Source: Lachnospiraceae bacterium (GTDB lineage: Bacteria > Bacillota > Clostridia > Lachnospirales > Lachnospiraceae). Taken from it: a stretch of DNA of 42,282 nt. Below the pieces are notes generated by a model. It ran no database searches and had not been told where the DNA came from. It worked only from the letters and a program-made list of their open reading frames with translations. The translations under genes were made by a program, and so were the position numbers. Below, piece after piece: positions 1 through 42,282 of this stretch. Location of the stretch: the NCBI GenBank assembly GCA_024691125.1, contig JAILNV010000037.1, positions 1 to 42,282 of the forward strand, in the 5' to 3' direction. Each line of letters begins with the position of its first letter. Position 1 is the stretch's first letter.

Positions 1-571
1 GTTTGATGAGAGCTACTGCGGGTATATAGACTGCAATACCCTTCGTGCCGGATATCCGGAGAGCAAGAGGTGCGGAGAGGCTCTGTGCCAGGCTTATATC
101 AGGGAAAGGGGACTGGATGCAGTTATAGCGCGTTTTACAAGAAGCTACGGTCCCACAGTACTTGATTCCGATACCAAGGCCATATCACAGTTTATAGGCA
201 GGGCGGTAATGGGCGGGGATATAATCCTGAAGAGTGAGGGAAACCAGTATTATTCCTATACCTATGCAGCTGATGCTGTTGCAGGACTTCTGACGGTTTT
301 GCTGGAGGGTGAGAAGGGTGAAGCATATAATATAGCCGATGAGAGATCGGATATAAGGCTTAAGGAGCTTGCCGTACTGATAGCGGATCATGTCGGAACC
401 AGTGTTAAATATGAGCTGCCGGATGAGGTGGAAAGAAGCGGATACAGCACAGCCACCAGGGCAAGGCTTGACGGAAGTAAGATAAAGCAGCTTGGATGGA
501 CTGCAAGATATGATATAAAGCAGGGTATAAACAGGACTCTTGATATATTGCAGAGCATTTCACATAAATAA
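1..571 (+). CDS. NAD-dependent sugar epimerase/dehydratase, 3' end only
   Basis: This is the C-terminal part (about 189 residues) of an extended short-chain dehydrogenase acting on nucleotide sugars; the reading frame is already open at base 2. The first codons carry YPESK, the Y-x-x-x-K catalytic pair of the family, followed by a segment ending in RSYGP, where these enzymes contact the substrate. The NAD-binding N-terminal Rossmann half lies outside the window. The C-terminus (AYNIADE, then a substrate-cap helix region) fits UDP-glucose 4-epimerase or UDP-glucuronate decarboxylase relatives, but the exact sugar cannot be read. It converges on the cytidylyltransferase with no bases between the stop codons. 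Its place beside a flippase and an oligosaccharyltransferase suggests it makes a sugar for the exported glycan. Confidence 0.85.
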   Translation, partial: FDESYCGYIDCNTLRAGYPESKRCGEALCQAYIRERGLDAVIARFTRSYGPTVLDSDTKAISQFIGRAVMGGDIILKSEGNQYYSYTYAADAVAGLLTVLLEGEKGEAYNIADERSDIRLKELAVLIADHVGTSVKYELPDEVERSGYSTATRARLDGSKIKQLGWTARYDIKQGINRTLDILQSISHK

Positions 572-1291
572 CTATTTCAGCCAGTCATTCTTTTCCATCT
601 TAAGATAGGCCTTGAACAGTTCGAGATCATCTTTTGTTGTCAGCTTGATATTCTTGTCGGAACCGGCTGAAAAATACAGAGTATGTCCCAGCTTCACCAT
701 CATGGTGTTTGCGTAGTCTGTTTTGGTTATGCCTATCGACCTTTCAAAAGCGGTATGGTACGCATCACTCAGCACACCGAAGGTGTAGGCCTGAGGAGTG
801 GTAACACGGCGTATGGTCTCCCTTGGTATGAAATCCGAGGTGGATTCATCATTGTCGGCTATAAATATCTGCTCATTATATGGAAGGGCAGCAACAGCAT
901 TTCCGTGTTCACGGCATTTGACGATCGAATCCGAAATAACATTGCTGTCCACCAACGGGCGTATACCGTCATGGATCATTATGATATCGTCATTATCACA
1001 TTTGCCATCGAGAAAGAATATGCCGTTTCTGATGGATTCCTGGCTAGTGGCACCTCCCGAAACGATCCACCTCAATTTCGTAATATTAAACTGACCGGCA
1101 TATGCGGTAAGCACATCATGCCAGCCGTCAAGACACACCACCAATATTGAATCTATACCGGGATGCTTCTGGAAGTTTTCAAGCGTATATATCAGAACAG
1201 GCTTGTCGTGAATGTTTATGAACTGCTTCGGTATATCCTGTTTCATGCGCCTGCCTGATCCGCCTGCCAGAATAAGAGCTATAGTTTGCAT
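572..1291 (-). CDS. IspD/TarI-family cytidylyltransferase
   Basis: This 239-residue nucleotidyltransferase moves CMP from CTP onto a phosphorylated alcohol. The N-terminus carries the family signature LILAGGSGRRM followed by PKQF, and later come HDGIRPLV and RVTTPQAY, so all conserved blocks of the IspD fold are present at normal length. The C-terminal block (NIKLTTKDDLELFKAYL) resembles ribitol-5-phosphate cytidylyltransferases (TarI) as much as the isoprenoid enzyme IspD. With glycan genes on both sides, a CDP-alditol role is my preferred reading, but methylerythritol 4-phosphate cannot be excluded. A GGAG site precedes the ATG. The gene is divergent from the flippase. Confidence 0.8.
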   Translation of the reverse strand: MQTIALILAGGSGRRMKQDIPKQFINIHDKPVLIYTLENFQKHPGIDSILVVCLDGWHDVLTAYAGQFNITKLRWIVSGGATSQESIRNGIFFLDGKCDNDDIIMIHDGIRPLVDSNVISDSIVKCREHGNAVAALPYNEQIFIADNDESTSDFIPRETIRRVTTPQAYTFGVLSDAYHTAFERSIGITKTDYANTMMVKLGHTLYFSAGSDKNIKLTTKDDLELFKAYLKMEKNDWLK

Positions 1292-1587
1292 GTTATCTCC
1301 GCTGTTGTTATAATAATATGAAGTGTCTTTATCAGGATCAGTATCTATGATAGCAGTTACACGGGATGACGGTCAAGACGTTTCTGCAATGGGATTGACT
1401 TACATAAATCACAGCGAAGCAGACAGCAGAGTAATAAGTATCGGATACTGGTTCTGCAGACTGTTTCCGGGATTTGGGCTCATTTGTGTATGTATGATAA
1501 AGGACAGCCTGCTCCTTCCGGTGAGCTCAGAGGATCCGCCGAAGGAGATTCAGATCAGGGAAGAAAACAGCCGGAAAGCAGAAGCCT
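1292..1587. other. Divergent spacer between cytidylyltransferase and flippase
   Basis: About 300 bases with no convincing gene. A possible minus-strand promoter for the cytidylyltransferase lies inside it. A GTG-started frame of 91 codons crosses the region and runs into the flippase start, but it has no good ribosome site and no recognisable motif, so it is not called. No clear sigma-A promoter for the flippase was found, and the flippase start has only a weak ribosome site. Confidence 0.5.
1347..1376 (-). promoter_or_regulatory. Possible sigma-A promoter for the cytidylyltransferase
   Basis: On the minus strand TTGACC (1376-1371) is followed after 18 bases by TATCAT (1352-1347). Both hexamers match four or five of the six consensus bases. 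It lies about 55 bases upstream of the cytidylyltransferase start. Confidence 0.35.
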
Positions 1588-3033
1588 ATGAAGGATGATA
1601 CGGTATCCGCCGCTTCCATGAAGCCGGATATTAAGAAGAATTACATATACAGACTGATCTATGAGATAGTGTACGCTGCATTGCCGGTTATAACACTGCC
1701 ATATATATCAAGGGTACTGGGTGCGGACGGAGTAGGCGAGTACAGTTATGCCTTCTCCATAATAACTTATTTCATGCTGATGGGTACGCTTGGAACGTCA
1801 AGCTATGGAACGAGGGAGATCGCGAGGAACAGAGATGATAAGAGGACCTGCTCAAAACTGTTCTGGGAAATAGAGCTGATGAGCGTTGCGGTATGTCTGG
1901 TCAGCCTTATCATGTGGGTGCTCCTGATACTGCTTGATGAAGGACACAGGCTGTTCTTTATCGCGCTTACGCCCTTTCTTTTGGGAACAATGTTTGACAT
2001 TACCTGGTTTTTTACAGGACTTGAGAGGATAAAAACCATTGTGTCAGCCAATGCAGCTGTAAGGATATCAGGTGTGGTGCTTTTATTCCTTATCGTACGT
2101 ACAAGGGAAGACGTTGTAGCCTATTGTGCCGTTAATTCCCTGACACAGCTGACCGCCAGCCTGTCGATGTGGATTTTCCTTCCGAAATATCTTGTCAGGT
2201 GCAGGGTGACATGGACTAATTTCAGTCATCATTTCCGTGAGACTGTTATATATTTTATTCCAACGATCGCACAGTCGATATATAACGTGCTTGACAAGAC
2301 TCTGATCGGAATCATTACAGGAAGCCCTTTTCAGAATGGATATTATGAACAGTCATCAAAGATAATATGGATAGCAAACGGAGTATCCTTTACGGTTTTT
2401 AATTCTGTGCTGTATCCAAGAATGTCCTACCTGTTTGCAACGATGGAACCCGGTGAGGTAAAGAAGAAGATATCACAGGCGGCGGATTATATCCTTTTTA
2501 TGTGCTTTGGAGCGGCCTTCGGGCTTCTTGGAATAACCCACACTCTGGTTCCGGTTGTTTTTGGCGACGGTTATGCTCCGGCTGAGCTGCTGATCTACAT
2601 GATGCTTCCGTTAATTCCGGTGATAGGGATCAGCAACTGTCTCGGGAACCAGTATTATACACCTGTCGGGAAAAGACTCCAGAGCAGCAGGTATATTGTG
2701 ACCGGAGCGGCTGTAAACCTTATATTGAATCTGTGTCTTATTCCTTTTTTTGAAGCCCGGGGAGCAGTGGTGGCATCCGTGGCTGCCGAATTACTGATAA
2801 CGTGGCTGTATATACGTAACTGTGACGGATATCTTACGCTTAAAATGGTCGGAGCATCTTCTGTTAAGAGGATCTTTGCCGGTGCATGTATGGCATTGAC
2901 AGTATATATGCTCGGGCACGTGCCGCTTAACGGCATCTGTGTACTGTTGCTGCAGCTGGCATCGGGAGCCGCTGTATATATTCTGATGCTGTATGCTTTG
3001 AAGGATGAAGTTTTGAAACGGAGACTGATATGA
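1588..3033 (+). CDS. Wzx-type lipid-linked oligosaccharide flippase
   Basis: A 481-residue polytopic membrane protein of the MOP/RfbX superfamily, which flips undecaprenyl-diphosphate-linked oligosaccharides across the cytoplasmic membrane. The N-terminus (IYRLIYEIVYAALPVITLPY, then ISRVLGADGVGEYSYAFS) and GTSSYGTREIARNR are typical of the Wzx branch. About 14 hydrophobic segments fill the length, which is normal for the family. Its stop overlaps the start of the oligosaccharyltransferase gene in ATGA, so the two are translationally coupled. This suggests the flippase supplies the glycan donor used by that enzyme. The ATG at 1588 is preceded by only a weak ribosome site; no better in-frame start is visible. 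Confidence 0.88.
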   Translation: MKDDTVSAASMKPDIKKNYIYRLIYEIVYAALPVITLPYISRVLGADGVGEYSYAFSIITYFMLMGTLGTSSYGTREIARNRDDKRTCSKLFWEIELMSVAVCLVSLIMWVLLILLDEGHRLFFIALTPFLLGTMFDITWFFTGLERIKTIVSANAAVRISGVVLLFLIVRTREDVVAYCAVNSLTQLTASLSMWIFLPKYLVRCRVTWTNFSHHFRETVIYFIPTIAQSIYNVLDKTLIGIITGSPFQNGYYEQSSKIIWIANGVSFTVFNSVLYPRMSYLFATMEPGEVKKKISQAADYILFMCFGAAFGLLGITHTLVPVVFGDGYAPAELLIYMMLPLIPVIGISNCLGNQYYTPVGKRLQSSRYIVTGAAVNLILNLCLIPFFEARGAVVASVAAELLITWLYIRNCDGYLTLKMVGASSVKRIFAGACMALTVYMLGHVPLNGICVLLLQLASGAAVYILMLYALKDEVLKRRLI

Positions 3034-5345
3034 AGACGGGAGAAAAAAGAGGCTTAAACAAGTTTATAATGGCAGTTCTTATCATTCTGATAATGATGAT
3101 GTCATTTGGCTTCAGATATCTGGTGAACCGGGAGGTGAATAACCGGCTGGGGGAGGCGTATATTGATCCTGAAAGCGGTGTGCCCTATCTTACCGAGATG
3201 GATTCGTATTATCACCTTCGGATGACAAGAGATATTGAAGTGTACGGACATGCCGGAGAGACCCTTAAGGACGGAGAGCAGTGGGATGCCCTGAGTTATG
3301 CGCCTTATGGAAGAAGTGCAGACAATTACCGCCCGCTCATGGCCTATATTGCAGTTTTTGCATACAGGATACTGTCAACACTCGGTTCGGTAACTCTGGA
3401 ACAGGTTGCCTACTGGCAGGGAGCGATAATATCGGCTCTGGTCGTTATTCCTGTGTTTATTCTTACCTACAGGATGCAGGGTATGATAGCTGCAGTTACG
3501 GCTTCGGTGCTTTCTGCCATTAATTACGGATATTTTGTACATACGGTACCCGGCTTCTTTGATACAGATATGGTAATCTCGTGGACTTCATGCTTCCTGT
3601 TCTGTTTTGGCTGTCTGCTGGTTTCATGTCTGGATAATGAAAACCCTGCAGGAACTGAGACTGTATCACACCGTCGTCTGAAAGTCGTGATATATGCTGT
3701 TCTCTTCGGACTGAGTCTGCTGCTCCTTATAGGTTCATGGTATATCTATTATATGTTTGCGGTAATCTTTGCCGGTGCCGTGGTGCTGCTGGTTATTCTC
3801 AGGGCTGTTTTGGCGGGAAAGGGCAGGAGAATGCCGGTTGTAAGGGGATCGGCACCTATGCTGGTTTTCTTTGCAGTGCTGTGCATTGCCGTATTTATTA
3901 CAAAGCCTGATATTATCAGCAACGCGATAGGAAATATCAAAGGGGTATTCTCTGAGGGGAAGGGCAGTATATTTCCGAATGCGCTTATTTCGGTATCTGA
4001 AATGCGCAAGCCCTCTCTGATCGCAGGGGGACTTAGCGGTCTGTTCCAGATGCGCGTACTGTCAGATACCAATATCGGCATAATCAATGCTGTGGGAGGC
4101 ATGATCCCGTGCCTTGCAGCACCGACCATGTGCGTAATGCTGATCATCCGCATTATAAAAAAAGATGTGAGATTCGAATATATACTTTTTATCATATGGT
4201 TCCTTATTACCGCGGTACTTGCAGTAAGGAGCTGGCGATTCATCATGCTGTTTGCAGTTCCGGTGGCAATACTTGCAGGCATGTTCGCCGGAAGCATATG
4301 CTCGCTCATGAGTGAGAAAAAAATGATGGACTGGAAGATATTCGCCGGGATGATCATTGCGCTTATGCTGTTTCCGACCATTTACGGGGCTTACCGTTCC
4401 TCGGCCGATTCAATGCCTTCGGTAAACAGGGGTATGCATGATACGCTGACATATATCAGGGACAATACGGACGAGGATACGATCCTGGCCGGATGGTGGG
4501 ATTACGGATATTTCTTTGAAGAAAAAGCGGTAAGACGCACGCTGTTTGACGGAGGCTCCCAGAACGGAGCCAGGATATACTGGGTTGCGAGGGCGTTTGC
4601 CACAAAGGATGAGACTCTGTCGGCCAATATATTCCGTATGATCGCGGGATCCGGTAATGATGCCGTGAACAGGATGCTGGAAGTGTTCGGAGAGGATAAG
4701 GAGACACTCGGGCTTATGGATGAGCTGCTTTCAGGAGACCGCGAGACAGCACTGACTAGGCTTAAGAGTGAAAATATAGGCAGTGAAGAAGCGGATGAGC
4801 TGGCGTCGCTGCTGTTTCCTGATGTAGAAGAGGATGTGCTGTGCATAATAACTGCGGAGATGCCGGGGGTTGCAGGGTGGTTTGCGAGATTCGGGTATCC
4901 CGATGAAGAAGACGGGTACAGTGATGACGCATACGCAGTGATAATGGATCATGAGGATTTCGTATCATATGACGGCAAGGCAGGCTGGCAGATAGCAAGG
5001 GATGACGGTAAGATCAACCTGATCATTGAGAACGAGGACGGGATGTACAACGCATATACTACACCTGAAGATTCGGAGGATGAGAAGACTCCGGTTGACA
5101 GACTGCTAATAGCGGAGAACGGTACCATGAGAGAGTACCGCTCCAATACAGAGCCGGATGAAAATACCCCGGGATTTGTTGTTTTTGTGCAGAACGATCT
5201 TGAGGTGCCCCAGGTGACCGTAATAACATCGCTTATGGCCGATTCCGTTTTTGGCAGGCTGTATTACCTGGGCGGTTCAGGCCTGGAGCGCTATACTTCG
5301 ATAGACAATGTACCCGGCAATGTGGCATTGTACAGGATAGAATAG
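3030..5345 (+). CDS. STT3/PglB/AglB-type oligosaccharyltransferase
   Basis: A 771-residue membrane enzyme expected to move a lipid-linked oligosaccharide to Asn in N-X-S/T on the outer face of the membrane. All hallmark elements are visible: an acidic motif after the first membrane segment (MDSYYHLR, D58), a second DxD-type motif (FFDTDM, D178/D180), SVSE in external loop 5 (S321-E324), and the signature WWDYG (W489-G493) that starts the soluble C-terminal domain. Roughly 13 hydrophobic segments precede WWDYG, and about 280 mostly hydrophilic residues follow. Length lies between Campylobacter PglB (about 713) and archaeal AglB. MDSYYHLR is more archaeal-like than Campylobacter-like. The DK/MI motif of the C-terminal domain could not be assigned. 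The gene is coupled by ATGA overlap to the flippase. Confidence 0.92.
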   Translation: MKTGEKRGLNKFIMAVLIILIMMMSFGFRYLVNREVNNRLGEAYIDPESGVPYLTEMDSYYHLRMTRDIEVYGHAGETLKDGEQWDALSYAPYGRSADNYRPLMAYIAVFAYRILSTLGSVTLEQVAYWQGAIISALVVIPVFILTYRMQGMIAAVTASVLSAINYGYFVHTVPGFFDTDMVISWTSCFLFCFGCLLVSCLDNENPAGTETVSHRRLKVVIYAVLFGLSLLLLIGSWYIYYMFAVIFAGAVVLLVILRAVLAGKGRRMPVVRGSAPMLVFFAVLCIAVFITKPDIISNAIGNIKGVFSEGKGSIFPNALISVSEMRKPSLIAGGLSGLFQMRVLSDTNIGIINAVGGMIPCLAAPTMCVMLIIRIIKKDVRFEYILFIIWFLITAVLAVRSWRFIMLFAVPVAILAGMFAGSICSLMSEKKMMDWKIFAGMIIALMLFPTIYGAYRSSADSMPSVNRGMHDTLTYIRDNTDEDTILAGWWDYGYFFEEKAVRRTLFDGGSQNGARIYWVARAFATKDETLSANIFRMIAGSGNDAVNRMLEVFGEDKETLGLMDELLSGDRETALTRLKSENIGSEEADELASLLFPDVEEDVLCIITAEMPGVAGWFARFGYPDEEDGYSDDAYAVIMDHEDFVSYDGKAGWQIARDDGKINLIIENEDGMYNAYTTPEDSEDEKTPVDRLLIAENGTMREYRSNTEPDENTPGFVVFVQNDLEVPQVTVITSLMADSVFGRLYYLGGSGLERYTSIDNVPGNVALYRIE

Positions 5346-5375
5346 GGCAGGCTTCTGCATTGGAAGCTTTAAAAA

Positions 5376-5491
5376 GTTATGATAACTTTATGGAGCCTCA
5401 TGTGGTTATGAAGAGTTTACAGTACAATGGGTAGTTATGAAGAGTTTGCGATATATGGATAAGTTATGAAGAGTTTACAGAGACTTGTTAA
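5376..5491 (+). repeat. Four tandem 29-bp direct repeats (iteron-like)
   Basis: Units start at 5376, 5405, 5434 and 5463, exactly 29 bases apart. The last three share a GTTATGAAGAGTTTRC core; the first is degenerate (GTTATGATAACTTTAT). The rest of each unit diverges. The array ends over the possible -35 box of the downstream ATPase gene, so an operator or iteron role is plausible. A four-unit array with a 16-base core and 13-base variable remainder is too short-spaced for CRISPR. Confidence 0.8.
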
Positions 5492-5513
5492 TGTGTTATC
5501 ATACAGATAGAGT
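5485..5513 (+). promoter_or_regulatory. Possible promoter of the AAA ATPase gene
   Basis: TTGTTA, a 17-base spacer and TAGAGT lie about 50 bases before the preferred ATG. The match is modest. The -35 hexamer sits within the last 29-bp repeat, which would suit autoregulation. Confidence 0.3.
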
Positions 5514-5563
5514 AATTGATAAATAAGGATACATCTCATCCCCTGCAGATACGGAGGACCGGA

Positions 5564-6604
5564 ATGCATACAGAGAACCCATTCACCATAACCTTCGGCA
5601 AACAGCCGAATAAGCTTATTTCAAGGTATGAAGATACCGATGAAATAGTCAGTACATTCAGTGCGGATAATGCCGTAAGCCAGACATTTCTTATTGAAGG
5701 CATCCGTGGCAGCGGTAAAACGGTGCTAATGACTACCGTGTCCAAAATTCTTGGTGAAAAAAAAGACTGGATAGTTATTAATCTGAATCCGACTATGGAT
5801 TTACTGGAGAGCTTTGCAGTAAGGCTCAATGATGCATGCAATTCCAAGCCTGAATTATTAAGCAAGGGATTCAATATTTCAGCAGCCGGTTTTGGCATAG
5901 GAGTGAATGGTGAGGAAAGAAGTACCGATTATGTCGGTATGATAGATAAGCTGTTCAGATCACTTATCAGAAAAGACCGAAAGGTTCTTATAACAATAGA
6001 TGAAGTGGTACACAACAGCAATATGAAGGTATTTGCCAGCCAGTTTCAGATTTTCATCAGGCAGGATTATCCTCTGTTTCTTATTATGACCGGTCTTCAT
6101 GAGAATATCTATGAAATCCAAAATGATCCTGCTCTCACTTTTCTCCTGAGGTCACCTAAGATAATAACGGGACCGCTCAGTATTCTTCAGATCACGAAAC
6201 AGTATAAAAATATTTTTGGAACGGATGAAATAAAGGCCCGTGAGCTGGCTTATCTTACCAGGGGATTTGCTTTCGCATTTCAGGCATTGGGTGTATCCTA
6301 TTGGAACAACAGAGAAGCAGGAATGGAGGCGGTTCTTGAGGAGTTTGATGAGCTGCTGGATGATTTTGTATATAAAAAAATATGGTCGTCGCTGACCACA
6401 CGTGAACGTGAAATAGTCAGGGCGATAAATACAGATGAGGTAAAGGCATCTGAAATATGTGTCCGTACCGGGATTAGTAACAGTTCTTGGTCTCAATACA
6501 GAGAAATGCTTGTGGATAAGGGAATTATAGAGACACCCCGATATGCTTACGTATCCTTGACACTGCCACGGTTTAATGAGGTGACTGCAAATTACAGGAT
6601 TTGA
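5564..6604 (+). CDS. AAA ATPase with C-terminal winged helix (Orc1/Cdc6-like archaeal ATPase family)
   Basis: A predicted cytoplasmic P-loop ATPase of about 346 residues. The ATG at 5564 is preferred over an upstream TTG at 5516, because GGAGG sits 6-7 bases before it and the family typically begins with a short NPFTxxFG segment, seen here as ENPFTITFGKQP. Walker A is GIRGSGKT (residues 46-53) and Walker B ends in DE (D146, E147). The C-terminus from about residue 280 (TTREREIVRAI, then ASEICVRTGIS) looks like a winged-helix DNA-binding domain. Function is unknown; relatives occur as lone genes in Bacillota and as mobile or regulatory ATPases. It separates the oligosaccharyltransferase from its candidate acceptor and has its own repeat-bearing upstream region. 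Confidence 0.82.
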   Translation: MHTENPFTITFGKQPNKLISRYEDTDEIVSTFSADNAVSQTFLIEGIRGSGKTVLMTTVSKILGEKKDWIVINLNPTMDLLESFAVRLNDACNSKPELLSKGFNISAAGFGIGVNGEERSTDYVGMIDKLFRSLIRKDRKVLITIDEVVHNSNMKVFASQFQIFIRQDYPLFLIMTGLHENIYEIQNDPALTFLLRSPKIITGPLSILQITKQYKNIFGTDEIKARELAYLTRGFAFAFQALGVSYWNNREAGMEAVLEEFDELLDDFVYKKIWSSLTTREREIVRAINTDEVKASEICVRTGISNSSWSQYREMLVDKGIIETPRYAYVSLTLPRFNEVTANYRI

Positions 6605-6662
6605 ATTTGCCTATATCTAATTACCGGATAAACACAAAAAACGACCGAATATACAAAAAAAG

Positions 6663-6691
6663 TTGTTGCATATGACAAGATATGTTATAAC
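6663..6691 (+). promoter_or_regulatory. Likely sigma-A promoter of the sequon-rich exported protein
   Basis: TTGTTG, a 17-base spacer and TATAAC lie about 90 bases upstream of the ATG. The -10 matches five of six consensus bases. The long leader that follows ends in a strong AAGGAGG site. Confidence 0.5.
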
Positions 6692-6782
6692 TATCTGCAT
6701 AGGCATAACTATGTGTATTTATGCGGTTTGGAAATTTTACGGATTAATTTGAATACATTTTGGCGATGAAGGAGGATGAGTT

Positions 6783-9700
6783 ATGTTAGGAAGACGGTTA
6801 CTTAAGAGGCTGACGCGTCTTGGACTTGCTACATATGCAATGACTTACTGCATGGCGTTTACCGTCTGCGCGTCCGAGAATCCGATAGCCGATCTTGCGG
6901 TTGCGGACACTGTTCAGGTTCTGGAAGTAGAGGCCGGAAGAGACAGTGGACTTAATTCAGATTTACTGTCGAAGGATTTAATAAAGGAATCTGAAGACGG
7001 TGAGATTATTGGAGCAGACGGCCTGTTGGAAGATGGGGCTGTTTCTGCCGGTGAGGAGCCGGATAAGCTTCAGGCAGAAGATCTGTTAGTGACACACGAA
7101 GGAGAAGAGGGTGAGGCTTTCTTCACTGAGACTCCCAAGCTGCCACCTGCAGTTGATGACGAAGGAGAGGCAGTTGATCCCGATTATGTTGAATTTAACT
7201 GCAGCGCACTTACGGTCACTGATTTGAATCAAAGTTATCCGTTCACAGTTTATAAGGGTCGCAAACCCATCGGGAATATTTCACAGATAAGCTTCGGACT
7301 GGCGGATAATAAGAATGGTACAGGTGCAAGTCCTTCATTCAGAGGTGCAAGTATCAGTGAATACGGTATCCTTAATTTCTCTTCAAGCACCGAATCCATG
7401 ACATTCTATGTGATCGCAGATGTCGAAGGAAGGATCGCATCATGTAAGGTCGTGGTATATGTTCCCATAGAAGAGATCGAATTCGAATGTGATACAGATT
7501 CCAGGCAAGAGCATGGCAAAAATATTAATATGACAGTTAATGAAACCGCCGAATGTAGACGGGCCAAGGCTTACATTATGCCGGTGGGACAGAGTTATAA
7601 CCTGTTAAATATCAGCAGAATTTCCTATGAATTACTGGAGAACGGAGAGCAGATCGATAAAAATCGCGGAATAAATATGACTGTTGATGAAAGGGGTCTT
7701 GCCCATATCGATTTCCTGAATCTTACACGTTCCGGACTTTTTGAAATAAGAGCAAAATACAATAATGCATATGTAGATGCTGAGGGTGTCAACCGTACGT
7801 ATGCAAATAATCCTGAAGCTGTCTGTAGGCTTAATATATCAGTCAAGGGAGATGTTCCCCTTGATGATTACGAAGCACATCTGTCAGATAAGTCTCTTAA
7901 GGTGCAGATGTATAAATCGAAGAATCCTCTTGCAGTTACGTTCCGAAATGCAAATACAGGTACAACGGCTGAAGTGGATGATTATGTAATAACCAATTGC
8001 AGCTTTACCAATAGTAAACTCAATGATTTTAGCAGTTACGGTTTGCTCAATCTGGGAGTCCTTGAAGACGGTAAGACCGTAAACATTAATGCATCAAAAT
8101 CATTTGTTGATGCCGGTTCGGTACCGAGCTTCATTAAGGAATTTAAGAAAGGCATATCAACAGGGCTTGAAGTCTCCGTTAAGGCAACGATTAACGGAAC
8201 CAGGGTTGAGGATACATTTACGACCAATGAGAATGTGACCATTACCTTCGGTGATACAAAACCTACGGCAAAGGATATCAAGGCAGTGGGAACTCTTGAG
8301 TTCAATTCCTATGAAGCAGGTCGGGAAGGACACGGAATAACGTTCCAGGGACCTGAGGTGGGAAGGATTATGACTCCCCCTACAAAAAAGGACAAAGAAG
8401 CGTATTTTAAGGCCGGTCTGGACGCAGATTCAGATGCGATTGCTTTCAACAGTACTTCTTCAATGCCGGCAAAGGGAAACGGTAAGCTGAATGTGCTTGT
8501 ATTCCTGAATGACACGGAATACAATCTTCCTTCCAATTATAATATTTCTGTTCCGGTAAGCTATAAGATAACGAATGGCGCGCCTGTACTGACGCTTGAT
8601 CAGTCATCGGCACTGCTGAATTGCGCACCATCGGATTATCTTCTGGTAAGCTTTGGCATTAAAGGAATGACCGGTGATACATTGGTTATGTGTGATGTTA
8701 AGGATTCCAAGGGTCATGCAATAAACGGAACGGCTCCGATCACCGCATCTGCATTTTTGTCCGGTACATCGGGGTATGTTTATCTGGGCGCCAACGATGG
8801 CATTGAATACGGAACGTCATATAAGGTGGAAATATATCCTCAAAACGATGTCAGCGGCAGGAAGGGTGTAAAAAAGGTAATCACTGTCAAAACACCGGCT
8901 GAGAAGGCAGTACAGAGCTTTACGACCAAGCAGAAGGGAACGATAGATGCAGGCATACCCATGTCGGCTGTTTACCTTACTCTTAGCGGCAAGAATGTAA
9001 ATCTGCTTCTGAAAACACCGGTTAATGTTACAACGACCTTAAAGAACGGTGAAGATATATCGGATCTGCTGACTTATTATGTTTTTCCCGATGAAAAGCT
9101 TAATCCTGTCTTTATACTGTATGAGAAGTCACCATTCCTCCTTCTTGAAAAGGGACTGGGAGGACAGCAATATGTAACGAAGATCGCATATAATATCAGC
9201 GGTAATACTATAACAACAGAATATAAGGGCAAGATAAGCAATTCGGTGGTTACACCCAAGCTGGAAGAGTCCAGGATAAGCATTAATCCTGATGCCAATT
9301 TCAATCAGACTATCAGGATCCCGGTTACCAATCTTCCCGGTGGGGAATATAAATATGATATAAAAAATAATTCGCCGTTCGGTATCAATGTCACATCTGA
9401 GCTTGCCAGGGATTATGTTGAAATATCCACAGATACGATATCCGATTCGGCATACGGAAAGACATTTGAAATTGCGATCACTCCCAAAGTTCCGGAAAAG
9501 TACAATGCAAACTTAAGTGCCAAGGCGGCAACGCTTAAGATAGCTGTACTCAATCCTAAAAAGAATGCCGCAGCTATGTCTGCAAAGGTGAAAGGAGGCA
9601 TCGATGCCGTAAGGGATGATACTAATGCAACGGCTGTGATATCATTTAAGAACATATATGACCCGGAGAGCATGATCGAGGATATAGTATGTGAGGATAT

Positions 9701-10250
9701 CGTTCTGAAGGGGAAGGGCAAGAGTACACCTTTACCGTGTTATGAGAATTTCAATTGTACAATAGATGGAAATAAGGTCATATTTACACGTATGCCGGGT
9801 AAGAATATCCAGGCAGGGACTTATGTGGCCACGTTAGCAGCAGTTTTAAATAATGGCAGACGTGTGACGGGCACCGTAGAATTCAAGGTTGTCCGGGGCA
9901 AGACCAATACGGTAGTCAAACCTTCACCGGCTGTCCTTATAAACCGTGACAATGCAAGATATACAACGGTTTACATCAGCCCTAAAAAGAACGATGCCAA
10001 TGCCATTATAAATGCAACGATCGTAGCAGATAAGAATAAGTTCGACGAGTATTTCAGCCTCGAGCAGATTAAAGATAAGCCGGGCACATACAGGCTGAGA
10101 GTACAGAAGGGATATTACGAGAAGCAGGTTAAAAAGAGCATTGTTTCCCTGATAACCAAGGTAGTAAGCAAGAGCGTTAAGGTTAATGTGTACTATAATG
10201 GAAGTACCGAGTATGAAACGGTTACGGTGAAGGTTAAGATCAAACCGTAA
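6783..10250 (+). CDS. Exported 1155-residue sequon-rich protein, candidate N-glycoprotein
   Basis: The ATG follows AAGGAGG by seven bases. The N-terminus is a signal peptide: basic residues, a hydrophobic core and likely cleavage after VCA near residue 30. Residues 31-138 form an acidic linker with only two Asn. From residue 139 to 1139 I count 30 N-X-S/T sequons (X not Pro); 30 of about 84 Asn are in sequons, and 23 of the 30 are preceded by Ile, Leu, Val, Phe or Tyr. The body is Ser/Thr/Val-rich and beta-like, consistent with tandem Ig-like modules, but I recognise no named domain. There is no LPXTG motif or C-terminal membrane span, so it is probably secreted or wall-associated. The oligosaccharyltransferase two genes upstream makes it the obvious candidate acceptor. 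It is a single-gene unit closed by a strong terminator. Confidence 0.85.
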   Translation: MLGRRLLKRLTRLGLATYAMTYCMAFTVCASENPIADLAVADTVQVLEVEAGRDSGLNSDLLSKDLIKESEDGEIIGADGLLEDGAVSAGEEPDKLQAEDLLVTHEGEEGEAFFTETPKLPPAVDDEGEAVDPDYVEFNCSALTVTDLNQSYPFTVYKGRKPIGNISQISFGLADNKNGTGASPSFRGASISEYGILNFSSSTESMTFYVIADVEGRIASCKVVVYVPIEEIEFECDTDSRQEHGKNINMTVNETAECRRAKAYIMPVGQSYNLLNISRISYELLENGEQIDKNRGINMTVDERGLAHIDFLNLTRSGLFEIRAKYNNAYVDAEGVNRTYANNPEAVCRLNISVKGDVPLDDYEAHLSDKSLKVQMYKSKNPLAVTFRNANTGTTAEVDDYVITNCSFTNSKLNDFSSYGLLNLGVLEDGKTVNINASKSFVDAGSVPSFIKEFKKGISTGLEVSVKATINGTRVEDTFTTNENVTITFGDTKPTAKDIKAVGTLEFNSYEAGREGHGITFQGPEVGRIMTPPTKKDKEAYFKAGLDADSDAIAFNSTSSMPAKGNGKLNVLVFLNDTEYNLPSNYNISVPVSYKITNGAPVLTLDQSSALLNCAPSDYLLVSFGIKGMTGDTLVMCDVKDSKGHAINGTAPITASAFLSGTSGYVYLGANDGIEYGTSYKVEIYPQNDVSGRKGVKKVITVKTPAEKAVQSFTTKQKGTIDAGIPMSAVYLTLSGKNVNLLLKTPVNVTTTLKNGEDISDLLTYYVFPDEKLNPVFILYEKSPFLLLEKGLGGQQYVTKIAYNISGNTITTEYKGKISNSVVTPKLEESRISINPDANFNQTIRIPVTNLPGGEYKYDIKNNSPFGINVTSELARDYVEISTDTISDSAYGKTFEIAITPKVPEKYNANLSAKAATLKIAVLNPKKNAAAMSAKVKGGIDAVRDDTNATAVISFKNIYDPESMIEDIVCEDIVLKGKGKSTPLPCYENFNCTIDGNKVIFTRMPGKNIQAGTYVATLAAVLNNGRRVTGTVEFKVVRGKTNTVVKPSPAVLINRDNARYTTVYISPKKNDANAIINATIVADKNKFDEYFSLEQIKDKPGTYRLRVQKGYYEKQVKKSIVSLITKVVSKSVKVNVYYNGSTEYETVTVKVKIKP

Positions 10251-10283
10251 AGGACAGGCTAAAAAAGGAATATTGAGCTAATG

Positions 10284-10316
10284 ATCGGGACGGTTAAGAC
10301 CGTCCCGATTTTTTTT
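10284..10316 (+). terminator. Intrinsic terminator after the sequon-rich protein
   Basis: A perfect 11-bp stem (ATCGGGACGGT with ACCGTCCCGAT) with loop TAAG is followed by a run of eight T. It ends the 6783-10250 transcript cleanly. Confidence 0.95.
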
Positions 10317-10550
10317 GAAAAAATTTAAATTTATCCATAAAAACCATAAACTTCCCACGTATCTATATCAGAGTTAAGAAAATGAGGAATCCGGAAATCC
10401 TGAAATTAAAGCAAATGAACAGCTAATCTGAAGAAACAGTAAACGGAAAGTAAGGCTGGAAGAAAGTGAAACACGAAGAAAGCGGATGGCGTGGAATGTT
10501 AAAGGCGTAAGTAAACAAAATGTAAGGATATGAAAGGGAGGACGTGTATT

Positions 10551-12575
10551 ATGAAGAGGAGAAGGATCACAGGTTTATTAACAGCAATGACAGTATTATC
10601 AATGTGTGTAACAGGCTGCGGCGGGGCTGCAACTGCTAATGCACCGGCAGCGACTAAGGAAGCTGCACCGGCCGAGGCTGAATACACTGAAACAGCTCCG
10701 GCAACGGAGAGCTATGATGATATGTATGATGATGAGTGGGCAGAGGCGGCAGCAGAGGAATACGGCTACGATGAGGAGTATGAGACTGTGGATACGGAAG
10801 CAGTCGAATACACATATGACGGTGCATCGGAAGAGGCTTATATAAACACTCCCGGCGCAATGCTGCAGGCAGAGGCAGCTTCCTATGACAGCAGTGCAGA
10901 GTATGATGAGACCACGCAGGCAGAAGCTTACTATGATGAAGCATACGGAGATGAGAACGGAGAAGAGACTGTTTCATGGGACAGGGACGAAGACAGAAAG
11001 AGTGCGGGTTCTGAAGAGACATACCGTGAAAGCAGAAAAGATAAGAGTGGGAAGAAAGCGAAAGCAGCAGGAAGAGATGACTATCTTGGGCAGATATATG
11101 ATTACAGCTGTTTCCCGGCAGGATTTAACACTGAAGAATATTCAAAGCTTGAGGAGCAGGGGTACAGATCAGTACTTAACAGACCGCTCTCGACCTTTGC
11201 GGCAGATGTTGATACTGCAAGCTACAGTAACCTTCGCAGGATGCTTAATGACGGATATTCGGTATATGATCTACCAAGCGGAAGCGTAAGAGTAGAGGAG
11301 CTGCTTAACTATTTCAATTACGACTATGCGGGTCCCAAGGGAAGTGATCCCTTCGGCGTGAACTTTGAGATGTCTGAATGTCCGTGGAATGAAGACGCGA
11401 AGCTTATGAGCATCGGACTTAAGACAGAGGATATCGATTTCGAAGAGACACCTGCTTCCAACCTGGTATTTCTTATCGATGTTTCGGGATCGATGTCTGA
11501 TCCGGATAAGCTGCCTCTGCTTCAGGAAGCCTTCTGTATGCTGGCTGACCAGCTTACTGATAAAGACAGGGTAAGCATCGTTACCTACGCAAGCGGAGTT
11601 AAGACTGTGCTTAAAGGCGCAAAGGGAAATGAAAGCCGCAGGATCAAGGAAGCCATTAATGATCTGCGTGCTTCGGGCGGAACCAACGGAGGCAAGGGAA
11701 TCGAGCTGGCTTACGAACTGGCTGAGAAGAATTTCATTAAGGGCGGCAACAACCGTGTGCTCCTTGCTACGGACGGAGATCTTAATCTTGGAATAACCTC
11801 TGTAGGAGGTCTTGAACAGCTTATTACAGAGAAGAAGGAATCGGGTGTATTCCTTTCGGTGCTTGGTTTCGGAACAGGGAATATCAAGGATAACAGGATG
11901 GAAACACTTGCTGACAAGGGTAACGGCAATTACTCATATATCGATTCGGTGAAGGAGGCAAAGAAGGTTCTGGTTGATGAGCTTTCATCCAATATGCTGA
12001 CTGTCTGCAAGGACGTTAAGCTTCAGGTGGAATTCAACCCCGCAGTTGTTAAGGGATACCGTCTTGTAGGTTATGCGAACAGGACAATGAAGGCTAAGGA
12101 TTTCAATGATGATAAGAAGGACGGCGGCGAGATAGGCGCAGGACATGAGGTTACGGCACTGTATGAGCTGATCCTGACAGAAGATATGGATGCATTGGAT
12201 GATGATGCGGCTGATGTCAGTGAGCTCCGCTACGCAGATGAGTTCAGAAAAGCCGGGAAGTCATCAAAGAAGAACGGATCCGGCATGAGCTATACAGGCA
12301 ACGAGGAGATAATGACACTGAGCGTTCGTTATAAGAAGCCGTCGGAGAATAAGAGCAATCTCCTTACATATCCTGTAACCTTTAAATACTATGAGGCTTC
12401 TCCGTCGGATAACTTTATCTTCCAGAGTGCTGTTGCGGAATTCGGACTTATCGCATCACACAGCGAATATCAGGGGAATGCGGATCTTGACCGTGTGGCC
12501 GACGAGCTTGAATCCATCAGACTGAACGATGAGTACAAGAGGGAGTTCAGGGATATGGTTGAGGAAGCGTACTGA
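10551..12575 (+). CDS. VWA-domain lipoprotein (YfbK-like)
   Basis: An exported lipoprotein of 674 residues. The ATG at 10551 is chosen over one at 10530 because GGGAGG lies nine bases before it. The N-terminus is a lipoprotein signal ending in the lipobox VTGC. Residues of about 25-180 are a low-complexity stretch rich in Tyr, Asp, Glu and Ala. A YfbK-type N-terminal region follows (STFAADVDTASYSNLRR), then a von Willebrand A domain with MIDAS motif DVSGSMS (D310 onward), GGTNGG and ATDGDLNLG, then the C-terminal region usual in this family. It probably binds metal-dependent ligands at the cell surface. The following sigma/anti-sigma pair shares its odd composition, so the three likely form one signalling or envelope-stress unit. 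Confidence 0.87.
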   Translation: MKRRRITGLLTAMTVLSMCVTGCGGAATANAPAATKEAAPAEAEYTETAPATESYDDMYDDEWAEAAAEEYGYDEEYETVDTEAVEYTYDGASEEAYINTPGAMLQAEAASYDSSAEYDETTQAEAYYDEAYGDENGEETVSWDRDEDRKSAGSEETYRESRKDKSGKKAKAAGRDDYLGQIYDYSCFPAGFNTEEYSKLEEQGYRSVLNRPLSTFAADVDTASYSNLRRMLNDGYSVYDLPSGSVRVEELLNYFNYDYAGPKGSDPFGVNFEMSECPWNEDAKLMSIGLKTEDIDFEETPASNLVFLIDVSGSMSDPDKLPLLQEAFCMLADQLTDKDRVSIVTYASGVKTVLKGAKGNESRRIKEAINDLRASGGTNGGKGIELAYELAEKNFIKGGNNRVLLATDGDLNLGITSVGGLEQLITEKKESGVFLSVLGFGTGNIKDNRMETLADKGNGNYSYIDSVKEAKKVLVDELSSNMLTVCKDVKLQVEFNPAVVKGYRLVGYANRTMKAKDFNDDKKDGGEIGAGHEVTALYELILTEDMDALDDDAADVSELRYADEFRKAGKSSKKNGSGMSYTGNEEIMTLSVRYKKPSENKSNLLTYPVTFKYYEASPSDNFIFQSAVAEFGLIASHSEYQGNADLDRVADELESIRLNDEYKREFRDMVEEAY

Positions 12576-12895
12576 ACCATACAGAGCCGTGTGTTAGAGG
12601 TAAATATTCTGAACAGATGATTTTGCAAAGAATCAGTCACGAAGGATTTGCCATAAGAGATAACCGTTATAGAGAATAGGTATAAAAAAGAGGCCGCAGG
12701 AGCTATGACAACAGGTTCTGCGGCCTTAGATAAAAGAGCATTAAAAGGCGGACATAAGCTTGCATATGCTTACGGTTCACTGTACAATCATACAGGTAAC
12801 GTATCTGTCGGGAAAGGGAAGAACCGTTTCCTGTAAAAGGATGTGTGGCTGAATGAGATGCTTACACATCATGGTATCTGTATGAAAGGAAAGAT
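12576..12895. other. Spacer between VWA lipoprotein and sigma factor genes
   Basis: About 320 bases without a convincing gene. It holds a GC-rich hairpin and a 43-codon ATG frame (12705-12836) whose start lies in the loop of that hairpin; the frame is not called because it matches nothing I know. No clear sigma-A promoter was found. A self-recognised ECF promoter may be here, but I could not define it. Confidence 0.5.
12691..12726 (-). terminator. Hairpin with T-run on the minus strand
   Basis: AGGCCGCAG (12691-12699) pairs with CTGCGGCCT (12718-12726) around an 18-base loop. On the plus strand no T-run follows. Read on the minus strand, the stem is followed by CTTTTTT, so it would stop antisense transcription into the VWA gene. 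It may still act as a weak stop for the VWA transcript. Confidence 0.45.
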
Positions 12896-13468
12896 ATGAC
12901 TGACGAACAATTCAATAATGCCATGGAACGACTTCGGAACAGGGAGAAGCAGGCGGACAGAGCGAAGGAGGCACTTAAGGAGATATATGAGGAGTACAGC
13001 GCTTTCATATATCATGTGATCCTGGATGTGGTAGGTACACGTGAAAACGCCGAAGATATCACATCGGATTTCTTCATAAAGCTGTGGGAGAAGGCAGGAC
13101 AGTATAAGCCCGGTAACGGGCACCGCGGGTATCTGGCGACGATAGCGCGGAATATGGCGATAGACCATATAAGGAAGTACAGAAAAGAGGAGCTTGAGGG
13201 TGGGCAGGATGAGCAGGACGAAGCGCCTGATGATATAGGAAGGGCGGTGTCGGCCGAACCCTCGCCGGAGGAAAGCACAGTAGCTTCTCTCAGCGTAGAA
13301 CAGGCACTTGAACGATTAAAACCCGTATACCGGCAGATAGTAACGATGAAGGTTCTCGGGGAAATGACTTTCGCAGAGATAGCGGAGTCGATGAGCATGC
13401 CGATGGGCACAGTAACGTGGAATTACCGTGAAGCGATAAAACAGTTAAGGAGGTTCGGATATGAATAG
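12896..13468 (+). CDS. ECF-type RNA polymerase sigma factor
   Basis: A 190-residue sigma-70-family factor with only regions 2 and 4. Region 2 is visible as ENAEDITSDFFIKLWE and the following YLATIARNMAIDHIRKYRK, which melts and binds the -10 element. Region 4 is LKPVYRQIVTMKVLGEMTFA followed by a helix-turn-helix, which binds the -35 element. The acidic linker between them is typical. An AAAGGAAAG ribosome site precedes the ATG. Its 3' end overlaps the next gene by eight bases, the classic sigma/anti-sigma arrangement, so its activity is probably held by that membrane protein. Likely targets include its own operon and the VWA lipoprotein. Confidence 0.9.
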   Translation: MTDEQFNNAMERLRNREKQADRAKEALKEIYEEYSAFIYHVILDVVGTRENAEDITSDFFIKLWEKAGQYKPGNGHRGYLATIARNMAIDHIRKYRKEELEGGQDEQDEAPDDIGRAVSAEPSPEESTVASLSVEQALERLKPVYRQIVTMKVLGEMTFAEIAESMSMPMGTVTWNYREAIKQLRRFGYE

Positions 13469-14741
13469 AATGCTTAATTTCGAAGACGAATACCGAAAAT
13501 ATGCGAAAAGTTCCGCTCCGGATCTCTGGGACAGGATCGAAGCGGGTATAGATGCAATAAGTGCGGAAGAAATATCTTCTGATGATAAGGTACAGAAGCA
13601 GACAGATACAGAGGCGGAAGAAGACGGTAAAGTTATTAGTATAACTGCATCCGAAAGCTATAGAGATTACGGGATCGCGGAATCAGAGGATACCGAAATA
13701 GAAGATACCGATAATAGGGTGGCTGAGCCCTCGGTAAATAATGCTGTTGAGGAAACCGGGAATCCGGCTGGTGGCAGAGAACCATCGGAAATCAGGGAAG
13801 ATAAGATATCAGAAATAAACAAGGCGAAAAAGCGAATACATATAACAAGATATACCGGAATAATCGCCGCAGCTGCATGCGGACTTATCGTGATATCCGC
13901 TACGGGATGGATATCGAGATCATCCAAGTCTAATTCAGCCGCGGAATCGGCCGCCTATGCACCGGCAGCACCTGCAGCCGAAGCGGCATATGAAGCATCA
14001 GCCGAAGCAGCAGCTGAAGCAGAAACACCGGCAGAGAAGGCAGAGAGTTCATATGACTACGAAGCTACATCTGAGGCGGCGGATGATTCTTATGAGTACG
14101 AAGCCACATCTGAGGCAGCAGATGATTCATATGAGGACTATGAAGAGGCAGCTGAAAACACAACATATGCAGAAGAGTCCGCTGATGGAAGTTCATATGC
14201 TGATGAGAACGCATATGCAGAAGAGGAAGCGGCAGATGAAGCACCGTCAGCAGCCGGAGCATATGCTGATAATTCCAAACAGAGCGAAAGTAACGCCGAA
14301 GCTGTAATGATGTCAGAAGCGGCTGGTTCTTCCTATGATGCCGCTGAAAACGAATATTCTGCCGATGGAAGCCAGATGAGCGATATGACGCTGGCTGCGG
14401 ATAAGGCTGAAGACCTTAAGGCAAGCAGAGATCAGTCGGTTGCAGCCGGTAAAAAGAAGACTTCCGATAAATACAGACAGAAGGAGCAGAGCCTCACTGT
14501 TAAGCTTGATTCACTGAAGGAAGAAGACGGGAAGCTTATCTGCACGATGACTGTGACCGATCCGGGTATTACAAAGCATAAGCAGAACGACGTCATTACG
14601 GCAGTGATCAATGAACCGATAAAGAGCAGGGTATCGAAATTCTATGAAAGGTCAAGGAGTTCTAAGGATGATACCTATGTGGTCATACTGCTTCCGACGG
14701 ATTCGGGCTTAATTGTTACTGACATCCGCAGGGAATTCTGA
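13461..14741 (+). CDS. Putative membrane-anchored anti-sigma factor
   Basis: A 426-residue protein with a cytoplasmic N-terminus (FEDEYRKYAKSSAPDLWDRI, a form common in clostridial proteins paired with ECF sigmas), one membrane span at about residues 131-151, and an outer region of some 270 residues. The outer part starts with an Ala/Glu/Tyr/Asp-rich low-complexity stretch holding a 13-residue tandem duplication, and ends in a basic globular domain (SLTVKLDSLKEEDGKLICTM onward). A strong AAGGAGG lies inside the end of the sigma gene, so translation is coupled. I see no zinc-finger motif. The role is inferred from topology and gene order. Its outer stretch matches the VWA lipoprotein in composition, which hints that the two meet outside the cell. 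Confidence 0.75.
   Translation: MNRMLNFEDEYRKYAKSSAPDLWDRIEAGIDAISAEEISSDDKVQKQTDTEAEEDGKVISITASESYRDYGIAESEDTEIEDTDNRVAEPSVNNAVEETGNPAGGREPSEIREDKISEINKAKKRIHITRYTGIIAAAACGLIVISATGWISRSSKSNSAAESAAYAPAAPAAEAAYEASAEAAAEAETPAEKAESSYDYEATSEAADDSYEYEATSEAADDSYEDYEEAAENTTYAEESADGSSYADENAYAEEEAADEAPSAAGAYADNSKQSESNAEAVMMSEAAGSSYDAAENEYSADGSQMSDMTLAADKAEDLKASRDQSVAAGKKKTSDKYRQKEQSLTVKLDSLKEEDGKLICTMTVTDPGITKHKQNDVITAVINEPIKSRVSKFYERSRSSKDDTYVVILLPTDSGLIVTDIRREF
14058..14135 (+). repeat. 39-bp in-frame tandem duplication
   Basis: Two adjacent 39-base units encode YEATSEAADDSYE twice within the outer low-complexity region of the anti-sigma protein. The units differ at a few bases only, mostly silent, so the duplication is either recent or under selection. 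Confidence 0.85.
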
Positions 14742-14862
14742 TACGTTTGGTTTTCCGGTATCTATTCAGAACAGGTAATGTGTATTTTGCTGTATTGGTG
14801 AAGACTAAACGAAAATCAGGATAACTTCGGTAAAGATTCACAAAAAACGGTAGCGGAATGTG

Positions 14863-14891
14863 TTGTGTATAGTTGATTTTTCATGTATAAT
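14863..14891 (+). promoter_or_regulatory. Likely sigma-A promoter of the exported papain-fold protein
   Basis: TTGTGT, a 17-base spacer and a perfect TATAAT lie about 130 bases upstream of the ATG at 15020. The long leader has no obvious riboswitch fold. Confidence 0.6.
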
Positions 14892-15019
14892 ATATTTTGC
14901 ATCTTTATACGGTACGATTATGACGAAAATGTGTTTCGGACAGTGTGACGGAACATGATGAGGGATCAGACGTTTCGGACGTAGATAAGGGCAGAATATA
15001 TTAAAGGAACGGACTGTGG

Positions 15020-16405
15020 ATGAAGAATAAGATCATATGCGCAATAACTATCGCATCACTGCTGGCAGGAGGAGTATGGTTTACGCCGAAGGCGAACGAA
15101 CCGGAGATTTCGCTTGGAGATCAGCCGGCGTCATATCAGAGTGATGAGCTGTCCGGAGAGGATGAAGGTCTTATACTTGATGATGGACTGCTTTTGGAGG
15201 ACGGTGTTGATATATCAGGTGATTCATCAGGTGAGCTGTTGATCAATGATTCCGGTTCGGACATTGATATAGCAGATCCTGATATCACAGACGGAGAGAT
15301 CGATGTTGATGACGGTGAAATACGTCTGAGTGATGAACCGGTCGAGGATGTGGTACCCGATGAGCCCGATAATGCAGTAGATACACAAGAGGATGATTAT
15401 TTCGAGACGGATGCTGCGTATATATATGATGACAGGCCGTTCGATGCTTCGTATATTACAGGCAAGGGCGTTGAGAGGATAAGAAAGGTTATAGTGGCAT
15501 ATGCGGAATCACTGGGCGGGACCTTCAGAAGTCCGTATTACAAGGGCGGCCAGCCTGTCAGCATCCAGTGCTGCGCTTATGTCAATCAGGTATGGAAGCA
15601 CGTATTCGGCAAGGATATCTATGATACCGGCGTTATGACCACTACCAGTCATGAGGGTGAGACCATATACAGTTTTCTTGAACGTACGGGCGCAAGAGCA
15701 GGAGACATCCTGTATGTGCGTTACTGGAAGGTTAAGAAGAATGACTGGTCCTCGCATTTCATGATCTTACTTGATTATGATAAGACAGGTGTATATGTAA
15801 CGGATGGATATGAAACGGATGGCGGTCAGTTCCTTGTGTGGCGTATAGATAAGAAGGCAATTTACAGTCAGTCGAACTTCTTTAAGAAGACCGGAAGCGA
15901 CCGGGATAAGCCGAACAGCGTACACTGGACGGGTAAGGACGGAAGCTTCTTCAAGCTGTACCGTATGAGGCAGGAGGAATGGTGCAACGTAGCCAATTCG
16001 ACATATGACGAATATGAGACCGATCCGATGGTCCGTTCTTCCTTTACAAGAATAAACAGGGCTGAGGGAACCTATACGATAACATCGGTAATCCGTTCGG
16101 GTAACGGGCTTGACAGGGTTCAGTTCCCTGTCTGGACGGTTGCGGACGGACAGGATGACCTGATGGCGGATTATGAGACCGACGAAGCGGCTTCGGGCGA
16201 AATAGAACCGCTTGATGACGATCTGTACAGGGTTACCTATACTGTTAACATTGCGGATCACAATAACGAATGCGGTAATTACATGGCCGAGATGTATATA
16301 TATGATACGATGGGCGTACTTATCACATACCAGTGCGACGCGGTTAATATGGACGGAGCAGCCGGCAGCGTCTGTGTCGATCCCATCCCTTGGTCGCTGG
16401 AGTAA
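15020..16405 (+). CDS. Exported NlpC/P60- or CHAP-like protein with acidic linker
   Basis: A 461-residue secreted protein. The ATG follows AAAGGAA; a GTG lies one codon upstream. A signal peptide (MKNKIICAITIASLLAGGVW) is followed by about 100 strongly acidic residues of low complexity. Residues 155-270 look like a papain-fold amidase: a Cys pair at 184-185 within QCCAYVNQVW as nucleophile, GARAGDILYV, and a His at 246 in SSHFMILLDYD. That order fits NlpC/P60 or CHAP peptidoglycan hydrolases, though a different Cys-peptidase clan is possible. The C-terminal 130 residues are a beta-rich domain similar to the GBS Bsp-like or Ig-like modules of clostridial secreted proteins. The acidic linker resembles that of the sequon-rich protein. 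Confidence 0.72.
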   Translation: MKNKIICAITIASLLAGGVWFTPKANEPEISLGDQPASYQSDELSGEDEGLILDDGLLLEDGVDISGDSSGELLINDSGSDIDIADPDITDGEIDVDDGEIRLSDEPVEDVVPDEPDNAVDTQEDDYFETDAAYIYDDRPFDASYITGKGVERIRKVIVAYAESLGGTFRSPYYKGGQPVSIQCCAYVNQVWKHVFGKDIYDTGVMTTTSHEGETIYSFLERTGARAGDILYVRYWKVKKNDWSSHFMILLDYDKTGVYVTDGYETDGGQFLVWRIDKKAIYSQSNFFKKTGSDRDKPNSVHWTGKDGSFFKLYRMRQEEWCNVANSTYDEYETDPMVRSSFTRINRAEGTYTITSVIRSGNGLDRVQFPVWTVADGQDDLMADYETDEAASGEIEPLDDDLYRVTYTVNIADHNNECGNYMAEMYIYDTMGVLITYQCDAVNMDGAAGSVCVDPIPWSLE

Positions 16406-16428
16406 ATACTTGGAGAAGGTTAATTAGT

Positions 16429-16570
16429 CTGAAGTTTGAATGGGATACTGAAAAAGAAATTCAGAATAACGGAAAGAAAAGAATGTATTAGGCTGATTTC
16501 TGCAAGAGTAGCGACGGAAACGGAGAGGAGATTATACTATGATGAAAGTATCTTATTTACAAGAGAATGA
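16429..16570 (+). pseudogene. brnT: Remnant of a BrnT-family toxin
   Basis: After a GGAGAAGG site, a frame opening with a CTG reads KFEWDTEKE, the BrnT N-terminus, and then stops at 16489. In the next frame a segment from about 16463 reads ERKECIRLISARVATETERR, the BrnT C-terminal block (family pattern I-R-x-I-S-A-R-x-A-T, then ERR). The central 45 or so codons are missing and the two ends are out of frame. The start codon is also not ATG. The 3' end overlaps the antitoxin-like gene, as in intact brnTA pairs. The call rests on remembered family motifs. Confidence 0.65.
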
Positions 16571-16718
16571 TAAACTTTCGGAAGAACAGAAAGCTGAGGT
16601 TAGAGAAGCAGCAAGGTACGGTGTGCAGTTTGATGAAGATAGTCCGGAAATGACACCTGAGATGGAGAAAGCTTTTGAGGTGGCTGTAAAATCCAGGAAC
16701 CGATTGAAAGCAATATAG
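16539..16718 (+). CDS. Small antitoxin-like protein (59 aa), partner of decayed BrnT
   Basis: An ATG-ATG start follows AGAGGAG by eight bases. The product has the pattern EEQKAEVREAA, then QFDEDSPEMTPEMEKAF and a basic tail SRNRLK. Small proteins of this form (FDEDxPELTPEM) sit beside BrnT toxins in many Clostridia and act as antitoxins; this is from memory, not a search. The frame is intact although the toxin is broken, so it may be an orphan antitoxin or in the course of decay. Confidence 0.65.
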   Translation: MMKVSYLQENDKLSEEQKAEVREAARYGVQFDEDSPEMTPEMEKAFEVAVKSRNRLKAI

Positions 16719-16731
16719 GTATATGTAGATA

Positions 16732-17118
16732 ATGATAGAGAATAATAATATACTACAATTCGCAGAAGCACTGTGTAAATACAGTAATAAGGATGAAGAG
16801 TTCTATAAGGAATTCATACGGAGGCTTGAGGAGTCGCCTGCGCTGTATAAGGAGTTCGAATACTATCTTGAGCATCAGGACTTCCTGTGTGAGATGAACA
16901 TACAGGGGATAACGGTTCCCGATATCCTGGTATGGCAGGTGGATAAGTTCAAGGCCGGGATAGATGAGGGACGCTTCGAGCTTAAGTATAATGCGGATGC
17001 CATGCTTCTTATGGCTTTTAACACCATGTATGAGGTGGAGAAGGATCCGTCAAAGTATCTTGAGAATTTCAGAACTGTGACGGGTTCGGATTACGAGGAT
17101 AAGATCAAGGGATATTAA
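16732..17118 (+). CDS. Hypothetical protein, 128 aa
   Basis: I do not recognise this protein. It is acidic and helix-rich, with no signal peptide or membrane span, and should be cytosolic. Motifs seen are EEFYKEFIRRLEESPALYKE, then ITVPDILVWQVDKF and DAMLLMAFNTMYEVEKDPSKY. It begins 13 bases after the small antitoxin-like gene with no strong ribosome site, so it may be read by coupling. It is not a known toxin family to me. It lies just before the antiporter promoter. Confidence 0.65.
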   Translation: MIENNNILQFAEALCKYSNKDEEFYKEFIRRLEESPALYKEFEYYLEHQDFLCEMNIQGITVPDILVWQVDKFKAGIDEGRFELKYNADAMLLMAFNTMYEVEKDPSKYLENFRTVTGSDYEDKIKGY

Positions 17119-17146
17119 ATATCACCGCATATGGTGTGTCAAGACC

Positions 17147-17175
17147 TTGCGAACCACTAAGTTTTGTGCTAACAT
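17147..17175 (+). promoter_or_regulatory. Possible extended -10 promoter for the antiporter operon
   Basis: TTGCGA, a 17-base spacer and TAACAT, with TGC directly before the -10 (extended -10 form), lie 27 bases upstream of the MrpE start. An AAGGTGAGG ribosome site follows. Confidence 0.45.
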
Positions 17176-17202
17176 AGGTGGGTATAGACGAAAGGTGAGG
17201 GC

Positions 17203-17679
17203 ATGTACGCGGCATTATTTATTTTGTGGATAATATTTAACGGAAGGTTAACGCCTGAGGTGGCCATTATAGGGCTAATCGTATCGGCTGCAATCTTCCT
17301 TTTTATATGCAGATTTATGGATTACAGTCTCCGTAAGGAGAAGATGCTGTATATCCTTATCCCGTGGATGATAAAATACTTTTTTATCCTGTTGACCGAG
17401 ATAGTCAAAGCTAATTTTGCCACGGCGCGATTCGTTCTGAATCCGAAGATAGAGGTGGAACCGAGGATAGTGACCTTTAAGCCGGAGCTTCATTATGATT
17501 TTCTCAAGGTGGTACTTGCGAATTCGATCACGCTTACTCCGGGTACCATCACTATAGAGATAGAGGATGGGGTTTATACCGTGCACTGCCTGGATATGGA
17601 GCTGGCGACAGATATAGGTACATCAGTGTTTGTTAAGGAGTTAATGAAAGCACAGGAAAGGATGGACAGGGTCAGATGA
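17203..17679 (+). CDS. mnhE: Mrp-type Na+/H+ antiporter subunit E
   Basis: A 158-residue membrane protein of the MnhE/MrpE family (MbhA in archaeal hydrogenases). It has hydrophobic N-terminal helices (ALFILWIIFNGRLTPEVAII) and the conserved C-terminal block FLKVVLANSITLTPGTITIE. It is the first gene of a ten-gene operon, behind an AAGGTGAGG site. The small E, F and G subunits pack beside the ion-translocating subunits and are needed for complex assembly. It overlaps the next gene by four bases. Confidence 0.93.
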   Translation: MYAALFILWIIFNGRLTPEVAIIGLIVSAAIFLFICRFMDYSLRKEKMLYILIPWMIKYFFILLTEIVKANFATARFVLNPKIEVEPRIVTFKPELHYDFLKVVLANSITLTPGTITIEIEDGVYTVHCLDMELATDIGTSVFVKELMKAQERMDRVR

Positions 17680-18092
17680 GCGGCGTTATGTCAGCACAGA
17701 ATGTGCTCCTGACGGGAATAATGTTTTTATATGCCGGTCTGGTGGTCCTTGTGCTTATCAGGGCAGTCTCGGGACCGAGGATCGCTGACAGGCTTATGGC
17801 CATAAACATGATAGGTACCATAGGTATCTTTCTTATGGCTGTTACAGCGGTCAAGCTGGATGAGGAATATCTGCTTGATATCTGTATTATTTATGCGATG
17901 ATCAGCTTCCTCTCGGTAGTTATCCTGACTAAGGTTTATATGGGAGTTCATCTTGAGAACGAGATGAAGAGACAGAAACAGGAGAGGATGAGACGGGAGA
18001 GCGAAGAGGCAAACGGGGTCAATGATAAAGAAGAGGATGAGCTTGACAGGCTGCTAAAGAGTCTGGAAGAGCATCCGGACGGAAACAGGTAA
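17676..18092 (+). CDS. mnhF: Mrp-type antiporter subunit F
   Basis: A 138-residue protein with three predicted membrane spans. The conserved core VLIRAVSGPRIADRLMAINM identifies the MnhF/PhaF family. A highly charged tail of about 45 residues after the last span is longer than usual for the family (about 90-100 residues in total). The ATG overlaps the mnhE stop codon. Confidence 0.92.
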   Translation: MSGVMSAQNVLLTGIMFLYAGLVVLVLIRAVSGPRIADRLMAINMIGTIGIFLMAVTAVKLDEEYLLDICIIYAMISFLSVVILTKVYMGVHLENEMKRQKQERMRRESEEANGVNDKEEDELDRLLKSLEEHPDGNR

Positions 18093-18131
18093 TAGATAAC
18101 AGGCAGCAGGCTCTTAAAAGGGAGATAACGG

Positions 18132-18449
18132 ATGGAATGGGTAAGGTTTATCGCGGCTGCGATATGTCTGATATTCGCAGCGGTCATGGAATGTATAGCG
18201 GTATTCGGAGTATATAAGTTCAGGTTCGTCATGAACAGAATGCACTCGGCTGCCATAGGGGATACCATGGGACTTATGCTTGGCGCACTGGGACTTATGC
18301 TTCTTAAGGGAAGCAGGTGGTTCTCTTATAAGATGGTTCTCGTGGTCGTGCTTTTGTGGATGACCTCCACGATATCATCCCATGTGATAATGAGGATGGA
18401 ATACAATATCGATCAGAAAGCTGTAGAGGAGGAGACGGGAGGAAGATGA
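18132..18449 (+). CDS. mnhG: Mrp-type antiporter subunit G
   Basis: A 105-residue, three-span protein of the MnhG family, with the typical block RMHSAAIGDTMGLMLGALGL. A GGGAG site lies before the ATG. It overlaps the next gene by four bases (ATGA). Confidence 0.9.
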   Translation: MEWVRFIAAAICLIFAAVMECIAVFGVYKFRFVMNRMHSAAIGDTMGLMLGALGLMLLKGSRWFSYKMVLVVVLLWMTSTISSHVIMRMEYNIDQKAVEEETGGR

Positions 18450-18733
18450 CAGTATTTGCGTGTTTGCTGCTGGGCTTTCTTATAGCCTGCGCGATTGCCA
18501 CATGTCTGCATAAGACACTGCTTACATCGATAATAATTTTCATGGCGTACAGTACGGTCATGAGCGTTATATGGGCACTCCTTGAATCACCGGACCTTGC
18601 CATCACGGAGGCAGCGGTAGGCGCCGGAGTGACCTCGATACTTTTCTTCGTAACGCTTAAGAAGATAAAGGCCGTAGAGGCTTTCGAGATAAATGCCGTA
18701 TCCGATGAAGGCAAGGAAGACAAGAACGGCTGA
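18446..18733 (+). CDS. MbhD-like subunit (DUF4040)
   Basis: A 95-residue, three-span subunit equivalent to MbhD of archaeal membrane-bound hydrogenase and to part of the MrpA C-terminus. The signature LESPDLAITEAAVGAGV is present. The ATG at 18446 is chosen over an upstream frame start at 18356, because GGGAGG precedes it and it overlaps the mnhG stop as ATGA, as with the other pairs here. Its presence as a separate gene shows the MrpA C-terminus is split as in Mbh-type complexes. Confidence 0.9.
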   Translation: MTVFACLLLGFLIACAIATCLHKTLLTSIIIFMAYSTVMSVIWALLESPDLAITEAAVGAGVTSILFFVTLKKIKAVEAFEINAVSDEGKEDKNG

Positions 18734-18839
18734 ACCATGATGGTTTAGAGGAGCTATATAAAGAGGGCTGAACCGGGAGCTTATCACAGATGTTGCGGAT
18801 ATGACAGGTAACAGCCACGAAGAAGAGATCGTAAGATAA

Positions 18840-19811
18840 ATGAGCAGGAAAAGAAGAGATTACAAGTCAACATTTTACAGCAGAATAGAGAACTTCGTTA
18901 ACGGAAAAGAGCAGTTCCTTATATACAGGGAATCAAAGAAAACGGATGTCGAGAAGTTTGAGTCGCTCGAAGAGGAACTGACAGAGGCGGCAGACCTTCT
19001 TGAAATGAGGGAAGAGCTGCAGTGGATGAGAGATCATACGGAGCCCCTTGATTTCCTTAAGAGATTCCACAGGCTTTACGGCGTTATAGCGGTACTTGTG
19101 TGCTTTACCATGATGGTGCTGCTGCTTGTTACCGTATCGTGGCTTCCCAGGTTCGGAAATGCAGACAACCCCGCCAATAACGAGGTTATTAAGAGATATA
19201 TCGAGAAGGGTGAGGAAGAAACGGGTGCCGTGAACATAGTCACCGGCCTTATCCTTAACTATCGTGGCTTCGATACCATGGGCGAGACCCATGTACTGTT
19301 TATTGCAGCCAGCTGCGTTATGATCCTGCTTCTTATTGCCGAGGGTGAGGAGAAGAGGGCAGGCTACGCCTTTGACAGGTATCTTGAACCCAAGAACGAT
19401 ATCATTATCCAGAAGGTGGCGGCTTTTCTGGTTCCCATGGTTTTCGTTCTCGGGATATACGTCATACTTAACGGTCATCTGTCGCCCGGCGGAGGCTTCT
19501 CTGGAGGCGCCATCATAGGAGCCGGACTTATCATGTATGTATCTGCATACGGCTTTCACAAGACGGAGCGTTTCTTCAATGAGCATGTATATAAAGTCGC
19601 CAAGGTAAGTGCGCTGTGCTTCTATGTGTGCTGCTTAAGCTACTATTTCTATATGGGAGCGCATGGATATGATAACCATATTTCGCTGGGTACGCCCGGG
19701 AATATCATAAGCAGCGGTCTTATACTGTTTATCAATATTTTTGTCGGGACCGAAGTGGCATGTACCATGTATGCCTTTTACGCCCTGTTCAGAAAGGGGG
19801 GACTCGAATGA
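18840..19811 (+). CDS. MbhE-MnhB fusion antiporter subunit
   Basis: A 323-residue protein joining two antiporter subunits. Residues 1-80 are a charged cytosolic extension. Residues 85-180 hold two spans around AVNIVTGLILNYRGFDTMGE, the MbhE type (end of MrpA). Residues 185-320 are the MnhB domain, with LNGHLSPGGGFSGGAIIGAG. In archaea these are separate genes (mbhE, mbhF). About 100 bases before it have no gene, and its ribosome site is weak. The stop overlaps the next start as ATGA. Confidence 0.88.
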   Translation: MSRKRRDYKSTFYSRIENFVNGKEQFLIYRESKKTDVEKFESLEEELTEAADLLEMREELQWMRDHTEPLDFLKRFHRLYGVIAVLVCFTMMVLLLVTVSWLPRFGNADNPANNEVIKRYIEKGEEETGAVNIVTGLILNYRGFDTMGETHVLFIAASCVMILLLIAEGEEKRAGYAFDRYLEPKNDIIIQKVAAFLVPMVFVLGIYVILNGHLSPGGGFSGGAIIGAGLIMYVSAYGFHKTERFFNEHVYKVAKVSALCFYVCCLSYYFYMGAHGYDNHISLGTPGNIISSGLILFINIFVGTEVACTMYAFYALFRKGGLE

Positions 19812-20317
19812 TAGGCCCCAATCTTTTCTACAACGTGTTTTCGGTGGCGGCGGTGATACTTTTCTCGGTCGGATTCACAACGCTTATGCTCCACCGCAAT
19901 ATGATCAAGAAGATAATCGGTTTCAATATAATGGATACCGCCGTATATCTCTTCCTTGCGAGCAAGGGATATATTTACGGAAGGAAGGCTCCGATCATCG
20001 TTAACGATGTTAAGAGCACGGAAGCCTACATCAATCCCATTCCGGCAGGCCTCGTGCTTACGGGTATAGTTGTGTCCGTGTCTGTTACGGCGCTCATGCT
20101 GGCCATAACGATAAGGCTGTATGAACGTTATCACAGTCTGGATATTGATGAAATATCATTGAAGGCAAGGATGGATGCTCCGGGAAGAAACAAATACAGG
20201 AAGAAGGAGCCCAATCGAAGCGATAACAAAGAAATGGCGGCAGGAAAGGGAGATGCTAAGGGGAAGGACGCTGCTAATAAGGGCAGAGATACGGTAAATA
20301 TGGAGGGCAGGAAATGA
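19808..20317 (+). CDS. mnhC: Mrp-type antiporter subunit C (NuoK-like)
   Basis: A NuoK/MnhC-family subunit of 169 residues. The ATG at 19808 is chosen over 19760, because a GGGGGGA site precedes it and it overlaps the preceding stop. Three spans and the core IIGFNIMDTAVYLFLASKGY, then PAGLVLTGIVVSVSVTALML, define the family. The last 60 residues are a Lys/Asp/Gly-rich tail unusual for MnhC, which commonly ends near residue 115. Confidence 0.92.
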   Translation: MIGPNLFYNVFSVAAVILFSVGFTTLMLHRNMIKKIIGFNIMDTAVYLFLASKGYIYGRKAPIIVNDVKSTEAYINPIPAGLVLTGIVVSVSVTALMLAITIRLYERYHSLDIDEISLKARMDAPGRNKYRKKEPNRSDNKEMAAGKGDAKGKDAANKGRDTVNMEGRK

Positions 20318-21807
20318 GCTGGATTGAAAACTGTGTCCCTCTGTCGATAATCATATGTCTTATGGGTGGCATCATAAGTTCGGCGATAAAGGGTGAGGCG
20401 GCCAGAAAGCTTACAGTGGCGCTGATAACCGTAGTGGCTGCGATGAATGCGCTGATACTTGGCTATACTGTCCGGCTGGGACATGAATTCGTATATGTTA
20501 TGGGTAAGTTCCCTGCACCATGGGGTAATGAGCTTCGCGCCGGGTGTCTTGAGGGGCTTATGGGACTGTTCTTTGCCGTTATTATGCTGCTATCGGTCAT
20601 AGGTGGTATAAGAGGACAGAATGATGATATTAAGCCGAGCCGTATGAACCTTTATTTCATCATGATCAACCTTATGATGAGCTCACTGATGGCTCTGGTA
20701 TATACCAACGACCTGTTCACGGCCTATGTATTCGTGGAAATAAATACAATGGCTGCCTGTGCCCTTATCATGATAAGGGATAACGGCCATACGATCGTGG
20801 CTGCGACCAAATACATGATAATGAGTCTGCTTGGTTCAGGTCTTCTGCTTATAGGAATAAGCATGCTGTATTCGATAACGGGACAGCTTCTTATGCCCAA
20901 TATTAAGGAAGCGGTCGACAGGCTGGCGGCATCGGGAGATTATGCGATACCGCTTACGGTCATCATAGGTCTTCTGAGCGTTGCGCTTGCCATCAAGAGC
21001 GCTCTTTATCCATTCCACAGCTGGCTGCCCGAGGCTTACGGTTTCTCGACGGCATCATCGGCTGCGATACTTTCATCGCTGGTGAGCAAGGGCTATATCT
21101 TCTTACTTATAAAGATATTCTACCGGGTTATCGGAATCCAGGTAATGGTGGGACATAAGATAACCAATATCCTGTTTATCTTCGGAATAATCGGTATGAT
21201 CATGGGTTCGGTGACTGCCATAAGACAGACCGATGCGAGACACCTGATCGCATATTCCTCGATAGCGCAGATAGGATATATTTACATGGGCATCGGTCTT
21301 GGGAGCACGGCGGGAATGATCGCCGCAGTATTCCATATTCTGTCACACGGAGCTACGAAATCGATGCTGTTTATCGCACAGAGAGGGCTCGTGGAGGTAT
21401 CTAACGGAAGCAAGAACTTCACCGATCTTAAGGGTTCGGGGCTGCGCAATAAGCTTTCGGGAGTGGCTTTTGCCGTGGGTGCATTTTCGATGGTCGGTAT
21501 TCCGCTGCTGGCAGGCTTTACTTCGAAGGTTTATTTTGCCAAGGCTGCGATAACGGCTGTTGATGCGAAGATGTGGATCGCCATGATCACGCTGGCTATT
21601 TCAACGATACTTAATGCAGTCTATTTCATCCGTGCAACAATATCGGTATATACCCCGAGAAACATGAATTACGCAGATCCTAATTACAGACCGAGCAAAA
21701 TGACCAATGTGGCGCTCGTCTGTTTTATAGCGCTTAATTTCTTTCTCGGAGTTCTTTCTTATCCCATATATCATACGATAGAGCTGGGACTTAAGATATT
21801 TGGTTAG
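20314..21807 (+). CDS. mnhD: Mrp-type antiporter subunit D (proton-translocating)
   Basis: A 497-residue proton-conducting subunit of the NuoL/M/N family. The conserved membrane Glu (E142 in YVFVEINTMA) and Lys (K228 in LAIKSALYPFHSWLPEAYGF) of the ion path are both present. About 14 spans and normal length. ATGA overlap with mnhC. It sits where MrpD or MbhH normally ends the operon, but here three further paralogues follow. Confidence 0.92.
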   Translation: MSWIENCVPLSIIICLMGGIISSAIKGEAARKLTVALITVVAAMNALILGYTVRLGHEFVYVMGKFPAPWGNELRAGCLEGLMGLFFAVIMLLSVIGGIRGQNDDIKPSRMNLYFIMINLMMSSLMALVYTNDLFTAYVFVEINTMAACALIMIRDNGHTIVAATKYMIMSLLGSGLLLIGISMLYSITGQLLMPNIKEAVDRLAASGDYAIPLTVIIGLLSVALAIKSALYPFHSWLPEAYGFSTASSAAILSSLVSKGYIFLLIKIFYRVIGIQVMVGHKITNILFIFGIIGMIMGSVTAIRQTDARHLIAYSSIAQIGYIYMGIGLGSTAGMIAAVFHILSHGATKSMLFIAQRGLVEVSNGSKNFTDLKGSGLRNKLSGVAFAVGAFSMVGIPLLAGFTSKVYFAKAAITAVDAKMWIAMITLAISTILNAVYFIRATISVYTPRNMNYADPNYRPSKMTNVALVCFIALNFFLGVLSYPIYHTIELGLKIFG

Positions 21808-21818
21808 GGGATTGTTAA

Positions 21819-23114
21819 ATGTACCTTTTAAAGGACGTATCCATTTATTTCAGACCGGACACGCTGGGACTTATGTTCCTGATACTGACCGTTACCATGT
21901 GGATAATGGATCTCATCTATTCAATTGAATATATGAAAGGTGAAAAGCACAGGAAGAGGTTCTATCTGTTCTATGTGCTGACCCTTATGAGCATGTGTGG
22001 TATCTGTCTGGCAGGTAACCTCATAACCATGTATATGTGCTATGAGCTGATGGCTGTGGTAACTCTGCCCCTTGTACTGCATGAACAGACAGCGGATGCG
22101 ATAGCTGCAGGCAAGAAATATATCTTCTATTCTGTAGGCGGCGCATTTCTGGGTCTCGTGGGATTCTTCTTCATGTACATATACGGCGATACGCTTACGT
22201 TTACGCCCGGCGGAGTCCTTAATATGGCAAGGCTTGCAGGACATGAGGATGCGATGAGAGTGGTGACACTGCTTGTGATAATCGGCTTTGGCTCCAAGGC
22301 AGGCATGTTCCCGCTCCATGGATGGCTTCCTACCGCTCATCCGGTAGCACCGTCTCCGGCATCGGCTTTTCTGTCGGGAAATATAACGAAGATGGGCGTG
22401 TTCGTGATAATAAGATATGTTTATTATCTTGTGGGCGCTGACTTCATAAAGGGCACATGGGTACAGTACACCTTCCTCGGGCTTACCATCCTTACGATCG
22501 TGATGGGATCCATGATGGCTTATAAGGAGCAGGTGTTTAAGAAGAGGCTTGCTTATTCCACAGTCAGTCAGGTAAGCTACGCGCTGTTCGGTATCGCGCT
22601 GTTTAACAGGATCGGGCTTATCGGCGGACTGCTGCATGTGATCTTCCATTCATTTGCGAAGAATACGCTGTTCGAGGTAGCCGGAGCCGTGATCCATGAA
22701 ACCGGGAAGAAGAAGGCGGAGGATTATAAGGACATGGCAAGATACATGCCAATAACCATGGGCTGCTACACCCTTGTTTCACTTACGCTTGTGGGTATTC
22801 CTCCGACAAGCGCTTTCCTGAGTAAGTGGTATCTTGCGACGGGATCTTTGGAGACTGAACTTAGCGTGATCTCGTGGCTCGGTCCTGTGGCGCTTATAGT
22901 AAGCGCACTGCTTACGGCGGGATATCTTTTGAGTATTACGCTTAAGGCGTTCTTCCCCGGAGATGAGTATGATTACCCCTGTCTTGAGAAGAAGGAACCG
23001 GGGAAATATATGCTGATACCGATGCTTATAATGTCGATCATGTCGGTCCTGATGGGTATATGGGCAGAGCCTGTTATGCGGGTTGCGAAGCTGATCGCAG
23101 GGAGTATTTTATAA
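21819..23114 (+). CDS. NuoM/MnhD-like antiporter subunit, N-terminally short
   Basis: A second NuoL/M-type subunit of 431 residues. Key residues are kept: E76 (MYMCYELMAVVTLPLV) and K160 (GFGSKAGMFPLHGWLPTAHP). The Glu lies about 60 residues closer to the N-terminus than in the neighbours (E142, E136, E135), so the first two membrane helices are missing. The upstream gap is only 11 bases, so no lost start can restore them. An AGGGGA site precedes the ATG. Confidence 0.88.
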   Translation: MYLLKDVSIYFRPDTLGLMFLILTVTMWIMDLIYSIEYMKGEKHRKRFYLFYVLTLMSMCGICLAGNLITMYMCYELMAVVTLPLVLHEQTADAIAAGKKYIFYSVGGAFLGLVGFFFMYIYGDTLTFTPGGVLNMARLAGHEDAMRVVTLLVIIGFGSKAGMFPLHGWLPTAHPVAPSPASAFLSGNITKMGVFVIIRYVYYLVGADFIKGTWVQYTFLGLTILTIVMGSMMAYKEQVFKKRLAYSTVSQVSYALFGIALFNRIGLIGGLLHVIFHSFAKNTLFEVAGAVIHETGKKKAEDYKDMARYMPITMGCYTLVSLTLVGIPPTSAFLSKWYLATGSLETELSVISWLGPVALIVSALLTAGYLLSITLKAFFPGDEYDYPCLEKKEPGKYMLIPMLIMSIMSVLMGIWAEPVMRVAKLIAGSIL

Positions 23115-24578
23115 ATGAATAAATACATGATAATCGTTCCGATCCTCTTTCCGATAATCACGGGAGCGATCCTTCCGCTGTTTAAGTTCACGGAAAGAAG
23201 GAGCAGGAACATTTACACAGAGCTTGTGACTCTGCTTAATTCAATAATGGTATGGGTACTGCTGTTCAATGCCCCCAAGGGCTCTGTCAGGGCACTTAAT
23301 CTTGCCGGCGATCTGGAGATAACCTTCATGGTGGACGGACTCGGTTCCGTGTTCGCGGGACTTATAGCGTTCCTTTGGCCGATAGCCACTCTGTACGCCT
23401 TTGAGTATATGGAGCATCACGGGAAGGAGAATACCTTCTTTACCTTCTATACCATGACCTACGGCGTCACTCTCGGAATAGCCCTGGCAGCCAATCTTAT
23501 GACCATGTATATGTTTTATGAGATGCTGACTCTCGTTACTCTTCCTCTTGTCATGGCGGGAATGAGCAGGGAGGCCATCATGGCAGGCCGGAAGTATATC
23601 CTGTATTCAATGGGCGGAGCCGCCTTTGCTTTTATCGGATTTATCTTTATCTTCACCTTCGGTACCACAATGAACTTCGTTCCGGGCGGTGTGCTGCAGG
23701 GAGCAAATATAGCAGGCAGGGGAAATCTTCTTCGGGCCGTATATGTGCTTGCCGTGCTTGGCTTCGGCGTTAAGGCGGCGATATTTCCCTTTCACAGATG
23801 GCTTCCGACGGCATCCATAGCTCCTACGCCGGTCACGGCGCTGCTTCATGCGGTGGCAGTTGTCAAGGCAGGTGCTTTCGCGATAATAAGGATAACCTAT
23901 TACAGCTTCGGAACGGAATTCCTAAGGGGAACATTTGCCCAGTATACGGTTATGTGCTTTGCCATGGTGACGATCATCTTCGGATCCGCGAGGGCAGTTA
24001 AGGAACCTCATTTCAAGAGAAGGCTTGCCTATTCGACTGTGAGCAATCTTTCATACATCGTATTCGGAGCTTCACTTATGACGCATGCAGGACTCGCAGC
24101 ATCGTTAACACATATGATCTATCATGCCGTGATCAAGATCACACTGTTCTTCTGCGCAGGCGCGGTGCTTATACGGACACATAAGGAGTATGTGAAGGAA
24201 TTAAACGGGCTGGGCTACAGGATGCCCGTAACCTTCGCGGCTTTTGCAGTCGGCGCTCTGTCGCTTACCGGTGTCCCGCCGTTTCCGGGATTTATAAGTA
24301 AGTGGAATCTGTGTACGGCGGCTGTAGCTGAGGGAACGCCTTATGCCTATGTCGGAATAGGCGTGCTTCTTACATCGGCCTTCCTTACAGCCATATATAT
24401 GTTCACAACACTGTTCCGGGCATATTTCCCGAAGGAAGATTTCGATTATAAGACGATAAAGGGCTTCAGCGATCCCGGATGGCAGATGCGGGTACCGTTT
24501 GTAATATTTATTGTTGTGATGATCGTGCTTGGATTCACGGCTCCGCTTGTGTACAGGATATGCAGCGGAGTAATATAA
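23115..24578 (+). CDS. NuoM/MnhD-like antiporter subunit
   Basis: A third proton-translocating paralogue of 487 residues, starting on the base after the previous stop codon. E136 (MYMFYEMLTLVTLPLV) and K220 (GFGVKAAIFPFHRWLPTASI) mark the ion path. It aligns by eye with the 431-residue neighbour over the whole shared length, suggesting tandem duplication. Length is normal with about 14 spans. Confidence 0.9.
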   Translation: MNKYMIIVPILFPIITGAILPLFKFTERRSRNIYTELVTLLNSIMVWVLLFNAPKGSVRALNLAGDLEITFMVDGLGSVFAGLIAFLWPIATLYAFEYMEHHGKENTFFTFYTMTYGVTLGIALAANLMTMYMFYEMLTLVTLPLVMAGMSREAIMAGRKYILYSMGGAAFAFIGFIFIFTFGTTMNFVPGGVLQGANIAGRGNLLRAVYVLAVLGFGVKAAIFPFHRWLPTASIAPTPVTALLHAVAVVKAGAFAIIRITYYSFGTEFLRGTFAQYTVMCFAMVTIIFGSARAVKEPHFKRRLAYSTVSNLSYIVFGASLMTHAGLAASLTHMIYHAVIKITLFFCAGAVLIRTHKEYVKELNGLGYRMPVTFAAFAVGALSLTGVPPFPGFISKWNLCTAAVAEGTPYAYVGIGVLLTSAFLTAIYMFTTLFRAYFPKEDFDYKTIKGFSDPGWQMRVPFVIFIVVMIVLGFTAPLVYRICSGVI

Positions 24579-24640
24579 GATGCAGCGGTGTCTGAATAGT
24601 TACCGGAATATTAAGATATAAAACGTAACGGAGAGAGTAT

Positions 24641-26800
24641 ATGCTTCTTGCTTTGGCAGCAGGCCCTATGGCGGCCGGTGTAATCGCATTCATACTGGGT
24701 AAGAGGTTCGGAAGAACTGCAAGGGACTACTTTGCTGATCTTGTGGCTGTGGTTGAGCTTGCCCTGCTTATATACTGCTCATATCTTGAACTGAGCGGTA
24801 AGCCCGTGTACTTTATCGCAAGGGATATGTGCGGCCTCGGATTGAGCTTAAAGCTTGACGGATTCAGGATCATATACGGACTGGTAGCAGCCTTTATGTG
24901 GGCTATGACCACCATATTTTCAAGAGAGTATATGGCGCATTATCCAAGAACCAACAGGTATTATTTCTTCTTCCTGTTCACTCTCGGAGCGACGGTGGGA
25001 GTATTTCTGTCGGCAGACCTTTTCACAACATTCCTGTTCTTTGAGATTATGTCCTTCACATCGTACGCATGGGTTGCTCATGACGAGACGAAGGAGTCGC
25101 TTCGCGCCGCGGAGACCTATCTGTGCGTTGCGGTTATAGGCGGCATGGTCATGCTCATGGGTCTCTTCCTTCTGTACAGCATGACAGGGACGCTCAGGAT
25201 GGAAGAGCTGTATGAATCTGTAAGCCAGGCGGTTCTTATTGATCCTTCGCTGAAGTCAAGAGTCTATGTTGCAGGCGGCTGTATGCTGTTCGGATTCGGC
25301 GCCAAGGCAGGTATGTTCCCGCTTCACATATGGCTGCCCAAAGCTCATCCCGTAGCTCCTGCTCCCGCATCAGCGCTTCTGTCAGGTATCCTTACGAAAT
25401 CGGGAATCTTCGGGATACTCGTGATCTCATCTCATATATTCCTTCATGATCCGGACTGGGGCTTTACGATACTGGTACTGGGCGTGATAACGATGTTCAC
25501 AGGAGCGCTTCTCGGTGTATTCAGTATAAATATTAAACGTACGCTTGCATGCTCATCAATGTCGCAGATAGGCTTCATCCTCGTAGGTATAGGAATGCAG
25601 GGGCTGCTTGGCGGAGAAAACGCACTTGCGATAAGAGGAACGATCCTTCACATGGTCAATCACTCACTTATCAAGCTGGTACTGTTCATGTGCGCGGGCG
25701 TTATCTATATGAACCTGCACGAGCTTGATCTGAACAGGATAAGAGGCTTCGGCAAGGGTAAGATAATCCTTACTGCGGCCTTCCTTGTCGGCGGACTGTC
25801 AATAAGCGGTATTCCCGGATTCTCAGGTTATATAAGCAAAACACTTCTGCATGAATCGATAGTGGAATATATGAATGAAGCTCCGGCGGAAATGTACGGC
25901 ACCTATAAATTCATTGAAGCCGTATTCCTTCTTACGGGCGGAATGACGCTTGCCTATATGACCAAGCTGTTTGCCGCCGTGTTCATAGAGAAACGTACAG
26001 CCGGTTCAGGACACGGACAAGGGGATGCAGGCTCTTATTCATATTCCGCTGAGGATGAACGCAGCGGACATGAGCATGATACGGGATGCAGGGAAGGAGC
26101 TTACATGAACGATCAGTCTTCCTTCGCGATAATCCTTTCGGCGCTGGTACTGTTCATACTCGGGGCAGGGCCTTACAGGTTCATGGACAGTATAGCCGCA
26201 CTTGCCGTACCCTTTATGAACGGAGAGGAATTCGGAGAGAGGGTTAATTATTTCTCGGGCGGCAATCTTAAGGGCGGACTTATTTCGATAAGCATTGGAA
26301 TGCTGATATATTTCGGATTTATAAGAACTGTTCTTATGAAGAAGGATGAGAGCGGGAATAAGGTATATATCGATGCATGGCCGGCATGGCTGGATGTAGA
26401 GAATCTTATATACCGTCCTGCCCTTCAGCATATCATACCGTTTGTCCTTTCATTTATATTGAGGATATTTGACAGGATGACCGATCATGCCGTATCGCTT
26501 ATGCAGAGAACCATGCTTAGCGAGATTGAGCCGCGCAGGCCGCTGCTTTACGGTAATGCGTTTACGCATACGGCGGGAATGGCACTTGACAAGGTGGAGG
26601 AGCTTCTTAATGATACGATCAGGAAGAAGCGTCCGAAGCATGTGAATTATGAGAAGAAGATAGCACTCTCGGTAGAACAGGTATTCAAGACCTTCAGGCT
26701 TACATCAAGAAGCGTATCCTTCGGTCTTATGATGTTCAGCTTAGGATGTATATTTACACTTATCTATCTTATTTATGTACTTGTTATGCATATAACATAG
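24641..26800 (+). CDS. NuoL/MnhA-like large antiporter subunit
   Basis: A fourth paralogue, 719 residues. E135 (FLFFEIMSFTSYAWVAHDE) and K222 (FGAKAGMFPLHIWLPKAHPV) are present. It is longer than MrpD: after the antiporter core there is a Gly/Ser/His-rich loop near residues 455-490, then more spans and a lateral-helix-like C-terminus, like NuoL. It lacks the MrpA C-terminal domains, which are supplied by the MbhD and MbhE-MnhB genes. A 62-base gap precedes it, with GGAGAG before the ATG. Confidence 0.9.
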   Translation: MLLALAAGPMAAGVIAFILGKRFGRTARDYFADLVAVVELALLIYCSYLELSGKPVYFIARDMCGLGLSLKLDGFRIIYGLVAAFMWAMTTIFSREYMAHYPRTNRYYFFFLFTLGATVGVFLSADLFTTFLFFEIMSFTSYAWVAHDETKESLRAAETYLCVAVIGGMVMLMGLFLLYSMTGTLRMEELYESVSQAVLIDPSLKSRVYVAGGCMLFGFGAKAGMFPLHIWLPKAHPVAPAPASALLSGILTKSGIFGILVISSHIFLHDPDWGFTILVLGVITMFTGALLGVFSINIKRTLACSSMSQIGFILVGIGMQGLLGGENALAIRGTILHMVNHSLIKLVLFMCAGVIYMNLHELDLNRIRGFGKGKIILTAAFLVGGLSISGIPGFSGYISKTLLHESIVEYMNEAPAEMYGTYKFIEAVFLLTGGMTLAYMTKLFAAVFIEKRTAGSGHGQGDAGSYSYSAEDERSGHEHDTGCREGAYMNDQSSFAIILSALVLFILGAGPYRFMDSIAALAVPFMNGEEFGERVNYFSGGNLKGGLISISIGMLIYFGFIRTVLMKKDESGNKVYIDAWPAWLDVENLIYRPALQHIIPFVLSFILRIFDRMTDHAVSLMQRTMLSEIEPRRPLLYGNAFTHTAGMALDKVEELLNDTIRKKRPKHVNYEKKIALSVEQVFKTFRLTSRSVSFGLMMFSLGCIFTLIYLIYVLVMHIT

Positions 26801-26809
26801 GAGACTGTT

Positions 26810-28813
26810 ATGAACATAGACGAAGTCCTTAAGGAGCTTGACTCACTTCCCGGTGGGGATGAAGCTTATAAAACCTTTGATTTTCTGAAAGAGAAGATAG
26901 ATGAGGCACATGCCGAAGGAGATCATTCCGCTGAGCTTACGCTTATAAATGAAATGATCGGTTACTGCCGCTATACCGGAAGACATGAGGATTCCGCATT
27001 CTATGGTGATTATGCGGTCAGACTGTGTGAGGAGCAGGGGCTTTCGGATTCGCTTCCGTATGCAACGTCTCTTCTTAACATTGCGACGGCGGACAGGGCA
27101 GCAGGCAGGCTTAAGGAATCCATGAAGGGATATAAGAAGGTAGAAGCGCTGTATGATAAGCTGGTAAAGAAGGGGGATTATCTGTATGCCGCTCTTTACA
27201 ATAACATGAGCCTTCTGTATCAGGAGATGGACGATCATAAGGGCTCTGCAAGATATCTGGAGGCAGCGCTCAATACGATCGACGGTCTTGGCGGTGAGCG
27301 TGTTCCCCAGGCAATAACAAGGACCAATCTTGCACAGGCATATTTAAGGTTAGGTAATTACGGAAGGGCAGAGGATCTGCTTAAGGAAGCGGAGGCGATC
27401 TTTGAGGAGCTGGGCGGAGATGAATTCCATTATCCGGGATGTCTTAATGCTTTGGGACAGCTGTATTATGAGAAGAAGGATTACGCTAAGAGCAGGGAAT
27501 ATTACAGCAGGGCTCTCAAGCTGTTAAAGCAGCATGTTGGTGAAGATAATCCCGCGTATATTTCGGTCGCTTCGAATCTTAAGATGGCAGACGGTATGGC
27601 TGCAGGCTTAGGAAATACAGACAGGACAGAAGAGAAGGATCTGACGCAAGACGCTGACCGAAGCAGAGAAGAAAATATGACAGAAGGTGCTGAACGAGGC
27701 AGAGAAGAAAATCTGACAGAAGGTGCTGACCCGGACAGAAAAGAAAATCTGACAGAAGTTACTGACCCAGGCAGAGAAGAGAACCTGACAGAAAATATAA
27801 CAGTACATAAGGAATCATACAAAAACGAAAAGATAAACGGCATGGAATTAAGCCGCAGGTTCTATGAGGAATTCGGAAGGGATATGATAGAGACAGGATT
27901 CCCTGAATATCGGGACAGGATCACTGTAGGACTGGTGGGAAGAGGTTCCCAGTGCTACGGATATGATGATGAACTGTCCACAGACCATGATTACGGTCCG
28001 GATTTCTGTATCTTTCTGGATGATGATCTGTTCAACAGTATAGGGGATGAACTGCAGAAGGCGTACGATGATCTTCCCAGGGAATATATGGGCTATAAAC
28101 GGGTCACTTTACTGCCGCCTGACGGAAGAAGGGTCGGAGTGATAAGAACACGGGAGTTCTACAGCCGGATATTGGAGGTGGATGAAGACTTCCTTGGGAG
28201 ATATGTGGAAGCGGCTTCTGCTATGGATCCGGAATGCGGCAGTGAAGTTAACGAAACCAAGACTGCTATATACGGTTTCTTCGCAGCGGTAAAGGAAGAG
28301 CATCTGTCCGCATGCACCAACGGAGAGATATTTAAGGAGGGCGAGGGTGATTTCATAAGGATAAGAAAATTGCTGTCATATTATCCTGATATCATCTGGA
28401 GGCGGAGGATAGCAGAGGAGCTTCATTATTCGGCACAGATGGGCCAGTATAATTACATAAGAATGCTAAAGAGGGGTGAGAAGGTAGCCTCTGAGATAGC
28501 GCTTGCAGGATATATGGAACACACCATGAAGCTTGTATATCTGATAAACAGGAAGTATGCTCCGTATTATAAATGGCTGCATCACGGAATGGCAGATCTT
28601 GAGAAAGCGGCTGTAATTATGGATATCTTTAATGCAGTCTATGATATGCCCAAAGGAGACGAGAGGATCAGGATGACAACGGAAATAGTAGCGGCTATAA
28701 TCATAGAAGAGCTTGATAAGATAGGTATGACAGGGAATGTTCCGAAGGAAGAGAAATTCCTGGATGTTTATTCGCAGATGATGATGAGAGGGGATCAGAG
28801 AACCTTCCCATAG
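26810..28813 (+). CDS. TPR-repeat protein fused to DUF4037 nucleotidyltransferase-like domain
   Basis: A cytosolic 667-residue protein. Residues 1-260 form tetratricopeptide repeats (for example AYLRLGNYGRAEDLLKEAEA and LGQLYYEKKDYAKSREYYSR). Residues 275-330 are a linker of 12-residue tandem repeats. Residues 340-667 are a DUF4037 domain, with VGRGSQCYGYDDELSTDHDY recalling a nucleotidyltransferase active site (G-S then D-x-D type acidic residues). Substrate unknown. It starts nine bases after the antiporter operon, behind AGGAGA, and so is likely co-transcribed with it. DUF4037 genes often precede DUF4125 genes, as here. Confidence 0.82.
   Translation: MNIDEVLKELDSLPGGDEAYKTFDFLKEKIDEAHAEGDHSAELTLINEMIGYCRYTGRHEDSAFYGDYAVRLCEEQGLSDSLPYATSLLNIATADRAAGRLKESMKGYKKVEALYDKLVKKGDYLYAALYNNMSLLYQEMDDHKGSARYLEAALNTIDGLGGERVPQAITRTNLAQAYLRLGNYGRAEDLLKEAEAIFEELGGDEFHYPGCLNALGQLYYEKKDYAKSREYYSRALKLLKQHVGEDNPAYISVASNLKMADGMAAGLGNTDRTEEKDLTQDADRSREENMTEGAERGREENLTEGADPDRKENLTEVTDPGREENLTENITVHKESYKNEKINGMELSRRFYEEFGRDMIETGFPEYRDRITVGLVGRGSQCYGYDDELSTDHDYGPDFCIFLDDDLFNSIGDELQKAYDDLPREYMGYKRVTLLPPDGRRVGVIRTREFYSRILEVDEDFLGRYVEAASAMDPECGSEVNETKTAIYGFFAAVKEEHLSACTNGEIFKEGEGDFIRIRKLLSYYPDIIWRRRIAEELHYSAQMGQYNYIRMLKRGEKVASEIALAGYMEHTMKLVYLINRKYAPYYKWLHHGMADLEKAAVIMDIFNAVYDMPKGDERIRMTTEIVAAIIIEELDKIGMTGNVPKEEKFLDVYSQMMMRGDQRTFP
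27635..27796 (+). repeat. 36-bp in-frame tandem repeat in TPR-DUF4037 linker
   Basis: Four and a half units of 36 bases encode a 12-residue motif of the form ENLTEGADPDRK, with the first unit degenerate. It links the TPR and DUF4037 parts. All units are in frame and uninterrupted. Confidence 0.8.
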
Positions 28814-28830
28814 TTTTACAGAGTGAACCG

Positions 28831-28860
28831 GAGAACCGTCCCCTGGTTCCCGCTGGTACC
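28831..28860 (-). repeat. Solitary half of the GGGGACGGTTCT palindrome
   Basis: AGAACCGTCCCCTGG followed by GGTACC matches one arm of the large inverted repeat at 35356-35445. It lies between the DUF4037 and DUF4125 genes without a partner arm. Similar motifs occur widely in Clostridia near REP-type transposases. Confidence 0.65.
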
Positions 28861-28908
28861 CGAAAACTTTGCAGTTTGTCAAAAAATATAATAAAGGAGA
28901 GAGTAAAT

Positions 28909-29607
28909 ATGTCAGAAATTAACTTGAATACTAACCTAAGTTCGTGTATCATAAACAACGCACCGGGTGTTAAAGAAGGGAAAACACCCATGTCTGGAAG
29001 CAGTGACAGAGACTCTGTAAATGAGATCGTCATGCTTGAGTGGCAGGCATTTGATAAGGTTCAGAATGAAGGCGGACGTGCATCCTGTCAGGATGACTGG
29101 GATACGTTCTCTATAATGAGGAGAAGCCAGTATGATACATGGACCGACGAAATGCTGGATTCATATATAGATGATTTCTACACAGCCAATGAAAACGGCT
29201 GGAATCTCATCACTGAGAAGTATGCACGCATGGAGGAAAGCACGGCTCCCGAAAGCTACGCAAAGATTAAGGATGCACTTCCTGAGGTCGATGAGACCAA
29301 GAAGGCGATCGTAGATCAGATCGCCGGGATACAGGTCGAATGGATGGAACAGTTTGCAGCCCGTTATCCTAAGGCGGCTGCCAATGCCAGAAGCATCCAT
29401 TCATCCGAGGATACGATAAACAACACTTCTTATGAAACATATCTGCGGGGCGAGCTCATGACCTATTCAGCCAGAACACTGGCTTTGTACGGGCAGTTTA
29501 TAGTTAAGCTTGCCGGCAGCGGGAAGAATCTGGCTTGCATGATCATGGAGAATACGGCGAAAGCATACGGATATGACAGCCTTGATGCACTTGAGGAAAG
29601 TCTGTAA
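28909..29607 (+). CDS. DUF4125-family protein
   Basis: A 232-residue cytosolic protein. The ATG at 28909 follows AAAGGAGAGA and is preferred over an in-frame start at 28876. The signature EIVMLEWQAFDKVQNEGGRA, then SCQDDWDTFSIMRRSQ is the hallmark of DUF4125, whose members are all-helical and of unknown biochemical role. It follows the DUF4037 gene, a pairing I recall from many Clostridia; the two may form an enzyme-partner pair. Confidence 0.85.
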   Translation: MSEINLNTNLSSCIINNAPGVKEGKTPMSGSSDRDSVNEIVMLEWQAFDKVQNEGGRASCQDDWDTFSIMRRSQYDTWTDEMLDSYIDDFYTANENGWNLITEKYARMEESTAPESYAKIKDALPEVDETKKAIVDQIAGIQVEWMEQFAARYPKAAANARSIHSSEDTINNTSYETYLRGELMTYSARTLALYGQFIVKLAGSGKNLACMIMENTAKAYGYDSLDALEESL

Positions 29608-29667
29608 AACGGTGCCGTTTAGACCGGAGCATGTAAGCGGACACAATAATAATATAAAAAGAGATCT

Positions 29668-32259
29668 ATGGGTAACGAAGACAGCACTACATCAGGGAAG
29701 ACAATTAAAGAACGTACCGTTAAGAAGAAAGCAGCACGGAGTATTGTGGCACCCAGGACCGATGAGGAGATCGCCGGACGGGAGTCAAAGCGCCGTGAGC
29801 CTTATGCTGCAATGAACAGACAGCCGGTAAGTGAGAGGGAAACCAAGGTCATTAAGACTCCCGGCGGTATGAAGGTTCGTGAGGAATCCGGCAAGGGAGT
29901 TAAGATGGTTACGGCTCCGATCCGGCTCACATGGAATGAAGATACCATTTCACCGGCGCAGGGCACAGCCAGGAAAGTGCAGGCAACAGGCTGGCCGGAG
30001 ACTCCGCCGGCTCCGAAGAAGAGCAGTAAGGAGATGGTAAGGTCAAGGACTGCATCGCAGGGACAGGATAATAAGCCTTCAGTACAACGGCAGGATATTC
30101 AGCAGCAGTCTCAGATGATGCCGGGACAACACCAACAGTCCGGTCAACAGCCACAGCAGAACCTGCAGAAGCAGCTGCAGTCACAGCACGGCTCCGGACA
30201 GAATGGTCCGAAACAGCAGATGTCTGGGAATGCAGGGACGCAGCAGAACATGGGGCAGAAGGAGCCGGACAGGAATATGCAGCAGCTCCCGCGTATTCCG
30301 GAGACCATAGAAGCCCTGAAGGAAATGACAGGTCCGCTTCCGGATATAAAGGAAGAGCTTAAAAGAAGTAATCTCATGCAGCAGAGGTATATGCCTGAAG
30401 CGGTAAGGGATAAGCAGAGCGGTGCTCTTACGGTCCGGCCCATGAAAGAGGGTCCTCAGAAGGGAATGCAGGGTCAGCAGCGTACCATAACGGGAAGCTA
30501 TGGACAGCCGCATTCAAATGTAGCGGGACTGGCATCTGTCAAAGAATCCAATACAGGAAATACAAGTGTCTGGAATCCTGTTGAACAGGAGAGCATGCAC
30601 TTAAATAAAGAAGGCCGGAAGGGCGCAGACGGGGGCGTGACTGTTCCAATCAGTATGCGCGATCCGGAAGGGACAAACACCCTTACGACAGTAACAAACA
30701 GGATAGACAGAGAAGCTGTAAATGAAGAGATAGAGCACAGAGGACAGAGGAGAATATTAAAGACCGTCGTAACGACCACAACGACTACCACTTACGAAAC
30801 GGTTAATGATGATGATCTGAGAGAGATATCCACTCCGCCATCCGAGACGGTGACGGAAACAGTACCGGGCACTCCGGCTACTGGTCCTGCGGGACAGCCG
30901 CCGGGAAGACCGGGAGCAAGACCGGCACAGCGCCCGGGTTCAAGACCGGGGCAGCGCCCTCAGCGACCGCAGAATATGCGTAATCCCGCGAACAGGACGG
31001 GAGGGCCGCAGGGACAGCGTGGACCGCAGAATCGCAGGCCCATGCCTAACACAGGTGTGATGCTGGGCACAGGGGTTATTCCGGCTACCGGTAATATACC
31101 GAATACGGGTGTGATACCGAACCCCGGTAGCATGCAGAATACGGGAGTGATGCCGAATCCCGGAAACATACCGAATACGGGTGTGATACCAACCCCCGGT
31201 AATATGCAGAGTACGGGTGTGATACCGAATCAGGGTAACATGCCGAATAAGGGTTCCATGACAGACAGGATGATGACCGGAACACAGGCAGACAGGAAAC
31301 CCATGTCGGCGATGGATAAGCAGCTTGCCGATATAGAAAAGGCATTGGGCCTTTCGAATGACGTAAGCAGTCCCAATACCGGAAACACAGGCGTTATAAA
31401 TAATACCGGAATTACCGAAAATGGCGTCAATAATGTTAACAATGCCAATGTCAATGGTAATGTCAATGGCACCGCCAATGTAAATGCGAAGCCGGGCAAT
31501 AATAATGATAAACAACGGCTTGATGAAGATATCTTCAAAGGGATAGATACGTTTTCGAAGAGTCCGACAGTTAATATCGACGGGAATAAGGGTCAGAGGA
31601 ACAAATCAGCGGAATATGTGATCCTTGCGATAGAGGGTGTTGTATTTGTTATCGTCCTGTGCATATGTATGATGATCTACAGCAATATCAGAAAAAGTAA
31701 CCGAAGTACCGATATTGTTAAGACACCGGCAGAAGAAACTGAGACATCACCTGTCGAGGATGATGTGACGATTGATACGGGTTCAGACGGTCTGGAAGTT
31801 CAGGAAGCGGGAGCCGGAGACGAGATAATGTCAGGAGATGATACAGAGTCGGGGACATCTGATGATCTGACACTTACATCCTCATCGGATTCCGTGGATG
31901 TGGATAATGATAATTTTACCTTAAGATGTACCAACGTTACCGTTGTTCTTGACTCAAATAATAATCCGGCAGCACTTATTTACTTTACATTTGTCAATAA
32001 GACGAGTAAACTTTTATCTATGTCAGAGGTATTTCCGCCGAGCGTTACTCAGAACGGAGAGCCATGCGAAACATATGCTTCACTCAACGAATATCCTGAG
32101 GAATTCTATAATAAGGACACACAGATTTCCGACGGAGCTTCAATAGACTGCTGTTATTCGGTATCGCTTAAGGATGCAGTATCCCCGCTGCAGCTGACGA
32201 TACATGATAACTATGATACATTTCAGGATGTCGGGACAACAGAAATACCGTTGCAATAA
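29668..32259 (+). CDS. Membrane protein with Gln/Pro-rich cytoplasmic region and DUF5067-like outer domain
   Basis: An 863-residue single-span protein. Residues 1-640 are low-complexity and hydrophilic: Gln-rich (about 130-200), a TTTTTTY stretch, Pro/Arg/Gly-rich (390-450), a run of 12-residue repeats (about 460-530) and an Asn/Gly/Val-rich stretch. A membrane helix follows (about residues 650-675, YVILAIEGVVFVIVLCICMM). After an acidic linker, the last 120 residues (TLRCTNVTVVLDSNNNPAAL onward) resemble DUF5067, an Ig-like domain of Lactobacillales and clostridial lipoproteins. With no signal peptide, the large N-terminal part should be cytosolic. It is probably disordered. Ribosome site is weak (AAAAGAGA). 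Confidence 0.7.
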   Translation: MGNEDSTTSGKTIKERTVKKKAARSIVAPRTDEEIAGRESKRREPYAAMNRQPVSERETKVIKTPGGMKVREESGKGVKMVTAPIRLTWNEDTISPAQGTARKVQATGWPETPPAPKKSSKEMVRSRTASQGQDNKPSVQRQDIQQQSQMMPGQHQQSGQQPQQNLQKQLQSQHGSGQNGPKQQMSGNAGTQQNMGQKEPDRNMQQLPRIPETIEALKEMTGPLPDIKEELKRSNLMQQRYMPEAVRDKQSGALTVRPMKEGPQKGMQGQQRTITGSYGQPHSNVAGLASVKESNTGNTSVWNPVEQESMHLNKEGRKGADGGVTVPISMRDPEGTNTLTTVTNRIDREAVNEEIEHRGQRRILKTVVTTTTTTTYETVNDDDLREISTPPSETVTETVPGTPATGPAGQPPGRPGARPAQRPGSRPGQRPQRPQNMRNPANRTGGPQGQRGPQNRRPMPNTGVMLGTGVIPATGNIPNTGVIPNPGSMQNTGVMPNPGNIPNTGVIPTPGNMQSTGVIPNQGNMPNKGSMTDRMMTGTQADRKPMSAMDKQLADIEKALGLSNDVSSPNTGNTGVINNTGITENGVNNVNNANVNGNVNGTANVNAKPGNNNDKQRLDEDIFKGIDTFSKSPTVNIDGNKGQRNKSAEYVILAIEGVVFVIVLCICMMIYSNIRKSNRSTDIVKTPAEETETSPVEDDVTIDTGSDGLEVQEAGAGDEIMSGDDTESGTSDDLTLTSSSDSVDVDNDNFTLRCTNVTVVLDSNNNPAALIYFTFVNKTSKLLSMSEVFPPSVTQNGEPCETYASLNEYPEEFYNKDTQISDGASIDCCYSVSLKDAVSPLQLTIHDNYDTFQDVGTTEIPLQ
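31048..31254 (+). repeat. 12-residue NTGVIPNPGNMQ-type coding repeats
   Basis: About five to six imperfect copies of 36 bases encode units like NTGVIPNPGNMQ in the long cytosolic region of the DUF5067 protein. Copies differ at several residues, so the array is old. Confidence 0.75.
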
Positions 32260-32307
32260 TTGGATCTGATTCTGAGGGGCAATACATAATAGGGAGGAGA
32301 AAGGGAA

Positions 32308-33432
32308 ATGAAGAAAAGAAGAATTAAAAGGAAAAGAATGTCGCAGATACTTATAATAGTCGGAGCAGTCTTTGTGGTGATTATCATAGTTGCTGCGGTA
32401 ATACTTCTGCTCAGGTCGTTAAAGACGCTGAAATCAATAACGCTGACCCCCAATTTTGCCGAGACAGAGCTGGATGTAGACCAGGATTACGTATTTACAA
32501 TAAAGGCCAATCCCGCCAAGGCAAATCTTAAATCCCTGAAATATAATGTTGATGATGCAACGGCATCCTTCGGAAAAGGTTCGGGATCGGAGACTACAAC
32601 GGCAATACTTCATACCGGTGCAGAAGGAACGGTTACTCTGTATGTAAATAAGGACAAGGTAAAGAGTAACGTACTTACATTCCAGGTAGTCGATCAGGCA
32701 AGAAAAGCCGAAGCAGAAGCAGCTGCAGCAGAGAAGGCAGCTCAGGAAGCACAGCTTGCAGCTGAAGCTGCTGCCCAGGAAATGGAGCAGGCGGAAGTCG
32801 CTACCATGGTAATGGTTACAGGTGATAACGTCCGTATGAGGGCAGAGCCCAATACTGACTGCGAGATAGTTAAGACATGCAAGAAGGGTGAAACATATAC
32901 CAAGATAGAGTCGGTAGATGACTGGACCAAGATTGATAACGGCGGAAGAGAGTGCTATATAAAGTCCGAATTCTTAAAGGAAGTAACGGCGGAAGAAGCA
33001 GACCAGGCACAGGCGGAAATACAGCAGGATACTGCCGAAGCCGACAAGAAGAAAGAGGAAGAGAAGAAGAAAGAAGAAGAAAAGAAGAAGGAAGAAGAAA
33101 AGAAGAAGTCGGAAGAAACACAGAAAAACAATGATCAGGCTGCAGCGGATGCAGCTGCAAAAGCGGCTGCAGAGGCAGAAGCAAAAGCCAAGGCCGATGC
33201 AGAAGCGGCAGCAAAGGCTCAGGCGGAAGCAGAAGCAGCTGCCCAGGCAGCGGCAGCTGCTGCCGCATCAGCAGGATCTGTAACCATAAACTGTGCAGAC
33301 GGTCCTGCGCAGTTTTCGAAAGCTGAATATGATTATTTCGTAGCTACATGGAATTATACAGGAATGCCTGAGGAAATGATGACACATCATAGTGCGAGTG
33401 AGCTGCACGCATTGTATAACAACACACATTAA
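32308..33432 (+). CDS. Single-span SH3b-domain envelope protein with Lys/Glu and Ala-rich coils
   Basis: A 374-residue protein behind GGGAGGAGAAAGGG. A basic N-terminus precedes a membrane anchor (about residues 12-33). Residues 40-130 look like an Ig-like domain (ITLTPNFAETELDVDQDYVF). Then comes an Ala/Glu coil, an SH3b domain (VMVTGDNVRMRAEPNTDCEI to WTKIDNGGRECYIKSEFL), a highly charged KKKEEE repeat and an Ala-rich helix, and a short C-terminal domain with NCADGPAQFSKAEYDYF. SH3b domains often bind cell-wall peptides. It lies in a unit with the DUF5067 gene and the GGDEF gene, which starts three bases after its stop. Confidence 0.8.
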   Translation: MKKRRIKRKRMSQILIIVGAVFVVIIIVAAVILLLRSLKTLKSITLTPNFAETELDVDQDYVFTIKANPAKANLKSLKYNVDDATASFGKGSGSETTTAILHTGAEGTVTLYVNKDKVKSNVLTFQVVDQARKAEAEAAAAEKAAQEAQLAAEAAAQEMEQAEVATMVMVTGDNVRMRAEPNTDCEIVKTCKKGETYTKIESVDDWTKIDNGGRECYIKSEFLKEVTAEEADQAQAEIQQDTAEADKKKEEEKKKEEEKKKEEEKKKSEETQKNNDQAAADAAAKAAAEAEAKAKADAEAAAKAQAEAEAAAQAAAAAAASAGSVTINCADGPAQFSKAEYDYFVATWNYTGMPEEMMTHHSASELHALYNNTH

Positions 33433-33435
33433 GTT

Positions 33436-35328
33436 ATGAAGATAGCGCTATTTGTCGGACAGATATATATGTACAGCCAGAGGGAGACCATCAGGGGTGT
33501 GTATGATGAGTGTAAGAAGCACCATGATGATCTGCATCTTTTTTCGTTTCATGTTTCCAAGGATGAGAAGTTTGATCTGGGTGAATATGAATATATAAGG
33601 CGAATGGATCTTTCGGGATTCGATGCCTTTATTTTGTATGCATGTGCATTCTATAATCCCAAAATACAGAAGATGGTTGTGACCAAGCTTAAGGCGGTCG
33701 GCAAACCCATAATTTCCATTGACAGCTATCAGGAGAATTTCATAAACGTAACCAGCTGCAATAAGGAGGCAATGGCTGAACTGGTCGGGCATCTTATCAC
33801 GGAGCATGGGGTTAAGAAGATCAATTACGTAAGCGGACCGCAGGACAGCGCGGATGCGGCGGACCGGCTTGAAGCATGCCGGGAGGTAATGGAGAACCAT
33901 GGACTTCACCTTGATGATGAGCGTATTTTCTTCGGCTCATATTATGTAGACAGCGGATATAAGGCATACGAGTATTTCAAGGCAAATGACATGATGGATG
34001 CGGATGCCTTCGTATGTGCCAATGACCAGAATGCGATGGGAATATTCTATAAAGCCGAGGCAGACGATTACAGGATACCGGATGATTTCATCATCACCGG
34101 CTTTGATCATATACCCGAAGCCGCATATAACGATCCTTCGATCACATCCATAGAGAGATATGAGCGTTCTATCGGGAAGACTGCGTACAGTCTGATAAAC
34201 AGTAATCAGGAAGAACCGGTTAAGATCGTTCCCAAGCTTGCGATAGGTACGAGCTGCTGCAGAAACTGCAGGGTCTATACGGATAAGCGTGATGAGTATC
34301 TGCGCAAATGTATTAAGAGAGCTGTTGATATTTCAAGGCACACGGGCTATGTAAGTGACTGTGCGGCTGATTTTATGACATACAGATCTGCTGATGAGAT
34401 GTACAGCATTTTGCCGGATTATCAGCGAAAGTTCGGTATTCCGATAATGAGCATAGTGCTTGACAGGAACGAGAGGCTTAAGACTCTGGATATCCCGTAT
34501 CATTACAATGCGCTGGACGATGAGCAGATGATCATGCAGATCAAGCGTGCGGATATTTATAATGATCGCGGCGATGGTAACCTGTATATATATTCTTCGC
34601 TTCATTACGGCGGTGAATATTTCGGATATGTGGTCAGCACCAATTATTTCGATGCTCTGAATAATGAACTGTATCATATGTTCGTTAATACCATATCCAA
34701 TATGTATGAACTGGCACAGAAATATGAGGAGCAGGAGGAGTATATTAATAAGCTTAAGGACTTAAGCTATTATGATCCTCTCACTAAGCTGTATAACAGA
34801 CTTGGATTCTTCAATAAGACGGAGGATATGTTCGACCGTGCAAGGGATGACGGACTGGAGACCTACATTATCTTCGCGGATCTTGATAAGCTTAAGGTGA
34901 TCAACGATACCATGGGCCATAAGATGGGTGATGAATATCTGGTTGATTTCGCCAATATCCTGTCGGAAGCCACGGATGCGGGCGATGTAGTGATGAGGTT
35001 CGGCGGTGATGAATTCGTGGTATTCGGGATCTCGGATGTGGAGGATGAGGTACGCAGGAAGATCCTGAACATTCAGGAACGAATAAAGAAATTCAATGAA
35101 AAAGGGAAATATTCGCCCTATATACTAAGTGTAAGCATGGGTTATACAATAATACATCACGATACCGACCAGAGCCTGTTCAAGTTCATAGAGGATGCGG
35201 ATGGCAAGATGTATAAGGCTAAGATGGCGAAATACGAAGCACGCACCGGAAGTAAGGACAGGCGTTCGGGCAGGGATCGCCGCATAAGCAACAGAAGAAG
35301 CCTTAATGAACCTGTGAATTTTACGTAG
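33436..35328 (+). CDS. LacI-type ligand-binding domain fused to GGDEF diguanylate cyclase
   Basis: A 630-residue protein without signal peptide or membrane span. Residues 1-275 are a periplasmic-binding-protein-like fold of the LacI/GalR type (VSGPQDSADAADRLEACREV, VCANDQNAMGIF, ITGFDHIPEA). A middle region of about 160 residues resembles a sensor domain, then a coiled coil leads to the GGDEF domain with an intact active site GGDEF (523-527). It should make cyclic di-GMP in response to a cytosolic ligand, probably a sugar. It has no helix-turn-helix and no EAL domain. No ribosome site is visible; coupling to the SH3b gene three bases upstream is likely. Confidence 0.88.
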   Translation: MKIALFVGQIYMYSQRETIRGVYDECKKHHDDLHLFSFHVSKDEKFDLGEYEYIRRMDLSGFDAFILYACAFYNPKIQKMVVTKLKAVGKPIISIDSYQENFINVTSCNKEAMAELVGHLITEHGVKKINYVSGPQDSADAADRLEACREVMENHGLHLDDERIFFGSYYVDSGYKAYEYFKANDMMDADAFVCANDQNAMGIFYKAEADDYRIPDDFIITGFDHIPEAAYNDPSITSIERYERSIGKTAYSLINSNQEEPVKIVPKLAIGTSCCRNCRVYTDKRDEYLRKCIKRAVDISRHTGYVSDCAADFMTYRSADEMYSILPDYQRKFGIPIMSIVLDRNERLKTLDIPYHYNALDDEQMIMQIKRADIYNDRGDGNLYIYSSLHYGGEYFGYVVSTNYFDALNNELYHMFVNTISNMYELAQKYEEQEEYINKLKDLSYYDPLTKLYNRLGFFNKTEDMFDRARDDGLETYIIFADLDKLKVINDTMGHKMGDEYLVDFANILSEATDAGDVVMRFGGDEFVVFGISDVEDEVRRKILNIQERIKKFNEKGKYSPYILSVSMGYTIIHHDTDQSLFKFIEDADGKMYKAKMAKYEARTGSKDRRSGRDRRISNRRSLNEPVNFT

Positions 35329-35355
35329 CGGGTTTTCGGATCAGGGGGGAGATCA

Positions 35356-35445
35356 GGGGACGGTTCTGGAGACCAGGGGACGGTTCTCTGGTACCGCGTT
35401 CCTTTGGTACCAGAGAACCGTCCCCTGGTCTCCAGAACCGTCCCC
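35356..35445. repeat. Perfect 40-bp inverted repeat of GGGGACGGTTCT units
   Basis: Left arm 35356-35395 and right arm 35406-35445 are exact reverse complements over 40 bases, with a 10-base loop. Each arm holds two GGGGACGGTTCT cores. It lies between convergent genes and could act as a two-way terminator. The form recalls REP/BIME elements mobilised by TnpA-REP (RAYT) enzymes, which I know often neighbour such sequences in Clostridia. No RAYT gene is in this window. Confidence 0.9.
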
Positions 35446-35452
35446 AACCATT

Positions 35453-36091
35453 TTAACCAATCAGTTCTTTTACAGTCCCTGCGATTCTTTCGTCCTTGCA
35501 GTCTCTGAAGAAATATTCCTTAAAGTGCTCTCCGGACAATGCTCCGACAACAAGCTCCCTGTCAAGCTCTTTCAATATATCGCAGATATCTCTGTAGGTT
35601 ACGGTCTTTACCTCGTCCAGTATTTTCTTATTGCGTTTCTCGGGTACTGCTCTTTCCCTCGGATAACCCTGTCCGCTTTCTTCGCAGTAGAGCTTCTCGA
35701 AAATATACTCAAGGTTTAAGTCTCCGCCCCAGCCGAAGCCCTTAGCAAAAGGAATGGCAATTGCGTTACCGTCGTTGATCTGTGCAAAGGTATAGGCATC
35801 CAGCGCATCTTCAACATGTCCGCAGATGACACCCGGGAATGAATTAAGAGCAAGCATCGCCCCTTCGCCGGTTCCGCAGCCTGTTATCACATAATCTGCT
35901 GCGCCTGAATTAAGCAGGACTGCAGCCAGAATGCCGTTCTGTACATATGTAAGCTGGCATGCGTCATCAGCTGCATACATACCGTAATTAACTACCTCAT
36001 GTCCCATCGGCTCTACTACCTTCTTAAGGGCTGCCTCTATTATTCCGTTCTTTGCAGCCTGTGAATTCTCATTAATAAGTGCGATCTTCAT
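35453..36091 (-). CDS. RpiB/LacAB-family sugar-phosphate isomerase
   Basis: A 212-residue enzyme. The start at 36091 is chosen over 36127, because AGGAGG lies six bases before it and the family begins MKIALINENSQAAKN. RpiB/LacA/LacB proteins interconvert aldose and ketose phosphates. Conserved pieces include GCGTGEGAMLALNSFPGV and the D-A-Y-T-F-A-QINDGNAIAIP stretch. A Cys within TGCGTGEGA matches the catalytic Cys of the family. About 60 residues of extra C-terminus exceed typical RpiB (about 150), placing it in a longer subfamily of unclear substrate. Confidence 0.85.
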   Translation of the reverse strand: MKIALINENSQAAKNGIIEAALKKVVEPMGHEVVNYGMYAADDACQLTYVQNGILAAVLLNSGAADYVITGCGTGEGAMLALNSFPGVICGHVEDALDAYTFAQINDGNAIAIPFAKGFGWGGDLNLEYIFEKLYCEESGQGYPRERAVPEKRNKKILDEVKTVTYRDICDILKELDRELVVGALSGEHFKEYFFRDCKDERIAGTVKELIG

Positions 36092-36190
36092 TATAAACCT
36101 CCTGGATAAATGATATTTGTATGACATATTTAATATAACACAGTTTCTACGCCTGCAACATTATCTATTTTGCTGTAGTTATTGCAACTG

Positions 36191-36219
36191 TTGCTTTGTG
36201 GTTTATTCGCCTGTATAAT
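36191..36219 (+). promoter_or_regulatory. Sigma-A promoter of the acidic protein gene
   Basis: TTGCTT, a 17-base spacer and a perfect TATAAT lie about 80 bases upstream of the ATG at 36299. Confidence 0.7.
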
Positions 36220-36298
36220 ATAAAACATAGTCGATTATGAATACCTGTATTCAAATGAGAAGAAATAAAAAATAATAAAAAGAAATGGAGAAGGAAAA

Positions 36299-37201
36299 AT
36301 GTACAGATTATCGGGAGTAGAAGATGTGGTGCTGCAGCAGATAGTGAGTAATGAGATCGCAGCGGGGTTTCTTAAGACGTTTGGGGTGATGAAGGCAGTA
36401 AATAAGCTTGAAATGGGTGAGCGTGAAAAGGGGATAATTAAATATCTTCTTAACACCTATTCAGGGAATGATTCGCTGCATGATCTCGGGGATATACAGC
36501 TTGAGGAGATCGCAAAGAAGATTTCGAAGATGTATTCAGAGCTGATCGACATGGACTATGAATATGTGTTTGATGAATTCGGAGAGTATCTTATGTATAT
36601 CTTCATTAAACATGCGCAGGCGAATGCATTCGATGTCAGGGAGTCGGGATACTTAAGCATCGATGATGTTACGCAGGAGAACTATTCGGAAGTTCCGCTG
36701 TTCGCATCCTCGAGCATATGTATAATGGACGAGCTGTATTTAAGGAAGTTCTTCGGTGATCTCTTTGATGAATTCCTCGGAGGCATAGGCGATTATGATG
36801 ATGATGAAGATGATGATGACGATGACGAAGATAACGACAAAGATGATGATGAAGATGACATTGAAGCTGACGTTAAAGATGAAGGATATGATGAAGTAGA
36901 CAATGAAATCGATGTGGAAGACGGAGAGGATGAAGAGGATGACTTCGATGATTATGATGAAGAAGAGTTCAGGGAGAGATTTATTGAGAAGATGATACGG
37001 CAGGCTTCGATATTTTCGTGTATGGGATTCGAGGAAGACAGCGGTGATTCCTTTGTTTTCTGGGATGATGACTTCCTAAGATATGATAAAACCGGAGGAG
37101 CAGCAGGACTGTATGATGAACTGGCAGAAATAAAGGGGCTTATTATGACCAGGGAAAGAAGAGAACCTATGTCGGGATCTGTTAAAAGTCTGATGGACTG
37201 A
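36299..37201 (+). CDS. Acidic hypothetical protein with poly-Asp segment
   Basis: I do not recognise this 300-residue protein. Ribosome site GGAGAAGGA and a consensus promoter support expression. Residues 1-155 are helical and ordinary (EMGEREKGIIKYLLNTYSGN, then IQLEEIAKKISKMYSELI). Residues 160-225 are almost all Asp and Glu. The C-terminal 75 residues return to mixed sequence. No signal peptide or membrane span. The acidic block is encoded by GAT/GAC/GAA repeats that could expand by slippage. Confidence 0.75.
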   Translation: MYRLSGVEDVVLQQIVSNEIAAGFLKTFGVMKAVNKLEMGEREKGIIKYLLNTYSGNDSLHDLGDIQLEEIAKKISKMYSELIDMDYEYVFDEFGEYLMYIFIKHAQANAFDVRESGYLSIDDVTQENYSEVPLFASSSICIMDELYLRKFFGDLFDEFLGGIGDYDDDEDDDDDDEDNDKDDDEDDIEADVKDEGYDEVDNEIDVEDGEDEEDDFDDYDEEEFRERFIEKMIRQASIFSCMGFEEDSGDSFVFWDDDFLRYDKTGGAAGLYDELAEIKGLIMTRERREPMSGSVKSLMD

Positions 37202-37400
37202 TACTTCTGACGGCCATATCCTCCTGAAATATATATGATATGTATATTTTTTGAGAAAATTTGATGGGTTTTTGTTAAAAATTGGAAATAATTGACAATT
37301 TTCTATTGTGACCTTGGCGGTTATCTGTTAAAAATTTTCTTGTGTAACTTGGTTTTTTTGTCGCGTTTGCACAAAAAAGTAATAAATCTAATACCATTAA
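37202..37400. other. AT-rich spacer
   Basis: This AT-rich stretch holds an AT-only weak hairpin followed by T residues near 37227-37252, which may end the acidic-protein transcript, and two copies of GTTAAAAATT. No gene is seen. It may be the old upstream region of the surface-protein remnant that follows. Confidence 0.4.
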
Positions 37401-37709
37401 ACAGAGAAGGTTGAATTCGCTGGAAATGATGAATTCAGTCAGGGTATCCTTAAGGTTGTCATTAAGAACGGTAAGCAGGAAATAGTTCTTCTTGAAAATG
37501 ATGTTGAGGATCAGCCTAAGGTTAGTGATTACTTCAACATTGAGTACGCTAATAATGTCAGAAGAGGAACCGCATACGTGCTGATAAGCGCCAAAGATAA
37601 GGATGAACAGCCTAAGGATAAGGGTTATAATTTCGCAGGCTCAGCCAAAGGAAGCTTCCGCATCGGTCAGCTGGGATTAAAGGATATCTTTAAGAACCTG
37701 TTATTCTAA
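37401..37709 (+). pseudogene. C-terminal remnant of a large secreted surface protein
   Basis: A frame of 102 codons opens directly after a TAA and contains no usable start codon, so it escapes ORF finders. It reads TEKVEFAGNDEFSQGILKVV, a repeat-like NGKQEIVLL, DYFNIEYANNVRRGTAYVLI and a C-terminus GSFRIGQLGLKDIFKNL. The NNVRRGTAYVLI step is typical of the last Ig-like/cadherin-type modules of large Lachnospiraceae cell-surface proteins. The rest of that gene is gone. Codon use is gene-like, so loss is probably recent. Confidence 0.65.
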
Positions 37710-37718
37710 GGCGGAGCT

Positions 37719-37760
37719 GGAGGATGGTTCTGGGTGACCCGGGGGACGGTTCTGTGGTAA
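37719..37760 (+). repeat. Degenerate copy of the GGGGACGGTTCT tandem arm
   Basis: GAGGATGGTTCTGG and GGGGACGGTTCTGTGG follow one another with the spacing seen in the left arm of the inverted repeat at 35356-35395. No opposing arm is present. It sits just after the surface-protein remnant. Confidence 0.65.
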
Positions 37761-37814
37761 CGTAAGGAGCCAAAGATCCATCCCGGATCTTAACAGACAG
37801 ATATAATGCAGATT

Positions 37815-37895
37815 TTAAGTGGACGCCAAACGGCAGATGATTCCTGATATATCAGAGCATAGCAGGATGATCTGCCGGGAGGGGTCCAACTTTAA
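37815..37895. repeat. Imperfect inverted repeat, possible MITE-like element
   Basis: Two arms of about 33 bases resemble each other in inverse: TTAAG, GGAC, CGGCAGAT and CCTG on the left recur reversed on the right. CTGATATATCAG, a perfect palindrome, is in the middle. A 10-base match (GAATCATCTG) lies just beyond. No gene is inside. Confidence 0.5.
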
Positions 37896-38041
37896 TTGTT
37901 AGGAATACAGTTTGCCGCTGAATCATCTGATATGAAAAATACGATGAAAAACGAAGGATTTTAAGACTGTTCTGCATATTTACGATATGATAAAATAAAA
38001 AAAATGTGTCATGATAAATGATGGGATGGATAGACGGAATA

Positions 38042-38806
38042 ATGTCAGTATATGCGGTTTCTGATTTGCATGGACAATATAATACATTTATTAAGGGTCT
38101 TGAAAAGATCGGTTTCTCAGATGCGGATACCCTTTATGTCATCGGCGATGCGATTGACCGCGGTCCGGACGGGATTAAGATACTGCGGTATATAAGGGAG
38201 CATGATAACATGGATCTGATCCTCGGAAACCACGAATTCATGATGCTTAATTCGGTTCCGGCCGACGGTGGCCCGGGGTTTGACGGAGTGGATGCTGATA
38301 TATGGCTGTTCTTTAATGGCGGGATCACGACATATGAGGAATATGGAAATATTTCAGTGGAGCAGAAGAAGACGATACTTGGCTGGCTTGCCACCAGACA
38401 GGTGATAAAGATAATAGATATTAACGGAACGGAATTCTGCCTGACGCATTCGTTCTATATTCCCGGATGTGAAAATAAAAGATATGATGAGCTTACCTAT
38501 GATACGGTTTCCCATATAGTGTGGGATTCGATATACAGAACCGGCGATGATACCCATGCAGAGGATATATATGGGAATTATGACCATATCTTTGTGACCG
38601 GTCATGTACCTGTTCAGAGGATATATATGTCCTATGAGGGTGATGATGATTATAACAGGCTGGAAATGCACAGACACGGGAACCTGCTCTGCATTGACGG
38701 AGGCTGTGCACTGGGGTATAACAGCGGAATAAACAACGGAGCGATCTTTTTAAGACTTGATGATCTTAAGGAGTTTCCGGTGCCGGTTGTGGCGCAGCAG
38801 TCTTAA
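38042..38806 (+). CDS. Metallophosphoesterase (PPP-like serine/threonine phosphatase family)
   Basis: A 254-residue calcineurin-type phosphatase. Metal-binding motifs appear in order: SDLHGQ (near residue 7), GDAIDRG and GNHEFM, then the GHVPVQ His block. Dinuclear Mn/Fe chemistry is expected; close relatives include bacterial PrpA-like and Ap4A-hydrolase-like enzymes. The ATG at 38042 is preferred, because the family begins just before DLHG; an in-frame ATG lies at 38018, and neither has a strong ribosome site. It ends 28 bases before the TcdA-like gene. Confidence 0.87.
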   Translation: MSVYAVSDLHGQYNTFIKGLEKIGFSDADTLYVIGDAIDRGPDGIKILRYIREHDNMDLILGNHEFMMLNSVPADGGPGFDGVDADIWLFFNGGITTYEEYGNISVEQKKTILGWLATRQVIKIIDINGTEFCLTHSFYIPGCENKRYDELTYDTVSHIVWDSIYRTGDDTHAEDIYGNYDHIFVTGHVPVQRIYMSYEGDDDYNRLEMHRHGNLLCIDGGCALGYNSGINNGAIFLRLDDLKEFPVPVVAQQS

Positions 38807-38834
38807 GATCAGTAAATGGGAGGATGAAACGCTG

Positions 38835-39590
38835 ATGCTGAATCAGTTTTCAAGGACACAATTAATATACGGAGAGGAAGCGATGGGGAGGCTTGCGTCT
38901 TCCCGTGTTGCGGTTTTCGGGATCGGCGGAGTGGGAGGCTATGTGGTGGAGGCTCTTGCAAGGAGCGGGATAGGAGCCCTCGATCTTATAGATGATGACA
39001 AGGTATGCCTTACGAATATCAACCGCCAGATAATTGCCACAAGGAAAACGGTCGGGAAATATAAGGTTGACGTGGCTGAAGAAAGGGTACATGATATAAA
39101 CCCGGACTGTAAGGTCATGGCATACAGGACCTTCTTCCTGCCCCAGACCTGTGATCAGTTTGATTTTCACGAATATGACTATGTTGTTGATGCTATCGAT
39201 ACGGTTACCGGTAAGCTTGCGATCATAGAAAAGGCGAAGGAAGCCGGGGTTCCGGTCATATCTTCAATGGGAGCCGGAAACAAAGTGAATCCGGCCATGT
39301 TCGAGGTTGCCGATATATATAAGACATCCATATGTCCTCTTGCCAAGGTGATGAGACGGGAATGCAGGAAGAGGGGGATCGATTCTCTCAAGGTCGTGTA
39401 TTCCAAAGAGGAGCCGAGGAGACCTCTGGAGGATATGTCGATAAGCTGCAGGCAGAACTGCATCTGTCCGCCAGGAACGGTAAGGAAGTGTACGCAGCGA
39501 AGGGATATTCCGGGTTCGACTGCGTTTGTTCCTTCCGTTGCCGGTCTTATCATAGCCGGCGAAGTAATCAATGATCTTACAGGATTCTGA
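38835..39590 (+). CDS. tcdA: tRNA threonylcarbamoyladenosine dehydratase (TcdA-like, ThiF/E1 fold)
   Basis: A 251-residue E1-like ATP-dependent enzyme that cyclises the t6A modification of tRNA. The ATG at 38835 follows GGGAGG; a longer frame from 38757 overlaps the phosphoesterase gene and is rejected. The nucleotide-binding loop VFGIGGVGGYVVEALARSGI, DLIDDDKVCLTNINRQ and DAIDTVTGK are typical, and the TcdA-type MRRECRKRGI precedes VVYSKEEP. A CRQNCICPPG Cys cluster occurs near residue 210. The C-terminal FVPSVAGLIIAGEVINDL completes the family. Normal length. Confidence 0.9.
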   Translation: MLNQFSRTQLIYGEEAMGRLASSRVAVFGIGGVGGYVVEALARSGIGALDLIDDDKVCLTNINRQIIATRKTVGKYKVDVAEERVHDINPDCKVMAYRTFFLPQTCDQFDFHEYDYVVDAIDTVTGKLAIIEKAKEAGVPVISSMGAGNKVNPAMFEVADIYKTSICPLAKVMRRECRKRGIDSLKVVYSKEEPRRPLEDMSISCRQNCICPPGTVRKCTQRRDIPGSTAFVPSVAGLIIAGEVINDLTGF

Positions 39591-39606
39591 TGTAAAAAGT
39601 ATCTGA

Positions 39607-40104
39607 TCAGATATTGAAAGCGGATTCATCTAAATCTCCGTCGGCAATGGCCTGATCAACCCAGAGCTGAAGGGTGTCAACCGAAAGTGATATTTTATCA
39701 AGTGTTTTCTTGATTAAGACAAAATCCGCCAGTTCATCATCTGTGATCCTGCCATCCTCGATGATCTCAAGGAGGCGGTCTTTCTCGCGATTGATCTTAT
39801 TAAGGGAATTAAGGGTCTCAATGGTTATCTGAGCTAAGTCTTTGATCTCGATTTCCGGAACGTGCTTTTGTCCTATCGGACATTCATTGGCACAATAGTA
39901 GTTGCAGAGCTTGGGCGCCTTGTAACAATCAGCAAGTGCCATTACATCATCAGGCTGTATATTTACTTTATAATTCTCGATCTTTTCGATTCGTTCCGGA
40001 GACATATAGCCAATCAATTCGCTGGCTTTCTCACGGGTGAGTTTTAGTTCTTCTCTCGTGATCTGATATATTGATTTGTTTTCCTTTGTTGATGCTCGTC
40101 CCAT
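39607..40104 (-). CDS. HTH-type regulator with Cys cluster
   Basis: A 165-residue protein. AGGAGGT lies before the ATG. The N-terminal 65 residues form an XRE-type helix-turn-helix (LTREKASELIGYMSPERIEK to DVMALADCYKAPKL). It is followed by LCNYYCANECPIGQKH, with three Cys in a nine-residue window that could hold a metal or respond to redox. The rest is coiled coil. It lies downstream of the chemoreceptor gene on the same strand, with a 42-base gap, so the two may be co-transcribed. Its targets are unknown. Confidence 0.8.
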   Translation of the reverse strand: MGRASTKENKSIYQITREELKLTREKASELIGYMSPERIEKIENYKVNIQPDDVMALADCYKAPKLCNYYCANECPIGQKHVPEIEIKDLAQITIETLNSLNKINREKDRLLEIIEDGRITDDELADFVLIKKTLDKISLSVDTLQLWVDQAIADGDLDESAFNI

Positions 40105-40146
40105 GGAACGACCTCCTTGTTACTAAGTATTATTTCTTAATCCCCG

Positions 40147-41652
40147 TCATTTGGACATTCCCATGGAAATCTCCCTGATCGTTTCTGCCATGGCACTAAG
40201 TTCCTCAATATTGGCATTGATCTCCTCCATTGCAGCACCCTGTGATGATATGTTCTCGTTTATACCCACCGTCTTTTCGACCATGCTATTAATGGTTTCC
40301 GACATATGGCTCAGTGTAGTTGCGATCTCATCACTCGTTTTCGTAGAGGTTACAGCCAGTCTTCCGACTTCTTCCGCAACCACGGCAAATCCTCTTCCTG
40401 CCTCGCCTGCTCTGGCCGCTTCTATAGATGCGTTCAATGACAGCAGGTTTGTCTGAGAGGCTATGTCCTGTATGATGTCGATTATTTTAAGAGAAGCCGC
40501 CACCGATTCGTTTATTATGTCGGTTGACTTCACGATCTCAGCCTGCTTATCAGCCACGCCGGTCATATCCTTCGTTGCCTGGTCTACGGTTTTGGTCATT
40601 TCCGAAAGAGCCTCTGTGAGGTTATTTACACTGACCCTCATCTCTTTCTCGATCTCTTTATTCTTCTTGGAGGCCGTTATATCAAGTATTGAGCCCGCAA
40701 CAACTATCGGAGTGCCATCACTCTCCCTTACGGTCGCTCCTACGGCCTTAAACCATCTGTAAGATCCGTCCTTGCGTCTCAATCTGTATTCAATATCAAA
40801 AGGTGTGCTGCCGCTATAGTCATTGACATGCTTGTTGAAAGCATTAAGTGCGGCCTGTTTGTCTTCAGGATGAAGGCTGTCGCTCCATGAATTGAGCACA
40901 TTCGGGAAATCATTCTCGTCCCGATACCCGAGAAGCCGTCTGAATTGCTGGCTCCACCAGAATGGATTCTTCGGGTTGGAAGGATCTCTGCCGATCACGT
41001 TCATGCTCCAGCTGCCCTCGGACAGTGTTTCATCTATGGCATCGTGACGCTGGGTTTCGATCTCCAGCCGTCTCGCCTGCTCTGTCTGCTCTGTTATATC
41101 GATGAAGATACCTATGAATATCTTGGGCACGCCCCTGTCATTCCTTGACAGATTGCCTGCCGCGCGGAACCATCTGTACTCACCCGACTTAGTCTCCAGA
41201 CGGTAATTTACATCATATTTCTTCCTGTTGGTCTTATCTGCCAGGGTAGCGCCGAACTCTGACAGGACCATATCCTTATCATCGGGATGCAGCTTGTCCG
41301 TCCAGGCTTCCAACGTATCAGGAAAATCTTTTCTGTCCCTGAAACCAATCATCCTGCGGAACTCGTCGCTCCAGTCGACCCTGTTGATCTCACCGCTTAC
41401 CGGATCGAAATACATCGTCCACATACCCGATTTGATTATTTCGTTTACCATATGAAGTTTTCCGGTCTCACTGTTGGCGTATTCCATTATCCCGGCAACT
41501 TTTTTGTTTATCCGTCGTATTGCCTCTTTGTCACTTTCAGAAATGACACCCAGTTCGCTGATCAGGTTTCCGCCCTTAAGGACGTTGTCTACGTTGGCAC
41601 TGTCTATAGCTGCAAGCAGGGAATCATTGGTTGTCTTTTTGTTGAACAGCAT
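40147..41652 (-). CDS. Soluble PAS-PAS methyl-accepting chemotaxis protein
   Basis: A 501-residue cytosolic chemoreceptor. The start at 41652 is chosen over one at 41736, because AAGGAGG lies six bases before it. There is no membrane span. Two PAS_3-type domains (about residues 75-190 and 200-320), each with a DWSDEF/WSQQF plus LHPxDK pattern and YRWFxA, are followed by a short MCP signalling domain with the tip [20 protein letters not shown]. It would signal through CheA/CheW from a cytosolic ligand or redox cue. The signalling domain is short (about 160 residues), so its methylation arms may be truncated. Confidence 0.9.
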
Positions 41653-41707
41653 TGCGAACCTCCTTTGAATTATCATCATTATCGCATGGGTTATAAGTTT
41701 ATAAAAA

Positions 41708-41736
41708 ATTCTACTATTAAATCCGGAATAAATCAA
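41708..41736 (-). promoter_or_regulatory. Likely sigma-A promoter of the chemoreceptor gene
   Basis: On the minus strand TTGATT (41736-41731), a 17-base spacer and TAGAAT (41713-41708) lie about 55 bases upstream of the ATG at 41652. The palindromic element farther upstream is outside the transcript. Confidence 0.55.
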
Positions 41737-41757
41737 TCATATATGTTAAGCCGGGCT

Positions 41758-41865
41758 CTGAGTGCGCGAGAGGGCGCTAAACGTCCGGGGGACGTTTGTA
41801 TAGCGCCGACCGAAGAACGCGCCAGCGTTCTGAGACTTCGAAGAATTAACTCGCAAAAAACTCAG
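41758..41865. other. Folded palindromic element, candidate structured RNA
   Basis: A 108-base GC-rich island in AT-rich surroundings that folds into a closed multibranch. CTGAGT pairs with ACTCAG, GCGAG with CTCGC, and inside lie a long hairpin (GGCGCTA and AACGTCC arms with exact partners), AGAACGC with GCGTTCT around GCCA, and CTTCGAAG. It lies between the chemoreceptor promoter and an ATPase fragment. No T-run follows on the plus strand. It may be a small RNA, or a dispersed palindrome. Confidence 0.5.
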
Positions 41866-41977
41866 TAATATCAAGGCTTCCAAGGATCTCTTTTCCGAAG
41901 TTGACAATAAGTTGACAAAATAAGCAGTATAGTATGGAATGAACTATTTTTATAGCATACATTGTTTGCTTTCTTGA

Positions 41978-42282
41978 CTGCTACAGCTATTTTATGGCGT
42001 ATTGCGGGATTTATATAAGCTTGGAAAGCCGGTTGGAAATTCCTTAAACAGAAAGCTGATGCGAGATTTTAGAATCTATATGGCGGTAGGTGGAATGCCC
42101 CAGGCTGTAGAAGCTTATGTGGAAGGCAGGAATTTTACAGAAATCGATGAAGTAAAGAGAGAAATCATAGATTTGTACAAAGACGATTTCTTCAAGATCG
42201 ATGATACTGGACTGATTGGAAGAATGTATGATTCTGTTCCGACGCAGTTGGCAACGGATAAAAGAAGCTATGTTATTTCGGC
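41978..42282 (+). pseudogene. Headless DUF4143-type ATPase fragment, runs off the window
   Basis: From a TGA at 41975 an open frame runs to the end of the window. It reads GKPVGNSLNRKLMRDFRIYM, then AVGGMPQAVEAYVEGRNF, EIIDLYKDDFFKIDDTG and MYDSVPTQLATDKRSY. This is the DUF4143 C-terminal domain of AAA_14 ATPases. The N-terminal P-loop domain, normally about 230 residues, is absent: the upstream bases do not encode Walker motifs. An internal ATG at 42059 exists, but the homology begins earlier. The 3' end is beyond the window. It is most likely a broken gene. Confidence 0.6.

Follow-up and report, generated by a model that had tools for sequence, protein, structure and literature searches.

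An STT3-type oligosaccharyltransferase gene beside a sequon-rich acceptor candidate suggests dedicated N-linked protein glycosylation in a Lachnospiraceae bacterium

The locus and its oligosaccharyltransferase

The window, by which we mean the whole stretch of 42,282 bases analysed here, is one entire contig (C286) of a draft genome of 3.5 Mb in 300 contigs, so the locus cannot be followed beyond its upstream end in this genome. It opens on the plus strand with a partial gene for an NAD-dependent epimerase/dehydratase (positions 2-571; Pfam Epimerase, 68.5 bits), whose 5' end is open at the contig start. A gene for an IspD-family cytidylyltransferase follows on the minus strand (572-1291; PF01128, 141.5 bits). 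Its product matched the NCBIfam models for IspD and for ribitol-5-P cytidylyltransferase, each below cut-off. The genome has three IspD-like matches, of which this product is one and the top scorer is located elsewhere; on these scores it is perhaps of a sugar- or polyol-phosphate type rather than the housekeeping IspD. A sequence-only reading of this DNA, which proposed N-linked protein glycosylation, had counted on sugar-nucleotide genes upstream of the transferase. Such genes are indeed present, with the reservation that the contig start truncates the epimerase gene and that the IspD-type gene runs on the minus strand.

Four plus-strand genes make up the remainder of the locus. The first encodes a polysaccharide-type flippase (1588-3033; Pfam Polysacc_synt PF01943, 104.9 bits), a candidate exporter of lipid-linked glycan. 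It overlaps by ATGA, at 3030-3033, with the gene for a 771-aa STT3-type oligosaccharyltransferase (3030-5345; PF02516, 134.2 bits; PF21436, 36.7 bits). Between this gene and that of the acceptor candidate (6783-10250, 1155 aa) sits a gene for an ATPase-like protein (5516-6604), all of whose AAA-type matches fell below the Pfam cut-offs. The overlap and the positions of all these genes agree with the sequence-only reading. On the same strand, 3' of the acceptor gene, lies a terminator-like hairpin (10283-10310; 12 pairs, then a run of T), which is a consensus match only.

The identification of the 3030-5345 product as an STT3-type oligosaccharyltransferase was upheld by several lines of evidence. 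Both the STT3 domain (PF02516) and the STT3-PglB core (PF21436) passed the Pfam cut-off. Across 50 aligned sequences, the window's included, the residues D58, D178, T179, D180, E324, R403, W489, W490, D491, G493 and Y494 were invariant; we take these to be the catalytic set of PglB/AglB/STT3, that is, the EL1 Asp, DxD, the EL5 Glu, the Arg before the core and WWDxG. When the AlphaFold (AF2) model of the enzyme (pLDDT 88.5, pTM 0.87) was searched against the PDB, the first 21 matches were all PglB, STT3 or AglB chains, led by 5ogl (E 4.6e-21, TM 0.63/0.68), and the next class was the C-mannosyltransferase DPY19 (E 2.5e-8). An alignment of the profile with the PglB chain 3rce (724 aa) spanned residues 86-711 of that chain and scored 131 bits. 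Taken together, these features mark the product as a genuine STT3/PglB/AglB oligosaccharyltransferase, a group that we take to be GT66, with transfer to Asn as its predicted reaction. As a side observation, two translocon chains among the PDB matches were identified as STT3A.

The enzyme resembles Campylobacter PglB in being a single-subunit STT3-fold transferase, in its best PDB match and in the aligned DTD and WWDYG motifs. It differs around E324, where the window enzyme and human STT3A read SVSE and the PglB chain reads TIME, a comparison made by eye rather than on the structure because the profile alignment does not pair these motifs. Residues 321-337 of the window enzyme are SVSEMRKPSLIAGGLSG, with Ser at E324+12; the Campylobacter-type combination of TIxE and an Arg 12 residues on, for which we assume PglB numbering, is thus absent. 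A likeness to archaeal AglB lies in its best NCBIfam match, which is an archaeal STT3 model (79 bits, below the cut-off of 450).

STT3 relatives and their donor genes

Among 80 relatives, the own genome included, STT3 scored above the cut-off in 9 of the 37 members of the genus and in none of the 43 others; its occurrence is patchy even inside the genus. Six congeners, the own genome again included, carry type A, which is that of the window, and three carry type B, at 24-25% identity. In a sample of the phylum, 12 of 398 genomes matched at E <= 0.001, the own genome alone strongly; the other matches were weak (19-25.5 bits, one barely above the cut-off). A pattern scan of 84,980 named genomes returned 122 stretches that encode a relative, and the best 80 of these, equal to 78 loci, were taken on. 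For these best 80 of 122 stretches, a ruminant or ruminant gut was named in 22 of the 78 locus titles and a further 19 bore RUG labels, which presumably stand for rumen uncultured genomes, giving 41 of 78 of ruminant or rumen type. Lachnospiraceae MC2017, AD3010, two [Clostridium] aminophilum and Ruminococcaceae YRB3002, among others, had titles without the word MAG, and these hosts are therefore probably isolates. A few loci belonged to Atopobiaceae, Saccharibacteria, Mycoplasmatota, delta-proteobacterial groups and archaea. Only one of 72,556 plasmid records gave a match to STT3, at 27% identity across 22% of the query.

In a quick tree of 72 rows, from which L036, L044, L045, L084, L090, L096 and L099 were left out, the window fell within a clade of 23 clostridial rows; L036, L044 and L045 were assigned to clade A by identity. 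This tree speaks neither for nor against an archaeal parentage. In the excerpt of PMC4973528, the bacterial STT3 homologues of that paper's data set, which are few, group inside the euryarchaeal sequences and are ascribed to at least two transfers from archaea.

All locus counts below refer to the 79 loci that remained once the duplicates L002-L004 had been removed. Within six genes of STT3, a GT2 gene was found in 27 of them, a second GT2 in 20, a flippase of the same cluster as 1588-3033 in 16, DUF2304 in 16, GT4 in 12 and LicD in 10. The first of the GT2 proteins resembles, as we take it, dolichol-phosphate-mannose synthase. In the nearest relative, L022, the order is GT2, GT2, DUF2304, LicD, flippase, STT3, ATPase-like gene and acceptor; the ATPase-like cluster (c37) occurs in 2 of the 79 loci, those of the window and L022. 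On longer contigs, this locus and those of other relatives thus do contain donor-type genes, and the glycosyltransferases that the sequence-only reading looked for in an extended locus do stand beside STT3 there. A phosphoglycosyltransferase, sought on the same grounds, is absent from the window, the five PF02397 matches of the genome lying on other contigs. Since PF02397 was found in all 11 genomes tested, nine with STT3 and two without, it was rejected as an uninformative marker of the system. A Campylobacter-type pgl locus includes an ABC-type flippase. The flippase adjacent to STT3 in the window is of the Polysacc_synt type, on a contig cut upstream, and a cluster judged by eye to be ABC-ATPase-like (c16) lies near STT3 in 5 of the 79 loci.

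Sequon-rich proteins and a shared signal-peptide-like block

The acceptor candidate carries 30 N-X-S/T sites with X other than Pro, as the earlier estimate of about 30 had it, against approximately 12.3 expected, and 0 of 100,000 shuffles reached 30. The reversed motif, S/T-X-N, occurs 9 times. The sites comprise 17 N-X-T and 13 N-X-S; Ser or Thr at +2 of Asn is enriched 2.35-fold, N-P-S/T is absent and residues 1-138 are free of sequons. When 31 ORFs of the window were scored, the second highest z was 3.2 (7 sites, 2.2 expected). The body is beta-rich in a low-confidence model (pLDDT 59, pTM 0.35) that is usable for secondary structure only. That the protein is secreted, as had been claimed, is in line with its charged start, a hydrophobic stretch with a VCA-like end (judged by eye) and a modelled helix at residues 2-28, but not with our crude export filter, which left it unflagged; from these sequence features it is probably secreted, and likely a surface protein.

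The four full-length members of the acceptor's group, the window's included, have 27-30 sequons each. Between the window protein and that of L024, which are 34% identical, 5 of 29 aligned sequon sites were retained, compared with 15 of 53 other Asn residues; sequon sites are no better conserved. A steady number at shifting positions is expected if density rather than position matters. Whole-protein homologues were found in 6 of 49 genomes, five of which have STT3. The sixth, G028, in which no STT3 was found, is 59% complete, and its acceptor copy at a contig edge has 22 sequons against 12.5 expected (z 3.0).

Across the 79 STT3 loci, 16 of 960 other genes exceeded z 5, in 15 loci and three STT3 clades; two of the 16 proteins are near-copies (L022, L070), which were retained in the locus and signal-block counts. 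In Lachnospiraceae bacterium MC2017 (L028), one contig carries both STT3 and a protein with 54 sequons. No neighbour with z >= 5 was seen in 64 of the 79 loci. By clade, these amount to 17 of 26 for that of the window, where contig ends truncate several loci, 8 of 11 for clade B and 1 of 4 for clade C; the 38 loci outside the three clades all lack one. We then set out the sequon grammar over 14 of the 16 candidates, which had been chosen for z >= 5, the near-copies being excluded. Asn followed by Ser or Thr at +2 occurred 451 times against 167.6 expected (2.69-fold), whereas the 11 other spacings ranged from 0.72- to 1.15-fold. At +2, Thr was found 322 times against 90 expected and Ser 129 times against 77, and Pro at X was reduced to 3 against 16.1. 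Asp and Glu together occupied -2 in 39 of 448 sites, against 60.5 expected, so that the Campylobacter-type preference is lacking. On these counts, the sites of the putative acceptors follow the sequon rule of N-oligosaccharyltransferases, without an acidic -2 residue. Excerpts of two papers give the rule with strict exclusion of Pro (PMC8342417) and the need of CjPglB for an acidic residue at -2 (PMC4894442).

The start of the acceptor candidate (6783-6902, plus strand) encodes a signal-peptide-like block, KRLTRxGLxxYxxxYCMAFTVCAE, that is common to acceptors with unrelated bodies. The 40-residue block is shared, at a mean column identity of 71%, by eleven acceptors from the STT3 clade of the window; for six of the eleven, a full alignment gives only 16-19% to the window protein. 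Searched alone, the block was found in 6 of 37 congeners, which are exactly the six genomes with type-A STT3, and in none of the 31 others; as five of the six had served to build the model, independent evidence comes from G003 and the 31 negatives. Among 24 other genomes there was one weak match (E 0.007). Of 12 STT3-positive genomes from elsewhere, some of which also supplied rows to the model, 10 had the block, at 14 places. [Clostridium] aminophilum and AD3010 have an STT3 of the window's clade, yet no block was found in their genomes.

Within STT3 loci, 14 of 17 block-bearing proteins had a z above 3, the others being L037 (0.1) and L032 (2.8), both shorter than 200 aa, and L039 (1.6). For five of the 14 places elsewhere, the contig was a different one from that of the STT3 locus. 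Three full-length proteins encoded there have 42 (12.4 expected), 27 (10.2) and 10 (3.5) sequons, and two fragments have 1 (0.2) and 5 (3.4). With its start 352 bases away from a contig end, the 42-sequon protein could yet be a neighbour of STT3; the 27-sequon protein is well inside its contig. Chosen by the block rather than for their sequons, the 17 proteins in STT3 loci were enriched 2.46-fold at +2 and the three full-length off-contig proteins 2.97-fold.

A dedicated transferase-acceptor system and its alternatives

Taken together, the sequence data support the interpretation of the locus as an N-linked protein glycosylation system; donor export, transfer enzyme and acceptor had been proposed to lie together, and a flippase, STT3 and a sequon-rich protein are all present. 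As the sequon excess is confined, in the parts sampled, to particular proteins and the block tracks type-A STT3 in the genus, a dedicated system, in which STT3 serves one or few acceptors, is very probable in preference to a proteome-wide one. On the cytoplasmic side, glycosyltransferases would assemble a polyprenyl-linked glycan, which the flippase (1588-3033) would turn outward. STT3 (3030-5345) would then move it en bloc to the Asn of N-X-T/S, X not being Pro and no acidic -2 residue being needed. The one or few acceptors would exit by the general Sec route behind their characteristic signal peptide. Because the sequon count holds as the sites move, the system probably serves to coat a surface protein densely with sugar, as a shield or an adhesin. 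Against this reading stand the 64 loci without a z >= 5 neighbour, the two hosts of a window-clade STT3 in which no block was found, the three block-bearing proteins of low z, the little excess in other exported proteins, sequon sites kept no better than other Asn residues, and a locus that has no phosphoglycosyltransferase.

General N-glycosylation as in Campylobacter, with many exported clients of which the neighbour is merely the densest, overlaps with the dedicated reading and appears rather unlikely. STT3 enzymes recognise a short sequon, and a general system would explain the 38 loci outside the three clades that have STT3 without a z >= 5 protein. It is opposed by the sequon enrichment in exported proteins, which was 0.91-1.27-fold in four STT3-positive genomes and 0.94- and 1.34-fold in two negative ones; these folds are approximate, since they come from 0.16-0.4 Mb per genome and from the crude filter that misses the window acceptor. 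Moreover, none of 1257 proteins of any kind, from 1.54 Mb of the same six genomes, reached z 5 (top z 3.7), at a length limit of 200 aa against 150 aa in the STT3-locus count, a difference that matters for one protein, L034. Genome-wide sequon enrichment was therefore rejected for the sampled parts of the six genomes, the folds being alike with and without STT3. A lack of enrichment is in itself still compatible with the use of chance sequons.

It is very unlikely that the STT3-like enzyme glycosylates a teichoic or other wall polymer, or Ser/Thr, and that its sequon-rich neighbour is a coincidence. LicD, epimerase and IspD-type genes are known from wall-polymer clusters, and GT-C enzymes have other uses. 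However, the enrichment lies exactly at +2, with Thr above Ser and Pro avoided, it recurs in three STT3 clades with different acceptor proteins, and same-domain proteins elsewhere lack enrichment of that level. In those domain controls, taken from proteins of relatives, PMP repeats were enriched 1.21-fold at +2 and Big_3_5 1.24-fold, and none of 33 stretches reached z 5, although one protein (L275/L283, genome G053) stood at z 4.3; some stretches came from one protein, and two PMP controls from the type-B STT3 genomes G022 and G036. A structural by-product of beta-repeat domains such as PMP, whose repeats place N and T close together, or Big was rejected after these two controls as very unlikely, for all that they slightly exceed 1 and include the z 4.3 protein. 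Neither PMP nor Big was matched in Pfam by the window protein, which is 2.35-fold enriched, and sequon positions turn over at a steady number.

Within the dedicated system, we tentatively suggest, as a possibility somewhat short of even, that each STT3 serves a small private client set marked by the block, whose signal peptide would route the nascent protein to the transferase; the clients would be saturated with sequons at mobile positions.

Characterised bacterial N-glycosylation by STT3 enzymes is known from Campylobacter and its kin and from Desulfovibrio. The window system differs from Campylobacter pgl in its probably dedicated acceptor and in acceptor sites without the acidic -2 preference, and the flippase next to its STT3 is of the Polysacc_synt type. 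Archaeal AglB likewise combines a relaxed N-X-S/T sequon with surface-protein acceptors, while the STT3 hosts here are mostly Clostridia. Serine-rich repeat adhesins use an accessory Sec route and dedicated O-glycosylation, with a special signal peptide and co-encoded glycosylation enzymes; in the window, a likely surface protein with a distinctive signal-peptide-like start is likewise encoded beside its putative glycosylation enzymes, though the enzyme class is N-linked. Accessory-Sec export was not borne out in 8 of 9 STT3-positive draft genomes, which have a single full SecA (other matches below 27 bits); G483 has two. Another likeness is to bacterial oligosaccharyltransferases outside Campylobacter, of a type that we assign to the genus Desulfovibrio. 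These Desulfovibrio-type enzymes are treated in the excerpt of PMC4894442.

In agreement with the statement that no worked-out system of this type is known in Lachnospiraceae-like bacteria, none of the open-access matches listed describes N-glycosylation for Lachnospiraceae or for rumen Clostridia. The excerpt of PMC11164674 does not mention Firmicutes, Bacillota or clostridia, and the word glycosylation is not found in that of PMC6118326. The enzyme stands together with likely donor genes, these in relatives, and with a putative acceptor on which selection seems to have acted, in Gram-positive rumen bacteria of which at least one is apparently an isolate. If true, this would widen the known range of the STT3 reaction among bacteria, may provide relaxed-sequon transferases for glycoprotein work and would illustrate how transferase and clients might evolve jointly. 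Private clients routed by their signal peptide would, if true, mean that Gram-positive gut bacteria have a mode of N-glycosylation that is new.

A distinct group of STT3 genes next to RecJ

Among the fetched loci of relatives, seven (L052, L057, L060, L063, L064, L065 and L090, one of them labelled Pseudobutyrivibrio) carry a distinct group of STT3 in which a RecJ gene adjoins the STT3 gene. Flippases belonging to cluster c3 or c7 are absent from the vicinity of STT3 in these seven loci, and none of the loci encodes a protein with a sequon excess over shuffled expectation of z ≥ 5. STT3 relatives were also observed in metagenome-assembled genomes (MAGs) labelled Saccharibacteria, Atopobiaceae and Tenericutes/Mycoplasmatota (loci L066, L075, L081 and L080), and single MAGs can hold more than one STT3 match (two in G483, three in G485).

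Acceptor candidates and neighbouring genes

The C-terminal ends of the sequon-rich acceptor candidates are not alike: that of L030 consists of VPQTG followed by a hydrophobic tail, and that of L038 is a LysM domain. The highest-sequon control protein (L275/L283, z 4.3) comes from G053, a genome of a different family that has no STT3 match and gave a weak match to the acceptors' signal block (L231). The co-occurrence of these two features in G053 may reflect chance.

In the window, a terminator-like hairpin follows the acceptor gene (6783-10250), and downstream of it lies the gene for a YfbK-like VWA protein (10530-12575) with a lipoprotein-like start, as judged by eye. An Mrp/Mbh-like cation antiporter cluster, comprising one MnhB/MbhE protein and four Proton_antipo_M proteins, occupies 18840-26800.

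Mosaic similarity at the STT3 C-terminus

Alignment of the STT3 sequences revealed that the window protein (3030-5345) and that of L005 are identical over their final ~150 residues, whereas the remainder is divergent. Likewise, the type B STT3 proteins of L003 and L004 show near-identity over the whole stretch that starts at WWDMG and runs to the C-terminus, and diverge upstream of this motif. This mosaic similarity in both pairs suggests, at the sequence level, recombination or gene conversion.
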